Source: Lachnospiraceae bacterium (GTDB lineage: Bacteria > Bacillota > Clostridia > Lachnospirales > Lachnospiraceae). Taken from it: a DNA stretch of 64,000 bases. The DNA lies in the NCBI GenBank assembly GCA_017453065.1, contig JAFTKW010000012.1, positions 39,521 through 103,520 of the forward strand, in the 5' to 3' direction. The number at the start of each line of letters is the position of its first letter. Position 1 is the first letter of the stretch. The notes under the pieces were generated by a model that searched no databases, was not told where the DNA came from, and saw only the letters and a program-made list of their open reading frames with translations. A program made the position numbers and the translations under genes. This document shows, in pieces, positions 1-64,000 of this stretch.

Positions 1-1189
1 CCTTCACAGAACTTGCAACGGAATTTACTACTTCGTCCGTATTTCTGTTAAGTTCGTCTACGATACGAGAAATCTGCTCGGAAGAATTCTTGGTCTGTTC
101 AGCCAACTGACGAATTTCTTCGGCTACAACTGCAAAGCCGCGTCCAGCTTCACCGGCACGAGCACTTTCGATGGAAGCGTTCAGTGCAAGGAGGTTGGTC
201 TGAGAGGAAATCTTCAAAATCATATCGATAATGTTGGCGATTTCCTTGGTCTGCTGCTGCAACTGAGCCATGGATTCGGTCACTTCGTTGTTGGTATCTG
301 CAATCTGTTTAGACTGAGCCTTCAAGTCTTCCATCACAGCCATATTTTCCTGGATGCTTGCGTTGGACTGTGTTGCCACATCAACCATCTGCTGAGAACG
401 AGTTCTGGTATCTGTGATAGCATCCTGAATTGCCTGAGTCATGGTATTCTGTTCTTCAATACTCTGAGCAGTAGTGTTGGCTGCAACAGTGATTTCTTTC
501 ATGCTGTCTGCCACTTTTTCGGTAGCTTCAAAGAGCTGATTCACTACTTCGGTACTCTTGTCAGATTCCTGCTGAACGGTCTCAGAAATAGCCAAAATCT
601 GATCCATCATTTCTGTCTGTTGCTTGGTCTGATACTCTGCATATCCTAAAGCGTGATTGCTGAACTGTTCCACGATGGAAGCCAATTGCCTAAACGCATA
701 TAAGACAAGAAGGATACAAAGAGTGGTACACATGGAATCCACATCCTGCTCGCCAATTCCTTTGATACCACGGATAACAGTGATAAGAAGGAACAAAAGC
801 ATATATATCAACATAGCCTTGGTAGCCTTCTTGGTCTCATAATATGGAATCTGAAGTGCGATAACTACAATAAATGGGAAAAAGATAAAGTCAGCTTCTG
901 TCTGTACACCGAGAAGAACAACCTCGAGAGCAACCTGAATGAGTACGCGTCCTTTCAGTTTCTTTGATGCGCTATTCCTTTTAAAGGAAATCAAGTTCCA
1001 TACAGCAAAAACAAGACACAAAACAATGTTTCCATAAGCTGTAGATGGAGAAATATTCTTTATGCCTAATTTAAAAAGCAAAAAAACCAGGAACATTACC
1101 CACAAAATAGTGGAGGTAATCATGTAAACACGGTTCATTCGATTGAGACGTTGATCCTCATCTTTGTAAAGAAATTGTTTGTCATTCAT
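1..1189 (-). CDS. Methyl-accepting chemotaxis protein, 3' end outside window
   Basis: Chemoreceptor that signals to CheA/CheW. The start codon is at 1189, preceded by a strong AGGAGG. About 396 residues are visible. The N-terminal ~190 residues carry several hydrophobic helices (a multi-pass sensor region rather than a classical periplasmic domain), followed by a long heptad-rich cytoplasmic coil and the conserved hairpin tip with [18 protein letters not shown]-type sequence (here [20 protein letters not shown]). The missing part is the C-terminal return helix. The promoter side lies after the ALDH terminator, so it is probably its own transcription unit. Confidence 0.93.
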
Positions 1190-1356
1190 ATGGCTGTCCT
1201 CCTGAAACTTTTGAAGTACCCTCAACGAGACTATTCTACTATATTTCAGTTTAAAAATCTACGTTTTTTGACGAATTTTGCAAAAATTCAGTCCCATTTC
1301 TTACAAATGATAGACAAAATTCACAAAAAAGAGAGAAAAAAATTAATAAAATACAC

Positions 1357-1386
1357 AAAAAAGCGTCGAGAAAAAACTCGACGCAT
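1357..1386 (-). terminator. Rho-independent terminator of the ALDH gene
   Basis: An 8-bp perfect stem GCGTCGAG/CTCGACGC at 1363-1370 and 1377-1384 is followed on the minus strand by a T run. It separates the aldehyde dehydrogenase gene from the chemoreceptor gene. Confidence 0.85.
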
Positions 1387-1428
1387 CAAAAATCACAATA
1401 GAAATAACTCAATAATTCCAACAATGTC

Positions 1429-2793
1429 TTACTTCAAGACCATCTTCAGTAGCTTCAATAGGGATTTAGGATAAGGCTGATAACGAATTGGCATATCCAG
1501 CCAAGCGCTTTTTTTCAGGATACTTTTTTCATGCGTAAAGGTCTCAAAACTCTTGCGGCCGTGATAGGAGCCCATACCGCTGTCACCTACGCCGCCAAAA
1601 CCCATTTCCGTAGAGGTCAGATGCATGATGGTGTCGTTGATACAGCCACCGCCAAAGGAAATCTCTTTTTGCCAGCGTTTCACGATGGAGTGCTTGCGTG
1701 TAAAAAGATAGGAAGCCAAAGGTTTAGGCCTGCTGAGCACGAAATCAACCACCTCATCAAAGTCCTGATAGGTAAGGATTGGCAGAATAGGGCCAAAGAT
1801 TTCCTCCTGCATAATTGGCGAATCAGCGTCCACTCTGGTAAGCACAGAAGGTTCAATCTGAAGAGTTGCCTCACGGTGTCGTCCGCCGTATACCAGTGGG
1901 CCGGAGGAAAGCAGGTCTACCAATCTCTCATAATGCTTGTGATTGACGATTTTGCCATAGGAAGGATTGGAAAGCGGGTTGGAGCCATACATTTTTTCAA
2001 TCTCTTTGGCGATGCAGATAGTGAACTTGTCCAACAGGCTTTCATGAATCAGTACATAGTCCGGTGCCACGCAGGTCTGCCCGCAGTTTAAGTACTTGCC
2101 AAAGGCAATGCGTTTGGCTGCCACAGCTACGTCAGCACTTTCTTCTATAATACAGGGACTCTTGCCACCCAGCTCCAAAGTGACAGGGGTAAGGTTTGCT
2201 GCTGCTTTTTCCATAACTAGCTTGCCTACAGACACGCCGCCGGTGAAAAAGATGTAATCAAAGCGTTGTTCAAGAAGGGCCGCATTTTCTGCTCGACCAC
2301 CTTGTACCACAGTTACGTACTCTGGTGGAAAAACTTCCTCTATAAGAGTTCCCAAAATCTTGGAGGTTTCCGGCGCGTAAGCAGACGGCTTCAGCACACA
2401 GGTGTTGCCCGCAGCAACGGCACCAATCAAGGGATCTAAACTAAGCATAAAGGGGTAGTTCCAAGGAGCCATCACCAGCACCACACCGTAAGGATCGTGG
2501 ACAGTGTAACTGCGGCCGCCAAAGTTCACCAGATTGGTAGAGTGCTTCTTGAGCTTAGACCACTTTTTGATATGAGACATTTGATAGGAAAGCTCAGAAA
2601 GCGTCAGTCCAATCTCGCACATGAAGGCTTCTTCATAGCTTTTGCCAAGGTCCGCCTTCAGAGCAGCAGCAATGTCTGCTTCATGGGTTGTGATGGCCGT
2701 ATGGAGAGCCTTTAAATATTTTATTCGAAATTTCAAATCTAAGGTGGCCTTGGACTTGAAAAACTCTCTCTGTTTTAAAACGATGTCTTGCAT
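1429..2793 (-). CDS. NAD(P)-dependent aldehyde dehydrogenase (ALDH3-like)
   Basis: Oxidises aldehydes to acids with NAD(P)+. The 454-aa length and layout fit the class-3/fatty-aldehyde dehydrogenase branch of the ALDH superfamily. Visible motifs are the catalytic-glutamate segment VTLELGGKSP, the catalytic cysteine in LNCGQTCVAPDY, the cofactor segment FFTGGVSVGK and the APWNYPF segment typical of ALDH3. There is no membrane anchor. It is monocistronic, with its own terminator downstream. The substrate cannot be told from sequence. Confidence 0.93.
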   Translation of the reverse strand: MQDIVLKQREFFKSKATLDLKFRIKYLKALHTAITTHEADIAAALKADLGKSYEEAFMCEIGLTLSELSYQMSHIKKWSKLKKHSTNLVNFGGRSYTVHDPYGVVLVMAPWNYPFMLSLDPLIGAVAAGNTCVLKPSAYAPETSKILGTLIEEVFPPEYVTVVQGGRAENAALLEQRFDYIFFTGGVSVGKLVMEKAAANLTPVTLELGGKSPCIIEESADVAVAAKRIAFGKYLNCGQTCVAPDYVLIHESLLDKFTICIAKEIEKMYGSNPLSNPSYGKIVNHKHYERLVDLLSSGPLVYGGRHREATLQIEPSVLTRVDADSPIMQEEIFGPILPILTYQDFDEVVDFVLSRPKPLASYLFTRKHSIVKRWQKEISFGGGCINDTIMHLTSTEMGFGGVGDSGMGSYHGRKSFETFTHEKSILKKSAWLDMPIRYQPYPKSLLKLLKMVLK

Positions 2794-2912
2794 AGGAATT
2801 TATCCTCCTCTTTAGAATCATTATAACGGATATACGGGATTTGTAGTAGCAGTTTTTTGGGTTACTTTTTGGAGGAAAAAGTGGTAAAATATCTAAGAAA
2901 GGAGTTTCACAT

Positions 2913-3314
2913 ATGGATTTAAAGGAACTGAAACTACAGGCGAAATTTCAAAAGAAAGACATATTGTTTAGCGAGGTTTTGGGTGTCTGCAGAGTGGACG
3001 AGCTGACCAGACTTTCCACCCAAAAGGGAGACATGATTCTATACTATGGACTGCGCTCCATTGCAGATCAGACGAAGGTGTCCTATGTGCCAGTGGAAAA
3101 CCACAGTGTACTCCTTCGTGAACTAATTAGCGTAGAGCAGGCAAAAGAATTCCTTGCCAAGGTGGAAGCAGATATGCAAGCAGGCGGCCAGCAGGCGCAA
3201 GATGGTGAGGCTGCAGAAATTAGCAGCGATGCAGCTCAAAGCGACGAGACGGATGCAAGTGTAGACCCACTGCTTCTGCAGGAAGCCAGATACGTTTTGA
3301 AACATTTCGGGTAG
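2913..3314 (+). CDS. CarD-like RNA-polymerase-binding domain protein
   Basis: A 133-aa protein whose first ~85 residues resemble the CarD/CdnL/TRCF RNAP-interaction domain: a short beta-barrel pattern ending in a YYGLRSI...VSYVPVENHSVLLRELIS segment. The C-terminal third is acidic and low-complexity (Glu, Asp, Ala, Gln) and probably disordered. The start follows a strong AAAGGAG. CarD proteins bind the RNA polymerase beta subunit and tune promoter opening, but this one lacks an obvious DNA-binding C-terminal helical domain, so the regulatory role is inferred. Confidence 0.65.
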   Translation: MDLKELKLQAKFQKKDILFSEVLGVCRVDELTRLSTQKGDMILYYGLRSIADQTKVSYVPVENHSVLLRELISVEQAKEFLAKVEADMQAGGQQAQDGEAAEISSDAAQSDETDASVDPLLLQEARYVLKHFG

Positions 3315-3390
3315 GGTGTGAAGATTTTTCTTTACTTCTGCTTACTTTTGTATTATGTTAGAGAACAAAATAAGTAAGGGAGGAAGAGAT

Positions 3391-3951
3391 ATGAAACTTG
3401 TAGTGATACTTGGTGATGCAGCAGTAGGAAAGATGACAGTAGGTCAGGAATTGATGCGTAGAACAGGCATGCGACTGTTCCACAATCATATGACCATAGA
3501 ACCAGTCATCGAGATTTACGGTGAATACAATGGGGAATTGGTTTACCAGATGCGTGAACTCTTTTTCCATACTTTTGCAAAGAGTGACAAAGAGGGAGTC
3601 ATCTTTACATATATGATGGACTTTGACATGCCATCTGAGTGGGAGTACTTAAAGCACCTAGAGGAAATCTTTGAGGGGCACCCTGTCTACTATGTGGAGC
3701 TTGTTGCTACCCAAGAGGTGCGTCTTGCCCGCAACGTAACAGAGAATCGTTTGAAGAATAAGGCCTCCAAGAGAGACATCGAGACTTCCAATATGCGTTT
3801 GATTCGGGATGCGGCAAACCACAGATGCGCAAGTTATGAAGGAGAGGTAACCTTCCCAAATTATATCAAGATTGACAACACCAACCTTCAGCCAGAGGAA
3901 GTGGTGCAGATGATTATAGACCGTTTTGGATTTGAGACTGTGCAGGCTTAA
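3391..3951 (+). CDS. P-loop nucleotide kinase-like ATPase
   Basis: 186 residues starting at an ATG placed after GGGAGGAAG; a longer frame to 3355 has no ribosome site. The N-terminus KLVVILGDAAVGKMTVGQEL is a Walker A loop (GxxxxGKM/T) of the shikimate/adenylate-kinase class. The rest is an alpha/beta kinase-like fold with an Arg/Lys-rich lid-like stretch (RLARNVTENRLKNKASK). The substrate is unknown. It touches the next gene and is probably co-transcribed with it. Confidence 0.75.
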   Translation: MKLVVILGDAAVGKMTVGQELMRRTGMRLFHNHMTIEPVIEIYGEYNGELVYQMRELFFHTFAKSDKEGVIFTYMMDFDMPSEWEYLKHLEEIFEGHPVYYVELVATQEVRLARNVTENRLKNKASKRDIETSNMRLIRDAANHRCASYEGEVTFPNYIKIDNTNLQPEEVVQMIIDRFGFETVQA

Positions 3952-3971
3952 TGTGGCGGGAGATATGGCAC

Positions 3972-4550
3972 ATGCGAATTGACAAATCACTCAGACAAGA
4001 CAAATATTGTGACAGACGAGCCAAAAGAGCCAAGGCACAAAGACTGAATCAATTGGTGGGTAGAATCTATGGTTGCTTAATTGCACTGCTTGTTTTTGTG
4101 GTACTCTATTTCATGACAGAGTTTAACTTCATCAATTATTATATAGAGATGAAAGAATATGAAGAGCAAGGAACACTAGTCAAAGCGGAGATGATTGAAG
4201 CGGGCGACTATGAAAGAACCACCCGAGGCAAATATAGCCGATTCAAGCCCCCAGGAAAAAAGGACTTAACTTTGTCCTATGTACTTGACGGCCAGAATTA
4301 CATACAGACTTATGAGAATGTATTTTTAGACGGTGAAGAGGCCAATACAGAAAAGTATACACACATAGAGGTGTATGTGTTGCCTGACGGCGCAGATGTG
4401 CAGTCCCGATGGGTTGTAGAAAAATGCATGGAAAGAGCGAAGTGGGAGTTTGGAATGTATCCGCTCACCCTGTTGGTTATTTTTGGGGCAGGGGTGGGAG
4501 CGTTTTGGATTCTTGCGGATAGGAAGCCTAATAAAAGCCTTGAAAGGTAA
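3972..4550 (+). CDS. Two-pass membrane protein, DUF3592-like
   Basis: 192 residues from the ATG at 3972, which has a GGGAGA 8-10 bases upstream; the alternative start at 3951 overlaps the preceding stop. A basic N-terminus is followed by a transmembrane helix (ALLVFVVLYFMTEFNFI), an ~100-residue beta-rich external domain and a second helix (LTLLVIFGAGVGAFWILA). This layout resembles DUF3592 proteins. Function unknown. The stop codon lies inside the terminator hairpin. Confidence 0.7.
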   Translation: MRIDKSLRQDKYCDRRAKRAKAQRLNQLVGRIYGCLIALLVFVVLYFMTEFNFINYYIEMKEYEEQGTLVKAEMIEAGDYERTTRGKYSRFKPPGKKDLTLSYVLDGQNYIQTYENVFLDGEEANTEKYTHIEVYVLPDGADVQSRWVVEKCMERAKWEFGMYPLTLLVIFGAGVGAFWILADRKPNKSLER

Positions 4551-4568
4551 ATTCCTTTCAAGGCTTTT
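4533..4568. terminator. Bidirectional terminator between convergent genes
   Basis: A perfect 15-bp inverted repeat (4533-4547 and 4554-4568) with a 6-base loop lies between the convergent membrane-protein and STAS-like genes. The arms begin and end with A/T runs, so it can serve both strands. Confidence 0.85.
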
Positions 4569-4573
4569 GCTAT

Positions 4574-4972
4574 TTACATATGTAGTTCTTTGGCAATCCA
4601 CTCAAGAGCTTCCTCTTTGGTTTTGAAATGACCTTCTAAAACGCCTGTTGCTGCACGCTCCGTGTGACTGTGTGCTTGAATGCGAATCATAGAGGCGTTG
4701 CCTTCTACAAAAGCCAAAGCTTTGCATCCTTCTGCCACAAGAGTTTTGGTTAACTCAATCAACGCGGCACTTTCAGGTGCAAAAACAGGAGACATGCGGG
4801 AAATATCAGCCATATAAACCCACCCGGTTTCCTTCCACTCTGCTACTTCTTCTAACAAGGAGTTCGTGAACCATTTCATATCCGCGATGTTTGTTTTGCC
4901 AACAGACTTGGCAACAATAATATTTCTGCCAGGTATTTTTTCCACAGTGGTTATCTCGTTACTAAATGCCAT
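4574..4972 (-). CDS. Small soluble protein, possibly STAS/SpoIIAA-like
   Basis: 132 residues from the ATG at 4972, which follows AAGGGGAG; a start at 4996 would swallow that site. The alternating strand/helix pattern (VAKSVGKTNIADMKWFTNSLLEEV, YMADISRMSP, ALAFVEGN) and the C-terminal helix with FKTKEEALEWI resemble STAS/SpoIIAA-like proteins (SEC14-like class). No catalytic motif is evident. It is separated from the rubrerythrin-type gene upstream by about 90 bases. Function not assigned. Confidence 0.6.
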   Translation of the reverse strand: MAFSNEITTVEKIPGRNIIVAKSVGKTNIADMKWFTNSLLEEVAEWKETGWVYMADISRMSPVFAPESAALIELTKTLVAEGCKALAFVEGNASMIRIQAHSHTERAATGVLEGHFKTKEEALEWIAKELHM

Positions 4973-5061
4973 TTGATTGCTCCCCTTTAAAGCCAAATGA
5001 AAAATAATACTTACGGTGATGAATTACTGCTCTAAAAAGTATTTTAATTGAAGGGAACAAT

Positions 5062-6306
5062 TCAGTCAATATGCTTTGTAGGAAAACCAAAGTAACGGTT
5101 TAATAAGCCTTCAAAAGCTTTTCCGTGTCTAGCCTCGTCGCGAGCCATCTCGTGAACTGTGTCGTGGATAGCGTCGAGGTTGAGTGCTTTTGCACGAAGA
5201 GCAAGATCAAATTTGCCGGCAGTTGCGCCGTTTTCTGCGTCAACTCTCATCTCCAAGTTGCGTTTGGTGGAATCAGTAATCACTTCACCCAAAAGTTCTG
5301 CAAACTTGGCAGCGTGCTCTGCCTCTTCCCAGGCGGCTTTTTCCCAGTAAAGACCAATTTCAGGATAGCCTTCTCTGTGGGCAACACGTGCCATGGCGAG
5401 GTACATGCCTACCTCTGTGCATTCGGCTTCGTAGTTTGCGCGCAAATCGTCGATGATGTCCTGTGGCACACCTTTGGCAACGCCAACGACATGTTCAGCC
5501 GCCCAAACTCTTTCTCCTTCCTGGAGATTGAACTTGGAAGCAGGAACGCCGCAGACAGGGCATTTGTCAGGAGCTGAGTCGCCCTCGTGAACATAGCCAC
5601 ATACGCTGCAGACATACTTCTTGGAACTTGCATTTTCCACTGTAGCGGTCTTAAGTTCTCCGCTTGCTACAGAGGCAGTAGCGACGTCAGCCTTGCCTGC
5701 TTCATTTAACACGAAGTCTTCTTTGCCGTGATGGCAGAGAGGACATTCATAGTCATCTGGCATCTCATCGCCTTCATAAACATAGCCACACACAGAACAA
5801 GTCCAAGTGCGCTTTTCACTCTTTGGAGCTGGCTTTGGCTTGATGTCGCTCTGGTAGAAGCCGTAAGTGCAGGAAGCATCCTCAGAGAGAACTTGAGCGT
5901 CGGTTAGTTCACCGATAAAGAGAGTGTGGCTGCCGAGATCAAAATGTTCTGTAACCTTAGCGGACAAGTACATGTTGGAAGCCTTGTTAAGGTAAAGAAT
6001 TCCGTTGTCGCTGCGTGCCACATCGGTAAAGCCGTCAAATTTATTTACCTCTCTTCCAGACTGCATGCCGAAGCGTTTGAACAGGTCAAAGTCAGCAGTA
6101 GTAGCGATAGAAGAAATGTTGAATATGCCAGTATGAAGCACCATGTCGTGTGTGAAATTGTTTTTCTGCACTGCGATGGAAACGCGGGTTGGGTTGTTTG
6201 CAACCTGGATGGCAGTGTTGATGATACAGCCGTTGTCCTTGTCTCCTTCCTTGGCAGTCAGTAAAAACAAACCGTAAGTGAGTTTATATAATGCTTTGTT
6301 ATCCAT
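5062..6306 (-). CDS. Flavin reductase-rubredoxin-rubredoxin-rubrerythrin fusion
   Basis: A 414-aa multidomain electron-transfer protein. Residues 1-150 are an FMN-binding flavin reductase domain as in high-molecular-weight rubredoxin. Residues ~168-195 are a complete rubredoxin ([11 protein letters not shown]...CPLC) and ~231-265 a shortened rubrerythrin-type rubredoxin ([11 protein letters not shown]...CPVC). Residues ~270-414 are a four-helix diiron rubrerythrin with ExxxExxxA and EEAEHAAKF plus [15 protein letters not shown]. The plausible role is NAD(P)H-driven reduction of peroxide or O2 in the anaerobic cytoplasm. It lies downstream of rubrerythrin and perR on the same strand. The substrate is inferred from family. 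Confidence 0.93.
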
Positions 6307-6412
6307 AAAAATCCCCTTTCCTTGAAGTCATGCTAACCAAAGGCCGTGCCCGCTCGAAAATGCGTCGCATTTCCTCGCTGTCGGGCTGCCGCCCTATACC
6401 TCTGTAACAATA

Positions 6413-6442
6413 AAGCCCCATACAAGCAAGCTTGTGGGGCTT
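6413..6442 (-). terminator. Terminator after reverse rubrerythrin
   Basis: AAGCCCC and ACAAGC pair with GCTTGT and GGGGCTT around a 2-base loop, with a 2-base bulge. It lies just downstream of the rubrerythrin stop on the minus strand. A second small palindrome (AAATGCG-T-CGCATTT) sits 45 bases further on. Confidence 0.7.
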
Positions 6443-6471
6443 CATTATTACATCGTTGCACGGCTTGTAGC

Positions 6472-7011
6472 TTACGCAAAGTAACGATTCAGTAATCCTT
6501 CAAATGCCTTTCCATGTCTAGCCTCGTCACGAGCCATTTCGTGAACTGTGTCGTGGATTGCATCCAGGTTGAGTTCTTTTGCTCTCTTAGCAAGATCGAA
6601 CTTACCAGCTGTTGCGCCGTTTTCAGCGTCAACTCTCATTTCAAGGTTCTTCTTTGTAGAAGCAGTTACTACTTCACCGAGAAGTTCTGCAAATTTTGCA
6701 GCGTGCTCAGCTTCTTCCCATGCTGCTTTTTCCCAGTAAAGGCCGATTTCAGGATAACCTTCTCTGTGAGCAACACGTGCCATAGCAAGGTACATACCAA
6801 CTTCAGAGCATTCGCCTTCGAAGTTTGCACGAAGATCCATAATGATATCTTCTGGAGCGCCCTGCGCAACACCAACTACGTGCTCTGCAGCCCATACTTT
6901 TTCGCCAGCCTGAACTGTGAACTTCTCAGCAGGTGCTTTACAAATTGGGCAGCTTTCTGGTGCCTGATCGCCTTCGTGAACATAACCGCAAACATTACAT
7001 ACATACTTCAT
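6472..7011 (-). CDS. Reverse rubrerythrin (peroxidase)
   Basis: 179 aa with the rubredoxin Fe(SCys)4 site at the N-terminus ([11 protein letters not shown]...CPIC) and the diiron four-helix domain at the C-terminus ([16 protein letters not shown], [27 protein letters not shown]). This is the reversed order known from clostridial rubrerythrins that reduce H2O2 and O2. Its diiron half is nearly identical to that of the downstream fusion protein, indicating a recent duplication. It lies 150 bases downstream of perR. PerR control is expected but no box was found directly upstream. Confidence 0.95.
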
Positions 7012-7160
7012 ATCTCATATCTCCTTTTCTTTGAGGTGGCCTACTTATGGGCCGATTTTTGTTTCTCTTTTTTCAACTTTTGTGCCTTACTGGCACTTTC
7101 CATATTTAGTTTTAATTATTTGCTGCCTGATACCATTGCAAGTGCGGTAGCAGGCAGGTT

Positions 7161-7547
7161 TTAACTTGACTTCGTGCACTTTGGACAAGTGCCGTAAAAG
7201 AAAGTGGTGTGCCCCTGAATGTGGCCTCCGAAATTCTTGCCGGCCGTCTCCACCACGGACTCGATGGAATCCATCTCAAGGTCTATCACCGCGCCGCACT
7301 CATTACATATAAAATGATAATGCAATGAGGTGTCCGCATCAAAGTGGTCTGTCTTGTCACCGACTCGGATACGAAGAATCTCGCCTAGGTCAGCCAGTAG
7401 GGTCAGATTTCGATATACCGTACCTAAGCTGATATTTGGAAAAGTCTGGCGAAGATTCGTGTAAACCACATCTGCAGTGGGGTGATCCTTGCGGGTCATC
7501 AGGAAATTCATGATTTCCTCTCGCTGTCTGCTGTGTTTTAATGACAT
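7161..7547 (-). CDS. perR: Fur-family peroxide-responsive repressor PerR
   Basis: 128 aa. The winged-helix N-terminal half contains the conserved NISLGTVYRNL recognition region; the C-terminal half has the HFICNECG and CPKC zinc-binding cysteine pairs and the HYHF metal ligands of the Fur superfamily. Assignment to PerR rather than Fur or Zur rests on the two rubrerythrins directly downstream on the same strand and the 7-1-7 palindrome in its own promoter. A hairpin with stems CTGCCTG/CAGGCAG overlaps the 3' end region around 7120-7160, so readthrough into rubrerythrin may be partial. Confidence 0.85.
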   Translation of the reverse strand: MSLKHSRQREEIMNFLMTRKDHPTADVVYTNLRQTFPNISLGTVYRNLTLLADLGEILRIRVGDKTDHFDADTSLHYHFICNECGAVIDLEMDSIESVVETAGKNFGGHIQGHTTFFYGTCPKCTKSS

Positions 7548-7573
7548 CTAAGTTCTCCTCTGCAAATCAATAA

Positions 7574-7588
7574 TAGTAATGATTACTA
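7574..7588. promoter_or_regulatory. Candidate PerR box
   Basis: TAGTAATGATTACTA is a perfect 7-1-7 palindrome 27 bases upstream of perR. It agrees with the known B. subtilis PerR box (TTATAATNATTATAA) at 10 of 14 defined positions. Autoregulation of perR is the natural reading; the histidine kinase gene on the other side could also be affected. Confidence 0.65.
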
Positions 7589-7755
7589 ATTTTATTATAC
7601 GAAAAATTTTAGATATGTCAATACATAAAAAGAAAAAAATTTGGAAAATTTATACTTTTTTTATGGGATTATTTTTTCTATTTAATATCTTTTTGGAAAC
7701 AATAATGTTAAGATAAGGATAAATACAGGCTTTTCGTGAAAGGATTGGTGTATTT

Positions 7756-9231
7756 ATGAAGTTTAGAACAAGGTTAATGATAACCTTCACGACGATTATA
7801 TTTGTACCTATTATATTGGCGGCCATAGCCTTTATTGTCATTGGAGGGGCTTTTTTGAAAGCGCAGCCAAACTATGGACTTAGCGAAGTGTCTTACGGCT
7901 CATTGACGGAGAATATCGAAAATCTTCATATAGAAGTAGATGCGCTCATTGGTGAGATGGAAGCGGATTATGCCGCTAAGCCATCCGTCTTTGAAGATTT
8001 AAACTATTTCAAAAACTTAGAGCAGAGCAAACTTCCCAATAGTTCTTACATCATCGTACGCAGGAATAATCAGATTTATTACACTGGAAATTTGGAAGCG
8101 GCAGAGCAGATTTTCACTAAGCTTCCTGAATACACAGGTGAAAAAGAAGAGAATAACACTTTCTATATGAGTAAGTGGGGCAAGTTTGTAAAGCAGCTCG
8201 ATTTCCAGTTTTCAGACGGAACCCCAGGTAGCGTCTTTTTGGTAACCAAGGTAAGTGGTGTCGTATCCAAAGATTTCCTTTGGGATATGGTGCTGGCCAT
8301 TGTGGGCATCCTTTTTCTTACCAGCTGGGCCCTGACCACTTGGATTTCCAAGAGTATGTTCAAGCCAATTAATGAGCTCAACATCGCCATGGGCAAGATC
8401 AAAGAGGGCAACTTTGACTACATGCTCTCCACAGACAACAAGGGTGAAATCGGAGAACTTTATCGCAACTACGAGGACATGCGCCTAAGACTGAAGGAGA
8501 ATGCGGAGGAGCAGGAGCAGCAGGAAAAACAGAACCGTGAGCTGATCAGTAACATCTCCCATGACCTAAAGACTCCTATCACAGCCATCAAGGGATATGT
8601 GGAGGGTATCCTGGACGGCGTAGCAGACACTCCTGAAAAAATGGACAAATATCTACGTACCGTTTACAACAAAGCCAACGACATGGAAAGACTCATCAAT
8701 GAGCTGACCATTTATTCAGGAATCGAGAACAATCGCATTCCATATAACTTCCATCGTATCAGTGTGGCGGATTACTTTGACGACTGCGTGGAAGAGGTTG
8801 GACTGGACCTTGAATCCAGAAACATCAAGTTGGATTATGTAAACCTGGTAGACCCGGGCACCATGATTATCGCTGACCCTGAGCAGATGAAAAAAGTAGT
8901 CAACAACATCATCTCCAACAGCGTCAAATACATCGACAAGCCAAAGGGCGAAATCGAAATCCGTATCCTGGATGAGGTAGATTCCGTGCGAGTGGAAATC
9001 GAGGACAACGGAAAGGGTATCGCCACCAAGGATTTACCTAGAATCTTCGAGAGATTTTATCGCACAGATGCATCTCGAAATTCTATGCAGGGTGGAAGCG
9101 GCATCGGCCTCTCTATTGTGAAAAAGATTATCGAGGACCACGGCGGCTACATTTGGGCCACCAGCAAAGAGGGCGAAGGCACCTGTATTCATTTTGTAAT
9201 TCGTAAATATAGAGAACTGTCCCAAGAGTAG
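7756..9231 (+). CDS. Membrane sensor histidine kinase
   Basis: 491 aa. A first transmembrane helix lies at ~8-30, an extracytoplasmic sensor at ~31-180, a second helix at ~182-200 and a HAMP linker (KPINELNIAMGKIKEGNFD). The HisKA dimerisation domain carries the phospho-acceptor in SNISHDLKTPIT and the HATPase_c domain has N (NNIISNSVKY), G1 (DNGKGI) and G2 (GGSGIGLSI) boxes. It precedes its cognate OmpR-type regulator by 100 bases and is co-oriented. The signal is unknown. Confidence 0.95.
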   Translation: MKFRTRLMITFTTIIFVPIILAAIAFIVIGGAFLKAQPNYGLSEVSYGSLTENIENLHIEVDALIGEMEADYAAKPSVFEDLNYFKNLEQSKLPNSSYIIVRRNNQIYYTGNLEAAEQIFTKLPEYTGEKEENNTFYMSKWGKFVKQLDFQFSDGTPGSVFLVTKVSGVVSKDFLWDMVLAIVGILFLTSWALTTWISKSMFKPINELNIAMGKIKEGNFDYMLSTDNKGEIGELYRNYEDMRLRLKENAEEQEQQEKQNRELISNISHDLKTPITAIKGYVEGILDGVADTPEKMDKYLRTVYNKANDMERLINELTIYSGIENNRIPYNFHRISVADYFDDCVEEVGLDLESRNIKLDYVNLVDPGTMIIADPEQMKKVVNNIISNSVKYIDKPKGEIEIRILDEVDSVRVEIEDNGKGIATKDLPRIFERFYRTDASRNSMQGGSGIGLSIVKKIIEDHGGYIWATSKEGEGTCIHFVIRKYRELSQE

Positions 9232-9331
9232 AGGGCAAGACTCGATTGAGCAAGACTGGCGCAGCCACACCAAGTTAGGAGAAAAAGTTTCAGGCGGGCG
9301 CAGCTGCCCGCGCCAAGAGGAGGATAAAGAT

Positions 9332-10024
9332 ATGAGCAAAATTTTGATTATCGAAGATGAAGTAGCTATCGCAGAGCTTGAAAAAGATTACCTGGAGCTT
9401 AGCGACTTTGAAGTAACTGTAGAAAATGCAGGCGACACAGGATTAGATGCAGCGCTGAAGGGCGACTTTGATCTGGTTGTTTTGGACTTGATGCTTCCAG
9501 GCATGGATGGCTTTGAAGTGTGCAAGCGCATCCGCGAGGAAAAGAATATCCCTATCTTGATGGTATCTGCGAAAAAAGATGACATCGACAAAATCAGAGG
9601 CCTTGGTCTCGGCGCAGACGACTATATGACCAAGCCTTTCAGCCCAAGTGAGCTGGTAGCCAGAGTGAGAGCACACCTTGCAAGATACGAAAGACTAGTA
9701 GGTAGCAACACCAAGGCACAGAATGATATCGTAGAAATCAGAGGCCTTCGCATCGACAAGACCGCGCGCCGCGTGTACATTGACGGCGAAGAGAGAACCT
9801 TCACCACCAAGGAATTTGATTTGCTCACTTTCCTGGCTGAGAATCCAAACCATGTATTTAGCAAAGACGAACTCTTTAGAGAAATCTGGGATATGGATTC
9901 CATCGGTGATATTGCAACTGTAACCGTACACATCAAAAAGATCCGTGAAAAGATCGAAGCAGATACCGCGAAGCCTAATTATATCGAGACAATTTGGGGC
10001 GTGGGATATAGATTTAAAGTATAA
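9332..10024 (+). CDS. OmpR-family response regulator
   Basis: 230 aa. The receiver domain has the acidic pair EDE, the phospho-Asp in VVLDLMLPGMDG and Lys in MTKPFSP. The C-terminal winged-helix Trans_reg_C domain ends in WGVGYRFKV. It is partner of the preceding kinase. The intergenic region holds a GC-rich hairpin (9294-9311). The last codons form one arm of a 13-bp inverted repeat with 10033-10045, and a second copy of the C-terminal coding tail lies downstream at 10090. Confidence 0.95.
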   Translation: MSKILIIEDEVAIAELEKDYLELSDFEVTVENAGDTGLDAALKGDFDLVVLDLMLPGMDGFEVCKRIREEKNIPILMVSAKKDDIDKIRGLGLGADDYMTKPFSPSELVARVRAHLARYERLVGSNTKAQNDIVEIRGLRIDKTARRVYIDGEERTFTTKEFDLLTFLAENPNHVFSKDELFREIWDMDSIGDIATVTVHIKKIREKIEADTAKPNYIETIWGVGYRFKV

Positions 10025-10065
10025 GTTGAGATCCCCAAATTGTCTGGTGAATGTGCATTCGCGCG

Positions 10066-10085
10066 CAGAGTTGCAAGCAACTCTG
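10066..10085. repeat. Short perfect palindrome with AA loop
   Basis: CAGAGTTGC-AA-GCAACTCTG, 9 bp each side, without a T run. It belongs to a set of similar tight hairpins in intergenic DNA of this window (also 13073-13089, 52511-52535 and 56133-56152). Confidence 0.6.
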
Positions 10086-10089
10086 TGGT

Positions 10090-10119
10090 TGGGGTGTGGG
10101 ATACCGCTTTAAGGTGTAG
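10090..10119 (+). pseudogene. Orphan C-terminal tail of an OmpR-type regulator
   Basis: Ten codons reading WGVGYRFKV-stop, identical in protein to the end of the intact regulator 95 bases upstream but differing at several third positions (tgg ggt gtg gga tac cgc ttt aag gtg tag). No upstream reading frame is attached. It looks like the remnant left when the 3' end of the gene was replaced or when a short element inserted there. Confidence 0.7.
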
Positions 10120-10256
10120 AGATTTGATGTAACTTTATAAGATACCAATTACTTTATGTATTTTACCTTCTATTTTTTGCAACTTACCTGCAATCTTAAG
10201 ACAAAGTAAATGTTTCAGTGTATTATTTCATCATCAACAGGAAAGGAGGTCGGAGA

Positions 10257-10694
10257 ATGAAAGTAAGTGTAGAACTGTCATCTGAATATCGTGAGCCTTA
10301 CGCTATTGTCTATGCGGATAAGGTAACGGATGAGATTCAGAAAATGATAGATATACTAAGTGCTAATGAAACTCCGATAACGGCCTTGCAAAATGAAGAC
10401 AACATCGTGATTTTGCAGCCAGATGAAATATACATGGTTAGGGTCGAAGATGGAGATACGATCATTTTTGGAGAAAAACAAAAATATCGTTCACGAAAGA
10501 GACTTTATGAACTGGAACAGCAGTTGGGAAGACAATTTATGCAGATATCAAAGTCAACTTTGGTAAATTTGGCTTATCTGGATAGTGTTGAAGCTGGATT
10601 TAATTGCACACTTCTTTTGAAATTAAAGAATGGTTGCAAGGATTTTGTATCTAGAACGTATTTGCCCCAATTTAAAAAGTATCTAGGGTTGTAG
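10257..10694 (+). CDS. LytTR-type DNA-binding regulator
   Basis: 145 aa from the ATG at 10257, which follows AAAGGAGGTCGGAGA; the longer frame to 10218 would bury this site. The C-terminal ~100 residues match the LytTR domain (VILQPDEIYMVRVEDGD, LGRQFMQISKSTLVNLAYLDSVE). There is no receiver domain, so this is the stand-alone LytTR type. It is 13 bases ahead of a DUF3021 membrane protein, a frequent Firmicute pairing in which the membrane partner is thought to modulate the regulator. Confidence 0.9.
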   Translation: MKVSVELSSEYREPYAIVYADKVTDEIQKMIDILSANETPITALQNEDNIVILQPDEIYMVRVEDGDTIIFGEKQKYRSRKRLYELEQQLGRQFMQISKSTLVNLAYLDSVEAGFNCTLLLKLKNGCKDFVSRTYLPQFKKYLGL

Positions 10695-10707
10695 GAGGTA
10701 AGGTAAG

Positions 10708-11142
10708 ATGAAGGAAATATTCAAGGATTTACTGAAAAGTACAGTTATTAGTATGGTAATTGCAATGGTGATTTTTTGCTTTGTCTGTATGACATTTGAT
10801 ATAAGCAATGGAGGAATCACACACTACGAGAATTACCAATTTACAAAGATGGTTATTGGATGTGTGCTTGTAGGCTTAGGCTTTGGGGTTCCATCAATAG
10901 TATATAGAAATGATAATATTCCTATGCCGATAAAAGTTGTGATTCATATGGGAATTGGATGCGTAGTTTATACGCTGGTTGCCCTTGCAGTTGGCTGGAT
11001 AGGAGGCGCAACCATTATTCAGATTGCTATTACAGCAGTAATTCCATTAGTGGTAGCTTTTATGATATGGTTTGCGTTTATGGTGTATTTTCGTAACGAA
11101 GCAAAGAAGATGAATGACCGAATTCGAGCCAAGAAAGGCTAA
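10708..11142 (+). CDS. DUF3021 membrane protein
   Basis: 144 aa with four hydrophobic helices (about 13-30, 49-64, 75-95, 104-126) and a basic C-terminal tail. Size, topology and position directly after a LytTR regulator match DUF3021. It is probably co-transcribed with the LytTR gene and functionally linked to it; no enzymatic motif is visible. Confidence 0.85.
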   Translation: MKEIFKDLLKSTVISMVIAMVIFCFVCMTFDISNGGITHYENYQFTKMVIGCVLVGLGFGVPSIVYRNDNIPMPIKVVIHMGIGCVVYTLVALAVGWIGGATIIQIAITAVIPLVVAFMIWFAFMVYFRNEAKKMNDRIRAKKG

Positions 11143-11154
11143 GGTTTGACTTAT

Positions 11155-11187
11155 AAGATACTATGCTTAATGCGTAGTATCTTTTTT
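11155..11187 (+). terminator. Terminator after LytTR-DUF3021 operon
   Basis: AAGATACTATGC pairs with GCGTAGTATCTT around a short loop and is followed directly by TTTTTTT. Confidence 0.85.
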
Positions 11188-11312
11188 TGTGAGGATTTTG
11201 AAATAAATGGGCATTGAGAAGAGTTATAAAGTAGAAAGTTAGGTTAATTAAAAAGTGATGCAAAGACAACGTTTTTCCGTTATAATGGTTTCAATCAGAG
11301 GAGGAAACTGAT

Positions 11313-13022
11313 ATGAGGATAAAACTGTTAACACTAATATGCATACTTGCATTAGTACTCGGTGCTTGTGGACAAACAGCATCAAATACTCCTGCATCTG
11401 GGGATAATTCGGGGGCCCAGCAGGAAAGTAGCGTAGAGGAAAGCCAGAGCGAGGCAGAATCTAGCCAGACAAGTAATGAAGGCGAGCAGACGGGAAATGC
11501 ACAGCCAAGCGAAGACACTCAAGAGGCGGCGAGCTCAGACGCAGAGCAGTCTGACGAGCCTGAGCAATCCAAGGAGCCAGAATCAAGTGAGCCAGCGCAG
11601 CCAGAAGAACCTTGGGAGCCATCACCAGCACCAGCGGTGCGCCAGACTCTTTCTGAAGAGGATAAGGCCAAACAGCAGCAGGCAATCTTGGACAAAGGAA
11701 CCTTTCTTTTTAGTGGAAAAGAAAACGAAGGCTACTATCCATCTGATGTTTCTTGGCTTAAGAATGCATCAGAGGACGATATTGTTGCTTTGATTTATAC
11801 CTGTGAAGACGAAACCCACGGTGGATGGGGCGTGCTTGGACTGGAAGTTTATGTAAACGGAAGCTATGTAAAGATTGCGGATATCAATGCCGCTACAGGC
11901 CAGCCAAAGAAGGCGCGTCTAGTGACCTATACTGTGAAAGACCTAATGAAGGCAGCAGGCGCAGGTGGAGTGGGTGACTTTACTGGATTTGCCCTTGGCG
12001 CATGGAATGGCGGCAAGATTGCAGGACTTTATCATTTGCCAAAGAGCGTGGCAACGGAACTGAAAGACCACCTTGCCAGCGTGGAAGAAGCAGAGCAAAT
12101 AATTCATACATACGATGGCAATCTTTCCAATGAAAATGCCATTGAAAGCGCAGTGACTCTTTACGAGTACCTGAAAGAGACTTGGGGCACAGCCTGCCTT
12201 ACGGGGCAGATGGAATCCACTTGGATGGGTAGCCCAGACTACGAAATCAACTTTATTAAAGAACATACGGGCAAGTTGCCAGCTCTCCGCGGCTTGGACT
12301 TTATGCACAACGACTTTGCTGGCGTGACCAAGCGAGCACAGGAGTGGTGGGAGCAGGGTGGTATCCCAACTATCTGCTGGCATACCGGTGCAGACTTTGC
12401 CTCCGGCTACAATGAGTGCCTGGCAGACAACATCAATTGGGACGAAGCCTTTGAGCCTGGATCTAAGACCAATCTGGCTCTCATCGAGGGCATGGATCGA
12501 GCAGTGCCTTATCTGCAGCAGTTAGAGGATGCGGGCGTACCAGTGCTTTGGAGACCATTCCATGAGCTAGATGGCGGCTGGTTCTGGTGGAGCAAAGGCG
12601 GTAGCGACAACTTTGTGAAGTTGTGGCAGATGATGTATAGTAGATACACCGATTACTGGGGCTTGGACAACCTGATTTGGGTATACGGTTACTCCAAGAA
12701 CGGCGGTGATATGGGTGCATGGTACCCAGGAGATTCCTACGTGGATCTGGTAGGCGCAGATAGCTACGATGCTGGTCCTAACGGCGATCTTTATGAAGAT
12801 GTGGAAAAAGTTGCCGCAGAAGGCATGCCAATCGTCTTCCATGAATGTGGAACCATCCCTACGGAAAAAGAAATGAGCAAGGCAGACGCAGACTGGCTCT
12901 TCTTTATGGTTTGGCACACAGACCATCTGACCAATGGCGAATTCAACACCAAGGACTCCTTGAAGGAGATTTACAACAGCGATTACTTTATCACCTTGGA
13001 TGAACTGCCTGCGTTTAAATAA
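11313..13022 (+). CDS. GH26 beta-mannanase-like lipoprotein
   Basis: 569 aa. Signal peptide with lipobox LGAC (Cys at ~19), then a Ser/Glu/Gln-rich linker to ~120. A beta-rich module at ~130-240 (GYYPSDVSWLK...GGWGVLGLEVYVNG) may bind carbohydrate. A GH26 catalytic barrel runs from ~270 to the end. Acid/base Glu418 sits in WRPFHELDGG and nucleophile Glu511 in FHECGT, as in GH26 mannanases. It is expected to be surface-anchored and to cleave beta-mannan or a mixed glucan. TATAATGG 24 bases upstream is a likely -10. Confidence 0.93.
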   Translation: MRIKLLTLICILALVLGACGQTASNTPASGDNSGAQQESSVEESQSEAESSQTSNEGEQTGNAQPSEDTQEAASSDAEQSDEPEQSKEPESSEPAQPEEPWEPSPAPAVRQTLSEEDKAKQQQAILDKGTFLFSGKENEGYYPSDVSWLKNASEDDIVALIYTCEDETHGGWGVLGLEVYVNGSYVKIADINAATGQPKKARLVTYTVKDLMKAAGAGGVGDFTGFALGAWNGGKIAGLYHLPKSVATELKDHLASVEEAEQIIHTYDGNLSNENAIESAVTLYEYLKETWGTACLTGQMESTWMGSPDYEINFIKEHTGKLPALRGLDFMHNDFAGVTKRAQEWWEQGGIPTICWHTGADFASGYNECLADNINWDEAFEPGSKTNLALIEGMDRAVPYLQQLEDAGVPVLWRPFHELDGGWFWWSKGGSDNFVKLWQMMYSRYTDYWGLDNLIWVYGYSKNGGDMGAWYPGDSYVDLVGADSYDAGPNGDLYEDVEKVAAEGMPIVFHECGTIPTEKEMSKADADWLFFMVWHTDHLTNGEFNTKDSLKEIYNSDYFITLDELPAFK

Positions 13023-13109
13023 GGAGCCTTGCGATGTGGCAAGGAAATGCGACATCTTGGAGCGTCTTCTGGCGCAACCTAAGGTTGCGTAATATAGAAA
13101 AAGAGAAAA

Positions 13110-13146
13110 AAAGGGTTGGTGGTCTTCCACCAGCCCTTTCTTTTAT
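13110..13146 (+). terminator. Terminator after GH26 gene
   Basis: AAAGGGTTGGTGG pairs with CCACCAGCCCTTT around TCTT and is followed by a T-rich stretch. Two further small hairpins (13027-13043 and CGCAACC-TAA-GGTTGCG at 13073-13089) precede it. Confidence 0.85.
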
Positions 13147-13257
13147 ACTAAGGAAGTGCAAGGGACGCCTTGCAGGATGCTTTTTCATTGGATATGATGG
13201 AAACAGGATGATGAACAGGTACCGGTTTGTCACAGATGAATAAGGAGATGAATCGAT

Positions 13258-13950
13258 ATGAGCTTAGGAACAAATTTACAATTTTTAAGAAAAATGAGAA
13301 ATGGCATGACCCAGGAGGAATTGGCGGAAAAACTTCAGGTCAGCAGACAGACCGTGTCCAAGTGGGAACTGGATGGAACTTATCCAGAGATGGACAAGCT
13401 GGTAGAACTTTGCAATATTTTTAGCTGCAGCTTGGACGAACTGGTGCGTGAGGATATGAACCTGATCGACGAGGCTTATTCAGATGTGCGCATGGAGACC
13501 CTGGAGGGATTTCACTATATGAAGTATGCTGTGGCGAGCACAGATCCCGAGTCAGATGCTATAAATCATGTGAGAGGCTGGGCGCAGGAACTGAAAATCG
13601 CTGAGCCAGAAATCATCGGCTGGGATTGGCCATATCTTTCTCAGGAGCAAATCAATGTCTACAACATGCATGGTTACGAGGCCGCACTGGTAGTGGGAGA
13701 TGATTTGCTAGACGACGCTATCCAAGCGGAACTACTTTGGCAGGACAGACAGAAGTACTTGGCCATCACTATCAAGCACCCTATGGAGGCCCCTTTCAGA
13801 TTGATTCCAAATGCCTACAAGACCGTGATGACTCACATGAAGATCAACGGCATCAAGGCAAAGTACGGTCCAAAGATGATTTCCTGCTTTGAAAAAGAAT
13901 ACGTCAAAGATGGTATAGATTATATGGACGTTTACATTGCAGTAGAGTAA
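13258..13950 (+). CDS. XRE regulator with GyrI-like effector domain
   Basis: 230 aa. Residues ~5-60 are a Cro/C1 helix-turn-helix (MTQEELAEKLQVSRQTVSKWE). The C-terminal ~150 residues resemble the GyrI-like/AraC effector-binding domain (METLEGFHYMKYAVAST, HGYEAALVVGDD, YKTVMTHMKING, YMDVYIAVE). It probably senses a small molecule. A 41-base gap separates it from the DUF1848 gene, so the two may share a transcript. Confidence 0.85.
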   Translation: MSLGTNLQFLRKMRNGMTQEELAEKLQVSRQTVSKWELDGTYPEMDKLVELCNIFSCSLDELVREDMNLIDEAYSDVRMETLEGFHYMKYAVASTDPESDAINHVRGWAQELKIAEPEIIGWDWPYLSQEQINVYNMHGYEAALVVGDDLLDDAIQAELLWQDRQKYLAITIKHPMEAPFRLIPNAYKTVMTHMKINGIKAKYGPKMISCFEKEYVKDGIDYMDVYIAVE

Positions 13951-13991
13951 AATAGACCCTAGGTACTAAGGCAAGAAGTAGGGGGTGCACC

Positions 13992-14918
13992 ATGATTTTA
14001 CATACGGGAAATCGAACCGATATACCGGCGTACTACAGCAAGTGGTTTGTGAATCGCTTGCAGGAGGGTGTGGTATGCGTGCGCAATCCTTACAACCCTA
14101 CAGCCATAACCAAATATAGACTAGACCCAGAGGTGGTGGATATGATTGTGTTTTGCACGAAAAATCCAGCGCCTTTGTTGCCGTACATGGGAATACTTGA
14201 GCCCTATGGCCAATACTGGTATGTGACCATTACTCCATATGAGGCAGATATTGAGCCACATGTACCTGACAAATCGAAGGTCATGGAAGATTTCAAGGAA
14301 CTTTCTGGGCGACTAGGGGTGGAAAGAGTGGGCTGGAGATATGACCCTATCTTTCTATCGGAAAAATATGCCTTAGAAAGGCACATAAGGGATTTTGAGG
14401 CTATGGCAAGCACTCTGGCGGGATATACTGACACATGTGTCATCAGTTTCATAGACCTGTATCAAAAGGTGGTTAAGAATTTCCCAGAAGTGAAAGAAGT
14501 GGGGAAGGAAGAAAAGATAGCTCTGGTAAAGGCCTTTGTAGAAATCGGCAGAAAATATGGCATGACCATCAAGACCTGCGGTGAAGGCGATGAATGGGAA
14601 CAGTACGGCGTAGATTGTAGCGGCTGTATGACACAGGAAGTCTACGAGAGGGCCTTAGGCTGCGGCATCCAAGTGCCAAAGACCAAGGGAGCCAGAACCG
14701 ATTGTGGCTGCATCCTGGGCGGAGACATCGGAGCTTACAATACCTGCGGACACTTGTGTAGATATTGCTACGCAAACTATGACGAGAAAACAGTAAAATA
14801 CAACATGAGAAACCATGATCCAAAGTCGCCGCTTCTGATAGGGAATATCACGGCAGACGATGTGGTGCATGAAGCCAAGCAAGAAAGCTGGAAGGATATG
14901 CAGCTGAGGTTGTGGTAG
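13992..14918 (+). CDS. DUF1848 family protein
   Basis: 308 aa matching DUF1848: N-terminal SGNRTDIPAYYSKWF-like motif (here TGNRTDIPAYYSKWF), the NPYNPTAITKYRLDPEVVD and FCTKNPAPLL segments, RYDPIF, and a C-terminal cysteine cluster (GCI...YNTCGHLCRYCYAN). The C-terminal CxxxCxxC resembles a radical-SAM iron-sulfur motif although it sits at the end instead of the start of the barrel. Biochemical role unknown; a radical-SAM-like function is an inference. Confidence 0.88.
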   Translation: MILHTGNRTDIPAYYSKWFVNRLQEGVVCVRNPYNPTAITKYRLDPEVVDMIVFCTKNPAPLLPYMGILEPYGQYWYVTITPYEADIEPHVPDKSKVMEDFKELSGRLGVERVGWRYDPIFLSEKYALERHIRDFEAMASTLAGYTDTCVISFIDLYQKVVKNFPEVKEVGKEEKIALVKAFVEIGRKYGMTIKTCGEGDEWEQYGVDCSGCMTQEVYERALGCGIQVPKTKGARTDCGCILGGDIGAYNTCGHLCRYCYANYDEKTVKYNMRNHDPKSPLLIGNITADDVVHEAKQESWKDMQLRLW

Positions 14919-14932
14919 AGGGGCGGGAAGGG

Positions 14933-14955
14933 AAATTATACCACGAGTATAATTT
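14933..14955 (+). promoter_or_regulatory. Inverted repeat embedding a -10 box
   Basis: AAATTATAC-cacga-GTATAATTT, a perfect 9-5-9 inverted repeat. The right arm contains TATAAT. It lies 92 bases upstream of a small ORF and would suit a repressor operator, though a hairpin role cannot be excluded. Confidence 0.4.
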
Positions 14956-15046
14956 ACAAGCTAAACAATCCGTGCTATATTGACGATATGAAAAGAAGCG
15001 GAGCAGGTGGATTATGAATGACCCAGATTCGCAGAAAGGATAAGAC

Positions 15047-15178
15047 ATGGTAACAGTTAGATTTGCTTATTACCTTAATATTGAAAGCCGTTATGAATCA
15101 CTTTCAGATATATATGAAGAGTGGTCTGGTTTCGTGCGCTCATTTAAGGTAAAGCAAAGTCAAAGTATAACTGTGTGA
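15047..15178 (+). CDS. Small hypothetical ORF, 43 codons
   Basis: The ATG follows AAAGGATAAGAC. The 43-aa product starts MVTVRFAYYLNIESRYE and is not recognised. Support is indirect: a candidate promoter/operator palindrome upstream (14933-14955) and a terminator 36 bases after the stop. The stretch 14919-15253 otherwise holds nothing I can identify. Confidence 0.35.
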   Translation: MVTVRFAYYLNIESRYESLSDIYEEWSGFVRSFKVKQSQSITV

Positions 15179-15213
15179 ATATAAAACTGTAAAAACAGGA
15201 TACATGGATTATC

Positions 15214-15250
15214 AGGCCGCTTATCTTTTATGAGGTAAGTGGCCTTTTTG
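15214..15250 (+). terminator. Terminator before the tRNA-Ser gene
   Basis: AGGCCGCTTATC pairs (two G-T wobbles) with GGTAAGTGGCCT and is followed by TTTTT. It isolates the tRNA cluster from upstream transcription. Confidence 0.8.
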
Positions 15251-15253
15251 CAT

Positions 15254-15337
15254 GCAGAGCTGGCTCAATTGGTACAGCACCGGTCTTGAAAACCGGCATT
15301 CCTAAAGGATATCAGAGTTCGACTCTCTGGCTCTGCG
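15254..15337 (+). tRNA. tRNA-Ser(UGA)
   Basis: Acceptor stem GCAGAGC/GCTCTGC, anticodon arm CCGGT-CTTGAAA-ACCGG giving anticodon UGA, a long variable arm (TCC-TAAA-GGA) as in class II tRNAs, T arm CAGAG-TTCGACT-CTCTG and discriminator G. CCA is not encoded. Confidence 0.93.
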
Positions 15338-15468
15338 CTACACAAACCATCAGAAAGGAAAGCAATATGGGATATGAAATATCGGAAAGCGACTATTTGA
15401 CTATGAAAAACGAAACCTTCTGAGTGAGGACTCCTGTTCTTGCCAGAAGAGAATAGGAGGAAAAAGAA

Positions 15469-15723
15469 ATGTGCAAGATGCCTGTCATCGATATGAAAAG
15501 GACGGGACAAAATATTGTAAATTTACGCAAAAAAGCAGGATTGTCTGTAGCTGATTTGCAGGATGCATTCGGCTTTGGTACGCCACAGGCGATTTACAAA
15601 TGGCAGCAGGGTTTGGCGTTGCCAACGATTGACAACCTGGTAGCTCTGGCAGACCTGTTGGGTGTAACTGTCGACGATATTATTGTTACTGACAAACAAA
15701 TGCAAATTCAAGCGAGTGCATGA
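15469..15723 (+). CDS. Small XRE helix-turn-helix protein
   Basis: 84 aa starting at an ATG after GGAGGAAAAAGAA. One Cro/C1-type HTH fills the protein (GQNIVNLRKKAGLSVADLQ, FGTPQAIYKWQQG, PTIDNLVALADLLGV). It sits inside the tRNA cluster, between tRNA-Ser and tRNA-Ile. Target unknown. Confidence 0.85.
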   Translation: MCKMPVIDMKRTGQNIVNLRKKAGLSVADLQDAFGFGTPQAIYKWQQGLALPTIDNLVALADLLGVTVDDIIVTDKQMQIQASA

Positions 15724-15748
15724 GGCGAGTGAATCGTGCACTCCGTAT

Positions 15749-15821
15749 GCTCCATTAACTCAACGGTGAGAGTACCCGGCTTATATCCGGTTAGTTGCAA
15801 GTTCGAATCTTGCATGGAGTA
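15749..15821 (+). tRNA. tRNA-Ile(UAU)
   Basis: Acceptor GCTCCAT/ATGGAGT (G1-U72 wobble), D arm ACTC...GAGT, anticodon loop CTTATAT giving UAU, T arm GCAAG-TTCGAAT-CTTGC and discriminator A. The anticodon stem CCCGG/CCGGT has a C27-U43 mismatch. A UAU anticodon for AUA codons is uncommon in bacteria, which usually use lysidine-modified CAU. Confidence 0.8.
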
Positions 15822-15825
15822 TTAA

Positions 15826-15898
15826 GGCCCCTTAGTCTAAAGGTTAGGACATCGCCCTTTCAAGGCGAGGGTGTTGGGTTCAAGTCCCATAGGGGTCA
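15826..15898 (+). tRNA. tRNA-Glu(UUC)
   Basis: Acceptor GGCCCCT/AGGGGTC, anticodon arm TCGCC-CTTTCAA-GGCGA with anticodon UUC, T arm TTGGG-TTCAAGT-CCCAT and discriminator A. No CCA is encoded. Confidence 0.93.
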
Positions 15899-15901
15899 TA
15901 A

Positions 15902-15983
15902 GGGTAGGTTGCCTAGCGGCGAAGGCGGCGGACTGTAAATCCGTTACACTGAAACAACGTTGGTTCGAGTCCAACCCTGCCCA
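15902..15983 (+). tRNA. tRNA-Tyr(GUA)
   Basis: Acceptor GGGTAGG/CCTGCCC, anticodon arm GCGGA-CTGTAAA-TCCGT with anticodon GUA, a long variable arm as in bacterial tRNA-Tyr, T arm GTTGG-TTCGAGT-CCAAC and discriminator A. Confidence 0.93.
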
Positions 15984-16008
15984 TTAACGGAAAGAAAGTT
16001 AGGCTAGA

Positions 16009-16043
16009 GAAGGGCCTGGCGCACATGCGCCAGGCCCTTCTTT
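16009..16043. terminator. Terminator of the tRNA cluster, shared with the SDR gene
   Basis: A 15-bp perfect GC-rich stem (16009-16023 with 16026-16040) and 2-base loop, followed by TTTCACTTTT on the plus strand, between the tRNAs and the convergent SDR gene. Confidence 0.85.
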
Positions 16044-16060
16044 CACTTTTACATATCCAA

Positions 16061-16822
16061 TTACAATGTTGCACCGAAGTCAGATACGATTACCTGACCT
16101 GTGATAGCACGGGATTCGTCGCTAGCCAAGAACAAAAGAATGTTTGCAACATCCTCTGGCATACATGGACTTACAGTTAAGTTCATGTGTTTTTTCATCT
16201 GGCCAAACATATCCATGTTAAGTGTAGCTGGATCTGTTTTTGCCATTGGTGTGATGATTGTACTTGGGTTAACAGAGTTACAACGGATACCAGTACCTGC
16301 GAAACGAAGTGCAGTGTGTTTGGTGATACCGATAACAGCAGCTTTACTTGTAACATAAGCAGCACCGCCAGTACCGAAAGCACCAGCAACAGAGTCCAAG
16401 TTGATGATGGAACCTTTATTCTGCTTCATCATTTCTTTTACAGCTGCTCTTGTGCAGTACAAGCAACCCTTTGTGTTAATTCCGAGTACCCACTCAAGGT
16501 CCTCATCTTCGTAGCAGTCGATAGGCTTAAGGCCTGCTTCCAATACACCCGCATTGTTAACCAATACGTCAACCTTGCCAAATGCTTCAACAGTCTTAGC
16601 AACGAGATTTTCAGCATCTTCTACCTTAGATACATCTGTAGGCACTACCAAAACTTCTCCGCCATTTGCTCTGATTTTGGCAGCTACTTCTTCAAGCGGT
16701 GGTACACGACGAGCACTGATAACAACCTTTGCTCCTTCTTTTGCAAACAATTCTGCAGTAGCAGCTCCTACGCCAGAGTTACTACCTGTGATAATTGCAA
16801 CTTTTCCGTCCAAACGCCCCAT
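16061..16822 (-). CDS. Short-chain dehydrogenase/reductase (SDR)
   Basis: 253 aa, classical SDR size. Cofactor motif TGSNSGVG at ~13-20, NNAG at ~89, catalytic Ser in NLDSVAG and YVTSK (YxxxK). Arg-Arg after strand 2 (SARRVPP) favours NADP(H). Substrate unknown. Monocistronic on the minus strand, with a start preceded by AAGGAAGGTAAATT. Confidence 0.93.
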   Translation of the reverse strand: MGRLDGKVAIITGSNSGVGAATAELFAKEGAKVVISARRVPPLEEVAAKIRANGGEVLVVPTDVSKVEDAENLVAKTVEAFGKVDVLVNNAGVLEAGLKPIDCYEDEDLEWVLGINTKGCLYCTRAAVKEMMKQNKGSIINLDSVAGAFGTGGAAYVTSKAAVIGITKHTALRFAGTGIRCNSVNPSTIITPMAKTDPATLNMDMFGQMKKHMNLTVSPCMPEDVANILLFLASDESRAITGQVIVSDFGATL

Positions 16823-16937
16823 AATTCATTTACCTTCCTTTGATTAATATCGTCGAAAAAATCGTAATTTCATTATAATTGTTAAAGTTTTATCAGTCAA
16901 TGGGATATATGGATCAGTTTACAGAATTTGAATTTTT

Positions 16938-17017
16938 TACGCCTAAAGAGGGATAATAATAGGTGAAAATCCCCCTAAAATATTGAAATACGCCTAAATA
17001 CGTGGTAAAGTTAGGCG
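16938..17017 (+). promoter_or_regulatory. Repeated CGCCTAA motifs upstream of fic
   Basis: TACGCCTAAA occurs at 16938-16947 and 16989-16998 and its core is inverted (TTAGGCG) at 17011-17017, giving a CGCCTAA-13-TTAGGCG inverted repeat ending 20 bases before the Fic start. This is consistent with an operator; the C-terminal winged-helix-like segment of the Fic protein itself is a possible binder. Confidence 0.5.
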
Positions 17018-17037
17018 AAAAGAAAGGCGGTAGGAGA

Positions 17038-18084
17038 ATGAGAAACTTTGACTATAGTAAGATAAAAGAATATCAATGGGATAGCGAAGTACTTGGATTG
17101 GTGGCGCAGATTCACGAATTCAAAGGCCGACAAGAGATGTACCTAAGACAAAAGCCGACGACACTTGAGAAGTTAATCGAGATTGCCAAAATTCAAAGTA
17201 CCGAGGCATCTAACAAGATTGAAGGAATTGTAACTACCTCCTCTCGAATCCAACAACTTTGTATGGACAAAACTACACCTCGAAACAGAGATGAAGAAGA
17301 AATCATGGGATACAGAGATGTGCTCAATACAATACACGAAAACTATGAGTACATTCCACTTCGACCTTCCTATATTCTTCAACTGCACAGAGATTTATAT
17401 AAATACTCTGAAAAAGCTATTGGGGGAAGATACAAGAATACTCAAAATGTGATTGCAGAAAATTGCGCAGATGGAACGCAGAGAGTTATTTTTCCGCCTG
17501 TTGCACCATATGAAACGCCAACTGCAATCGAAGAAATCTGCGAAAACATTAACCGCATGATAGATTCTTGTGAAGTAGATGCTTTGATATTGATTCCTAT
17601 ATTTATTCATGATTTTTTGTGCGTGCACCCATTCAACGACGGCAACGGGCGTATGTCACGCCTTCTTACAACATTACTTTTGTACCGACAAGGCTATGTG
17701 GTTGGAAGATATATTAGTATTGAAAGCAAGATAGAAAAAACGAAAGAAAAATATTATGAAGTTTTGGAACAATGTGGACAGGGCTGGCATGAGGAAAAAG
17801 AAAATCCTATGCCATTTGTAAAATACTTGCTAGGAATTATATTGGCGGCATATCGCGATTTCGAGGGCCGTATCAATTTGGTAGATGATAAATTACCGGC
17901 GCTGGAGCAAGTAAGAGGGGCAGTCAAAGAAAAGATAGGCAAATTTACCAAGAGTGAAATTATGGAATTGGTTCCAGCTATCGGCAAGGCATCTGTGGAA
18001 AATTCTTTAAAGCAATTGACACAGGAAGGTGTAATCGAGAAACACGGAAAAGGCAAAGCAACGTTCTATACCAGAATTGATTAA
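17038..18084 (+). CDS. Fic-family AMP transferase-type protein
   Basis: 348 aa from the ATG at 17038 (site AGGAGA); a 17002 start is less likely. The Fic core has HPFNDGNGR at 197-205, the catalytic loop that transfers AMP or another phospho-group to protein hydroxyls. An N-terminal SNKIEG (58-63) is the class II (S/T)xxxE(G/N) auto-inhibitory motif, so the enzyme is probably held inactive in cis. The C-terminal ~65 residues look like a winged helix (FTKSEIMELVPAIGKASVENSL). It may regulate its own promoter. Targets unknown. Confidence 0.92.
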   Translation: MRNFDYSKIKEYQWDSEVLGLVAQIHEFKGRQEMYLRQKPTTLEKLIEIAKIQSTEASNKIEGIVTTSSRIQQLCMDKTTPRNRDEEEIMGYRDVLNTIHENYEYIPLRPSYILQLHRDLYKYSEKAIGGRYKNTQNVIAENCADGTQRVIFPPVAPYETPTAIEEICENINRMIDSCEVDALILIPIFIHDFLCVHPFNDGNGRMSRLLTTLLLYRQGYVVGRYISIESKIEKTKEKYYEVLEQCGQGWHEEKENPMPFVKYLLGIILAAYRDFEGRINLVDDKLPALEQVRGAVKEKIGKFTKSEIMELVPAIGKASVENSLKQLTQEGVIEKHGKGKATFYTRID

Positions 18085-18122
18085 TGAGAAGAAACTTAAG
18101 AGAAATAGGGGGGCATAAACAC

Positions 18123-19082
18123 ATGAAAACTTACCAAGTAGGCACCAAAAGATTTGACATCACAGACGAAACCAGGGAAGAAAAACTGGGACCAAAGACA
18201 GGCAACCGCATGGTGGCAGTACGCCTTTATTATCCAGCAACAGTGGTAGATGAGGAAAAAGTAGTACTTCCTAAGAAGGCTGTAGGCGAAATGTATAAAG
18301 ACGCGCAGATTGTAACGAGTGAGAAGTTTCCGCTGATCATTTACAACCATGGGTATGGCGCTTATCTAGAGTCCAACAACCACCTTTGCTGTGAATTGGC
18401 TGCAAGAGGCTATGTGGTGGCAGCAGTAGGACATCTTTATGAAGCAAGCAAAATCACTCTGTGTGATGGAACAGAAATCTGCGCTGACAAAGAAGCTTCC
18501 GGTAAAGTGGTTCAACCTCGCTTCAAGGGAACGATTGCCTCTTTAAACTTGCTGAACCTAAAGGGCACTGCAGAAGAAAGATATGAGAAATTTAATGCTT
18601 TCCAGCAAAAATATAGCACCTTTTTGCATGAGAGGTTGCCTGAGTGGGCATCAGATGTAGAGGCAGTAATAGAGAGTTTAAAAAAAGATTACGCCGACCA
18701 TATAGATTTCGAAAAGATTGGCCTGACGGGACATTCCTTTGGTGGAAATGTTGCTTACTATATGTGCATGAATGCGCCAGAGAAGTATATCTGTGGTGTA
18801 AATATTGACGGCGGTATCTTTGGCAACTACGAAGGCATGCGCATGCAAAAACCATTTCTCCAGATTTGTAACAGAGGAAACGAGGGAGTGGTCAGCAGAG
18901 CATTGATACATACAGACGCACCCGTGAGGTACGAGGTTTTTGACAAGGTGACACATTTAGGCTTCACAGACATGTCCCATTACACAAGGATGAAGGCGGT
19001 AAAAGGAGCTTTGCCTTGGAAAAAGATGGACGAGCGATTGGTTGGGCTACATGTGGAATTCTTTGAGGAGTGGATGCGATAA
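18123..19082 (+). CDS. Alpha/beta hydrolase, PAF-acetylhydrolase-like
   Basis: 320 aa from the ATG at 18123, after a GGGGGG run; the longer frame overlaps the fic stop. Alpha/beta-hydrolase elements are YNHGYGA (oxyanion region), the nucleophile elbow GLTGHSFGGN and a late His in VTHLGFTD. Layout resembles bacterial PAF-acetylhydrolase II/dienelactone hydrolase-like esterases. No signal peptide, so cytoplasmic. A decayed copy of its 3' end lies 2 kb downstream (21013-21057). Confidence 0.88.
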   Translation: MKTYQVGTKRFDITDETREEKLGPKTGNRMVAVRLYYPATVVDEEKVVLPKKAVGEMYKDAQIVTSEKFPLIIYNHGYGAYLESNNHLCCELAARGYVVAAVGHLYEASKITLCDGTEICADKEASGKVVQPRFKGTIASLNLLNLKGTAEERYEKFNAFQQKYSTFLHERLPEWASDVEAVIESLKKDYADHIDFEKIGLTGHSFGGNVAYYMCMNAPEKYICGVNIDGGIFGNYEGMRMQKPFLQICNRGNEGVVSRALIHTDAPVRYEVFDKVTHLGFTDMSHYTRMKAVKGALPWKKMDERLVGLHVEFFEEWMR

Positions 19083-19093
19083 TGAAATAAAAA

Positions 19094-19166
19094 ATGCAGG
19101 GAAATGAACTGCCCCCCAAAAGTTAGACTTCTTGGGGCTACATCATTTCCCTGCATATTGTTTTTT
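19094..19166. terminator. Long hairpin between convergent genes, IS-end-like core
   Basis: A perfect 14-bp stem (19094-19107 with 19143-19156) flanked by A and T runs terminates both converging genes. The loop itself contains ACTGCCCCCCAAAAGTTAGAC followed by a partial reverse copy, which resembles the terminal inverted repeat of IS3-family elements and may be a relic. Confidence 0.7.
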
Positions 19167-20121
19167 ATTGAGATGAAGATTCGTTTTGCATTTCCCTCAA
19201 ATCACCATATGCGGTAGGTACATAAGGGGTGGGATTGTAGTCGGTTTTGCTGCTGAGCGTTCCGCCTCCGGTCTCGTTTCCGAAGATTTCGCCCCATCCA
19301 CCGTAGTAATTTAAGTACTCGCGGAAATCGTTGTAGTGGTTGGGGGTGTAGAATACATATACCTCATCGGCTTCGTAGATTCCGTTGCCGTTTTTGTCAT
19401 CGCGTGCATACACAAGTCTGGCTGCACCGCGGGTGATAGAAGTGCCATCGTTGTACACTTTTTTCTGATAGTTTTTGCCGGAAACGGTACCTGTGGTGCC
19501 AAGGTCCATTTCATAATATTGCAAATCACCGCCACAGCCGGAAATATCGGGCAAAACGGGTTCATAAGGGTATTTGTCAGTGTTGCCAGTGAAATACGAA
19601 TGATTACCTCTCAGATAGATACCCCAAGGGTTGGTTCCGACCTTGGTAAGCTTTTTGGAGGTATAGTTTGCAGGCAAACTGTCGTTGCTACCGCCGAATG
19701 CAAACATGTAGGCTGCCACTTCTTCTAAAGTAATATAGGCTGCGCCTTTGTATATTTGCATAACTTCTTGGCCATAAGCATCTACCACAACATAGGTATT
19801 GCCATCATCCAAATAATAGCAAGAGGTATTGCGAATCAGCATGCCGTTTTCGTCTGTAGGCTGATATTCAGATATAGTCGCATATTGGTCTGGCACGAGG
19901 AGCTGACCAGATAGCAAAAAGTGCTGCGAGCGGTAACAAGCATCTGTATAGCAGCAAGCAGGAGTATAATCAGCATAAAAAGCATCCTTATCTACATTAA
20001 CGTAAGGATCGAAGTCATGCCCGCTACACTCGTAAATCCCATCGGACTTGGCAGGGACTTGCTGGCCACAGCCACATATCAGCAGACAAATTAATGTCAA
20101 AAGTAAACTCAAACGTTTCAT
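19165..20121 (-). CDS. Lipoprotein with barnase-like C-terminal domain
   Basis: 318 aa from the ATG at 20121 (AAAGGA upstream). Signal peptide with lipobox ICGC. The last ~100 residues have the pattern RGAARLVYARDD...YVFYTPNHYNDFREY, similar to the end of barnase-type microbial ribonucleases (R..R.LY...IY.T.DHY..F). The equivalents of the catalytic Arg and His are kept, but the position of catalytic Glu reads Lys (KKVYNDG), so nuclease activity is doubtful. Expected at the outer face of the membrane. Function inferred from fold resemblance only. Confidence 0.75.
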   Translation of the reverse strand: MKRLSLLLTLICLLICGCGQQVPAKSDGIYECSGHDFDPYVNVDKDAFYADYTPACCYTDACYRSQHFLLSGQLLVPDQYATISEYQPTDENGMLIRNTSCYYLDDGNTYVVVDAYGQEVMQIYKGAAYITLEEVAAYMFAFGGSNDSLPANYTSKKLTKVGTNPWGIYLRGNHSYFTGNTDKYPYEPVLPDISGCGGDLQYYEMDLGTTGTVSGKNYQKKVYNDGTSITRGAARLVYARDDKNGNGIYEADEVYVFYTPNHYNDFREYLNYYGGWGEIFGNETGGGTLSSKTDYNPTPYVPTAYGDLREMQNESSSQ

Positions 20122-20150
20122 AAAAGATTCCTTTTTCAAGTTCATTAAAA

Positions 20151-20840
20151 TTAGTGCAATTCTTCCAAGGATACCATGCCTTCAAGGTCCGCCATCTTTG
20201 CGAGTAATTCGTCTTTTTTTGCCTTGGCAGGCATTTTGACGGTAATTAGCAGAGCGCGGACGTCGAGGTCTGGCAAATACTCTCGGTCCAACTGAATGCT
20301 TTCAATTTTGATGCCCAGCAAGCGGATGCCTTTGGCAAGTGATCCGATACTGACGGCGCTGTCCACTTCTGCGTACAATTCAAACCAACGACTGCGTTTG
20401 CGAATCTGGTTGTCAAGATTGTGCATGAGGGTCAGGATGAGGAAAATCAGAGGACCACCCATAATGGCTGCTTCATAAAAACCGATGCCTAGTGCGAGAC
20501 CCATTGCGGCCACTGCCCAAAGACCGGCAGCAGTTGTCAAACCACGTATTTTGCTGTTTTTGGTAACGACAATTGTACCTGCACCAAGGAAACCGATACC
20601 GCTAACTACTTGGGCGCCCATTCGTACAGGATCGCCGACGGATACAACTTGATATATATATTGGTTGGTTAACATAATTATGCATGAGCCCACACACACC
20701 AACATGTAGGTTCGCAGACCCGCTGCGCGGCTTCTCATTTCTCGCTCCAGACCAAAGATACCGCCCATCAGAGCCGCCAGAGTAATACGCAATGCTATGG
20801 ATAGATATGTAATTTCTCGTAACTCAATCATGTGATTCAC
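20151..20840 (-). CDS. MgtC/SapB family membrane protein
   Basis: 229 aa. Four to five N-terminal helices carry the MgtC signature (GGIFGLEREMRSRAAGLRTY, GFLGAGTIV, GLTTAAGLWAVAAMGLA). A C-terminal cytoplasmic ACT-like domain (~150-229) follows. The family is linked to Mg2+ homeostasis and F-ATPase or transporter regulation. It precedes the lipoprotein gene by 5-30 bases on the same strand, so the two are probably co-transcribed. Confidence 0.92.
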   Translation of the reverse strand: MNHMIELREITYLSIALRITLAALMGGIFGLEREMRSRAAGLRTYMLVCVGSCIIMLTNQYIYQVVSVGDPVRMGAQVVSGIGFLGAGTIVVTKNSKIRGLTTAAGLWAVAAMGLALGIGFYEAAIMGGPLIFLILTLMHNLDNQIRKRSRWFELYAEVDSAVSIGSLAKGIRLLGIKIESIQLDREYLPDLDVRALLITVKMPAKAKKDELLAKMADLEGMVSLEELH

Positions 20841-21012
20841 TCCTTATAAACGCAATTTCTTCTTCAAAATATAAAAATAGAACTAGGATTAGTAATGATA
20901 GCATATTTTCGGGAAAAGGGCAATTGGCGGAGGGGTTTACCGTGTTGATTATTGTGAAGGGTTAGGTGAAGGTGGTAAAATAGTTGTAAGAAAAAGTGAT
21001 TAGGGGGGAGAG

Positions 21013-21057
21013 GTTGGGCTGCATGAGGAGTTCTTTGAGAAGTGGATGAGAGGGTAG
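21013..21057 (+). pseudogene. Remnant of a hydrolase gene 3' end
   Basis: Frame reads VGLHEEFFEKWMRG-stop against VGLHVEFFEEWMR-stop at the end of the hydrolase gene at 18123-19082. Nucleotides are alike over about 37 bases. No upstream coding part survives. It marks an old duplication or insertion boundary just before the accessory island begins. Confidence 0.7.
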
Positions 21058-21091
21058 AAAATAACAACCGAACAAGCCGAGAGGATAGAGT

Positions 21092-22633
21092 ATGAAAATT
21101 AAGTATAAAATAGGGAAGAAAACATATGAGGAAGATTACTTCCCAAAAGAAAAGATAGAATATTTGATGAGGGGCGAAGAGTATCTTTTTGATGCCGCAT
21201 TGCAATTGGAGATAAGTAAGCTTCAGTCTATTCACGAAGATTGGTTTGTGGAAAGGGAAAAGGAAGGAGAGAAAGGGATACGAGAACATCAGCTCCTATT
21301 TCCCGATGAAACAAGAGATGAGAACGAGGTATACTCACCACATATCCGTTATAGAGTTGAGAACCTAATTCGTTCGTATGCTATTGCCTCAGAGTGTATT
21401 AGTGAATTGAAAGACCTTGTAGAGCAATTATATGAGTCCCAGAAAGAAGCACTACTTGGATATGGAGAGCTAGAGGGAAACGCTAAAATAGAGTTTGATG
21501 AATTTCAAGAGTATTTACTAGATTTCCTGAATCGAGTAGAAGTTCTTCTGTCTGCGAAAAATTCTCTTGCGCATCCCTTGGCTGATTGGGATGCACAAAT
21601 GCCAATCTTTCAAACCATTCCGTGTGTATCTATTGAAAAGTTTGAGGGAATAATTGGCAATGTACAGAAAATGATTAGGGGAGAATATGACAATCTAGAA
21701 AAATACAAAGGGAAAATAAATAACAACCTCAGAAAACAATATATTCGAAACCAACTCAACTTATTGCCAAGCATTTTTACAGAGAAAATCGTTGTGGAAC
21801 CGGACTTGTTAAGAAGTGCAAAAACAGCAGTTTGGGGTAGAAGTATATCGCAAATTGATAATATTAAAATGATGGTTAATCCAAGTGGGTTTGAGCAACG
21901 CAGTGGTACTCTAGAAGAGGCGTTTGTGGATTTAATTAATGAAAGTGCTGAATGCCCTTATTCATATGAGGAGATCACAAACGACGACGTATATGTTAGC
22001 CTAATAGGTAAATTAGAAGATAATATAGATCAACTTATTAAATTGAATAGAAACAAGAAAAAGAATTATTTTGAAAATAGAAAATGCTGTGTTGCAGTGT
22101 TTGATTTAAATGCAACAACAAGACTGTTTTCCCTAAGTGGACCAAAAGATTATGACGGAACATATGACAATAATCATGTGAATTGGCCTCCTGCTGACAA
22201 GGTATATTCAGTGTTGAGTGAGGATTCTTTGCATCGCTATGTTTGGTGCAAATTAACGCCAGCAGTAAAAAGATATAGACATAAGGCACCTGATAAAAGT
22301 ATATGGCCATTATCTGAAGGCGTTGCGTTTGAAACATTAGGTAGTTTGACGTCAGAACCAGAAGTTCCAAAAGAGCTCGGAGGTGATTTTAGCTGTTGCG
22401 AAAGAAAAATATTTGCTTATTTTGAAAATGATTTAACGCAATGCGATAGTTTTACAAAAATGACTACTCGTTGGCCACCTTGTGAACTCTGTAAACCAGC
22501 TATAAACGACCTATATAATAGTGGCAAAATATATATTGATTGCTATTATATATGGGAGAGCCAAGATAAATATGTAGAATATCTGAATAAATATTTGGAA
22601 GAACGACGATCTCGAGAGAGAAGAGAAGTTTGA
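21092..22633 (+). CDS. 513-aa protein with C-terminal deaminase-like zinc domain
   Basis: Not a family I can name. Residues 1-330 are mostly helical and charged. From ~331 a deaminase-like pattern appears: a first beta hairpin (CCVAVFDLNATTRLFSLSG), then C435-C436-E437 (a CxE metal/proton-shuttle motif like HxE/CxE) in FSCCERKIFAYFEN, and P463-C464-x-x-C467 in RWPPCELCKPAI. Spacing and secondary structure fit the cytidine-deaminase-like fold, in which Cys/His and PCxxC bind Zn and Glu shuttles protons. Base deamination of nucleic acid or nucleotides is therefore possible. It opens the accessory island and is followed by a strong terminator. Function untested. Confidence 0.8.
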   Translation: MKIKYKIGKKTYEEDYFPKEKIEYLMRGEEYLFDAALQLEISKLQSIHEDWFVEREKEGEKGIREHQLLFPDETRDENEVYSPHIRYRVENLIRSYAIASECISELKDLVEQLYESQKEALLGYGELEGNAKIEFDEFQEYLLDFLNRVEVLLSAKNSLAHPLADWDAQMPIFQTIPCVSIEKFEGIIGNVQKMIRGEYDNLEKYKGKINNNLRKQYIRNQLNLLPSIFTEKIVVEPDLLRSAKTAVWGRSISQIDNIKMMVNPSGFEQRSGTLEEAFVDLINESAECPYSYEEITNDDVYVSLIGKLEDNIDQLIKLNRNKKKNYFENRKCCVAVFDLNATTRLFSLSGPKDYDGTYDNNHVNWPPADKVYSVLSEDSLHRYVWCKLTPAVKRYRHKAPDKSIWPLSEGVAFETLGSLTSEPEVPKELGGDFSCCERKIFAYFENDLTQCDSFTKMTTRWPPCELCKPAINDLYNSGKIYIDCYYIWESQDKYVEYLNKYLEERRSRERREV

Positions 22634-22658
22634 TAAATCAGTGTGATATAAAGGTCTA

Positions 22659-22692
22659 AAAGGTTCTTTGCGCATTTGCGCAAAGAACCTTT
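22659..22692. terminator. Terminator, 16-bp perfect stem
   Basis: AAAGGTTCTTTGCGCA and its exact complement with a 2-base loop, between the convergent deaminase-like and TRIC-family genes; both outer flanks supply T runs. Confidence 0.88.
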
Positions 22693-22695
22693 CTC

Positions 22696-23499
22696 TTAGC
22701 AGAGACGGATTCTATGAAGAACGATATAAACCCTTAAGCAATTCGTATGCTTAAAAAAGAATCGATTTGTAACGTGATTATGTGTTTTAGCAAAGCATGC
22801 TTGGATGGATTGTATTATTGTTTCGAGGTTAAATTTGACAAATACAGATATAAATTGAACATGATTGTATGTAAACAAAATTCGATAATTGATCTTATCG
22901 GCTAATAAGCCAATCGATATTAGAGTGCATAATATATATCCATTCTGGAGATGGCTGTAAAGAATACAAGATATGAATACAACAAAATGATAATACATAT
23001 TTGATGCGGTTATGACTGTATAAAGTTGTAAAAAATTGGCTAGGACACCTCCCCAACAGGCAGTAACATATCCGCTAATGATTGCCACATGACTATCATA
23101 TCCTAAAGAATAAGCCTTATCGATACCGATAGCTGCAAAACTGCCTACACTGAGGGCGTCGATAAAACCGACTATGGAATCACAAATTAGTAGCTCTCTT
23201 GAAGTGTATTCTTTTGCAATTTTTGAATATAGAATTCCAATCAGCAAGACATATAGAATGTCTGGAATTGCATCAAGGGTAAATAACCATACTTTCGTGT
23301 TCATAATTAACACATCACGTGCAAGGCCTCCACCAAAACTATTTATTAAAAAGTGAAAAATAGGAACTTGGCAGAAATTTTTTCCTTTATGGTAACCACT
23401 AACCACACAGGTAATCAACCCAAACCAGTATATGAGGGTCATGAGTGAGTCGGAACTATTAATGTTGATAACGGCTGTGATGTGATTGCATGTCGTCAT
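22696..23499 (-). CDS. TRIC/UPF0126 family membrane protein
   Basis: 267 aa with about seven hydrophobic helices. Two internally repeated halves carry the family glycine motifs: FGGGLARDVLI in the first and WGGVLANFL in the second, with DALSVGSFAAIGIDKA between. UPF0126/TRIC proteins are cation channels or small-molecule (glycine) transporters. The start has AAAAGGAGG. The C-terminal ~70 residues after the last helix are unusual and not recognised. Codon use is AT-rich like the rest of the island. Confidence 0.82.
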   Translation of the reverse strand: MTTCNHITAVININSSDSLMTLIYWFGLITCVVSGYHKGKNFCQVPIFHFLINSFGGGLARDVLIMNTKVWLFTLDAIPDILYVLLIGILYSKIAKEYTSRELLICDSIVGFIDALSVGSFAAIGIDKAYSLGYDSHVAIISGYVTACWGGVLANFLQLYTVITASNMYYHFVVFISCILYSHLQNGYILCTLISIGLLADKINYRILFTYNHVQFISVFVKFNLETIIQSIQACFAKTHNHVTNRFFFKHTNCLRVYIVLHRIRLC

Positions 23500-23562
23500 A
23501 ATGGAACCTCCTTTTTTGAATAAATATTTTGTACATCTCGTGCCATAAAAAATACAAAAAAA

Positions 23563-23629
23563 CAGAGCCGCTTGTGTAAGTGACTAATCCATGTTGAATA
23601 TTGATTAGTCGTCTACATAAGCGGCTCTG
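23563..23629 (-). terminator. Long terminator hairpin of the small-ORF operon
   Basis: A 27-base imperfect stem (23563-23589 with 23603-23629) is followed on the minus strand by TTTTTTTGTATTTTTT. It overlaps the stop codon of the 48-aa ORF. Confidence 0.85.
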
Positions 23630-23759
23630 AACTCCTGATAAATTCACGGTTTGATGCACTCGTAAACGGTTTTGTAGTTTTGCTTCGATCGTTTCCTGCT
23701 CTATTGCGGATTCTGGTCTGATTATTTCCTCGTATAAAGGATGAGTTTTCTTTATTCAA
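23613..23759 (-). CDS. Small basic protein, 48 aa, TTG start
   Basis: Begins at TTG 23759 after AGAGGAAAAAAAA, overlapping the end of the preceding 86-aa gene by 8 bases, which suggests translational coupling. The product is basic and polar (starts MNKENSSFIRGNNQTRIRNR), has no membrane segment and is unlike any family I know. Its stop lies in the terminator stem. Confidence 0.5.
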   Translation of the reverse strand: MNKENSSFIRGNNQTRIRNRAGNDRSKTTKPFTSASNREFIRSSEPLM

Positions 23760-24012
23760 TTTTTTTTCCTCTTTCTAAGCTGTCGCCTTCAGTATAGGAT
23801 TTGGGTGATGTTTTTTTGCCCACCGGCACCCGATATTCAGGGCGGACGGTTGCGTTTTGTGTAATCCATGCCACAAAAATTGAAATTGGGATGGTTTCAG
23901 TTTTTTTTGTGCGAGGATTCTTCAATTCAACGCAAGGTTCTCTTTCATCATAGTAGAGGATTTGAAAGAGTGGAATTTTCTTCCCGGGCGAATACAACAT
24001 TTTTCTTTTCAT
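23752..24012 (-). CDS. Small hypothetical protein, 86 aa
   Basis: The ATG at 24012 follows GAAAGGAGATTTGCTAC; a longer frame to 24096 would run through the upstream terminator. The product (MKRKMLYSPGKKIPLFQIL...) is basic at both ends with a central beta-rich segment. Not recognised. First of two overlapping small genes read away from the 410-aa HTH gene. Confidence 0.65.
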   Translation of the reverse strand: MKRKMLYSPGKKIPLFQILYYDEREPCVELKNPRTKKTETIPISIFVAWITQNATVRPEYRVPVGKKTSPKSYTEGDSLERGKKIE

Positions 24013-24064
24013 GTAGCAAATCTCCTTTCTAGTATTTTTCTTTATTTTGTTCAGTTGATTGGAA

Positions 24065-24101
24065 CAAAAAAACACGGTGAATCTTTTTGATCTCACCGTG
24101 T
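24065..24101 (-). terminator. Terminator or attenuator upstream of the 86-aa gene
   Basis: ACACGGTGA pairs with TCACCGTGT (24072-24080 with 24093-24101) and is followed on the minus strand by TTTTTTTG. It requires a transcript starting further upstream, which supports a short RNA or peptide gene at 24134-24211. Confidence 0.8.
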
Positions 24102-24133
24102 AAAAGCTGGTTTATGCCTAAAAAAGACCTAGG

Positions 24134-24211
24134 TCATGTGGGCAGGAATTTCCGTGAGATCATTAAATTTAAGTCAGCTAGCATATTGAAAATAATACGT
24201 TTGTGTTTCAC
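24134..24211 (-). CDS. Micro-ORF, 25 aa, GTG start
   Basis: A GTG follows a canonical AAGGAGG with an 11-base spacer. The peptide starts MKHKRIIFNMLADLNLMIS and is short, basic and partly hydrophobic. Its own terminator follows 33 bases later. It may be a leader peptide, a small toxin or a signalling peptide; none can be shown. Confidence 0.35.
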   Translation of the reverse strand: MKHKRIIFNMLADLNLMISRKFLPT

Positions 24212-24405
24212 CTTTGCAATGACCTCCTTCATTTCCTATTTTCTATATTAAGCATAGCGCGTTGTTTGAAAAAATAAAAGAGAAAAAGGCGTACAACCTT
24301 GTTGAAAATCTTGTCTATTTTTAGACTAAAGTTCTACATAATATGGACATAATTAAGTCTACTATATATAATGAAAATGACATTTTTACTAGGGGGATGA
24401 GTAGT

Positions 24406-25638
24406 ATGAAGGGCAAGAAAGAAAATAAAAAAATCGAGGAAAAGCAGCGTGACGACCAAAGAGTACGAGATGCGTATATCAAGAAGGTAAAAAAAGCCTT
24501 GAATGCGGCGCGCAACGAAGCCAATAAGAAGGAAGAATTGTCGGAATATAAATTATTGGCGGAGATTCGTAAGGCATATGGCTTTAAACTTGCAAGGCAG
24601 ACACTGCGCAATTTATTTGATGAAAAGAGCAATAGTCTAGATTATGCGTGCCTCGTGACTGTATGCAGATTTTACGGATTTGATTTCAATAAAATTCTTT
24701 CACCGGAACCAATTAATGGGGCAGAAGAGAAGTTTCGAACCTGTGCTGCCCCAAGGTACAGGGTATTAGATGACCAAAACAATAAGGGTATAAATAACGA
24801 GATATATGCGGGCGAGCTATTTGCTAAGAGCACGAGGGAAGTTAAAGATAAGTTCTTGGTTTTAACTGATGATAGTTATTTTGGTACTTTTTATGGTTAT
24901 ACTGCATCCGAAGATAGTACAAAGACTACACCGAATGAATTTACTTTGAAGATAGAGAGAGACGCAAATACTGACGTTAGCAGTGCCACTTTGAGGACAA
25001 CAATGTCTTATGAAGATTCTGGCAAGGTGAATGACGTCGTCGAGTCTTATCATGGTATCCCCGTGTTTGTTACTTCCTATCGAGTTATAATACTGTTTTT
25101 GGTTAAAGATAATACAGGTGAATTCCGTCAAATGTCATTTTCTTACAAAGAACACGAAAATGGTATGGGACTCATTTTTCGACATGGCATAATGCTGACT
25201 GGAGAACGTCTAAATGGTGAAACACTATGCGCGCAAAGTTTTGTGCTTTTTAACAAGCAAATTCAGGAGGATAAGTACCAGTATTTGCTAGGGCTATTAA
25301 AAACTCCGAATCATACTTTTAGTGTGCCGATTGATGAAGCAATGGAATTAGCGAAAACTGATGTGGATGTTGCTGATTTCTTGGAACAATTTAGCGGGGC
25401 GCTGAATAGACATAGGAAAGAAGTCTATATGATTAATGAGGATAATATCCTCCATGACAAGGCATCAAATATGATGAAAGATAATATAGTAAAGGCTCTT
25501 TTGCGTCTGAAACAAAAAGCAAGATTACAGAATGTGTATCATTATAGGGCAGCAAAATACCGTTTTGAAAACTTTGCGGTAAGTGAACTTGCGGGTGTTA
25601 AATTTGAGGTTGATAAAGTTAATAAGCAAGGGTCCTAA
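24406..25638 (+). CDS. 410-aa protein with XRE-like HTH, unknown function
   Basis: Start chosen at ATG 24406, nine bases after AGGGGG; earlier starts lie on or before that site. The first ~45 residues are a charged helix; residues ~45-100 resemble a Cro/C1 HTH (YKLLAEIRKAYGFKLARQTL). The remaining ~300 residues are a beta-rich domain (DKFLVLTDDSYFGTFYGYT, YRVIILFLVKDNTGEFRQM) and a helical C-terminus that I cannot assign. It is divergent from the small-ORF operon, suggesting a regulator-plus-effector or self-contained sensor. A terminator follows. Confidence 0.75.
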   Translation: MKGKKENKKIEEKQRDDQRVRDAYIKKVKKALNAARNEANKKEELSEYKLLAEIRKAYGFKLARQTLRNLFDEKSNSLDYACLVTVCRFYGFDFNKILSPEPINGAEEKFRTCAAPRYRVLDDQNNKGINNEIYAGELFAKSTREVKDKFLVLTDDSYFGTFYGYTASEDSTKTTPNEFTLKIERDANTDVSSATLRTTMSYEDSGKVNDVVESYHGIPVFVTSYRVIILFLVKDNTGEFRQMSFSYKEHENGMGLIFRHGIMLTGERLNGETLCAQSFVLFNKQIQEDKYQYLLGLLKTPNHTFSVPIDEAMELAKTDVDVADFLEQFSGALNRHRKEVYMINEDNILHDKASNMMKDNIVKALLRLKQKARLQNVYHYRAAKYRFENFAVSELAGVKFEVDKVNKQGS

Positions 25639-25720
25639 AAATTTTATGTTTCGCCATGGGTAGTTCAGTAGTACTTGTAGAGTAGTTATAGAAACAAAGA
25701 GGAAAAAGCTATTTTTTTCT

Positions 25721-25750
25721 AAACAGCTCGCACTAATGTGTGAGCTGTTT
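25721..25750 (+). terminator. Terminator after the 410-aa gene
   Basis: AAACAGCTCGCAC pairs with GTGTGAGCTGTTT around TAAT, about 80 bases after the stop. A T-rich stretch comes 15 bases later, followed by TTATTGGACAC, which also follows the terminator at 30936-30969. Confidence 0.7.
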
Positions 25751-25814
25751 CCTTATATCGCAACTTTTTTATTGGACACGTCCTATGTTACCCCAAATGC
25801 AGGAGGCGTAAATT

Positions 25815-26080
25815 ATGGGTACTATTGTGACTGATGAAGGGAGTTTTTGGAATCATGAAAATCAGGTATTAGAGAGACTTGCGGAATGCGGTTGAGTGAA
25901 TGGCTCCCAAGTGCATTGTATGAGATTGAGAATTATATGGATTTTGATACCCATACAGGAAGATATATATATTCTTAATTCTTCCGAACAGGTAAAAAGA
26001 GTGAAGATTATAGCGACACTGAAGTCGCGGTATATAGGATGGATTTAGATGACGAGACGTTTAGAGCTTCATTTGAATGA
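25815..26080 (+). pseudogene. Decayed small gene, frameshifted
   Basis: Three short frames in succession read as one broken protein: MGTIVTDEGSFWNHENQVLE..., then LPSALYEIENYMDFDTHTG and SEDYSDTEVAVYRMDLDDET..., interrupted by one stop and two frame changes. A good ribosome site (AGGAGG) precedes the first ATG. The family is not recognised. The 25639-26225 gap otherwise holds only the terminator above. Confidence 0.6.
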
Positions 26081-26225
26081 GGCTAAAGAAGTTGCTACAA
26101 TAAATATGGTTGTAAGAGCGTAGGAGTACATTGTGTAGTTTTACTATCATGGTATTTGTGTATGTGATATACTGAATTTGACAGGCTTACAAGAGAAGCA
26201 AGAGGTATGCAAGGAGACGCAAGAG

Positions 26226-27251
26226 ATGAACATAACCTTTTTTATCGGGAATGGATTTGATATTAATCTGGGCTTAAAAACAAGATATGAGAACTTTTAT
26301 CCTTTTTTTATTAGTAACGCGCAAGAAAATAATATGATTAGAAATTGGATAGATGGAAATGAAAGCTTGTGGGCGGATTTGGAGGAAAAACTTGGGCAAG
26401 AACTCGTAAGACTCTCGCAAGATAGATTAGAACAGTTTTATAGCGATAAGGAGGAGTTAGATAAACTTTTACTTGAATACTTGGAGAAAGAGCAAGAAAA
26501 GTATTGTTTTGAGGATCGGGATAAGCTTAAAAAGGAGTTTACAAGGAGTATGGAGACTTTTTTTGTCGGACTACCAGCAAAAGATATTGCTTCAATAAAT
26601 GCTACGCTCGATAAGTATAAAAACGAGGAATATGTATACGCATTTATTACTTTTAATTATACCAATGTTCTGGACAAATTTATCGAACTTTATGGTACTA
26701 CAAGAGTAATAGCTGGTCATCCAGGTAATTCGGTGCAAAAAGGGAATCGCCTAGGGAATGTTATTCATATACATGGGACAACAAATGAAGAGATGATACT
26801 TGGGGTAAATGATGAGACTCAAGTACAGAATGACGTTTTGAAACAGGATGAAGTTTTTTTAGACACATTTATTAAAAAGAGAATGAATAATGGTATTGGA
26901 CAAAGAAAAACAGAAAGGGCGCTAGATCTAATAAGCAAGAGCCATATTATATGTATTTTCGGAATGTCTATTGGAAATACGGATAAGATGTGGTGGGAAG
27001 AATTAATCAAGTGGTTAGTATCAAATGAGAATAATAAAATAATTATTTTTTGGAAGGGATATGAAGATGCGTTAAGACGCAAATTGCCTTCTGCTGTAAT
27101 AAGGCTAAATGAAAAGATTAAGAGAAACTTTTTTGAAAAAGGGAAAGGGCAATATGAAGAAAGCCTATACTCTGAGATTAAAGACAGAATAATGATATCA
27201 TATAATTCTAATATTTTTTCTTTATCAAGAGTAGAGGAAGAAGAGAAATAG
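26226..27251 (+). CDS. AbiH-family abortive infection protein
   Basis: 341 aa from the ATG at 26226 (AAGGAG upstream). Family hallmarks are visible in order: N-terminal ITFFIGNGFDINLGLKTRY, central FITFNYTNVLD, VIHIHGT and a late IICIFGMSIGNTDKMWW. AbiH was described as a phage abortive-infection gene in Lactococcus; the nucleotide-binding-like N-terminus and SIR2-like topology are family features. It probably forms an operon with the next gene(s), which would act in the same defence response. Confidence 0.9.
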   Translation: MNITFFIGNGFDINLGLKTRYENFYPFFISNAQENNMIRNWIDGNESLWADLEEKLGQELVRLSQDRLEQFYSDKEELDKLLLEYLEKEQEKYCFEDRDKLKKEFTRSMETFFVGLPAKDIASINATLDKYKNEEYVYAFITFNYTNVLDKFIELYGTTRVIAGHPGNSVQKGNRLGNVIHIHGTTNEEMILGVNDETQVQNDVLKQDEVFLDTFIKKRMNNGIGQRKTERALDLISKSHIICIFGMSIGNTDKMWWEELIKWLVSNENNKIIIFWKGYEDALRRKLPSAVIRLNEKIKRNFFEKGKGQYEESLYSEIKDRIMISYNSNIFSLSRVEEEEK

Positions 27252-27315
27252 GAAAAAACTTAGTGAGAGTATAAAATAGATTCTACTACGAAAAAGGAAG
27301 TGCGCCAGCGATAGG

Positions 27316-27522
27316 TTGTTTTCTGTATTTGGTATTTTATTGTGTACATACGTTTTTGCTATGGATAATGTCGTTGGTAGGATTTGCTACATGGGTTGTG
27401 ATACTTATAATAGTGTTGTATCTAGGGTGTCACGTTATGTTGATAAAGGCAAAAAATCGATACATTTATTGAACAAGAGCGTTTTTCTTGTAAAATCTCG
27501 AGGAATAGTTGAAAGGATATAG
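27316..27522 (+). CDS. Possible small ORF between AbiH and next gene
   Basis: A 68-codon frame from TTG with no convincing ribosome site; its stop lies 2 bases before the TTG start of the next gene. The N-terminus is hydrophobic (LFSVFGILLCTYVFA). It may be a small membrane peptide or simply non-coding leader; no similarity recognised. Confidence 0.25.
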   Translation: MFSVFGILLCTYVFAMDNVVGRICYMGCDTYNSVVSRVSRYVDKGKKSIHLLNKSVFLVKSRGIVERI

Positions 27523-27524
27523 AG

Positions 27525-28370
27525 TTGGTTTCATTAAAAAATGAGTTTCAAAGAAATAGATATTACGTTAACCGTGACAAAGAAATGGTTAGATTAATAG
27601 ATATTCTTAGAAACGTTAGAGATTTCATAGATAATTTGAGTAATTTAGCGTTTGGAAGAGATATACCATTTTATAGAAAGGTAGGATTTGCTGACGCGAA
27701 TATAAATCTAAGGTCAGCAGCAAGAACGTTAGAGAGTATTCGATACTGTTGTAAAAATGCTAATTTTGCTGATGCGTATACATTACTTCGCAAATACCGA
27801 GATGATTTGTTCTATTACTTATATTTATTATCTGTTTCAGATAACAGTGATATTACAGAATATGTGGATGTAGGACATTTAAAAAAAGAAGAGAAAGACA
27901 TATGGGATTGGGCACACAATCAACAAGAGAATTTATACATTAGTGAAGTATTAAAATATATAGCGTTTCATTCTGCGGCTAAAGAAGCAGTGCATGAGTT
28001 TGGACTGAAGGAATTGTTTGATGAGTTGGCAGATAAACTTAATGATTATGTGCATTCTAATGGCTACAAATTTTATAATAGGCCATATCAGATGCTTAAT
28101 TCACATAGAGAAGTGCGTAATCTTTGTAATGACTTTTGCAACTCAACGTTGACCATAACAATTACCTTTCTGTTTTTAACTATATTGATCAGACCATTAG
28201 TGGTTATGTCAACAGATTATACAGATTATCTTGAAGTGGGAGATATACCACCAGATAATTCAGAGTATTGGGTTGCACCATTTGTATCTGACTTTTTAAC
28301 TAAGTATAAAGACCTGTTAGATGAAAAATGTATTATTTATTTACGGAAGCAAACAAAAATGGAAATATAG
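27525..28370 (+). CDS. 281-aa helical protein, HEPN-like, unknown
   Basis: Starts at TTG 27525 with AAAGGA seven bases upstream. The product is almost all alpha-helical, with a late hydrophobic helix (TLTITITFLFLTILI). Conserved-looking motifs are RKYRDDLFYYLYLL and LNDYVHSNGYKFYN; an R...H arrangement of this type is seen in HEPN ribonuclease-like proteins, but I cannot confirm the Rx4-6H motif. Position between AbiH and an nSTAND ATPase suggests an anti-phage role. Annotated as unknown. Confidence 0.7.
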   Translation: MVSLKNEFQRNRYYVNRDKEMVRLIDILRNVRDFIDNLSNLAFGRDIPFYRKVGFADANINLRSAARTLESIRYCCKNANFADAYTLLRKYRDDLFYYLYLLSVSDNSDITEYVDVGHLKKEEKDIWDWAHNQQENLYISEVLKYIAFHSAAKEAVHEFGLKELFDELADKLNDYVHSNGYKFYNRPYQMLNSHREVRNLCNDFCNSTLTITITFLFLTILIRPLVVMSTDYTDYLEVGDIPPDNSEYWVAPFVSDFLTKYKDLLDEKCIIYLRKQTKMEI

Positions 28371-28404
28371 TTAGTGTACAAGGGAGTGAGAAAAAAGAGT
28401 AGGT

Positions 28405-28448
28405 AAAGGAGATTTGGATATGTGTGAATACATAAACAAATCTCCTTT
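28405..28448 (+). promoter_or_regulatory. Hairpin masking the micro-ORF ribosome site
   Basis: AAAGGAGATTTG (28405-28416) is perfectly complementary to CAAATCTCCTTT (28437-28448). The left arm contains the Shine-Dalgarno of the ORF at 28420 and the right arm lies inside that ORF, so folding would block its translation. There is no T run, so it is not an ordinary terminator. Confidence 0.55.
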
Positions 28449-28524
28449 GATGTTACATAGGGAAAAGAATCTGTTGAGAGATAGAATATTCAAAAGTATA
28501 ATAGGAATAGAGAACAATTCCTAA
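28420..28524 (+). CDS. Micro-ORF, 34 aa, upstream of nSTAND3 gene
   Basis: ATG 28420 has an ideal AGGAG at 9-10 bases. The product starts MCEYINKSPLMLHREKNLL and is not recognised. It ends 18 bases before the ATPase gene. Its ribosome site sits in a 12-bp hairpin. A leader peptide or a small partner of the ATPase are both possible. Confidence 0.4.
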   Translation: MCEYINKSPLMLHREKNLLRDRIFKSIIGIENNS

Positions 28525-28542
28525 AGAAAAGGATGAAGAGGG

Positions 28543-30837
28543 ATGTACAATTTTAGAAACTTAAGCGATGTAGAATTTGAAATATTATGTAAAGACATTA
28601 TGCAAAAGAGGCTTGGAATTACGTTGTACATATTTTCTAAAGGGCGAGATGGGGGAATTGACATTGTAGATAATTCATATACTAAAAAGATAGTAATACA
28701 AGTCAAGCATTACATTAACAGTACATATTCAAATCTTCGGACGAGTCTTAAGAAAGAAGTGGCGCATGTTGAAGAAATGAAGCCAGGGAAATATTATGTT
28801 TGCTGTGCACAGGAACTTACTGCAGCTAATAAGAATGAAATTTATGGTCTCTTTTCTGAATATATGGAAAGCTCGAATGATGTCATTGCTTTGCAAGACA
28901 TAAACGAGTTTTTAGAGAATCCCGATAATATAGATATAGTTAGGAAACATTATAAATTGTGGCTTGAATCTACAAATATTTTGGCGGAAGTATTTAATCA
29001 AAGCATATTTATCGATTGTGAATCCCTTTTGTATAATATTGAAAACAACAGTAGAGAGTTTGTTGCAACAAATTGTTATTGGGAATGTTTGGAAATCCTT
29101 GAAAGAGAACGGTTGCTTTTACTCTTAGGAATGCCTGGAACAGGAAAGACAGTAACAACAAAAATGTTAGCATTATTCTATGCGGCAAATGGATACAGAA
29201 TTCGCTATACGACCAATGGTGATCTTAAAGATTTAAAGAATGCTCTTTCTGCAAATAAGGATTTACCAGAGATAGTGTTGTTAGATGATTGCTTTGGGCA
29301 GCATTATTTCAAAATGAAGGAGAGCCAAGGGAACGAATTATTAGCATTAGTCAAGTATATATTGATGAATAAAAACAAAAGATTGATTATGAATTCTCGA
29401 GTAACGATTTATCAACAGGCAAAGGAGAGATTTCTAGAATTTCGGCAATTTGCTGAAGACAAGCAATTTCAAATACAAGTATTAGATATGGGTAAGATAT
29501 CTATAGAAGATAGAGGTAAAATATTTTATAACCACTTATTTTTTAAAGATTTACCGATAGGATATTATCAAGATATCTTAAATAATCAAAACTATAAGAA
29601 AATTGTTAAGCATAAAAACTATACGCCACGAATCATGGAATTTGTAACGAGAAATGTGAACTATAGTAAAATTATGGAGAGCCGATATGCGGAATATATA
29701 TTAGCTTGTTTGGATAATCCGACTGAGATTTGGCAAGACGAATTTTCGAACAAGTTGCAACAAGAAGATAGAATTTTTATGACAACATTATATTCGCTTA
29801 CCGATACTAGTATTGATGTTGAAAGGCTAAAAAGAGCGTACAATTATAGACTAATGAAAACAATGACAATTGATACGACAAGAAATGTGTGGGAGGAGGT
29901 ATTGAAGCGCCTAGAAGGATCGATGTTAGTTATTGTTGAGAAGAATGGAAAGCAAGAGATAGGTGTCATCAACCCATCAGTAAATGATTTTTTGAGAAGA
30001 TTTCTGGAAGAAAACGACAATGAACGTGAGAATATACAAAATTGCGCGACAGAGTATGAGCAAATAAAGAGGGGATTTGCGCGAGACATGGAGAGCATAG
30101 TGCGAAATGGAGATGCTATGCTGTATAGTTATGCTTCGGAAAGTGAAAAGTTGCATGTGATTTTGACTTATATTTGTAAAATGAAGATTACGAACGAAAG
30201 TTATCAATGTTTAGTAGAAAGTTTTTTTGGAAACTTATCATATTATTATGGCGGCGTTGATCTGATGAGTAGGTGTCGTTTGTTTATAGAACTGTTAAAC
30301 GATGAACTTGCAGAATTCTATGATGTCAGCAGTTGTATAAAAGAGGAAAAGGTAAAAGAATTACTCTGGGATATGAGTTTAAGAGAATATCAAGAACTTA
30401 TCAACTTGTCGAAAGAAACGGGGATAGATTTTTGGTATGAAGAGTATATAGATACATTTATTACAGCTTTAAACGCAGCCATCAAGGTTTACATAGAAGA
30501 GATTGATGTTTATGATTATTGCGATAATTACGACGTGAGTGGATTAATAGACGTTGATTGGGGCTATAGTTATTCTGAGAGGAGGCTTGCGGCTATAACA
30601 ATATGTGGATGGATAAGAGATGATGTCGAAGACGAAATTGCAGATATGTTAGAAAAACTTCCAGAGAGCGTATTTGACAAGATAAACATAAGCGGAGAGG
30701 ACATAGATACTTGTGTCGAAGAGGCAGAAGCATATGTACTTTCCTATTTCCAACCAGAACCAGATTATGACAGAGATGATTATTATAGAAGAGATTATTC
30801 AGAGTCTGATAGCGCGCTAGACTATATATTTAAATAG
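28543..30837 (+). CDS. PD-(D/E)XK nuclease fused to nSTAND3 ATPase
   Basis: 764 aa. Residues 1-110 are an Mrr-like restriction-endonuclease fold: G34-R-D36-GGID40 and Q53-V-K55 form the D...QxK active site. A STAND-type P-loop NTPase follows with Walker A GMPGTGKT (196-203) and Walker B IVLLDD (244-249), matching the nSTAND3 group. The C-terminal ~350 residues are helical and acidic and would be the sensor. Nuclease-STAND fusions are anti-phage sensors (Avs-like architecture), though this one is shorter than characterised Avs proteins. Start preceded by GAAGAGGG. Confidence 0.88.
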   Translation: MYNFRNLSDVEFEILCKDIMQKRLGITLYIFSKGRDGGIDIVDNSYTKKIVIQVKHYINSTYSNLRTSLKKEVAHVEEMKPGKYYVCCAQELTAANKNEIYGLFSEYMESSNDVIALQDINEFLENPDNIDIVRKHYKLWLESTNILAEVFNQSIFIDCESLLYNIENNSREFVATNCYWECLEILERERLLLLLGMPGTGKTVTTKMLALFYAANGYRIRYTTNGDLKDLKNALSANKDLPEIVLLDDCFGQHYFKMKESQGNELLALVKYILMNKNKRLIMNSRVTIYQQAKERFLEFRQFAEDKQFQIQVLDMGKISIEDRGKIFYNHLFFKDLPIGYYQDILNNQNYKKIVKHKNYTPRIMEFVTRNVNYSKIMESRYAEYILACLDNPTEIWQDEFSNKLQQEDRIFMTTLYSLTDTSIDVERLKRAYNYRLMKTMTIDTTRNVWEEVLKRLEGSMLVIVEKNGKQEIGVINPSVNDFLRRFLEENDNERENIQNCATEYEQIKRGFARDMESIVRNGDAMLYSYASESEKLHVILTYICKMKITNESYQCLVESFFGNLSYYYGGVDLMSRCRLFIELLNDELAEFYDVSSCIKEEKVKELLWDMSLREYQELINLSKETGIDFWYEEYIDTFITALNAAIKVYIEEIDVYDYCDNYDVSGLIDVDWGYSYSERRLAAITICGWIRDDVEDEIADMLEKLPESVFDKINISGEDIDTCVEEAEAYVLSYFQPEPDYDRDDYYRRDYSESDSALDYIFK

Positions 30838-30935
30838 AAAAATGCTCCTTGTTTTTTGAATCTTTAGCGGTTTGTCAAATTCTGCAATTCTTTGCGTATA
30901 TTCGGATGAGCAACATATTATTTTAAAACTGATAA

Positions 30936-30969
30936 CAAACGGCATCGCGTATATACGCGGTGCCGTTTG
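30936..30969 (+). terminator. Hairpin after the nSTAND3 gene
   Basis: CAAACGGCATCGCGTA pairs with TACGCGGTGCCGTTTG around a 2-base loop, about 100 bases downstream of the stop, without an immediate T run. TTATTGGACAC follows 16 bases later and, with TAGAAT 16 bases on, could be a promoter. The rest of 30838-31273 holds only a decayed ORF. Confidence 0.6.
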
Positions 30970-31033
30970 CTTTGCAAAAGCCCTTTATTGGACACCTTCA
31001 AAGTACAACTAGAATCGAGGGGATATGTAAAAG

Positions 31034-31181
31034 ATGATGAATCTAGAAAATGCAGGGGTAAATTCAAAGCATAAAACTTAAACTATATGATGAAGAAATT
31101 ATAGTAGGAGAAAAAATATTAGATTTAAATCCTATCGCTTGCAGTAAATCAAAAAATACTGTAATAGAGTTTCTGGAGTGA
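31034..31181 (+). pseudogene. Frameshifted short ORF
   Basis: MMNLENAGVNS from ATG 31034 (GAGGGG upstream) breaks after about 12 codons; a one-frame shift continues as IKLKLYDEEIIVGEKILDLN...VIEFLE-stop. Codon use in the second part looks coding. Family unknown. Confidence 0.45.
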
Positions 31182-31273
31182 CATCTTTAGGTAAACAAAT
31201 CTTCCTAATCTCGCCGCAATTTGCTATAATAAATATCGTTAAGAGTCAACGGCTATCTAGGGGAGAAACCAAG

Positions 31274-31984
31274 ATGACAGACCAAGAAAAAATCAACTTC
31301 ATAAGTGGAAAAATCAAGGAAATAAATGCCATTACAAGTGAAATAGAAGAAGTATTTCCTGAGAAATCTTTTAAAATGGATGGAATACTCATCGGGAACA
31401 TTGTGGAAGTATTAACTGCTCATATGTATGGAATCACATTGTACAAGCAGTCTGAGAAAACTTATGATGGCGAAGTGGGTGGCAGAAAAGTTCAGATTAA
31501 AGGAACGCAAGGAAATGGCAGCATTGTTTTTCGCGATGAGCCGGATTATTTGTTAGTGGAATATCTGGACAAGGAGAATGGTACGATTCAGGAAATCTAT
31601 AATGGCCCGGGTTCATTGGTTTGGCCGTTTAGAAGTTATGTTCCAAGCATGAATCACTACACAATTCGAGTAAACAAACTAAGAGAACTTGATGAAACGG
31701 TAGCGGATGAAGAACGAATAAAAGCAACTGTGCCTGTCCAAAAATTTAAAGGGCAGAAACAGTCTATAGTGCGGTCAGAATTTAAACCTAGCAAAAGCAA
31801 AGAAAGAAAAACATTAGTAGAAGGTTATATAAACAGGAACAATCAAGAAAACAGAGGATGCTTGAACAAGCCAGGCAATCACTATAATCAAGTGGCATAT
31901 TTACTTCATTGCAACTGTTGTGGATTTGAATATGAAGCAAATGGTTGTGATGTGGCGATAAGAAAGTGCCCAAAGTGTATGTAA
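31274..31984 (+). CDS. PD-(D/E)XK-like (DUF6998-type) protein with zinc ribbon
   Basis: 236 aa from the ATG at 31274 (AGGGGAGAAACCAAG). Residues ~30-140 resemble the DUF6998 domain: IGNIVEVLTAHMYGITLY, then YDGEVGGRKVQIKGTQ, a D...QIK nuclease-like core, and EIYNGPG. The C-terminus has two zinc-ligand pairs, CNCCG and CPKC. It could be a nuclease or the DNA-binding partner of neighbouring restriction genes. It lies between the nSTAND3 gene and the Sau3AI-like system. Activity is inferred. Confidence 0.72.
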   Translation: MTDQEKINFISGKIKEINAITSEIEEVFPEKSFKMDGILIGNIVEVLTAHMYGITLYKQSEKTYDGEVGGRKVQIKGTQGNGSIVFRDEPDYLLVEYLDKENGTIQEIYNGPGSLVWPFRSYVPSMNHYTIRVNKLRELDETVADEERIKATVPVQKFKGQKQSIVRSEFKPSKSKERKTLVEGYINRNNQENRGCLNKPGNHYNQVAYLLHCNCCGFEYEANGCDVAIRKCPKCM

Positions 31985-32017
31985 ACGGGCTGCTATATAC
32001 GAGAGGTAGAAGAAACG

Positions 32018-32143
32018 ATGGCTATTGATGCTTCAAAATATGTAGTACTAGATTTAGAAACAAATGGCATATCAGTAAATGATGATATTTTGTCCATTTC
32101 CTTGTACAAACCAGATGATGGGCAAGGGCGGATTATTAGCTAG
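32018..32143 (+). pseudogene. Truncated DEDD-family 3'-5' exonuclease start
   Basis: 41 codons reading MAIDASKYVVLDLETNGISVND... then a stop. YVVLDLETNG is the Exo I motif of DnaQ-like exonucleases. The rest of the gene is gone and the restriction gene starts 100 bases later, so this is a deletion remnant. Confidence 0.7.
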
Positions 32144-32242
32144 AGAGACTACGGTGCCCGGAATATAATAGATAAGAGCACAGCCTGCCAATGCGCATAG
32201 GCTTAGGGTTGAGAGAGATACGATTGCGATAAAGGAGTATTT

Positions 32243-33778
32243 ATGGCAGAACATATTTATGAAAAGGCAGACCTTGTATCGAGATTTGATAGTATACTAG
32301 GGCTTACCTTGGAGCAGATAGACGATAGAGATTATTTCGAACATATACAGGCATATGCTTTGCAAAAGGGCGTAGCTGGTTCATTAATTGAGCAATGCGT
32401 TCTTAGGTATGAACCAGATTCTAAGCAAGAAGCGGATTTGGTGGTTTTAGATGGAAACAAGGTTCTCAAAACAGAATTAAAAACAACAGGAATGACGCTC
32501 ACAAAGGGACCAGATGCACATTATGTAGCGAAGGAGCCAATGTCTATCACAGCGGTAGGAATATATGATATAGCAAATCAAAACTTCGAAACATCACATT
32601 TCTGGGAAAAGCTACAACATATGCTGATAGTGTACTATCATTATTTGGCCGATTATCCTGTGGAGGCATACGAGTATCGACACTTTCCTGTTAAGGGATA
32701 TGAATTTCATGAATTTGATGAGCAAGAAATCTTTGCCTTAAGGCAAGACTGGGAAAATGTTAAAAATCTGCTCGCAGATATAGTAAATAATCATCCTGGA
32801 CCTAAAACAAAAGAGTGGAAAATAGAGGTGAAGGAAGAGTATATTGCAAGGCACGGCGTATTGAGGAAAGTGCTGAACTATGTTGACTTAGCACCAAAAT
32901 TTCCACCGAGATTCCGATTGAAGAAACCCATTGTGTCAAGCATGATAGCGAAACACTTTGGATTTGAGTTAGAACAATTACCTGGTAGGTATGCAACATT
33001 ATCTGATATTGATCAGAAATGCCATGAACTATCTATACAGCATAGAGGAAAAACAGTGGGAGAATTATCAATAGAATTAGGATTTCCGGTTGTATCTAAA
33101 CACGGTATAGATAGAAAGGGAATTGGAGAAACAGTTGTCATTTCGATGTTCGGCGGAACCTCTAAAAAACTAAACCAGATTGAACTGTTTGAACGTTTTG
33201 GATTGATAGCGAAGACCATTGTAGTGACATCAAAAGGTAGACGGACGGAAGATATGAAACTCTTTCACGTTGATTTTGAGGAGCTGGTTCAAACCGAGGT
33301 AGTAGAAGAAGGGGAAGTTCGTCCGTTTTGCTTTGAGGATTCGGCATTATATTCATTTTTTTCGGATTATGAGTTCCTTTGCGTTCTTTTCCAAGAGCCG
33401 GAGGACCAAAAATCGAATGCATTATCTGCGAATCGTTTTATTGGTTTTAAGCGTTTGTCGTTTAGCGACGAGTTCATTTATGGCCCGGTGAAAACGCTAT
33501 GGCATGATTTAAGAGATAAAGTTATGAATGGCAAACTAAAAGATGTTATTCGATATGATAGTGATGGTGCGCCAAAGCGGGTTGGGTCAGGTGATATAAG
33601 TTCTGCTCCTAATTTTATGAAATCGAAAGAGAATGAAGTATTTCTGAGAGGGTCTGGAACGGATTCTTCTTTGATAAATAAAACTGAATGCGTGAATGGA
33701 ATAAGAATGCTGCCGCAATATGTTTGGATAAAAGGCTCAGCAATAGTTGACGAACTTAATAGATTAGAAAGTATTTAG
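32243..33778 (+). CDS. Sau3AI/MutH-like type II restriction endonuclease
   Basis: 511 aa, the size of Sau3AI-type enzymes, which contain two MutH-like domains. The N-terminal domain shows KGVAGSLIEQ, then EADLV with D65 and KTELKTTG with E78-x-K80, matching the MutH/Sau3AI catalytic E...D...ExK pattern. The C-terminal half is the second, DNA-binding MutH-like copy. It is followed by a C5 methyltransferase, completing a restriction-modification pair. Sau3AI cuts GATC; the same site here is inferred and supported by GATC palindromes before the methylase gene. Start after AAAGGAG. Confidence 0.88.
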   Translation: MAEHIYEKADLVSRFDSILGLTLEQIDDRDYFEHIQAYALQKGVAGSLIEQCVLRYEPDSKQEADLVVLDGNKVLKTELKTTGMTLTKGPDAHYVAKEPMSITAVGIYDIANQNFETSHFWEKLQHMLIVYYHYLADYPVEAYEYRHFPVKGYEFHEFDEQEIFALRQDWENVKNLLADIVNNHPGPKTKEWKIEVKEEYIARHGVLRKVLNYVDLAPKFPPRFRLKKPIVSSMIAKHFGFELEQLPGRYATLSDIDQKCHELSIQHRGKTVGELSIELGFPVVSKHGIDRKGIGETVVISMFGGTSKKLNQIELFERFGLIAKTIVVTSKGRRTEDMKLFHVDFEELVQTEVVEEGEVRPFCFEDSALYSFFSDYEFLCVLFQEPEDQKSNALSANRFIGFKRLSFSDEFIYGPVKTLWHDLRDKVMNGKLKDVIRYDSDGAPKRVGSGDISSAPNFMKSKENEVFLRGSGTDSSLINKTECVNGIRMLPQYVWIKGSAIVDELNRLESI

Positions 33779-33805
33779 GGGTATCATGTGAAAGATTGGA
33801 TATAG

Positions 33806-33864
33806 AAAGATCTTTACAAAAATCTAAATATATTGTAAGATATGAATACAGAGAACGATCGTTC
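33806..33864 (+). promoter_or_regulatory. Two palindromic GATC sites upstream of the methyltransferase
   Basis: AAAGATCTTT (33806-33815) and GAACGATCGTTC (33853-33864) are perfect palindromes, each centred on GATC, in the 127-base gap between restriction and methylase genes. If the system recognises GATC, methylation here could feed back on methylase expression; alternatively a repressor binds them. Confidence 0.5.
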
Positions 33865-33905
33865 GAAAAATGATTGATTCTACTTTTATTTTGTAGGTGA
33901 TAACA

Positions 33906-35291
33906 ATGAAGAAGACAGTGTGCGAGTTGTTTGCGGGAGTCGGAGGATTTCGCTGTGGATTAAACAATATTACGACAACTGAAGATACTAAAAAACCAGA
34001 AAAATGGGAGACGGTATGGTTTAGCCAATGGGAGCCTGCGGAGAAGAATACTCAATACGCACATGACTGTTATGTGTATCATTTTGGAACCTGTTTGGAT
34101 AAAAATGGTAGCGATACAACTAACGTGAATATTGAAGAAGTTGACAAAGCAACAATTCCTGATTTTAACCTTTTAGTTGGGGGATTCCCTTGCCAAGACT
34201 ATTCCGTTGCATCTTCTTTGGCGACATCTAAAGGATTAGAAGGGAAAAAAGGTGTTCTTTGGTGGTCTATTAGAGATATTTTAGAAGAGAAGAAACCACC
34301 ATTTGTTTTGTTGGAGAATGTTGATCGATTGTTGAAATCTCCGGCAAAGCAAAGAGGGCGCGACTTCGGGATTATTTTGGCGTGCTTTAGAGATGAGGGA
34401 TATACTGTAGAATGGCGTGTGATTAATGCTGCGGAGTATGGATATCAACAGAGAAGGCGCAGAATATTTATTTTTGCATATAAGGATGATACGCGTTATG
34501 AAGCAAATTTGGTAAGTGCTGTAAACTATAACGAAGCTGACACTGTGGAATTGCGAAAAGACAGTATGGCTAAGTTAATCTTGGGCGAGGGTTTCTTTGC
34601 AAAAACATTCCCAGTGCTCGATGCAGATGCTACTATGGTAAAAGAATCCGTGCTGCCAAAGGGAATAGGGGACGTATCAGAACAGTTTGTTTTTGCTTTT
34701 GAAAATGCCGGTATTATGAAAAATGGAGTGGTATATACGTTAAAGACTATACCTAAGTATAAAGGGAAGCAGATTACGTTGGGTGATATTATGGATGAAG
34801 GAGATGTCGATAAGAAATATTTCATTCCTGAAGAAAGACTTTACTACACAAATCCTAATGTGACACATAGCGATGAAACTAAAGAGCCATTAACTAAAAA
34901 ACAGCGACAAACATGGCAGTATATTAAAGGGGCAAAAAAGCTTCTTAGAAAAGCTTCTACAGGATATGAATATGTTTTCTCGGAGGGGCCTATTCCTATG
35001 CTGGATGCGTATGATAAACCGGCAAGAACTATGCTGACTTCCGAGGGCGGATTTAGTAGAACTACTCATATTGTGAAAGATAAGAAGACAGGAAAAGTAA
35101 GATTGCTTACTGCGGAAGAGACCGAACGTATTCAAGGCTTTCCGGCAGGTCATACTAAGTATTGTTTGGTAAATGGACAAACGGTAGAGATGCCAGTAAA
35201 CAAAAGAAGATTCATGATGGGTAATGCACTGGTTGTAGATTTGATAAAGGATATGGAAAAAGTGCTGTCAAACATAATTGTGAATGAATAA
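33906..35291 (+). CDS. DNA (cytosine-5) methyltransferase
   Basis: 461 aa, start at ATG 33906 (TAGGTGATAACA upstream); a GTG at 33897 is the alternative. Motif I FAGVGGF, motif IV with catalytic C96 in GGFPCQDYSV, motif VI LLENVDRLL, motif VIII YGYQQRRRRIFIF, then a target-recognition region and C-terminal motif IX-X (RLLTAEETERIQGFP, MGNALVV). It protects host sites against the preceding endonuclease; M.Sau3AI is likewise a C5 enzyme. Confidence 0.95.
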   Translation: MKKTVCELFAGVGGFRCGLNNITTTEDTKKPEKWETVWFSQWEPAEKNTQYAHDCYVYHFGTCLDKNGSDTTNVNIEEVDKATIPDFNLLVGGFPCQDYSVASSLATSKGLEGKKGVLWWSIRDILEEKKPPFVLLENVDRLLKSPAKQRGRDFGIILACFRDEGYTVEWRVINAAEYGYQQRRRRIFIFAYKDDTRYEANLVSAVNYNEADTVELRKDSMAKLILGEGFFAKTFPVLDADATMVKESVLPKGIGDVSEQFVFAFENAGIMKNGVVYTLKTIPKYKGKQITLGDIMDEGDVDKKYFIPEERLYYTNPNVTHSDETKEPLTKKQRQTWQYIKGAKKLLRKASTGYEYVFSEGPIPMLDAYDKPARTMLTSEGGFSRTTHIVKDKKTGKVRLLTAEETERIQGFPAGHTKYCLVNGQTVEMPVNKRRFMMGNALVVDLIKDMEKVLSNIIVNE

Positions 35292-35320
35292 CAAAAGAAC
35301 GAAAGGGCGGAATAAGGAGA

Positions 35321-37120
35321 ATGGATTTCTTGAAAATTGGTAAAATATTTGCACAGGACTTCTATGCAGTCCCAGATTACCAAAGAGATTACGAGTGGAC
35401 AAACGCAGAGAATTCTACGCTGTTAGAGGACTTGCTGGCTATTGTGAGAGAACCTACGGAGTGTTCACACTTTTTTGGGGCTATAGTAACAATTCCATAT
35501 GAAGAGGGAAATGGAGTAAATAAGTCTGTTGATTTTGAGGAATATGGGATTAATCCGCATGAGTCTGTGAAGCATATCGTAGATGGACAACAAAGATTAA
35601 CATCGTTTTCTATATTGATTAAGGCATTAAGGGATTTGATAGTTAATGATGAGAATGTGAGTGCGCAATTCAAACAAAATTATGCGTCCAGACAATTGGA
35701 TAACCTATTGCTGGGAAATGCATATAAGCCTTCAGGTGAGGCTGCACCTAGATTAATACTGAACGGAAACACAGGTTGCTGCTATAATAAAGAGATATTA
35801 GATGTTTCGTCTGCATTATTTCATAAAGGGTATAAAGGCGCAAAACGAGTAATGGCGGCCTATGCTCTCTTTTTTAATGAGTTATCCGAAAAGAAACTCG
35901 AATTTATTGAAGAAGCTATTGTCTCAGATGCAGAAGAATATTACAAAAGGGTGATAGATGCGTTGGCAAATAAAGTTACCTTTGTTGAAATCGAGTGTGA
36001 CGCTTCTTCAGATGCATTTCAGGTGTTTGATTCTTTAAATGGGAAAGGATTAGACTTAACGGCAGCTGATAGAATAAAGAATATATTCATGAGCTGGAGT
36101 GCAAAAGGAAAAGGCGCTCAAAAATGGGATGCTTTAGTTAGCGATATAGGAGAAGAGTATCTGGCTAATTTTTTTGTAAGCTTGTTCTTTTATACTTCTA
36201 AAAAGAGAGTAGCAAAAAATAGATTACCAGATGAGTTCAAAGCTAGTTATAGATTGTCAGCAATAAACGACTTTGACTATTTTTTCAATCAATTGAAAGA
36301 AGCAGGTATTCTATATGGCAAATTACGTTCAATGTCAACAGAAAATAAAGAACTGGATAACATATTAAGGGATTTTCGAGCATTAAATCTAGACCAAGTA
36401 TATGTTATTTTGTTTGCTGTAGCGCATCACTATGGAGAGGTGATAATAAGAACTAACGAATATTTAGAGTTTGCACATGCTTTGCAAACATTGATTGTTC
36501 GAATGCAGATATGTGAAAAGAGTATGAATAAGTTAGATTCTTTATTTACTCTATGTATAGACATAATGAAAACAGGAAGCGCCTCATTGCCAGTAATAAC
36601 AAAGAGAATAAAAGATGAATACAGAAGTATTGTTGATGATGAAGCATTTGAAAGAGCATTTGCACGTTTCTCTACAACCGATAGTAGAATAGCAGAGTTT
36701 TATTTGAGACATATTGAAGAATTTATTAGAAAGCAACATGATAATAGATCTCCCGTTGAACGTGGGTTAACTGTAGAACACATAATTCCACAACATGCGA
36801 TGTATGACTTAAGTATGTGGTATGGCGAAAGCAAAGTTCCAGAGGAAATCGAAGACGATTTCAAACAGAGTGTTTTGGAAAATATCGGAAACAAAGCGTT
36901 GTTGTATGGAGATGACAACTCTTCTGCGGGCAGTAATAATTATGAGCAAAAGAAAGAGGTATATCGGACTGGGGCGAGAGGACAAAATAAAGGAACTCCT
37001 GTAGCGACATTTATGTTGATAAATGAGTTGCTGGACGAGCATCCAGATATATTTATGCATGATGAAGTTAAGGCGCGAGCGCAAAGGTTAGCAAAGTATG
37101 CAAGAGAAATATGGAAGTAA
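35321..37120 (+). CDS. GmrSD-like DUF262/DUF1524 nuclease
   Basis: 599 aa. The N-terminal DUF262 domain has VPDYQRDYEW (17-26) and DGQQR (88-92), which act on nucleotides in GmrS-type proteins. The C-terminal DUF1524 HNH domain has VEHIIPQH and ENIGNKALL. Full-length single-chain GmrSD enzymes cut glucosyl-hydroxymethylcytosine phage DNA; this one may be a type IV enzyme complementing the adjacent restriction-modification pair. It starts 30 bases after the methylase, is probably co-transcribed with it, and ends at a strong terminator. Confidence 0.9.
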   Translation: MDFLKIGKIFAQDFYAVPDYQRDYEWTNAENSTLLEDLLAIVREPTECSHFFGAIVTIPYEEGNGVNKSVDFEEYGINPHESVKHIVDGQQRLTSFSILIKALRDLIVNDENVSAQFKQNYASRQLDNLLLGNAYKPSGEAAPRLILNGNTGCCYNKEILDVSSALFHKGYKGAKRVMAAYALFFNELSEKKLEFIEEAIVSDAEEYYKRVIDALANKVTFVEIECDASSDAFQVFDSLNGKGLDLTAADRIKNIFMSWSAKGKGAQKWDALVSDIGEEYLANFFVSLFFYTSKKRVAKNRLPDEFKASYRLSAINDFDYFFNQLKEAGILYGKLRSMSTENKELDNILRDFRALNLDQVYVILFAVAHHYGEVIIRTNEYLEFAHALQTLIVRMQICEKSMNKLDSLFTLCIDIMKTGSASLPVITKRIKDEYRSIVDDEAFERAFARFSTTDSRIAEFYLRHIEEFIRKQHDNRSPVERGLTVEHIIPQHAMYDLSMWYGESKVPEEIEDDFKQSVLENIGNKALLYGDDNSSAGSNNYEQKKEVYRTGARGQNKGTPVATFMLINELLDEHPDIFMHDEVKARAQRLAKYAREIWK

Positions 37121-37129
37121 TATGCCTTA

Positions 37130-37157
37130 GGCGGAGCAATTGATTGCTCCGCCTTTT
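37130..37157 (+). terminator. Terminator at the end of the restriction operon
   Basis: GGCGGAGCAAT-TG-ATTGCTCCGCC followed by TTTT. Confidence 0.9.
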
Positions 37158-37201
37158 GTGGATTTTTAGAAGGAGAGTGAGATGAAGCGGAGGAACGATT
37201 C

Positions 37202-37253
37202 TTGACACCCCAATAGGTAATATGTTACCATATTCAAACAAGTAACATGTTAC
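37202..37253 (+). promoter_or_regulatory. Promoter with overlapping MarR-type palindromes
   Basis: TTGACA (37202-37207) and TACCAT (37226-37231, 18-base spacer) form a promoter. GGTAATATGTTACC (37216-37229) and GTAACATGTTAC (37242-37253) are palindromes within and just after it. Their position predicts autorepression by the MarR protein encoded 28 bases downstream. Confidence 0.7.
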
Positions 37254-37280
37254 CTATCCAATCCAAAGGAGATCACCCAC

Positions 37281-37751
37281 ATGCATATCCAACAAGTCAT
37301 CAACAACCCCAACGTAAACTTCACAGGAATCGAATCTTCCTACTTTCTCCTAGGCCTGCTCAGTGCTTTTGACAATCGCTTTCAAGCCTTTGCAGACAAG
37401 ACCTTAGGGGAGATCAGCTGGAAGCAGTTTTTTGCTATCATCTGCATCAATCTTTGTCAGGAACAGCCCACTATCAAGGAACTGGCGGAGATTATGGGAA
37501 GTTCCCACCAAAATGTGAAGCAGATTCTTTTGAAACTGGAAAAGAAGGGCTTTGTGGATATAGCTATCGACCAGGCGGACAAGCGCAAGCAAAGGGTTTT
37601 TCTCACAGAGAAATGCCGTGCTTTTTGTGAAGGGAACAATGAGCACAGCATGAAGATCATGACAGCTATGTTTGACGGTTTATCCGAGGAGCAGATCAAA
37701 GTCACTATCCAGACCATTATCAAGATGGAAGACAATCTAAAGAGTATTTAA
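37281..37751 (+). CDS. MarR-family regulator
   Basis: 156 aa with a winged helix (PTIKELAEIMGSSHQNVKQIL, DKRKQRVFLTEK). It lies 18 bases ahead of a flavodoxin-domain gene and behind a promoter overlapped by two palindromes, so it probably represses this two-gene operon in response to a redox or small-molecule cue. A cysteine in NLCQEQ precedes the HTH but no redox role can be shown. Confidence 0.92.
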   Translation: MHIQQVINNPNVNFTGIESSYFLLGLLSAFDNRFQAFADKTLGEISWKQFFAIICINLCQEQPTIKELAEIMGSSHQNVKQILLKLEKKGFVDIAIDQADKRKQRVFLTEKCRAFCEGNNEHSMKIMTAMFDGLSEEQIKVTIQTIIKMEDNLKSI

Positions 37752-37769
37752 ATTTAAGGGAGTATTATT

Positions 37770-38297
37770 ATGGCAAAGGGAATTATTTTGTATCAATCCA
37801 AATACGGTGCGACCAAGAAGTACGCACTATGGCTACAGGAGTCCACAGGCTTTGATCTGCTGGAAACCAAGAAGGCAGATGTAAATGCTTTGGCAGACTA
37901 TGACACTATCGTCTTAGGCGGTGGCGTGTATGCCTCCGGCATCGCAGGCTTATCTTTCTTGAAGAAAAGCTATGCAGCTTTGAAGGACAAAAAGCTCGTT
38001 ACTTTTTGTGTAGGTGCTTCTCCTTATGATGAGGCAGCATTTAAGCAGGCCTACGCCTACAATTTCCAGGGAGAGATTGCAGGCTTGCCATGCTTTTACT
38101 TAAGAGGTGCTTGGGATACGCAGTCTTTATCCTTCACAGACAAAGCCCTTTGCAAATTGCTGTTTAAGGCTATAGCAAAGAAAGACCCAGCCACCTATGA
38201 GCCATGGGAGAAAGCCCTCATGGAGGCCTATGAGCAGAAATGTGATTGGACGGATAGGGGAAGCCTTGCGACTATCCTTGAGTTTATCAACAATTAG
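37770..38297 (+). CDS. Flavodoxin-domain protein (HemG-like class)
   Basis: 175 aa. FMN phosphate loop YQSKYGATKKYA at the N-terminus, then YDTIVLGGGVYASGI and VTFCVGASPYD as in Flavodoxin_5 proteins. Related to the menaquinone-dependent protoporphyrinogen oxidase HemG family but more likely a general electron carrier or quinone reductase. Operon with the MarR gene. Confidence 0.88.
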   Translation: MAKGIILYQSKYGATKKYALWLQESTGFDLLETKKADVNALADYDTIVLGGGVYASGIAGLSFLKKSYAALKDKKLVTFCVGASPYDEAAFKQAYAYNFQGEIAGLPCFYLRGAWDTQSLSFTDKALCKLLFKAIAKKDPATYEPWEKALMEAYEQKCDWTDRGSLATILEFINN

Positions 38298-38341
38298 CCT
38301 TTTTGCACATTAACCCTGCTATAGTGCGCAACCTGCTATAT

Positions 38342-38380
38342 AAGCATCGGTCATAGTATAACGGCCGGTGCTTTATTTTT
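38342..38380 (+). terminator. Terminator after MarR-flavodoxin operon
   Basis: AAGCATCGGTC pairs with GGCCGGTGCTT (G-T wobbles), then TTATTTTTTC. Confidence 0.8.
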
Positions 38381-38466
38381 TCAATCAGTGTGATATTATT
38401 AGTACATAACTGAGGGAGTTATATTTATATATTATTTACATCACATTCTCAGGGGGGAGAACATAT

Positions 38467-39171
38467 ATGAAAGAAAATCTGAAAAAAATAGTCTTATCTT
38501 TATGTTTGTCGGCGGGACTTGCAGCCGTAGTATTTCTTGGCTTTTGGCTTTGGACACTCATTCCACCAAAGTCATATTCTGCGGAAGAAATATATGAAAT
38601 GGCTGCGCCTTCGGTGGTGGAGATTAATGTTACTTCCTACAAGGGAGACAGCACTGGAACGGGCTTTTTCTATGACGATAATGGAACGGTCATCACCAGC
38701 TATCGTGTGATCAAAGGCAGTTCTGCTGTAAGTATCAAGACACAGAGTGGCGAAGAGTATGAAGTGGTTTCTGTAAGGGGATTTGACGAGGCAAGAGACA
38801 TCGCAGTTCTTGACACTAGATGCAGAGTTTCGAAGCCTTTGCCTTTCAGAGCGGACGATCTTAAGATTAAGGCTGGAGAGCCAGCTTATGTTATTGGCGG
38901 TTCTTTTGGTGTGACAGATGGCTTGTCAGAAGGCGTTATCTCTGGGATAGCCAAAGAGGTGGGAGGACAGACCTATATGGAAATCACCGCGGAAGTATCT
39001 CTAAAAGATACAGGCGCACCTTTGATGGACAAATACGGAAATGTCGTTGGTATCTCCACATATACTTTTGTGGATGGCGAAAAAATGAATCTCGCTTTGC
39101 CGATTGGTCAGCTAGAGTACGTACCAAAGAATTCGCCTACATTACTTAGTGAGTTGTTTAAGCCAGAGTAA
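38467..39171 (+). CDS. Trypsin-like (HtrA-fold) protein with degenerate active site
   Basis: 234 aa: an N-terminal membrane anchor (~8-32), then a DegP-like protease fold with TGTGFFYDDNGTVITSYRV (normally ...TNYHV), ARDIAVL and SLKDTGAPL (normally GNSGGPL). His is replaced by Arg80 and Ser by Thr182; only Asp111 remains. It should therefore be a pseudoprotease, possibly a peptide-binding or scaffolding protein on the outer face. No PDZ domain. Monocistronic. Confidence 0.85.
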   Translation: MKENLKKIVLSLCLSAGLAAVVFLGFWLWTLIPPKSYSAEEIYEMAAPSVVEINVTSYKGDSTGTGFFYDDNGTVITSYRVIKGSSAVSIKTQSGEEYEVVSVRGFDEARDIAVLDTRCRVSKPLPFRADDLKIKAGEPAYVIGGSFGVTDGLSEGVISGIAKEVGGQTYMEITAEVSLKDTGAPLMDKYGNVVGISTYTFVDGEKMNLALPIGQLEYVPKNSPTLLSELFKPE

Positions 39172-39244
39172 GGAAGGTGCATACGGAAAGTGCATCCTTT
39201 GAGGAATTTAAATTTACAACAGACAAATTGCCATACAAAAAAGC

Positions 39245-39275
39245 AGAGGTTCCGAATTAATCGGAACCTCTTTTC
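39245..39275. terminator. Bidirectional terminator between convergent genes
   Basis: AGAGGTTCCGA and TCGGAACCTCT around a 5-base loop with T runs on both exits. Confidence 0.85.
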
Positions 39276-39292
39276 TTGTGCATTGAGATATA

Positions 39293-40639
39293 TTATTTCT
39301 TTTTCTTTCTTACCAAGACGACGACTGTGATTGTGGCGATTACTACCGCTGCAATGCCAATCGCTACCCACAGTATTACATCGCCTATTGATCCGGCCAC
39401 AAGGATTGCGGTAGGACCATCTGCGCTACCGATGATGCCGATGGAAACGTCGGCGGAATTCTCCTCTACAGGGTCCGTTGGCTCTGGGCATTCTACTGTA
39501 GAAGCATCTTTGTCTGCCTCGGTGGACCCTGATTCTTCCGCTTCAGGAGCATCCTTGTCTATCTCGGTGGTTTCTGATTCCTCGTTTCCAGACACTTTAG
39601 TCTCAGGAGCTGTAGTTTCTGACTGGTCGGTTTTGGGCTTCTCCGCCTCGGATGCTTCTGTTCCGGGAACTGTGGCCTCAGGTTCTATGACTTCAGGCTC
39701 TTCCGCGTCCGGATTCAAATCCTGCCCAGTGTATTCTTCATCTGTCACAGCAATGATGTAATCGGAAGCGTGTGTGAATGGGAACAAGGCGTAGCCATTT
39801 TCATCTACCAGGGTGCTGGTTATGAACTGGAAGGTTCCATCTCCCACTACATAAAATAGATGAGCAAACTGGCCTATGTACTGCGCCCCCATGTTGTATC
39901 TGAGCGTTGCGGTGAAGCCAAATTCACCGTCATGTTCAATGCCTAGTCTGTAAGCCAAGGCATTGCCGAAGAATTGCTGTACACCGCCGAAAGCAAATTC
40001 TTCAGGGTTGGTAACAACCTTCAGAGATATGTTAGCATCTGGAACCTCGACTATGTCTTTGCCGTAGATGTTCCAGGAGTATTCAGGCTCTTCAATTACG
40101 ATAGTTTTGTCCTTGCCTTTGATCTGTTTTAAATCATAGGATTCTACAGTGGTATTTGGAAGGCCTGGTCCCCAGTTGGTGCTTTCATCCACCTTGTTTA
40201 AGGTGATGTCAATGGTGATTTTTTGCCCTTTGACCTTGACGTCTACGCCCTCATTATTTTGATATGTGGCGGTTGGGTAGCAGGTAAACTTATAATCGCC
40301 ACTACAAGGGAGTAGGAATTCGCGATCAGCCCAGTTAAAGATATAGGCCTGCTTTTCGGGGATATCATAAGATTTCGCAGAAGGAGCGTAGCAAAAAGTC
40401 TCTACTCTTTCTTTACCATAGTTAAGGTATCCTTCGATTGCATAGTGGATGTTGCCATCGAAGCTTTTATCCCAAACGTTTTCTACGATGACGGACTCAT
40501 CGGCTGGGTCAAAGGTTATGATGAGGTTTGGAAAATCCAACGCATATGTATCGATTGGGGTGTATCCCCATGTAGTTGCAACTAGCAATAGGGCGCAAAG
40601 GATGAGTTTTATTTTGCTTAATATGGTTTGTTTTTTCAT
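39293..40639 (-). CDS. Surface protein with C-terminal membrane anchor
   Basis: 448 aa from the ATG at 40639 (GGGAGG upstream). Signal peptide, an all-beta extracellular region to ~315, then a Glu/Pro/Thr-rich stalk with repeated SETTAPE/EAEESGSTE-like units, a short GIIGSADGPTAI motif, and a C-terminal transmembrane helix ending in RKKKK. The IIG(G/S)ADGPT sequence is best known from Na+-translocating decarboxylase beta subunits; here it sits alone in a secreted protein. Presumably an adhesin or wall-exposed binding protein. Confidence 0.78.
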   Translation of the reverse strand: MKKQTILSKIKLILCALLLVATTWGYTPIDTYALDFPNLIITFDPADESVIVENVWDKSFDGNIHYAIEGYLNYGKERVETFCYAPSAKSYDIPEKQAYIFNWADREFLLPCSGDYKFTCYPTATYQNNEGVDVKVKGQKITIDITLNKVDESTNWGPGLPNTTVESYDLKQIKGKDKTIVIEEPEYSWNIYGKDIVEVPDANISLKVVTNPEEFAFGGVQQFFGNALAYRLGIEHDGEFGFTATLRYNMGAQYIGQFAHLFYVVGDGTFQFITSTLVDENGYALFPFTHASDYIIAVTDEEYTGQDLNPDAEEPEVIEPEATVPGTEASEAEKPKTDQSETTAPETKVSGNEESETTEIDKDAPEAEESGSTEADKDASTVECPEPTDPVEENSADVSIGIIGSADGPTAILVAGSIGDVILWVAIGIAAVVIATITVVVLVRKKKK

Positions 40640-40709
40640 GTTTGGCCTCCCTTGAGGGTTTTTCTTATTATAGCATAAAATGTGGAAGGAAGCGTTATAA
40701 ACAACAGTG

Positions 40710-40790
40710 AACTTGTTTGCGAAGAACTTTACAAACAAGTTTATTGACTGTTTTTAGTCTTTGGTGTAAAATACTTTACAAACAAGTTTA
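40710..40790 (+). promoter_or_regulatory. Promoter bracketed by 18-bp operators (toxin operon)
   Basis: ACTTTACAAACAAGTTTA occurs at 40726-40743 and again at 40773-40790; AACTTGTTTG at 40710-40719 is the inverted core. Between the direct repeats lie TTGACT (40744-40749), a 17-base spacer and TAAAAT (40767-40772). A protein bound to the two 18-mers would bracket the promoter, as in autoregulated toxin-antitoxin operons. Confidence 0.75.
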
Positions 40791-40802
40791 AAGGAGGCAG
40801 AT

Positions 40803-41657
40803 ATGGGTTATCAAGTTATTCAAGATATAGCGATGGTCATTGAATTGTGTGAGATGACTATGGAGGAGCTGGCGCAGGATTTGGGTGTCTCACGAATCAC
40901 TGTAAGCAACTGGCTTTCTGGCAAATACGAGATTAGTGAAAAGAATATAGCTGCCTTTTATGAGTATACTTTCAAAAGAGGGATTAAGCTTAACAGAATC
41001 AAGCAGCAGTTATACAGGGAAGACTTGGCAAATGAGGACGAGATTCTGCTGTTTCATGGGGCCAAGACTGAGATTGAGGGTGAGTTAAACCTTGATTTTA
41101 GTAAAAGCCGGAATGATTTTGGAGTAGGATTTTACTGTGGTGAGAGTTTGGAACAATCTGCTATGTTTGTTGCCACATATCCATCTTCTTCTCTTTATAT
41201 GCTTAAGTTCAATCCACTGGGATTAAAGGGCAAAGAGTTCAAGGTAAGCAGAGAGTGGATGCTTATGATAGCGTATTTCAGGGAAAGGCTAGGTGCGTAT
41301 GCGCATTCGGACGCGGTAGTGTCTTTGGTAGAGGAGTTAAAGGGTGTCGACTACATTATTGCCCCAATTGCAGACAACCGCATGTTTGAAATCATTGATC
41401 AATTTATTGACGGAGAGATCACGGATGTTCAGTGTCAGCATTGCCTTTCTGCCACTGACTTGGGAAATCAATATGTGTTTATTTCGCAGAAGGCACTGGA
41501 GCAAGTAGATATATTAGAGAGGTGCTTCCTTGCAAATGCAGAGAAAGAAGCATATCTTACGTCGAGACGCGAAGGATATGAGCTGAATCGAGACAAAGTG
41601 AAGGTGGCACGAAAGTTATATAGGGAACAGGGTAGATATATAGAGGATATTTTATGA
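40803..41657 (+). CDS. HTH protein with DUF3990 (ADP-ribosyltransferase-like) domain
   Basis: 284 aa. Residues ~8-60 form a Cro/C1 HTH (MTMEELAQDLGVSRITVSNWL). Residues ~82-240 match DUF3990, an ART-fold domain: LFHGAKTEIEG (H85), KSRNDFGVGFYCGESLEQSAMF and a following SSSLYMLKF. DUF3990 proteins are putative NAD+-using toxins. The gene overlaps the next by 4 bases and is preceded by a promoter with repeats that the HTH is likely to bind. Toxin activity is inferred. Confidence 0.82.
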   Translation: MGYQVIQDIAMVIELCEMTMEELAQDLGVSRITVSNWLSGKYEISEKNIAAFYEYTFKRGIKLNRIKQQLYREDLANEDEILLFHGAKTEIEGELNLDFSKSRNDFGVGFYCGESLEQSAMFVATYPSSSLYMLKFNPLGLKGKEFKVSREWMLMIAYFRERLGAYAHSDAVVSLVEELKGVDYIIAPIADNRMFEIIDQFIDGEITDVQCQHCLSATDLGNQYVFISQKALEQVDILERCFLANAEKEAYLTSRREGYELNRDKVKVARKLYREQGRYIEDIL

Positions 41658-42154
41658 TGAAGAAGATGGATAGCTATGGCTTGAAATTATGTCAGTTTCA
41701 GGCACAGATATTTCAAGAATCAATAGAGGAAGCAGAGTGTAGTTCTATGATATTTATCAGAAGATTTATGCTTTCTGATTTGGCGAAAAGGATGGATAAA
41801 GAGGGATTTTTATTTCTTGCTGTGGATGTGAAGGACGCGCTGACTGAGATAGAGGTAGAGTACGGCCCAAGTGCATACGGGAAAGAGAAGTTTGGCAATG
41901 AGGAGATTTATTGGACAGGCTATATCTATAGGTATTGGGCTTATATCACAGGCCTGAGTAGTAAGCAGATTTACAAAATAGTGAAGCCAGATGAACTTAG
42001 GGAACTGTATTTTCCTTATCATTCCTTGGACCCTGAACAGGCCATTGAACGTATCAAAGAGGCAAAAGGGATGACAGAGGAAGACCAAATCAAAAAGGGT
42101 GTGGAAATTTTAAGAAGAGTACGCGCCAGAAGGGCGGGCGACGGCAATAAATAA
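41654..42154 (+). CDS. Putative antitoxin partner of the ART-like protein
   Basis: 166 aa, overlapping the upstream stop (ATGA), which indicates translational coupling. No recognised domain name; it is soluble, with IFIRRFMLSDLAKRMDKEGF and YWTGYIYRYWAYITGLSSKQIYKI segments similar to small proteins (DUF3791-type) that accompany DUF3990 genes. Role as antitoxin follows from position only. Confidence 0.65.
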   Translation: MMKKMDSYGLKLCQFQAQIFQESIEEAECSSMIFIRRFMLSDLAKRMDKEGFLFLAVDVKDALTEIEVEYGPSAYGKEKFGNEEIYWTGYIYRYWAYITGLSSKQIYKIVKPDELRELYFPYHSLDPEQAIERIKEAKGMTEEDQIKKGVEILRRVRARRAGDGNK

Positions 42155-42231
42155 TTATAAATTAATCACAAAAATAATTGATAAATTGCCGACAACGGAA
42201 TATACTATTAGTGTGAAACGGAGGAAGTAGC

Positions 42232-43128
42232 ATGAGATATATGTCCGTAACTGAGATTGCAGAGAAATGGGGTCTTTCGGTACGATCAGTAAGAGAGTAC
42301 TGTGCACAAGGAAGGATAGAAGGGGCTTTTCTGACAGGGAGGACTTGGAATATTCCAGCTGATGCAATGAAGCCAGATAGAAAGCCGAAGGCGTCCACCA
42401 AGAAGATTGCGTTAATTGATGTCCTGAAAAGGGAGAGAGAAAGCAAGCTTTCTGGTGGGATATATCACAAAGTTCAGATTGATTTGACATACAACTCCAA
42501 TCATATGGAAGGAAGCAGATTGACTCATGATCAGACACGACATATCTTCGAAACAAGCACAATCGGTATTTCTGATGAAGTGATAAACGTAGATGACATT
42601 GTTGAAACAGCTAATCATTTCAGGTGCATTGATTTAATTATAGAGGAAGCAAATTACCTTCTATCAGAGAGATTAATTAAGCAACTACATGGTATACTAA
42701 AGAATGGTACCAGTGATAGTCGTAAGGCATGGTTTGCGGTAGGAGATTATAAGCAGCTGCCAAATGAAGTGGGTGGATTAGAGACAACAGCCCCAGAAGA
42801 AGTGCCTAAAGAGATTAAGGCTTTGCTTAAGGCGTACAATGAGCACCCAGAGAAGACCCTGGATGAAATATTGGATTTTCATGTTAAGTTCGAGAAAATA
42901 CATCCATTCCAAGATGGGAACGGACGTGTAGGTAGGTTGCTAATGTTTAAAGAGTGCCTCAGAAATAATATTACGCCGTTCATTATTACGGAGCCATTGA
43001 AATTGTATTACTATAGAGGACTACACGAATGGAATTCCGAGAAAGGGTTTTTAAGGGATACATGCTTGACTGCACAAGATCAATTTAAAGCAGTGCTTGA
43101 CTATTTTAAGATAGGATATGAAGATTAA
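42232..43128 (+). CDS. Fic protein with N-terminal excisionase-like HTH
   Basis: 298 aa, ATG seven bases after GGAGG. Residues 1-45 are a MerR/excisionase-type HTH (SVTEIAEKWGLSVRSVREYC...GRTWNIP). The Fic domain follows with SNHMEG (89-94), the class II auto-inhibitory motif, and the catalytic loop HPFQDGNGR (224-232). It probably AMPylates a protein and may bind DNA to control its own gene. It is the second Fic gene in the window and lies directly behind the ART-like toxin operon. Confidence 0.9.
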   Translation: MRYMSVTEIAEKWGLSVRSVREYCAQGRIEGAFLTGRTWNIPADAMKPDRKPKASTKKIALIDVLKRERESKLSGGIYHKVQIDLTYNSNHMEGSRLTHDQTRHIFETSTIGISDEVINVDDIVETANHFRCIDLIIEEANYLLSERLIKQLHGILKNGTSDSRKAWFAVGDYKQLPNEVGGLETTAPEEVPKEIKALLKAYNEHPEKTLDEILDFHVKFEKIHPFQDGNGRVGRLLMFKECLRNNITPFIITEPLKLYYYRGLHEWNSEKGFLRDTCLTAQDQFKAVLDYFKIGYED

Positions 43129-43176
43129 AAGGGAGATGATTAAGGTGAAATTTTTGCACCTTAATCATCTCCCTTT
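43128..43176. terminator. Long bidirectional terminator, 20-bp stem
   Basis: AAAGGGAGATGATTAAGGTG (43128-43147) is exactly complementary to 43157-43176, between the convergent Fic and CotH genes. Confidence 0.88.
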
Positions 43177-43185
43177 ATAAATCAT

Positions 43186-45261
43186 CTATTTACTCAAAAT
43201 CTTCTCACACCAATCTACCATCTTTTGAATATGGTTTTCTCTATCATTCAAGAAATCTCGGATACATCTTGCGGTAGCATAGCCCCCATTTAATGCCTCT
43301 TTGGCATTTCCGGTGCCGGGGTATCTTTCAAAGAACTGTTCGTACAGTGGGCCATAGATGGCTTCGAATTCCTCAAGCCTTGCCAGGGCTTTGTCCTGTG
43401 CGAAGTTGCCTTCAGAAAGTCCTAAGAGCCTATCATAGAATCTATTCTGGAAGTCTTCGTTGGTCATCAGGTATGCAAAGCAAAGTACGGCTGGGTTGTC
43501 GGTATCCATGTCTAGCAAGCCGTAGGTCTTGTAATTGTCTTCCTTGATGGTATTGGTACGGGCATCGCCCTTGCCACTGACACCACCGAACTCCACATCG
43601 TAGAACATCAGTCGCCATCTGCCGTCACCATAAGGGTTGCTTTCATCCACGGTAGTGGTGCGCCACATGGACCAGTTTTTGCCTGGCCAATCCCATTTGT
43701 TGTTGATCCAGCTCTGCACCGCAAAGTAGTCCAGCACGGAGTCGGGGTCCACCAGCTTCACGAATTCGTCATAGTCTTCTTGAGACTTTAGGTTGTCATG
43801 AGTATCAAAAAATGCCAGCAGGTCTTTGAAGTAGTAGTCTACTTGCTCGCCTTCTGGAATTTCACCTTCGTCTAGCTCATAGCCGATTTTGTAGCTTTCG
43901 GCATCACCTTTGTAAACCACCACATCATCTTTGTTCACACCGTGAACGTCTTCAAAGTAATCATCTGTATAGTCTTCTTCTAACACATAAAGTCCCCAGT
44001 ATTCTCCATTTATGTAAACCACACATGGGCGGGACTGCTTAGTTTCCACTGCGGTATCTCTTACCAGAGACTGCCAAAAAGCGTCGTTGAATTTGGAGGT
44101 GAAAGCGCAGTTTCCGCCAGCGCGAAGGATTAGCTTTTTGAACTTATCCATGGTTTCACCTTCATCGTTTTTGTATTCTTCGCCAAAGACAGCGTATTTG
44201 AAGTTCTTGTTGCCATAGTCAGCTCTTGCATAAAGGCGAAGACCTTTTTGGAGATCAGAGCGAGAGTAGTTACCTTGTACGCGGATGCCACAGTCCTGAT
44301 TGAGAACTTGCACTGCGCCTTCAGGAGCCATCTCAAACATGGTTACATGAGCGTTTCGTTCCCATTCCCTGCCGCGCTGTTTGTAGTTGGCATCCAGGGA
44401 GCGGGCGGTCTCACCGTCCTTTACTTTTTTGCCAGTGGTAAGGATGCTTCCAAGAGCTTTTTCAAAGATTTCTCCTTTGACGTAGATGCCTCGTTCGCTG
44501 TCAAAGAGGTCGTCGTAGTCCATGGAAATATGTATTACTGCTAGAGTGGTGCCAGCTGCTTCACAGCTTTCTTTAAGGCCTTGGATATGTTCTTCGGTAG
44601 TGCCAATAAAGTAGGTTCCGCAGGAGGCTTTTTCATAAGTGCCATCTGAGGTTTTGACTACCGCGCGAACGACGGTGCATTTGTCTACCGCATCGTCTGT
44701 AGGCGCATCGACTTTACAGGTAAAGGCATAGCCCGCTGGATTTGGCTGGTTGAAGTTGCCAGAAATCAAAAGTGGGTCAACGGCAGATACCACGTTGGCA
44801 TCTCCCTTTCTATCTGTGATGGTGATAGGGCCTGTGTAGAGCATCGCAGTGTCACTGTTTGCAGGGTCGCTGCCGTCTAAGGTGTAGTAGATTTTGCCTG
44901 CTTGTGCGCTAGTGTTTGCGCCTGTGCCACTTTGGGCGTTGGTGCCACCGGTGCCGAGGACTAGCTCGAAAGGCTCTGGGTATACACCACTGACATGGGA
45001 GAGTAACTCGGAGCCATCTTCATTGAGTTCTACATCGCTTAGTTGGCGATTGACATCAAAGTCTGCCTTGGCAGGTCGCGGGTTGTATTCGGTATCGCTA
45101 TATTTGCCATCTGGACCCGGACCGGATTGCGAGTCTTGGGCCTGTGCTGCATCTTGGGCCAGACCATTTGGCGCAGTATTCCCACATGAGGTGGTTCCAA
45201 GTGCCGTGCTCAGTGCTAGGACTCCTATAAGTAGCGTGCTACATAGTTTTTTCTTAAACAT
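43186..45261 (-). CDS. CotH-kinase-domain lipoprotein
   Basis: 691 aa from the ATG at 45261 (AAGGGGAAAAG). Signal peptide with lipobox TTSCG. A chitobiase-like C-terminal beta domain copy occurs at ~110-210 (GKIYYTLDGSDPAN, YTGPITI). The CotH kinase domain follows (GIRVQGNYSRSD, LILRAGGN, VVYINGEYWGLYVLEEDYTDDY, FYDVEFGG). CotH proteins are secreted protein kinases of spore coats, and lipoprotein versions in rumen Lachnospiraceae often accompany surface carbohydrate systems. Substrate unknown. Confidence 0.92.
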   Translation of the reverse strand: MFKKKLCSTLLIGVLALSTALGTTSCGNTAPNGLAQDAAQAQDSQSGPGPDGKYSDTEYNPRPAKADFDVNRQLSDVELNEDGSELLSHVSGVYPEPFELVLGTGGTNAQSGTGANTSAQAGKIYYTLDGSDPANSDTAMLYTGPITITDRKGDANVVSAVDPLLISGNFNQPNPAGYAFTCKVDAPTDDAVDKCTVVRAVVKTSDGTYEKASCGTYFIGTTEEHIQGLKESCEAAGTTLAVIHISMDYDDLFDSERGIYVKGEIFEKALGSILTTGKKVKDGETARSLDANYKQRGREWERNAHVTMFEMAPEGAVQVLNQDCGIRVQGNYSRSDLQKGLRLYARADYGNKNFKYAVFGEEYKNDEGETMDKFKKLILRAGGNCAFTSKFNDAFWQSLVRDTAVETKQSRPCVVYINGEYWGLYVLEEDYTDDYFEDVHGVNKDDVVVYKGDAESYKIGYELDEGEIPEGEQVDYYFKDLLAFFDTHDNLKSQEDYDEFVKLVDPDSVLDYFAVQSWINNKWDWPGKNWSMWRTTTVDESNPYGDGRWRLMFYDVEFGGVSGKGDARTNTIKEDNYKTYGLLDMDTDNPAVLCFAYLMTNEDFQNRFYDRLLGLSEGNFAQDKALARLEEFEAIYGPLYEQFFERYPGTGNAKEALNGGYATARCIRDFLNDRENHIQKMVDWCEKILSK

Positions 45262-45489
45262 TTCTTTTCCCCTTACATACTCTTTTGCTGAAATACTATT
45301 GATGGTTAATTGCACGAAATAAATTTTCACCTTCCTTATTGTCCCATAACATGTCGGAAATTGATATGTTCATAATTGTAGGAAAGTTGCGTTGTAAATT
45401 AGTGAGAGGGGTGACCAAGGGATGAAAAGCCTGCCCTTCCACCGCTTTTTGAGGTAATAGGGTATACAATTGAAAAATGCAAAAAAATA

Positions 45490-45535
45490 CGTCTACCCTT
45501 AGTACTTATTTCAGCTGTTAAGGGTAGACGAAAAA
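45490..45535. terminator. Terminator upstream of CotH promoter region
   Basis: CGTCTACCCTTA (45490-45501) pairs with TAAGGGTAGACG (45519-45530) with A/T runs on both sides. It terminates the DUF2798 gene on the minus strand. Confidence 0.85.
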
Positions 45536-45550
45536 ATCAAAATAGATATA

Positions 45551-46129
45551 TTACGCTGCTTCTTGCAATTCTGGATCAGATACTTCTTTTTCATTTCTGC
45601 AGAAGATTGCCTTGAACAAAGTACGAATCAAAGGCTGGATAAAGAACAGCTGAGTAAAGAATGCAAATGGGAAGTTGTAGCATACCAGCTCAAGCCAGTT
45701 TGCAAGCAGGGTAAAGATGTTGAAGCCTGCGTAGTATGGGTAGTAAAGGAAGGCGGCGATGAAGCTCATAGCAGGGCACATCAGGCCTACAGTTGCGCAG
45801 ATGATAGCGGTCTCAAAGAGCACTGGATGTGTGCTTTTTGGATCAAATACTTTCATGGCAAGTTTGAAGGAGCAAGGGCTTCCCATTACAGATTCTAATG
45901 TGAAAGCAAGAATGAACTCTAGCACAACTACTGCCCAGATAGGCACCATGCGGCCGCACATATATACGCCGCCCTGCGCGTTGATAGCTCCAAGTACGCT
46001 GTTTGCTCCAGTTACGGTCATCAAGATATCTCCGTTGACCACATAAAGGCTGTAAAATACATAAGAATGTACTGTTACGAACACAGTCATAAGTGCAAAA
46101 ATGGATCGTTGAAATTGATTTTTAGGCAT
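45551..46129 (-). CDS. DUF2798 membrane protein
   Basis: 192 aa with four helices. DUF2798 pattern is seen twice: RSIFALMTVFVTVHSYVFY and, in the second half, MCPAMSFIAAFLYYPY with the family's conserved M..P..S position. Function of the family is unknown. Its start is preceded by GAGGAGACTAAAA. The 46130-46413 region upstream has no gene. Confidence 0.85.
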   Translation of the reverse strand: MPKNQFQRSIFALMTVFVTVHSYVFYSLYVVNGDILMTVTGANSVLGAINAQGGVYMCGRMVPIWAVVVLEFILAFTLESVMGSPCSFKLAMKVFDPKSTHPVLFETAIICATVGLMCPAMSFIAAFLYYPYYAGFNIFTLLANWLELVCYNFPFAFFTQLFFIQPLIRTLFKAIFCRNEKEVSDPELQEAA

Positions 46130-46413
46130 AAATTTTTAGTCTCCTCTTCGTTTTTGAGCGCAAAAAAAACACACAAGCTCTCGCTTGGTAAAGGTGAGGA
46201 CATAGGTACGTGATCAGATTTACGTGCGAGGCACTACATGTGTCTTATATGCATCTTATATTTTATTTTCTTTGGGATATTATCATGTGTTGCTTAAAAA
46301 AGTCAAGATTTGATTAATTTTTTCGCAACGTTTGAGTAGTTTAGAATTCTAATGAGGGTTTATAATCAAACTGATTAGGAAACTAATTAGTGTACTAAAA
46401 GGGGAATTCTTTT

Positions 46414-47331
46414 ATGAGAAAAAAGGTAGTATCATTGTTGCTGGGAATCAGCTTGGTAATGGGAGTTTGCGCTTGTGGGAATGGTGCGACTCCTATCGAA
46501 GAAGTAAAAGAGGGAAAAAACATGGATTACACAGTTGTATACGACCTTCCTGAAGGTTTTGATCGCATGCAGGACGGCGTGGATTACTACAAATTAAAGG
46601 AAATTACATACGACTCCACCACTACAGGAAAGTCTCGTAAGGCCAACGTGCTTTTGCCAGCAGATTATTCTGAGGACAAAGAGTACCCAGTGCTTTATTT
46701 GCTTCACGGTATTGGAGGCGACCACAAGGAATGGCTTGGCGGTGCACCGATTCAGGTAGTGACCAATATGGTGGCATCTGGGGAAGCACCAGAGATGATT
46801 GTGGTTATTCCAAACGTGCGTGCAAGAGCCAACGATGCAGGCAATCCAAGTGACATCTATACCTTGGAGCACTACAAGGCTTTTGACAACTTTATCAATG
46901 ATTTGAGAGATGACTTGATGCCATACATCGAGGACAACTACTCAATCAAGACTGGCAAAGGAAACACTGCCATCGCAGGTCTTTCCATGGGAGGACGCGA
47001 GGCGCTTTATATAGGATTTAGTATGCCAGAGACTTTTGGTTACATTGGCGGATTTGAACCAGCGCCAGGACTTCTCAAGTACACCAACTTTGGTGTGGCG
47101 GAGGATGGACTTTTCACAACCGAGACGTTCACTCTTCCAGAGGAAGCGAACAACTTCGTCATGATTGTGAAGGGTAAACAGGACGGCGTAGTTGGAGAGT
47201 TTCCAGTGGAGTATCATGAGGCTCTGGAAAACAACGAAGTAGAGCATGTGTACTATGAAATCGACGGAGGACACGATTTCACTGTATGGAAACACGGACT
47301 TTACAACTTCTTAAGAGCAGTATTTAAATAA
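46414..47331 (+). CDS. Esterase lipoprotein (CE1/esterase D-like)
   Basis: 305 aa. Signal peptide with lipobox CACG. Alpha/beta-hydrolase of the CE1/feruloyl-esterase class: YPVLYLLHGIGGDHKEW, nucleophile in AIAGLSMGGREAL and catalytic His in GGHDFTVWKHGL. It probably removes feruloyl or acetyl groups from plant xylan at the cell surface. Promoter region contains CTGATTAG and ACTAATTAGT (46382-46391), possible sites for the MarR protein encoded next in the operon. Confidence 0.9.
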   Translation: MRKKVVSLLLGISLVMGVCACGNGATPIEEVKEGKNMDYTVVYDLPEGFDRMQDGVDYYKLKEITYDSTTTGKSRKANVLLPADYSEDKEYPVLYLLHGIGGDHKEWLGGAPIQVVTNMVASGEAPEMIVVIPNVRARANDAGNPSDIYTLEHYKAFDNFINDLRDDLMPYIEDNYSIKTGKGNTAIAGLSMGGREALYIGFSMPETFGYIGGFEPAPGLLKYTNFGVAEDGLFTTETFTLPEEANNFVMIVKGKQDGVVGEFPVEYHEALENNEVEHVYYEIDGGHDFTVWKHGLYNFLRAVFK

Positions 47332-47366
47332 GATCTAACATTTTATATCATGAAGGGATGATAGGG

Positions 47367-47795
47367 ATGGGATATTTTCACGTTTTATTGATTAAGACCT
47401 ATGCGGCGCATAAAAAGCGTAGTAGAGAGGCTTTTTACAACCTGAATTTGACCGCAGGTCAACCAAAGGTACTGAACATTTTGATGAATATGGAGGGCTG
47501 TCAGCAAAAAGAACTTGCGGAGGCTTGCTCTGTGGAGCCACCTACTATGACAGTGCTTCTGAAAAATATGGAACAAAAAGGATTGATTTACCGAGAAAAG
47601 CGCCAGCTGCCCGGGGGCTTTCGCGCTTATGGAATCTACCTTACTGATGCTGGAAAACAAGCCACAAAAGACGTTATGAAGATTGTGGATGAAGCCGAAG
47701 ATGTGGCTTTCAAGGGGTTTACAGATAAAGAAAAAGAAGTTTTCATGGACTTGTTTTCCAGAGTAAGGGACAACTTAGAGGACGTATATCTGTAG
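47367..47795 (+). CDS. MarR-family regulator
   Basis: 142 aa from ATG 47367, nine bases after GAAGGG; ATG 47358 abuts that site. Winged helix QQKELAEACSVEPPTMTVLLKNM and wing RAYGIYLTDAGK. It is 35 bases behind the esterase gene and followed by a terminator, so it probably controls esterase expression in response to an aromatic ligand; that ligand link is inferred from family. Confidence 0.9.
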   Translation: MGYFHVLLIKTYAAHKKRSREAFYNLNLTAGQPKVLNILMNMEGCQQKELAEACSVEPPTMTVLLKNMEQKGLIYREKRQLPGGFRAYGIYLTDAGKQATKDVMKIVDEAEDVAFKGFTDKEKEVFMDLFSRVRDNLEDVYL

Positions 47796-47832
47796 ATTGT
47801 ATTAAAAATGGTTATGTGTTAAACTTTCTCAA

Positions 47833-47872
47833 GAGAGGGTGATGTGTCCCTGTCACATCATCCTCTCAATTT
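47833..47872 (+). terminator. Terminator after esterase-MarR operon
   Basis: GAGAGGGTGATGTG pairs with CACATCATCCTCTC (one G-T), then TTTTTAT. Confidence 0.85.
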
Positions 47873-47932
47873 TTATGTTGTAGCGGTTACATTTTGATGG
47901 AAACTCCATTTTTGGGGATAGAGGAATAACAC

Positions 47933-48793
47933 TTGAAGACAAAGATTTTATACGAAGACAATGAAATCATGGTTATACATAAGCCCTCTGGCATTGCGAC
48001 CCATACTTCCAGAGTTGGGCAGGCGGATGTAGTCAGCGAGCTTCGCAATTACTTGGCTGCACAGGCGCGCAAGGAAGTTACGGAGGCTGCTGGCAAGCCT
48101 GGCATCACAAAGTTCCAGGGCAAGCCTGGCAAAGTTGGTGGTGCTTCTCAAGGTAAGGCTGGCAAGTTCGGTCAAGCTCCCTTCCTTGGGGTAGTGCACA
48201 GACTGGATCAGCCTGTAGAAGGCTTGCTTGTTTTTGCCAAGACTCCAAAGGCTACGGCGGCGCTCAATGAGCAGCTTAAGGACGGCACACTTAATAAACA
48301 GTATTATGCGGTGGTTTGTGGAAAACCCGACCCTTCAGAAGGCCAGTTGGTGGATTACTTATTAAAAGAAGACACCGGCTCTAAGGTAGTTTCAAAGGGC
48401 ATCGAGGGAGCCAAGAAGGCGGTGCTGGATTATTATGTCATGGACACTCAGAACCTTGGAGTAGGTTCTATGATGGGCGTAGGCGATCAGTGGGACAAAC
48501 AGGTGGAAGTCAGCCTGGTGAAGGTGTATATTTTTACTGGTCGCTATCATCAGATTCGCTGTCAGCTTTCCAACCTAGGTCATCCGCTGCTTGGAGACGT
48601 AAAGTATGGAAATGAGCTGTCGGGTCTTATGAGCCGTACCCTTCATGTAAATGCCACTGCACTTTGTGCTTATCATCTTTCTTTGATTCATCCAACCACA
48701 GGCAAGGAGTTAAGCTTTAGTGTGAGCCCAGAAAACAGAGCTTTCGCTATTTTTCAGAATTATTTCAATGAAAATTCTCATACTAATATATAA
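47933..48793 (+). CDS. RluA-family pseudouridine synthase
   Basis: 286 aa starting at TTG 47933 (GAGGAATAACAC). Motif HRLDQPVEGLLVFAKTP holds the catalytic Asp; GRYHQIRCQLSNLGHPLLGD and TLHVNATALCAYHL are the usual later motifs. No S4 domain. Between the N-terminus and the catalytic motif is a Gly/Lys-rich insertion (~residues 50-78) of repeated GKPG/GKAG-type units that is absent from most relatives. It isomerises uridine in rRNA or tRNA; target unknown. Confidence 0.9.
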   Translation: MKTKILYEDNEIMVIHKPSGIATHTSRVGQADVVSELRNYLAAQARKEVTEAAGKPGITKFQGKPGKVGGASQGKAGKFGQAPFLGVVHRLDQPVEGLLVFAKTPKATAALNEQLKDGTLNKQYYAVVCGKPDPSEGQLVDYLLKEDTGSKVVSKGIEGAKKAVLDYYVMDTQNLGVGSMMGVGDQWDKQVEVSLVKVYIFTGRYHQIRCQLSNLGHPLLGDVKYGNELSGLMSRTLHVNATALCAYHLSLIHPTTGKELSFSVSPENRAFAIFQNYFNENSHTNI

Positions 48794-48870
48794 GCGGAGA
48801 TTCGGCCCGCAGAGGATTATTTCGGCAAGTGGGAATCTCTTGGCTGAGTGTATATTGGTAGGAGATTGGC

Positions 48871-49956
48871 ATGGGAAACAAACTTATAAAGAATCGATAC
48901 ATTATGCTGCTTCTGATTACAGGAGCAGTATATTTTTTTCTCAAATATTTAAGCCCTATATTGGCGCCAGCCATCATTGCGGTGCTTTTTCTAACCATGT
49001 TTTATCCGGCATTGGATGACATTCAAAAAAAGACGCACATTAAAAAGCAGTTTCTGGCGGTGATGTTTATCATCTTTGTGGGATTGGTGATGGGCATCGG
49101 TGCGTGGATATTGGTGACAGTATTTGTGCAGTACTTGCCAACCTTTGTAGATGGGGTGGATACGGTGCAGATTCAGATCAATCGGGTGATTGGTGACGGC
49201 TGTGATGCCATCGGTGGTTTTCTGGGCATGGATGCAAGGATGCTGGAAAGGGATTTGGTGGCTCAGGTGGATATGCTGGCGGGAGATTTGCAGGAGGACT
49301 TGCTGCCACAGGTGCTTGGGCTTTCTATGAACTACGCCAGAGGGATTCTGAGCATTGGTGGATTCATCGGTATTACGGTGATTGCCACGGTGCTGCTTGC
49401 CAAGGATTACGACCGCATCCTAGATCAGATGGCAGAAAAAAGAGGAAGTCGCGTTATGCTGGAGATAGTGGTGCGTGTGATTAAGTACATTGCAACCTTT
49501 GTAAAGGCGCAGCTATTGATTATGCTGACCGTATCCAGTGTTTGTGTTCTTTTTTTAAGTATCTTTCGCATAGAGCACGGCTTTGTCTGGGGACTGCTGG
49601 CAGGTATTTTGGATGTGCTTCCCTTTGTGGGAACGGGCATTGTGCTTTTGCCGCTGGCCATTTGGCAGCTACTTCAGGGGGCTTATGCCAAGGCGGTGGC
49701 GATTGTGGCTCTTTATCTGGTTTGCGTGTTGATTCGTGAGATGCTGGAGCCCAAACTCATAGGGGACAAAGTAGGGGTGTACCCAGTGGGCATTTTGATT
49801 GCGGTGTATGCGGGGCTGAAGCTGTTTGGGTTTGCAGGTCTTTTTCTTGGGCCCATTGGACTGGTGATGATTCAGCAGGTGTACTCTGTGTATCGCAAGC
49901 TGGTGTTTACACTTCCGCAGGAGAGTGGGGCGGAGGCCACAGGGGAGGCCAAGTGA
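48871..49956 (+). CDS. AI-2E family transporter
   Basis: 361 aa with about eight helices and the PF01594 pattern: N-terminal YLSPILAPAIIAVLFLTMFYPALD, central MNYARGILSIGGFIG, and WGLLAGILDVLPFVGTGIVLLP followed by EPKLIGDKVGVYPVGIL and LFLGPIGLVMI. The family exports autoinducer-2-like molecules or works as Na+/H+ antiporters. Its start has GGAGATTGGC. Confidence 0.92.
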   Translation: MGNKLIKNRYIMLLLITGAVYFFLKYLSPILAPAIIAVLFLTMFYPALDDIQKKTHIKKQFLAVMFIIFVGLVMGIGAWILVTVFVQYLPTFVDGVDTVQIQINRVIGDGCDAIGGFLGMDARMLERDLVAQVDMLAGDLQEDLLPQVLGLSMNYARGILSIGGFIGITVIATVLLAKDYDRILDQMAEKRGSRVMLEIVVRVIKYIATFVKAQLLIMLTVSSVCVLFLSIFRIEHGFVWGLLAGILDVLPFVGTGIVLLPLAIWQLLQGAYAKAVAIVALYLVCVLIREMLEPKLIGDKVGVYPVGILIAVYAGLKLFGFAGLFLGPIGLVMIQQVYSVYRKLVFTLPQESGAEATGEAK

Positions 49957-50006
49957 TATGTGGTGCTAAAAGGTGGCTTAAATTGGGCTGCAAGTGTATT
50001 CTTAGG

Positions 50007-50035
50007 TTGACATTTCCTGGCAAAAGTGATACTTT
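50007..50035 (+). promoter_or_regulatory. Sigma-A promoter of acyl-CoA ligase gene
   Basis: TTGACA, a 17-base spacer and TACTTT, 70 bases upstream of the start codon. Confidence 0.6.
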
Positions 50036-50105
50036 AGTGGTTAAAAGGATTAAAGCGTAAAAGTGCTAAAGTGAAGGCACTCTTACGTAGGAAGGAACTA
50101 ATGTC

Positions 50106-51740
50106 ATGCCAGTAATGGAATTCCTGGAGAGGAATGCAAAATTATACCCAGATGAGATTGCTCTGGTGGAGCTTAATCCCGAGCAGAAAGATACTCGTAG
50201 AACCACTTGGAAAGAATATGAACTGATTCAGTCTACCAGTTTTGAACCATATAGAAGAGAGATTACTTGGAGCGTGTTCAATGAAAAAGCCAACCGCTTT
50301 GCCAATTTGTTGCTTGAGCGCGGCGTAAAGAAGGGCGACAAGATTGCGATTTTGATGTACAACTGCTTGGAGTGGCTGCCAATTTATTTTGGTGTGCTCA
50401 AGACAGGTGCTATCGCCGTACCTTTTAACTTCCGCTACGACGCAGAGGAGATTTTGTATTGCGCGAATTTGGCAGAAGTAGATATGATTGTTTTCGGTCC
50501 TGAATTTATCGGACGTATTGAGGTCAATGCGGACAAACTCAGCAAGGGTAGACTTCTTATTTATGTAGGCGACAACTGCCCAAGCTTTGCAGAAAGTTAT
50601 AGAGAGTTGGTTGCAGACTGTTCCAGCAGTGCACCAAATATTGAGATTACCGAGGATGACTTCGGCGCCATTTATTTTTCTTCAGGTACCACGGGTTTCC
50701 CTAAGGCAATCTTACATAAACATTTGAGTTTGACACAGGCTGCTGAGATGGAGCAGCGTCATCACGCTACTGGTAGAGAGGATACATTCCTTTGTATTCC
50801 GCCTCTTTATCATACAGGAGCCAAGTTCCACTGGATGGGCTCTTTGGTTGCAGGAAGTAAGGCAGTGCTTTTGAAGGGTGCAAAGCCAGAGACAATTCTT
50901 TCTGCAGTCTCAAAAGAACATTGCAGCATTGTATGGCTGCTGGTACCATGGGCGCAGGATATTCTGGATGCCCTGGACCGAGGGGATTTGAAAATAGAGG
51001 ACTTTGAATTGAAGCAGTGGAGACTGATGCACATTGGTGCTCAGCCTGTTCCACCTTCACTGATCAAGCGCTGGAAGGAATATTTCCCAGAGCATGATTA
51101 CGACACCAACTATGGTCTGTCTGAATCTACAGGCCCTGGTTGTGTACACCTGGGTATGGAAAATGTACACAAGGTTGGCGCCATCGGTGTTCCTGGCTAC
51201 AGATGGGAATGCAAGATTGTGGACGAGCAGGGCGAATTGGTTGCAGATGGCGACGTAGGCGAGCTTTGCGTAAAGGGTCCTGGTGTCATGACCTGCTACT
51301 ACAACGATGAAAAAGCTACCGCAGAAGTGCTTAAAGATGGCTGGCTCTTTACCGGAGATATGGCTATGAAGGATCCTGACGGCTTTATCTTCCTGGTTGA
51401 CCGTAAGAAAGACGTTATCGTCAGCGGTGGTGAAAATATCTATCCTGTACAGATTGAAGACTTCCTGCGCAAGCACTGGAAGATCAAGGACGTGGCTGTT
51501 ATCGGTCTTTCCGACCGCCGTCTTGGTGAAAAGACGGCTGCCATCATAGAGATCAAGGATGGCATGGAATGTACAGTGGAAGAGATTGAAGAGTTCTGCT
51601 TAGACCTTCCTAGATACAAGAGACCTAAAGAAATCATCTTTGCTGAGATTCCTAGAAACGCAACAGGCAAAATTGAAAAGCCAAAGCTTCGTAAGATGTA
51701 CGGCGCTGACAACCTGGTTGCAAAAGAGAATATGGCATAA
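50106..51740 (+). CDS. AMP-dependent acyl-CoA synthetase/ligase
   Basis: 544 aa, ANL superfamily. Visible motifs: P-loop-like YFSSGTTGFPKAILHKH, NYGLSESTG, GWLFTGDMAMKDPDGF, the hinge DRKKDVIVSGGENIYP and the C-terminal catalytic Lys in RNATGKIEKPKL. It activates a carboxylic acid with ATP and joins it to CoA. The acid (medium/long-chain or aromatic) cannot be told. Single-gene transcript with promoter and terminator. Confidence 0.93.
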   Translation: MPVMEFLERNAKLYPDEIALVELNPEQKDTRRTTWKEYELIQSTSFEPYRREITWSVFNEKANRFANLLLERGVKKGDKIAILMYNCLEWLPIYFGVLKTGAIAVPFNFRYDAEEILYCANLAEVDMIVFGPEFIGRIEVNADKLSKGRLLIYVGDNCPSFAESYRELVADCSSSAPNIEITEDDFGAIYFSSGTTGFPKAILHKHLSLTQAAEMEQRHHATGREDTFLCIPPLYHTGAKFHWMGSLVAGSKAVLLKGAKPETILSAVSKEHCSIVWLLVPWAQDILDALDRGDLKIEDFELKQWRLMHIGAQPVPPSLIKRWKEYFPEHDYDTNYGLSESTGPGCVHLGMENVHKVGAIGVPGYRWECKIVDEQGELVADGDVGELCVKGPGVMTCYYNDEKATAEVLKDGWLFTGDMAMKDPDGFIFLVDRKKDVIVSGGENIYPVQIEDFLRKHWKIKDVAVIGLSDRRLGEKTAAIIEIKDGMECTVEEIEEFCLDLPRYKRPKEIIFAEIPRNATGKIEKPKLRKMYGADNLVAKENMA

Positions 51741-51746
51741 AACAAG

Positions 51747-51771
51747 CCCCGACCTTGCGGTCGGGGTTTTT
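51747..51771. terminator. Terminator after acyl-CoA ligase
   Basis: CCCCGACC-TTGC-GGTCGGGG followed by TTTTT. Confidence 0.9.
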
Positions 51772-51774
51772 CAT

Positions 51775-52410
51775 TTATTCCATCAAATCCAGCAAACTGT
51801 CCACCTTGCGGTAAAGGAGTTTGCTAAGTTCTTCATCGGGCTGTGTCTGATCGGGTACCATTACAACCTTACATCCTGCACGATAGGCGGAGAGCACTCC
51901 ATTTGGGCTATCCTCTACGGCGATGCAGTCTTGAGGTTTACGACCAAGCTGCTCACAGGCATAAAGATAAATATCAGGGGAAGGCTTGCCTTCCTTGACC
52001 ATAGTAGCGCATACTATCTCGGCAAAGTAACTACGAAGGCCGAGCATCTCAAGGTATTTCTCAGTGCGTTGCAAATCGGTTGCAGTGGCAATAGCCGCGC
52101 GGATACCGCGCTCCTTTAGATTGGTCAGAAGTTCTACGCATCCAGGCTTTAACTCGATGCCATGGGCATCGATGTATTCTTCCATCAGACGTTTGCGACA
52201 TTCACGAACGGCAGAGTAGTCCAGTTCGGGTCCAAACATTTCTTTTAATTTCACAGGGGCAAAAGGTCTACCCAAGCTTCGCATGGAGAGAACCTGCTCG
52301 TCCGTCATAGTATAGCCAAACTCTGCGAGAGCCATAGGCCAAAACTTTCTATATAGTTTTTCAGTATCAATCAATGTTCCGTCCATATCGAAGATATAGG
52401 TATCTATCAT
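51775..52410 (-). CDS. HAD-family phosphatase (beta-phosphoglucomutase-like)
   Basis: 211 aa. Motif I FDMDGTLIDTE (nucleophile and acid/base Asp), motif II ATATDL, motif III K in KEGKPSPD and motif IV AVEDSPNGVLSA. Helical cap at ~15-80, subclass IA as in beta-phosphoglucomutase and sugar phosphatases. Substrate unknown. Convergent with the acyl-CoA ligase gene. Confidence 0.92.
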   Translation of the reverse strand: MIDTYIFDMDGTLIDTEKLYRKFWPMALAEFGYTMTDEQVLSMRSLGRPFAPVKLKEMFGPELDYSAVRECRKRLMEEYIDAHGIELKPGCVELLTNLKERGIRAAIATATDLQRTEKYLEMLGLRSYFAEIVCATMVKEGKPSPDIYLYACEQLGRKPQDCIAVEDSPNGVLSAYRAGCKVVMVPDQTQPDEELSKLLYRKVDSLLDLME

Positions 52411-52510
52411 GGGAGTTCTCCTTACGGGAAATTTTCTCCTATATTATACCAAAACATGGGTTGCTTTTTCTACCATATTGTGGTATTCTTTCTTTGCATG
52501 TGCCTTTAGC

Positions 52511-52535
52511 GCTTTAAAGCGTTACGCTTTAAAGC
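52511..52535. repeat. Perfect 11-bp hairpin, TTA loop
   Basis: GCTTTAAAGCG-TTA-CGCTTTAAAGC between the divergent HAD and symporter genes, without a T run. Each arm is itself palindromic in its GCTTTAAAGC part. Confidence 0.6.
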
Positions 52536-52622
52536 AAATTAGCAGAGGCTAGTGCTCTAACATATTTGTAAATAGTGTCGCAATGTAAGTGACATAATCA
52601 TTTCGGAAAGAGGGGAATACAT

Positions 52623-54158
52623 ATGTTTAAAATTATGCTTTTGGTTCTTTATTTTGCAGTGATGGTTGGCATCGGTATTATGTGCCGCAAGCATTCCACT
52701 GATGTCAAAGGCTTTGTTCTTGGCGGACGTAATGTGGGTCCATGGCTTACTGCTTTTGCCTATGGTACATCTTATTTTTCGGCGGTAGTATTCGTTGGAT
52801 ATGCAGGCCAGTTTGGCTGGAAGTACGGCGTTGCGGCGACATGGATTGGAATAGGAAATGCAGTCATTGGCTCTTTGCTTCCTTGGGTAGTCTTAGGCAG
52901 ACGCACACGAATCATGACTCAGCATTTAGATTCTGCAACCATGCCTCAGTTTTTCGGGAAACGTTTTGACAGTAAGGCACTTAAGATTGGTGCTTCCGCA
53001 ATTATCTTTGTATTCCTTATTCCATATACAGCATCTTTATACAACGGCCTATCCAGACTGTTTGGTATGGCATTTGACATCGACTATTCTGTCTGCATTC
53101 TTTTGATGGCAGTTCTGACCGCTGTCTATGTCATTGCAGGTGGATATATGGCAACCGCAATCAACGATTTCATTCAAGGTATTATCATGCTTTTTGGTAT
53201 CGTAGTAGTTGTGGCAGCAGTACTCAACACAAAGGGCGGTTTTATGGCAGCAGTAGAAAGCCTGTCTCAGGTTTCTGATGAGTCTGCAGGCGCTATGGTG
53301 GGTTCTTTCAGCTCTTTCTTTGGACCAGATCCACTGAATTTGCTCTTTGTAGTAATCTTGACTTCTCTTGGCACATGGGGACTTCCTCAGATGGTGCAGA
53401 AGTTCTATGCAATTGACAATGAAGCATCTATCCGCAAGGGAACTATTATTTCTACTTTCTTTGCAATCGTGGTTGCAGGTGGTAGCTACTTCCTCGGTGG
53501 ATTCTCCAGATTGTTCTCTGATCAGGTAGATGTTGCAACAGGTGGTTATGACTCCGTCGTTCCTACTATGTTATCAGGTCTTAGTGAAGGAGTCATTGCA
53601 CTGGTAGTAATTTTGGTGCTTGCAGCATCTATGTCCACTTTGTCTTCTTTGGTAATCGCATCCAGTTCCACACTAACCATCGACTTTTTGAAGGATACTG
53701 TGGCAAAGAAGATGGATGACAAAAAGCAGGTGCTTGTGATTCGTATCTTTATCGTTGTATTTATCGCAATCTCTTCTGTATTGGCATTGGTTCAGTACAA
53801 GAGTAATGTGACATTTATTGCGCAGCTCATGGGCGTATCATGGGGCGCATTGGCAGGAGCATTCCTTGCGCCATTTATGTATTCCTTGTACTCCAAAAAG
53901 GTTACCAAGGCGTCCTGCTGGACTTGCTTTATCTTTAGTAGCGTGTTGATGATGGCGAATATCTTTTTCAGAAGTTCCTTCCCAGCATTTATGCAGTCAC
54001 CTATCAATTGTGGTGCCATTGCCATGCTGACAGGACTTGTGATTGTTCCAGTAGTAAGTGCATTTACACCTAAGCCTGACAAGGCTCTGGTAGACGAGGC
54101 CTTCGCTTGCTACGACAAAGAAACCAAGGTGTCTCAGAAGACAGCACTTGGTAAGTAA
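52623..54158 (+). CDS. Sodium:solute symporter (SSS family)
   Basis: 511 aa with about thirteen helices. Family signatures: FVLGGRNVGPWLTAFAYGTS, GGYMATAINDFIQGIIM and LAASMSTLSSLVIASSS. It couples Na+ influx to uptake of a sugar, amino acid or organic acid. The ROK sugar-kinase gene 270 bases downstream suggests a sugar substrate, but no operon is certain because a terminator lies between them. Confidence 0.93.
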   Translation: MFKIMLLVLYFAVMVGIGIMCRKHSTDVKGFVLGGRNVGPWLTAFAYGTSYFSAVVFVGYAGQFGWKYGVAATWIGIGNAVIGSLLPWVVLGRRTRIMTQHLDSATMPQFFGKRFDSKALKIGASAIIFVFLIPYTASLYNGLSRLFGMAFDIDYSVCILLMAVLTAVYVIAGGYMATAINDFIQGIIMLFGIVVVVAAVLNTKGGFMAAVESLSQVSDESAGAMVGSFSSFFGPDPLNLLFVVILTSLGTWGLPQMVQKFYAIDNEASIRKGTIISTFFAIVVAGGSYFLGGFSRLFSDQVDVATGGYDSVVPTMLSGLSEGVIALVVILVLAASMSTLSSLVIASSSTLTIDFLKDTVAKKMDDKKQVLVIRIFIVVFIAISSVLALVQYKSNVTFIAQLMGVSWGALAGAFLAPFMYSLYSKKVTKASCWTCFIFSSVLMMANIFFRSSFPAFMQSPINCGAIAMLTGLVIVPVVSAFTPKPDKALVDEAFACYDKETKVSQKTALGK

Positions 54159-54254
54159 GAGTCCAGACTCGCTGTAAATACTGGCGAGCCAAGGCTGTTT
54201 TGATCTACCAGATAGCTCCTTACTCGTGTAACTCACGAGAGGTAATACCCTAAA

Positions 54255-54289
54255 AGAACTCCGCATTTCACAGCGGGGCTCTTTTTTTA
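54255..54289 (+). terminator. Terminator after symporter
   Basis: AGAACTCCGC pairs (one mismatch, one wobble) with GCGGGGCTCT and is followed by TTTTTTT. Confidence 0.8.
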
Positions 54290-54432
54290 TTTAAAGGAGG
54301 TGTTTTGATTGCGCTAGATAGGAAAAGATGCTAAGATTTTTTACAAGAGAAGAGGCTGCTAGTGAGGGGTTGTGGCAGGTGACAATGATATCTGGCAGCG
54401 CATACTTCAATGGATAAAACAGGAGAATTCAA

Positions 54433-55326
54433 ATGAGATTAGGAGCACTAGAAGCAGGCGGAACCAAGATGGTTTGCGCCGTAGGCGATGAGACAGGTAA
54501 AATTTTTGAACGTATTTCTATTCCAACTAAGACTCCAGGCGAGACTATGCCTGAGATGATTGCATATTTTAAGGAAAGAGAGATTGAGGCTCTTGGAATA
54601 GGCTGCTTTGGTCCAATTGATCCAGACCCTAAATCTGAAACCTTTGGACATATTACTTCCACACCTAAGCTGGCGTGGCAAAACTTCGATATTGTAGGAG
54701 CCTTCAAGGAAGCACTTCAGATTCCAGTAGGATTTGATACTGATGTGAATGCCTCTGCCCTTGGTGAGGCGACCTTTGGCGTAACAAAGGGCCTGGACTG
54801 CAGTATGTATCTGACAGTTGGAACTGGTATTGGCGCTGGGATCTATATAGATATGGGAGCAGGCGCACAGGCTGGTGGCAATCTGCTCCACGGCATGCTT
54901 CATCCAGAGGCTGGCCATATCATGATGAAGCGTCATCCTGCGGATGAATATGAAGGCAAATGCCCATTCCACAAAGATTGCTTTGAGGGCTTGGCAGCAG
55001 GGCCAGCCATCGAAGAGCGCTGGGGCAAAAAGGCAGCAGAGCTTGCAGATAGACCTGAGGTTTGGGAGATGGAAGCCTACTATATTGCTCAAGCTTTGGT
55101 GACTTATACCATGATTATCAGCCCAAGACGTATTGTGCTGGGCGGAGGTGTCATGCACCAGGAGCAGTTATTCCCACTGATTCGCAAATACTATGCTCAT
55201 ATGATGGCAGGTTATGTGAAGACTAAGGAACTGGAGGATTTGGATTCCTTTATCGTTCCTTATAGTTTAAATGACAACCAAGGAATTATGGGTTGTCTGC
55301 AGTTGGCACTACAGAGGTTGACATAA
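54433..55326 (+). CDS. ROK-family sugar kinase (fructokinase-like)
   Basis: 297 aa. N-terminal ATP loop GALEAGGTKMVCAVG, substrate loop GFDTDVNASALGE, catalytic-type GTGIGAG and zinc-binding region GHIMMKRHP...CPFHKDCFEG typical of ROK. The short insertion and CPFHxxCxEGLxxGPAI motif resemble bacterial ROK fructokinases (ScrK/YdhR). ATP phosphorylation of fructose or mannose is the likely reaction. Confidence 0.92.
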   Translation: MRLGALEAGGTKMVCAVGDETGKIFERISIPTKTPGETMPEMIAYFKEREIEALGIGCFGPIDPDPKSETFGHITSTPKLAWQNFDIVGAFKEALQIPVGFDTDVNASALGEATFGVTKGLDCSMYLTVGTGIGAGIYIDMGAGAQAGGNLLHGMLHPEAGHIMMKRHPADEYEGKCPFHKDCFEGLAAGPAIEERWGKKAAELADRPEVWEMEAYYIAQALVTYTMIISPRRIVLGGGVMHQEQLFPLIRKYYAHMMAGYVKTKELEDLDSFIVPYSLNDNQGIMGCLQLALQRLT

Positions 55327-55397
55327 TAATGAAAAGGTAGTCTGATTAATCTCATAAAAGAAAGGTTTTGGGCTTTTATGCCCCAAAAACTAGGCGC

Positions 55398-55618
55398 AAG
55401 GCCCAAAATGGTGATGAATTGGGCCTAGATGGTGAAATATAGTGGTGCCAGACCCAAAATAGAGAAAGATTGGGCCCCGGGGCCCACAAAGGAGCCACCC
55501 AGACCCAAAATAGAGAAAGATTGGGCCCCAGGGCCTGCAAAAGAGCAGCCCAGACCCAAAATAAAACAAGATTGGGCCCCAGGGCCCACAAAGGAGTCAC
55601 CCAGACCCAAAGGGGTTG
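55398..55618. repeat. 51-bp tandem repeat, about four copies
   Basis: Units at 55449-55499, 55500-55550 and 55551-55601, a partial fourth from 55602 and a degenerate earlier unit from 55398 in the same register. Each contains CCCAAAAT...ATTGGGCC, an imperfect inverted repeat. The period is 17 codons; a frame from 55429 to 55641 on the plus strand encodes RPKIEKDWAPGPTKEPP-like units but has no ribosome site, and the minus strand is also open. Several copy differences are synonymous in the plus frame. Coding status undecided. Confidence 0.85.
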
Positions 55619-55682
55619 AACTTGAAGCTGATAAATGTTAGAGGAGCTATGGATATCAAGTGCGAAATCAGCAAACTCACAC

Positions 55683-55712
55683 TTGACAACCGCGCCAGAA
55701 ATGGCCTAATAT
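55683..55712 (+). promoter_or_regulatory. Promoter of the proS T-box transcript
   Basis: TTGACA (55683-55688), 18-base spacer and TAATAT (55707-55712), placing the start of transcription about 15 bases before stem I of the T-box. Confidence 0.65.
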
Positions 55713-55731
55713 AAACCCATAAATAAAGGCA

Positions 55732-56055
55732 TTGAAGAGGAATAGTAAGCTTAGAACTTCGTCCCAGAGAGAGAGCCGAAAGGAGTTGCGAGTGCTCAAG
55801 GCACAAGAAAGCGATGACTGGTTGCTGAGAGGCTCTTACGAAAGCTAACCCGAACCTACCTTGGAGCTCTGCATGAAAGTGTAGCGTAGCACCGGCGTTA
55901 ACGGTATGAAAAGTAGGACGCAAGAAAAGTCGTTTTGAGCCAATTAGAAGCCAAATGGTTTCAAAGGGTAAGAACGAATGAGACGTCAATTAGGGTGGTA
56001 CCGCCGAATTTTTGGCCCCTTGAAATCGCGAGAGATTTCAAGAGGGCTTTTTTAG
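55732..56055 (+). promoter_or_regulatory. T-box leader, proline specifier
   Basis: The T-box sequence AGGGTGGTACCGCC (55992-56005) is followed by a terminator hairpin (arms around CTTGAAATC/GATTTCAAG, T run at ~56048). Upstream is a long stem I; the specifier region reads GAA-CCT-A with CCU (Pro) at 55855-55857. Uncharged tRNA-Pro would stabilise the antiterminator and allow transcription of proS, which fits the downstream gene. Confidence 0.9.
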
Positions 56056-56132
56056 TATTTCAAACTAAAAAAGCCGAGATGCACACTCGCGAGCGAGGAA
56101 GATGACTGCAAGCAGCCACTCGCTCAGCGCAT

Positions 56133-56152
56133 GGATTTCGCAAGCGAAATCC
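56133..56152. repeat. Short perfect palindrome with AA loop
   Basis: GGATTTCGC-AA-GCGAAATCC, between the T-box terminator and proS, next to CTGC-AA-GCAG (56107-56116). Same design as the palindrome at 10066. Confidence 0.6.
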
Positions 56153-56208
56153 TATCTTGTTGCCCCTTCGAAATCAAACCGCACCCAATCAAGAATGGAG
56201 GAAAAGAT

Positions 56209-57642
56209 ATGGCAGAGAAGAAATTAGTGGAAGCGATTACTTCCATGGAAGAGGATTTTGCCCAGTGGTATACCGATGTGGTAAAAAAGGCAGAATTAGT
56301 GGATTACACCAGCGTTAAGGGCTGTATGGTTATTAAGCCAGCAGGCTATGCAATCTGGGAGTTGATTCAGAAACAGCTTGATGAAAGATTTAAAGCAACA
56401 GGAGTAGAGAATGTATACTTACCAATGTTCATTCCAGAGAGCCTGCTTCAGAAGGAGAAAGATCATGTAGAAGGTTTTGCTCCAGAAGTAGCATGGGTTA
56501 CTCACGGTGGACTTCAACCACTTCAGGAAAGACTTTGTGTTAGACCTACATCTGAAACCCTATTCTGTGATTTCTATAAAAATGATATTCATTCTTACAG
56601 AGACCTTCCAAAGGTTTACAACCAGTGGTGTTCTGTAGTTCGTTGGGAAAAGGAAACAAGACCTTTCCTTCGTTCTCGTGAGTTCTTGTGGCAGGAAGGT
56701 CATACCGCTCATGCTACAGCAGAGGATGCGCAGGAGCGTACTATCCAGATGTTGAACCTCTACGCAGATTTCTGTGAAGAAGTTTTGGCTATGCCTGTTG
56801 TAAGAGGCCAGAAGACGGAAAAAGAAAAATTCGCAGGTGCAGTAGCAACCTACACTATCGAAGCTTTGATGCATGATGGTAAGGCTCTTCAGTCCGGTAC
56901 TAGCCACAACTTTGGCGATGGATTTGCACAGGCTTTCGGCATTCAGTTTACAGACAAAGACAATACACTTAAGCATGTACACCAGACTTCCTGGGGTATG
57001 ACCACTAGACTTATCGGTGCTATCATCATGGTACACGGCGACAACTCTGGTTTGGTTCTGCCTCCAAAGGTTGCTCCAATTCAGCTTGCAATCATTCCAA
57101 TTCAGCAGAAAAAGGAAGGCGTACTTGACAAGGCTTACGAGCTTCGCGACCGTCTTGCAAAAGGCTTCCGCGTAAAAGTGGACGATACAGACAAATCTCC
57201 AGGTTGGAAATTCTCCGAAGCGGAGATGAGAGGCTATCCTCTTCGTCTGGAAATCGGTCCAAAGGATATCGAAGAAGGCAAGTGCGTACTTTGCCGTAGA
57301 GACACCAGAGAAAAATATGAAGTTGCTCTGGATGAGGTTGAGGCAAAGGTTGCAGAGCTTCTCGATACTATTCAGGTTGAAATGCTTGAGAGAGCAAGAG
57401 CACACAGAGAAGAGCACACCTATGTGGCTACTAACTTTGATGAGTTCGTTCAGACCTTTGAAAACAATTCTGGCTTCGTAAAAGCTATGTGGTGTGGTGA
57501 GCAGGCTTGTGAAGATCAGATCAAGGAAAAACTTAGCGTAACTAGCCGTTGTATGCCATTTGCTCAGGAAAAATTGGCTGACACATGCGTATGCTGTGGC
57601 AAACCAGCAACCAAGATGGTTTACTGGGGCAGAGCATACTAA
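56209..57642 (+). CDS. proS: Proline-tRNA ligase, archaeal/eukaryotic-like type
   Basis: 477 aa from ATG 56209 (GGAGGAAAAGAT); a longer frame to 56131 runs through the palindrome. Class II motifs: motif 2 [25 protein letters not shown], motif 3 region [16 protein letters not shown] and [21 protein letters not shown]. There is no editing insertion, and a C-terminal zinc-binding domain has CVLCRR and CVCCG cysteines, which defines the ProS type 3 group. It charges tRNA-Pro and is controlled by the T-box. Confidence 0.96.
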
Positions 57643-57701
57643 GACTGAGCATGGCACATGCTTGCTAAGTGGCAGTGCGATATAGCCAACATAAGAGATT
57701 T

Positions 57702-57727
57702 ACTGCCTGCGATTGCAGGCAGTTTTC
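57702..57727 (+). terminator. Terminator between proS and esterase gene
   Basis: ACTGCCTGC-GATT-GCAGGCAGT followed by TTTT; it lies 15 bases ahead of the esterase ribosome site, so it may act as an attenuator. Confidence 0.7.
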
Positions 57728-57741
57728 ATAAGGAGAAAAAT

Positions 57742-58638
57742 ATGATTCATCAGGAGATTCCAATTTTCCTTAAGGGCTCAGGCCCTGATGCCAAACTTGT
57801 AGTATATATTCAGAATTTTGAAACAGACATGCTGGTGCAGGAAAGACCATTAGTGCTTCTTTGCCCAGGTGGAGGCTACAACCATCTTTCTGTCCGAGAG
57901 GCGGAAAGCGAAGCCTTGCAGTTCCTGGCTATGGGATATCATGCAGCGGTGCTGAAATATTCCGTATCCCCGGCCATGTTCCCAACCCAGCTGTGCGAGC
58001 TTGCGTGGGCTGTGAAATTCCTTCGTTCCAAGGCCGGCGAGTGGCACATTGTATCTGACAAAATCATCGTACAGGGTAGTTCTGCAGGTGGCCATGTGGC
58101 AGCATCTCTTGGTGTATTTTGGAACCAGGACTGGCTTCTTGAAACATTGAAGGAATGTGGCGCAGGACAAGCAACAGGCAACGTGGGTCAGGTGGATGGC
58201 AACGCAGACAATGCAACGTCCCATATTTTGGATACGACAGAGTTCACATCTGAGGACATCAAACCAAACGGCATGCTTCTTTGCTATCCGGTGATTACTT
58301 CTGGGGAGTTTGCCCACAAGGGTTCTTTTGAAAAACTGGCCGGTGAGGATACAAAACTTTGGAAAATGCTATCTTTAGAGCATCAGGTGACAGAGGATAC
58401 TCCTCCAGCCTTTTTGTGGCATACCTTTACCGACGGAAGCGTTCCTGTGGAAAACTCACTCCTCTTTGTGAGTGCGCTTCGTAGAGTGGGCGTATCTACA
58501 GAGTTTCATATGTATCCAAAGGGACAGCACGGCTTGGCTCTTGGGAGCAAGCTGACAGCCTCTGCAGATGGAAAGCATATGCAAAAAGAGTGTGAAAGCT
58601 GGATTCACTTAGCCGCAACCTGGCTTGGGCAGTTGTAA
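57742..58638 (+). CDS. Alpha/beta hydrolase, esterase/lipase (BD-FAE-like)
   Basis: 298 aa from ATG 57742 (AAGGAG). LLCPGGGYNHLS is the HGGG-type oxyanion hole, the nucleophile lies in VQGSSAGGHVAASLG, and the catalytic His is in YPKGQHGLALG. It lacks a signal peptide, so it probably acts on imported, acetylated oligosaccharides. It precedes the alpha-xylosidase gene, consistent with intracellular xyloglucan/xylan processing. Confidence 0.9.
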   Translation: MIHQEIPIFLKGSGPDAKLVVYIQNFETDMLVQERPLVLLCPGGGYNHLSVREAESEALQFLAMGYHAAVLKYSVSPAMFPTQLCELAWAVKFLRSKAGEWHIVSDKIIVQGSSAGGHVAASLGVFWNQDWLLETLKECGAGQATGNVGQVDGNADNATSHILDTTEFTSEDIKPNGMLLCYPVITSGEFAHKGSFEKLAGEDTKLWKMLSLEHQVTEDTPPAFLWHTFTDGSVPVENSLLFVSALRRVGVSTEFHMYPKGQHGLALGSKLTASADGKHMQKECESWIHLAATWLGQL

Positions 58639-58728
58639 AGTTCCTGCAAAAATAGATGAAACAATCCGCAGGCACAGCAACTTGCTGTTTAAACAGTTTA
58701 AGTTGAAAAAATGATGTAATAAACATAG

Positions 58729-58761
58729 AAAAAAGGTGGTAGAATTTCTATCACCTTTTTT
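58729..58761 (+). terminator. Terminator after esterase
   Basis: AAAAAGGTGGTAG pairs with CTATCACCTTTTT around AATTT, ending in a T run. Confidence 0.85.
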
Positions 58762-58869
58762 GTAAACTGAGAATAAATTGAGGGACTGCGCCTGCTTGGT
58801 GGATACTAAGCCGTGGAAACTCTAAGAAAGTGATTATTGGGTAATTCCCTGAGCAATAGGAGGTTCACT

Positions 58870-61209
58870 ATGATATTCGGAAATGGATGTTGGTTACAAA
58901 AGGAAGGCTGCAGTTGCTTTTCTCCACAGGAAATTTATTTTGAAAAAATAGAAGAGACAAAGGTTACTTTGTGTCTTCCTACACATCATATTGTTACTAG
59001 AGGAGATACTTTGGGTGGAATCAATCTGACCATGATTATCACATCTCCTGCACCAGAGGTACTTCGAGTTCGCACCTATCATCACATGGGTGCCATGAAG
59101 AAATCTCCAGAGTTTGAATTAGAGCAGAATGAAGAACTTCCACTTACCGTAGAGGAAAATGAAGACCTTTTGGTAGTTCAGAGCGGAAATCTTCGCCTTG
59201 AACTAAACAAAAAGCAGTGGTCCATGACCTACAAGCGCGGCGATGAAGTAATCACTAAGTCCAGCGCAAAGGATTTGGCTTGTATGAAGACTAACTGGAA
59301 GGGCGATTACTATGACAAAGGAGACATCGTTGACACATACATGCGTCAGCAGCTTTCTTTGGGAGTAGGTGAACTGCTCTACGGCACAGGCGAGCGTTTT
59401 ACTGCATTTGTAAAGAACGGTCAGACAGTAGATATCTGGAATGAAGATGGCGGTACAAGTACTTACCAGTCCTACAAAAACATTCCTTTCTATATTTCAA
59501 ACAAGGGTTACGGCGTGTTCGTAAACCATCCAGAGAGAGTATCCTTTGAGATGGCAACAGAAATGGTGACCAAGGCTGCTTTTTCTGTAGAAGGCGGATA
59601 TTTGGATTACTACCTGTTCAATGGACCAACTATGAAAGAAGTTCTGACTCGCTACACTGATTTGACTGGCAAGCCATCCCTTCCAGCTCCTTGGACTTTC
59701 GGACTTTGGCTATCCACTTCTTTCACAACCAACTATGATGAAGAAACCGTTATGAGCTTTGTAAACGGCATGCTGGATAGAGGAATTCCTCTTCGTACCT
59801 TCCACTTTGACTGCTTCTGGATGAAAGAGTTCCACTGGACAGATTTTGAGTGGGACAGCAGAGTGTTCCCAGACCCAGAAGGTATGCTGAAGCGTATCAA
59901 AGCAAAAGGTCTTAACATCTGCGTATGGATTAACTCCTACATTGGTCAGGAAGCAAAGATTTTTGAAGAAGGTGTAGAAAAAGGCTATTTCGTAAAACGT
60001 ACCAATGGCGATGTATGGCAGTGGGATATGTGGCAGCCAGGTATGGCATTGGTGGACTTCACCAACCCTGAAGCTTGCGCTTGGTACAAAAAGCATTTGG
60101 CTAAGCTTCTGGATATGGGCGTGGACTGCTTCAAGACTGACTTTGGTGAGAGAATTCCTACTGAAGATGTGGTTTATTTTGATGGCTCTGATCCAAAGAA
60201 GATGCACAACTACTATACATATCTTTACAACAAGTGTGTTTATGAATTGTTAGAAGAAAAACGCGGCAAAGGGCAGGCTATTCTCTTTGCCAGATCTGCA
60301 ACAGTGGGCGGACAGAAATTCCCCGTTCACTGGGGCGGCGACTGCTGGTCTGACTACGAATCCATGGAAGAAAGCCTTCGTGGTGGACTTTCCCTTTTGA
60401 TGTCCGGTTTCGGATATTGGGCACATGATATCGGCGGATTTGAACATACTTCTACAGCTGACGTATACAAGAGATGGGTTGCATTTGGCCTTTTGTCCTC
60501 TCACAGCCGTCTCCACGGCAGTACTTCTTATAGAGTGCCTTGGGTATACGATGAAGAAGCAGTAGACGTAGTTCGTTTCTTCACTAGATTGAAAGCAAGA
60601 TTGATGCCTTATCTGTATGAGACAGCAATCTATACCAGTCGTACCGGTATTCCAACCATGAGAAGTATGGTTATGGAATACACAGATGACAAGACTTGTG
60701 GCTATGTAGACAAACAGTACATGCTGGGCGATAGCCTTTTGGTGGCTCCTATCTTCAGAGAGGATAGCATCGCAGAATACTATCTCCCAGAAGGAACTTG
60801 GACCAACTTCTTTACAGGTGAAAAGAAGGAAGGCGGCAAGTGGGTAAAAGAAGAGCATGGCTACTTAAGCATTCCTCTCATGGTGAAACAGGGCTCCATC
60901 GTGGCTATGGGTGCCTGTGATGATAAGCCTGACTACGACTATGCAGATGGTGTAGAACTTCGCCTTTACGAACTGCAAAATGACGAGACTGTCACAAAGT
61001 GTGTTTGTGCTATGGACCAGTCCAAAGACTTGGAAATTAGCGCAGTAAAGACAGATGGAAAAATTACTATCGATGTACAGGCAAACAAGTCTTATACTAT
61101 CAGATTGGTTAATGTGACAGGTGTGTCAGTAGAAGGCGCAAGTGTTCGTGTGGAAGGAAACGATACCATCCTTACACCAAGCGCACCACATATGGTTGTT
61201 GTTCTGTAA
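58870..61209 (+). CDS. GH31 alpha-xylosidase (YicI-like)
   Basis: 779 aa from ATG 58870 (ATAGGAGG); the frame open to 58837 has no ribosome site. N-terminal beta-sandwich, then the (beta/alpha)8 barrel with nucleophile Asp424 in CFKTDFGERIPT and acid/base Asp491 in HWGGDCWSDYESM, and C-terminal beta domains. KTDFGE instead of WxDMNE is the alpha-xylosidase signature, as in E. coli YicI. Cytoplasmic; releases xylose from isoprimeverose-type oligosaccharides. Confidence 0.95.
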   Translation: MIFGNGCWLQKEGCSCFSPQEIYFEKIEETKVTLCLPTHHIVTRGDTLGGINLTMIITSPAPEVLRVRTYHHMGAMKKSPEFELEQNEELPLTVEENEDLLVVQSGNLRLELNKKQWSMTYKRGDEVITKSSAKDLACMKTNWKGDYYDKGDIVDTYMRQQLSLGVGELLYGTGERFTAFVKNGQTVDIWNEDGGTSTYQSYKNIPFYISNKGYGVFVNHPERVSFEMATEMVTKAAFSVEGGYLDYYLFNGPTMKEVLTRYTDLTGKPSLPAPWTFGLWLSTSFTTNYDEETVMSFVNGMLDRGIPLRTFHFDCFWMKEFHWTDFEWDSRVFPDPEGMLKRIKAKGLNICVWINSYIGQEAKIFEEGVEKGYFVKRTNGDVWQWDMWQPGMALVDFTNPEACAWYKKHLAKLLDMGVDCFKTDFGERIPTEDVVYFDGSDPKKMHNYYTYLYNKCVYELLEEKRGKGQAILFARSATVGGQKFPVHWGGDCWSDYESMEESLRGGLSLLMSGFGYWAHDIGGFEHTSTADVYKRWVAFGLLSSHSRLHGSTSYRVPWVYDEEAVDVVRFFTRLKARLMPYLYETAIYTSRTGIPTMRSMVMEYTDDKTCGYVDKQYMLGDSLLVAPIFREDSIAEYYLPEGTWTNFFTGEKKEGGKWVKEEHGYLSIPLMVKQGSIVAMGACDDKPDYDYADGVELRLYELQNDETVTKCVCAMDQSKDLEISAVKTDGKITIDVQANKSYTIRLVNVTGVSVEGASVRVEGNDTILTPSAPHMVVVL

Positions 61210-61241
61210 TATAGACTAGCACCCTTTGTAAGTAAATTAAG

Positions 61242-61285
61242 ATGCTACCTTTCTGTGGGGGTCCACAAGAAGGTAGCATTTTTTG
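61242..61285 (+). terminator. Terminator after alpha-xylosidase
   Basis: ATGCTACCTTTCTGTGG pairs with CCACAAGAAGGTAGCAT, then TTTTTT. Confidence 0.88.
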
Positions 61286-61402
61286 TCAAAACGTGGGATA
61301 ATGTAGGATATATGAGCTGTGAAACGAGGATGGCCTGAGGGATAGTCAATCTGGGTCTAATAGTGCGGCATAGACGGTTGCAGCGCGAAGGAAAGGAAAC
61401 GT

Positions 61403-63199
61403 ATGGCTAAATTCAAGATACTTCGAATTCCAGAGATTTTCAGTAAAGCAAAGATTAAGTACCAGTTGTCTTTGGTTTATTTGCTTGCGGTTTTTATTCC
61501 GATTCTTGTGCTGGGTTCTTTTATGATGAAGAATTCTTCGGACCTTTTGACTAACTACTATCAGGATATGCTGGATACAGACAACCTGCGTGTAAAGACC
61601 GTGATTTCCGATGTGACTTCACAGACTACAGATGTATCTGAGGAGCTGGCTTTTGAGGATGCCATCGTACAACTGCTTATGCAGGAAGAAAACTGGGCAG
61701 AGGGAAAAATGTCCCCTACAGTGGCAGTGGCTTCCATAAATTCCTATATATATACCAACTCTCAGATTGCGGATATTAGTATCGTCACAGACAATCCAAA
61801 CGCAGAAGGATATACCCATTTTACGGTTGCCACAGAAGATGACAAATTGACCAGATGGTACCAGAGGGCACAACAGGAATCCAATATTTTCTGGGAGCTT
61901 TTCAGCAAGGAGAACCGCAAAGGGCAGACGGAATGGAATTTGACCCTGGTGCGTCAGATTCCGTTGGGCAATAGTCCTTATCATGCGGCGCTTTTGATCA
62001 AACTCAGTGATACTTATTTGCAGACACATATTTTGAGTCCAGAATATACCACTGAACTGGTAACAGACGGTGGACAGATTTTTTATAGTTCCAAAAAGGA
62101 AAACTATGGTCAGATGACCAACATGAATATCGATTATTCCAAGAGATACCAGACATTCTCGGGATCTTATTGGGAAGGCACCAACAAGGTTTTTTATGGG
62201 GTGTCAACTTTGCACATTGCTCTGTCAGAAAGCAAGGTTTACATAATTACGGCAAACACGCATGCTTACAGAGACATTACTAGTCAGACCATGATAAGTA
62301 TTGCGCTGATTGTGGCCGCCCTTGCTTTGCCGGCAACCATGATTTTCTTTTTCACGTCTTATTTCACAGGGCGTGTCAATAGGCTTCGAGATGCCATGCG
62401 TAAGGCCAGCAAGGAAAACTATGATATTGTGGCGGAGTTTGCAGGCGAAGACGAACTTTCCGATGCCTTCAAGGATTTGCAGGTCATGGTAAAACGAATT
62501 CAAGACAAGGATGCCAAAATGTATGCAGCGCTGATCAAAGAGCAGCAGCTTCTGAATGAACAGCAGGTGATGGAGATGAAGATGCTGGCCAGCCAGATTA
62601 ACCCTCATTTTCTTTACAATACCTTGGAAAGTATTCGTATGCAGGCCCTTACTGCAGGTAACAAGGATGTTTCCAACAGTATCAAGCTGTTGGGCAAGTC
62701 CATGAGATATGTGCTGGAAAATACAGGAACTTCTTCCATTACTCTTAAGAAGGAACTGGATTATGTTGAGAATTATCTTACCATCCAAAAGATGCGTTTT
62801 GGCGGAAGGGTGAACTACTCCTTAGAGGTAGAGGATGGTCTAGATTTAGAAAAATATTTGATTTTGCCACTTCTTTTACAGCCCGTGGTGGAAAATGCGA
62901 TTCTTCATGGCCTTGAGCAGGTGGAGGAAAATGGTCAGATTCTCATTCGAGTGACAAAACAGGATGAATACCTTAGAATCTCTATTCGCGACAATGGCTG
63001 TGGTATGGATGAAGAGGCGCTGAAAGCCCTTCGCGACAAGATTAAGGAGCAAAAGATTGATACCAGCAGTAGTATTGGCCTAAGCAATATCAACAGACGT
63101 ATCAAGCTTTGCTATGGCGAAACCTACGGTATGAAGATAGATAGCCAGTTAGGTGAAGGAACCACCATCGAATTGACGTTGCCTAAGCTATATAGTTAA
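61403..63199 (+). CDS. YesM-type membrane sensor histidine kinase
   Basis: 598 aa. Helix at ~22-44, large extracellular Cache-like sensor to ~295, second helix ~300-322, HAMP, then a His_kinase domain with phospho-His in ASQINPHFLYNTLESIR and an HATPase domain (NAILHGLEQ, IRDNGCGMDEE, GLSNINRRIKL). Such kinases pair with AraC-type regulators and sense carbohydrates; no regulator is visible here and the next gene encodes a secreted protein. Confidence 0.94.
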   Translation: MAKFKILRIPEIFSKAKIKYQLSLVYLLAVFIPILVLGSFMMKNSSDLLTNYYQDMLDTDNLRVKTVISDVTSQTTDVSEELAFEDAIVQLLMQEENWAEGKMSPTVAVASINSYIYTNSQIADISIVTDNPNAEGYTHFTVATEDDKLTRWYQRAQQESNIFWELFSKENRKGQTEWNLTLVRQIPLGNSPYHAALLIKLSDTYLQTHILSPEYTTELVTDGGQIFYSSKKENYGQMTNMNIDYSKRYQTFSGSYWEGTNKVFYGVSTLHIALSESKVYIITANTHAYRDITSQTMISIALIVAALALPATMIFFFTSYFTGRVNRLRDAMRKASKENYDIVAEFAGEDELSDAFKDLQVMVKRIQDKDAKMYAALIKEQQLLNEQQVMEMKMLASQINPHFLYNTLESIRMQALTAGNKDVSNSIKLLGKSMRYVLENTGTSSITLKKELDYVENYLTIQKMRFGGRVNYSLEVEDGLDLEKYLILPLLLQPVVENAILHGLEQVEENGQILIRVTKQDEYLRISIRDNGCGMDEEALKALRDKIKEQKIDTSSSIGLSNINRRIKLCYGETYGMKIDSQLGEGTTIELTLPKLYS

Positions 63200-63350
63200 A
63201 AAATGAATGTAATAAATGTAAAAAAGGAAAGGTTTTTTTGAATGGATTTTTCTATTAAACTTAACGTGTAAATTCTTATATGGCACCACTATCCCCAAAA
63301 GTGAGGTAAGAGCGGGGTGCCAGGTAAGGCAAAAAATAGGAGGGTTTAAC

Positions 63351-64000
63351 ATGAAAAAGACATTGAAGAAATTGTTCGCTTCTGTTCTTGCTCTTGCTAT
63401 GATGCTCACAACATTTACATTGAGTGGCGTTACAGCATCTGCAGATGAAGAAGGATATTTGTTCTTCCTCGGTATGGGCGGACACAATGACTGGTCTCTT
63501 TGCTATCACGGACCAGACGCAACAGATGACAACGACGCTATCGTAGCTACAACAGCTATGGTAAAAGAAGGCGACACAGTAACAATCGGTTTGGAACTTC
63601 CTTCCGTATCCGATTATACATGGTGGTTGGCACCAACACTTGTTGCTGAAGGCGTTACAGAACTTGATTATACAATCAACAGCATCCTTGTAGATGGCGT
63701 TGATGTACTGGCAAACGTTGACCTTGCAGCAGGCGATGCTTGGTGGTATGAAGGCACAGGCCCTTACACCAAAGATCAGGCAATCCGTCTTGCAGGTGGA
63801 TACAACGAGTGGGGCACCAAATACATGGCAGCAGGCCCTGCAAACTTCCAGAAGATTGAGTACAACGTAACATTCAATAAGATTTCTACAGGTAGTGCAG
63901 CAGGCGAAAGCGCAGTTGCAGGCCCAGAAGATGAGTTCCCAATGTTCCTTGGAATGGGCGCACACAATGACTGGTCCCTTTGCTATCATGGACCAGAAGC
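63351..64000 (+). CDS. Secreted repeat protein, 3' end outside window
   Basis: About 216 residues visible, starting at ATG 63351 after AATAGGAGGG. Signal peptide cleaved near ASADEE. The mature part begins with FLGMGGHNDWSLCYHGP at ~40-54 and an almost identical FLGMGAHNDWSLCYHGP recurs at ~200-214, so an ~160-residue domain is repeated. The domain is beta-rich with many Trp/Tyr and a WGTKYMAAGPANFQKIEYNVTF ending; a carbohydrate-binding role is possible. It follows a YesM-type sensor kinase gene. Confidence 0.85.
   Translation, partial: MKKTLKKLFASVLALAMMLTTFTLSGVTASADEEGYLFFLGMGGHNDWSLCYHGPDATDDNDAIVATTAMVKEGDTVTIGLELPSVSDYTWWLAPTLVAEGVTELDYTINSILVDGVDVLANVDLAAGDAWWYEGTGPYTKDQAIRLAGGYNEWGTKYMAAGPANFQKIEYNVTFNKISTGSAAGESAVAGPEDEFPMFLGMGAHNDWSLCYHGPE

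Follow-up and report, generated by a model that had tools for sequence, protein, structure and literature searches.

The window analysed here, a stretch of 64,000 nt from a Lachnospiraceae bacterium, holds a gene for a 513-aa protein that we read as a new and rare effector of phage defence, modular and of the deaminase type, whose C-terminal 180 residues would form a zinc-dependent domain of the deaminase superfamily, and which would act in the cytoplasm as a single-gene system; we give this reading a probability of roughly 0.6. It would be a rare new branch of a known kind of effector and not a new kind of system. The deaminase reading is likely. That residues 330-513 have the deaminase fold is, judging from their sequence, quite probable. 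The role in defence is suggested by context, namely by the neighbourhood in which the gene lies.

The features of the gene and of its surroundings are collected in Table 1. The open reading frame, its coordinates, its length and the residue numbers given for it in the earlier note are all correct. Its product, read from the plus strand, has 60 kDa and a pI of 5.1, and from this pI and the lack of any hydrophobic segment (best 19-residue average 1.0) the protein is predicted to be most likely cytoplasmic. The gene stands alone, with an MgtC-like gene divergent upstream and a gene with a Gly_transporter domain (22696-23499, minus strand) convergent downstream, and an operon partner was rejected because of this convergent neighbour. 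The hairpin between the two gene ends is likely the shared terminator of both; a terminator scan did not call it. An ORF of 141 aa on the opposite strand (20864-21289) overlaps the start of the gene; Pfam gave nothing for it at E up to 0.01.

Table 1. Features of the 513-aa protein gene and genes of the surrounding island (positions in the window).
Feature	Position	Strand	Basis
513-aa protein gene with C-terminal deaminase-like domain	21092..22633	+	intact ORF, read from the sequence
Shine-Dalgarno-like AGAGG, 7 nt 5' of the ATG	21080..21084	+	read directly from the sequence
N-terminal region, residues 1-329, without significant relatives	21092..22078	+	PHROGs, Pfam, BLAST and hhalign comparisons
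C-terminal deaminase-like domain, residues 330-513	22079..22630	+	three-member alignment; sub-threshold deaminase matches of residues 429-513
Putative beta1-beta2 hairpin, residues 332-350	22085..22141	+	strands assigned by eye
F433-S-C435-C436-E437-R438-K439, putative first zinc ligand, proposed catalytic Glu and conserved Arg	22388..22408	+	identical in 3/3 members
P462-P-C464-E-L-C467, putative second and third zinc ligands	22475..22492	+	PPCxxC in 3/3 members
Perfect hairpin between convergent gene ends (21092-22633 + and 22696-23499 -)	22659..22692	.	folding z -4.6 for 22630-22705
AbiH	26178		island gene
Mrr-nSTAND3 protein matching PDC-S73	28543		island gene
DUF6998	31178		island gene
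Sau3AI/MutH-type restriction enzyme	32243		island gene
C5 methylase (with the Sau3AI-type restriction enzyme)	33897		island gene
GmrSD/HEC-06	35321		island gene

The C-terminal part carries the motif from which the earlier note had proposed a deaminase-type zinc centre: C435-C-E437 and PC464xxC467 are present, as F433-S-C435-C436-E437 and P463-C464-x-x-C467. The beta hairpin said to precede them is likely to exist upstream of the motif (C333-VAVFDLNATTRLFSLS-G350), its strands being drawn by eye, as was the putative order of the elements of a three-layer alpha/beta deaminase fold (hairpin, helix, strand, helix), and the terminal Ser-Gly of the hairpin is aligned by MAFFT in all three members of the family described below. 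The loose pattern [CH]xE-x15-45-PCxxC arises in 23 of 20000 shuffles of the protein and the same pattern with PPCxxC in none of 20000; within the window, where 180 stretches of 80 aa or more run from stop to stop, one of them has [CH]xE-x12-60-PCxxC.

Two distant relatives share this motif. The first is a 563-aa protein (L013:1031-2722) with FSCCERK-x17-PPCYMC, from a human faecal, unverified 'Bacteriophage sp.' record (MT837131.1), which was matched at E 5 when the C-terminal domain was compared by tblastn with 50,697 phage records, three of them being returned at E up to 10. The second is a stand-alone ORF of 162 aa (L016:3217-3705) with FSCCERK-x19-PPCELC, found on one IMG/VR viral contig by a DNA pattern for CCERK-x-PPCxxC. 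The block common to the three members is thus FSCCERK-x17-22-PPCxxC, with spacers of 17, 19 and 22 residues, 11 residues identical in all three and 13 between the window and phage proteins, and in each member FSCCERK ends 59-74 residues from the C-terminus. Conservation of the Cys and Glu residues among homologues had been set beforehand as the point on which the proposal could fail, and they are kept in 3/3 members; in the phage protein this is not independent because the search pattern demanded them, so that only the faecal relative is a partly independent test of conservation. Four further residues, which the pattern left free, agree between the phage ORF and the window protein: the F and S of the first motif and the E and L within PPCELC.

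When the window domain was used as query, the viral contig was confirmed at 6e-5, as one of 13 candidate stretches; conversely, when the phage protein was compared by tblastn with the phage records, MT837131.1 had the best E of the five records returned (E 2). The pairwise BLAST E-values of the three members are 6e-6, 5e-7 and 1e-6, for pairs that were preselected for similarity, and the unmasked score of each of the three pairs is reached by 0 of 2000 shuffles. When the motif is masked the similarity is gone, the same score being attained in 904, 1040 and 1017 of 5000 shuffles, and the flanks anchored on the motif, taken as a whole, fall short of significance (P 0.22, 0.10 and 0.07, 500 shuffles each), with P 0.02, 0.05 and 0.09 for the stretch between both motifs in the three motif-anchored pairs. 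The masked test, as a comparison of sequences, speaks against homology beyond the FSCCERK/PPCxxC block, and from it and the flank test it follows that the relation rests on the eleven-residue block and on its place near the C-terminus. The domain is C-terminal in the window and faecal proteins and makes up nearly the whole of the phage protein. No similarity was found by BLAST or hhalign among the two N-termini (330 and 390 residues) and the 265-aa gene upstream in the phage, and the idea that this 265-aa gene is a split-off N-terminus of the window protein was rejected for lack of similarity. We tentatively suggest, as a possibility to which we give well under even odds, that the three belong to a new deaminase family serving bacteria, mobile elements and phages as a portable effector, in which an FSCCERK/PPCxxC enzyme would be joined at its N-terminal side to triggers of unrelated kinds in the two members from bacterial or mobile surroundings and would stand alone in a phage, base-editing nucleic acid or nucleotides during infection.

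The surroundings of the two relatives are also of note. On one side of the faecal gene is a 255-aa ORF that matches HEPN weakly (E 0.023), on the other a phage-integrase fragment (PF00589, E 2.5e-6), and a weak PemK-like ORF (E 0.0041) lies downstream; together, the weak HEPN-like (L013:1-768) and PemK-like (3430-4002) genes and the integrase fragment have the look of a cassette of conflict genes, despite the filing of the record as a phage. In the phage, the deaminase-like gene and the 265-aa one next to it make up a short cassette on the plus strand, adjoining a minus-strand ParB-N6/N4 methylase gene. This 265-aa protein (L016:2310-3107), encoded directly upstream of the deaminase-like gene and without a significant family, is a possible partner of it.

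Further relatives were looked for widely. Among 398 genomes of the phylum, the own genome and eight weak partial matches (E 0.002-0.09) were returned, the latter being chance matches in which re-alignment gave no CxE...PCxxC. With the C-terminal domain as query, 392 genomes of the order gave the own genome and two weak matches, of which one (L011) was rejected as antisense to a transposase-like ORF and the other (L012) has an internal stop. Searches of the genome contigs gave eight stretches by peptide patterns, none of them a relative, and three matches by motif pattern, none with the motif in an ORF. By tblastn, plasmids gave no match at 1e-3 and three records at E 5, the one examined being antisense to a hypothetical gene; phage records gave no match at 1e-2, and for phage pf16, present in two copies among three records at E up to 10, the ORF of the copy examined was without the motif. 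Further searches of viral contigs either gave nothing or recovered only the same true contig, six of the seven matches of one such search having no such ORF, and an alignment profile run against 398 genomes of another phylum gave two weak matches, both rejected by their ORFs.

From about 21 to 37 kb the GC content is 0.31-0.39, down from 0.41-0.48, and for this low-GC block it is true that, as the earlier note had it, the gene takes the first position of a defence-like island: it stands at the start of the block and lies amid known defence genes of matching composition, with a GC3 of 0.29, compared with 0.25-0.36 in the eight measured island genes from 24343 to 37120 and 0.46-0.50 in the three genes at 18084-20840. 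In a protein search of 99 relatives the sole match was the gene itself, which is absent from the other 98, 60 of them of the same genus. When the DNA of 19000-38900 was searched, 19 of 138 genomes of the genus, the own included, matched some part of it at E up to 1e-20; the listed matches fall on the DUF5677-like, nSTAND3, restriction and methylase genes and on the MarR and flavodoxin genes of the right flank, and among these listed matches 21092-22633 was covered by the own genome only, with no more than two candidates scored for each genome. Given this absence from relatives in both the protein and the DNA searches, the gene is probably patchy and acquired. It is conceivable that it derives from a phage or another mobile element, coding for instance for an anti-defence or nucleotide-modifying enzyme, and came to lie in the island by chance; that one relative is a phage protein and the other adjoins an integrase fragment would suit such an origin, as would the absence from the 98 other relatives searched. 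However, the gene sits among defence genes of similarly low GC, and the island proteins scanned included no recognisable product of a phage or integrase gene, so that we consider this origin unlikely.

Library searches place the protein in no family at a normal threshold. With E allowed up to 1, Pfam, PADLOC and NCBIfam gave no match for the whole protein, and in PHROGs it matched two families of unknown function at E 0.11 and 0.29; within these four libraries the word 'undescribed', used in the earlier note, is borne out. The N-terminus gave nothing significant, its best matches being PRANC (E 0.13) and PHROGs of unknown function (E 0.07 and 0.19), and a HEPN domain there was rejected because RxxxxH is absent by eye. 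Residues 321-513 and 400-493 matched no Pfam family at E up to 10, residues 321-513 and 429-513 matched no NCBIfam family, and NCBIfam gave no deaminase for any piece scanned. Sequence searches of the PDB gave no credible relative, the best being an EF-hand protein at E 0.05 (residues 106-152); a second such search reached E 0.93 and a third gave no match. The core (residues 429-513), however, has two Pfam matches in all among 24,736 models, and both are toxin-type deaminases below the cut-off: PF14427 Pput2613-deam covers residues 449-494 at E 0.11, and PF14424 Toxin-deaminase covers residues 437-474, from E437 through PCxxC, at E 0.12. Ten shuffled cores served as control, five with FSCCERK and PPCxxC fixed and five fully shuffled. 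Four of them match unrelated families, the best of each at E 0.04-0.14, and therefore the E-values of the core alone mean little; none of the ten matches a deaminase, so that more than the fixed motif letters must account for the direction of the matches.

Over the family, profile matches are all sub-cut-off, at E 0.02-0.12: the faecal C-terminal domain is matched best, within Pfam, by PF00383 dCMP_cyt_deam_1 (E 0.046), and the core of this domain matches PF25508 TRPM2-like (E 0.023) and, about equally, PF00383 (E 0.025, over the PCxxC region). No Pfam family was found for the whole 563-aa faecal protein or for the phage protein. Searches of the own genome with PF00383, PF14437 and PF14424 miss the 513-aa gene. 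In searches run by genome record, the faecal protein was picked up by PF00383 (E 2e-4, record of 7.6 kb), which missed the window and phage proteins, and none of the three members was found by PF14437 or PF14424. The claim of a deaminase is supported by the motif, by the two relatives and by weak, one-sided profile evidence in which every score lies below the curated cut-offs.

Comparison with real deaminases points in the same direction. A PF00383 search gave 36 places, 30 of which were taken as loci; with L061 these made 31, of which 25 were used, the remaining six (L042, L045, L049, L055, L056 and L061) being excluded for their shortness or because they belong to different types. The last of these, a sub-cut-off match of PF14431 from a search of 61 relatives, was rejected as a candidate, its HAE...PC standing in another arrangement. 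The resulting sets, from 13 genomes, were Cdd (n=5), dCMP-deaminase-like (n=9) and TadA-like (n=11), and 19 of 21 loci formed a set of HNH domains. In hhalign the three-member core scores 20.7 with Cdd, 21.8 with dCMP-deaminase-like and 25.0 with TadA-like proteins, with PCxxC in register, and 12.6 with HNH domains (n=19). Column-shuffled cores reach the observed score in 1/100, 0/100 and 0/100 cases, respectively, and those of a longer alignment in 1/100, 0/100 and 0/99. The hhalign probabilities are low (3.9-23%, and 47% for the faecal core alone with TadA), and the phage core alone scores 12.4 with the dCMP set and 12.1 with HNH.

As described in the available part of PMC9897663, the motif of cytidine deaminases is C(A/G)E(R/C/T)X followed by PCXXCRQ, with Cys53 as a ligand, Glu55 essential and Arg56 conserved. 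The Cdd of the own genome reads CAER...PCGVC. The window protein resembles the tetrameric Cdd (PF00383) in having Cys-x-Glu-Arg followed by PCxxC, with three Cys as would-be ligands, but fails the strict motif: CCERK has Cys in place of A/G and Lys after the Arg, and CELCKP has KP in place of RQ (PMC9897663, available part). It also differs in that roughly 80 residues separate the putative hairpin from the CxE block and in its N-terminus of 330 residues, and PF00383 gives it no score, the faecal relative being matched below the cut-off. The invariant second Cys (C436) is unusual at a position where the cytidine-deaminase motif has A/G. This Cys bears on the reading in which the protein is no enzyme: it would have an unrelated fold, with C435, C436, C464 and C467 making up a structural zinc site, and would bind nucleic acid or serve some other purpose. 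Such a site would account for C435 and C436 being both invariant, for the departure from the A/G that PMC9897663, in its available part, gives as the middle residue, and for a similarity of the members that is confined to the block. Against it, the Glu, Arg and Lys of the block are as invariant as its Cys, the profile matches of the window core are deaminases only, and the HNH zinc family scores below the three deaminase sets for the joint core, and we therefore hold a purely structural site to be distinctly unlikely.

The two toxin-type families, PF14427 (Pput_2613-like) and PF14424 (BURPS668_1122-like), are the sole Pfam models for the window core and have in common with it the C-terminal placement. 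It could accordingly be asked whether the protein is an inter-bacterial polymorphic toxin, residues 1-330 being the delivery part of a deaminase tip brought into neighbouring cells, as might be expected from these best Pfam matches and from the different N-termini that precede a C-terminal deaminase in 2/3 members. Unlike such toxins, of which its profile matches stay below the cut-off, the protein has no known secretion or delivery domain in Pfam and no hydrophobic segment; neither an immunity gene nor any small gene on the same strand was found 3' of it, where the next gene is the convergent one, and its neighbours are intracellular defence systems. We judge a delivered toxin to be improbable. 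Of the anti-phage or toxin-type role put forward in the earlier note, the defence part gains from the island context and the toxin part lacks a delivery domain and an immunity gene.

A toxin of the AvcID type restrained by upstream RNA is very improbable. AvcD is a deaminase toxin with an RNA antitoxin (PMC10511110, available part) and 251 nt of intergenic DNA precede the gene, but the RNA of these 251 nt folds no better than shuffles (z 0.42), has no Rfam match reaching the gathering score and contains no tandem repeats.

The effector reading places the protein beside several known systems. With AvcD and the DCD-type dCMP-dCTP deaminases it would share a deaminase-type effector in a defence setting, which indicates a possible mode of working. 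It differs from these in having no PADLOC match (0 families at E up to 1) and no signal of an upstream RNA antitoxin by folding or Rfam, both of which an unstructured RNA could escape. The N-terminus of AvcD is kinase-like, and no kinase-like domain was detected in that of the window protein. The deaminase of the CARF-adenosine deaminase Cad1 is of the adenosine-deaminase (metal-dependent hydrolase) type. Cad1, as far as the available part of its description goes, is alike in joining a sensor part to a base-deaminating effector; Pfam found no CARF domain in the window protein. No publication on a CCERK- or SCCERK-type deaminase was found among the papers searched, the family list of Iyer et al. 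(2011) lying outside the comparison.

If the deaminase-type effector is real, C435, C464 and C467 would hold Zn2+, E437 would shuttle a proton and so activate the zinc-bound water, and R438 would offset the charge of the three-thiolate site, as an Arg does in the tetrameric cytidine deaminases. On phage infection, the enzyme would remove the amino group from cytosine, or from another base, in nucleotides or nucleic acid, and this deamination would starve or mutate the phage or stop the cell. Both kinds of substrate have precedents, since AvcD depletes nucleotides (PMC10511110, available part) and the DNA deaminase toxin DddA edits nucleic acid (PMC7901873, available part); the toxin-type profile matches make us lean slightly towards nucleic acid, as far as sequence likeness can tell. 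The N-terminal 330 residues may hold the enzyme inactive, or place it, until it is triggered, and would be the natural place for control of the effector. Since the searches gave neither a delivery part nor an immunity gene nor an antitoxin, and since the neighbours act intracellularly against phages, the simplest reading is an effector that stays inactive until infection. The sensor of about 330 residues named in the earlier note is a guess: nothing points to sensing, the N-terminus is without a significant match and has no counterpart in the phage relative, and no trigger or partner of the protein was found.

If this is true, a deaminase family outside the models of Pfam, NCBIfam, PADLOC and PHROG, with a Cys-x-Glu-Arg zinc site of the cytidine-deaminase type, exists in a natural defence setting, which would suggest that scarce defence effectors can be recognised by their active-site block where whole-protein searches fail. 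Single-gene deaminase effectors are easily tested, and new nucleic-acid deaminases are wanted for editing tools.

Several other elements of the region deserve mention. To the left of the low-GC block lies a Fic-domain protein (17002-18084, plus strand) with a strong PADLOC match to SoFic (8.9e-38), and the gene adjoining the MgtC-like one (19165-20145, minus strand) encodes a 326-aa protein with a sub-threshold match to barnase-type ribonucleases (PF00545, E 0.0029, residues 194-276). Inside the island, an inverted repeat of 28 nt (27194-27221 and 31109-31136, 86% complementary) flanks the DUF5677-like and Mrr-nSTAND3 (PDC-S73) genes and could mark them as a movable pair, and a long palindrome (30936-30969, two overlapping arms of 24 nt, 96% complementary) lies between the nSTAND3 and DUF6998 genes. 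The island protein of 431 aa encoded at 24343-25638 (plus strand) has no significant family in Pfam, PADLOC, NCBIfam or PHROGs, and its true start may lie downstream of the listed one, because a sigma-70-like promoter with 11 of 12 matching positions (24344-24372) overlaps the latter.
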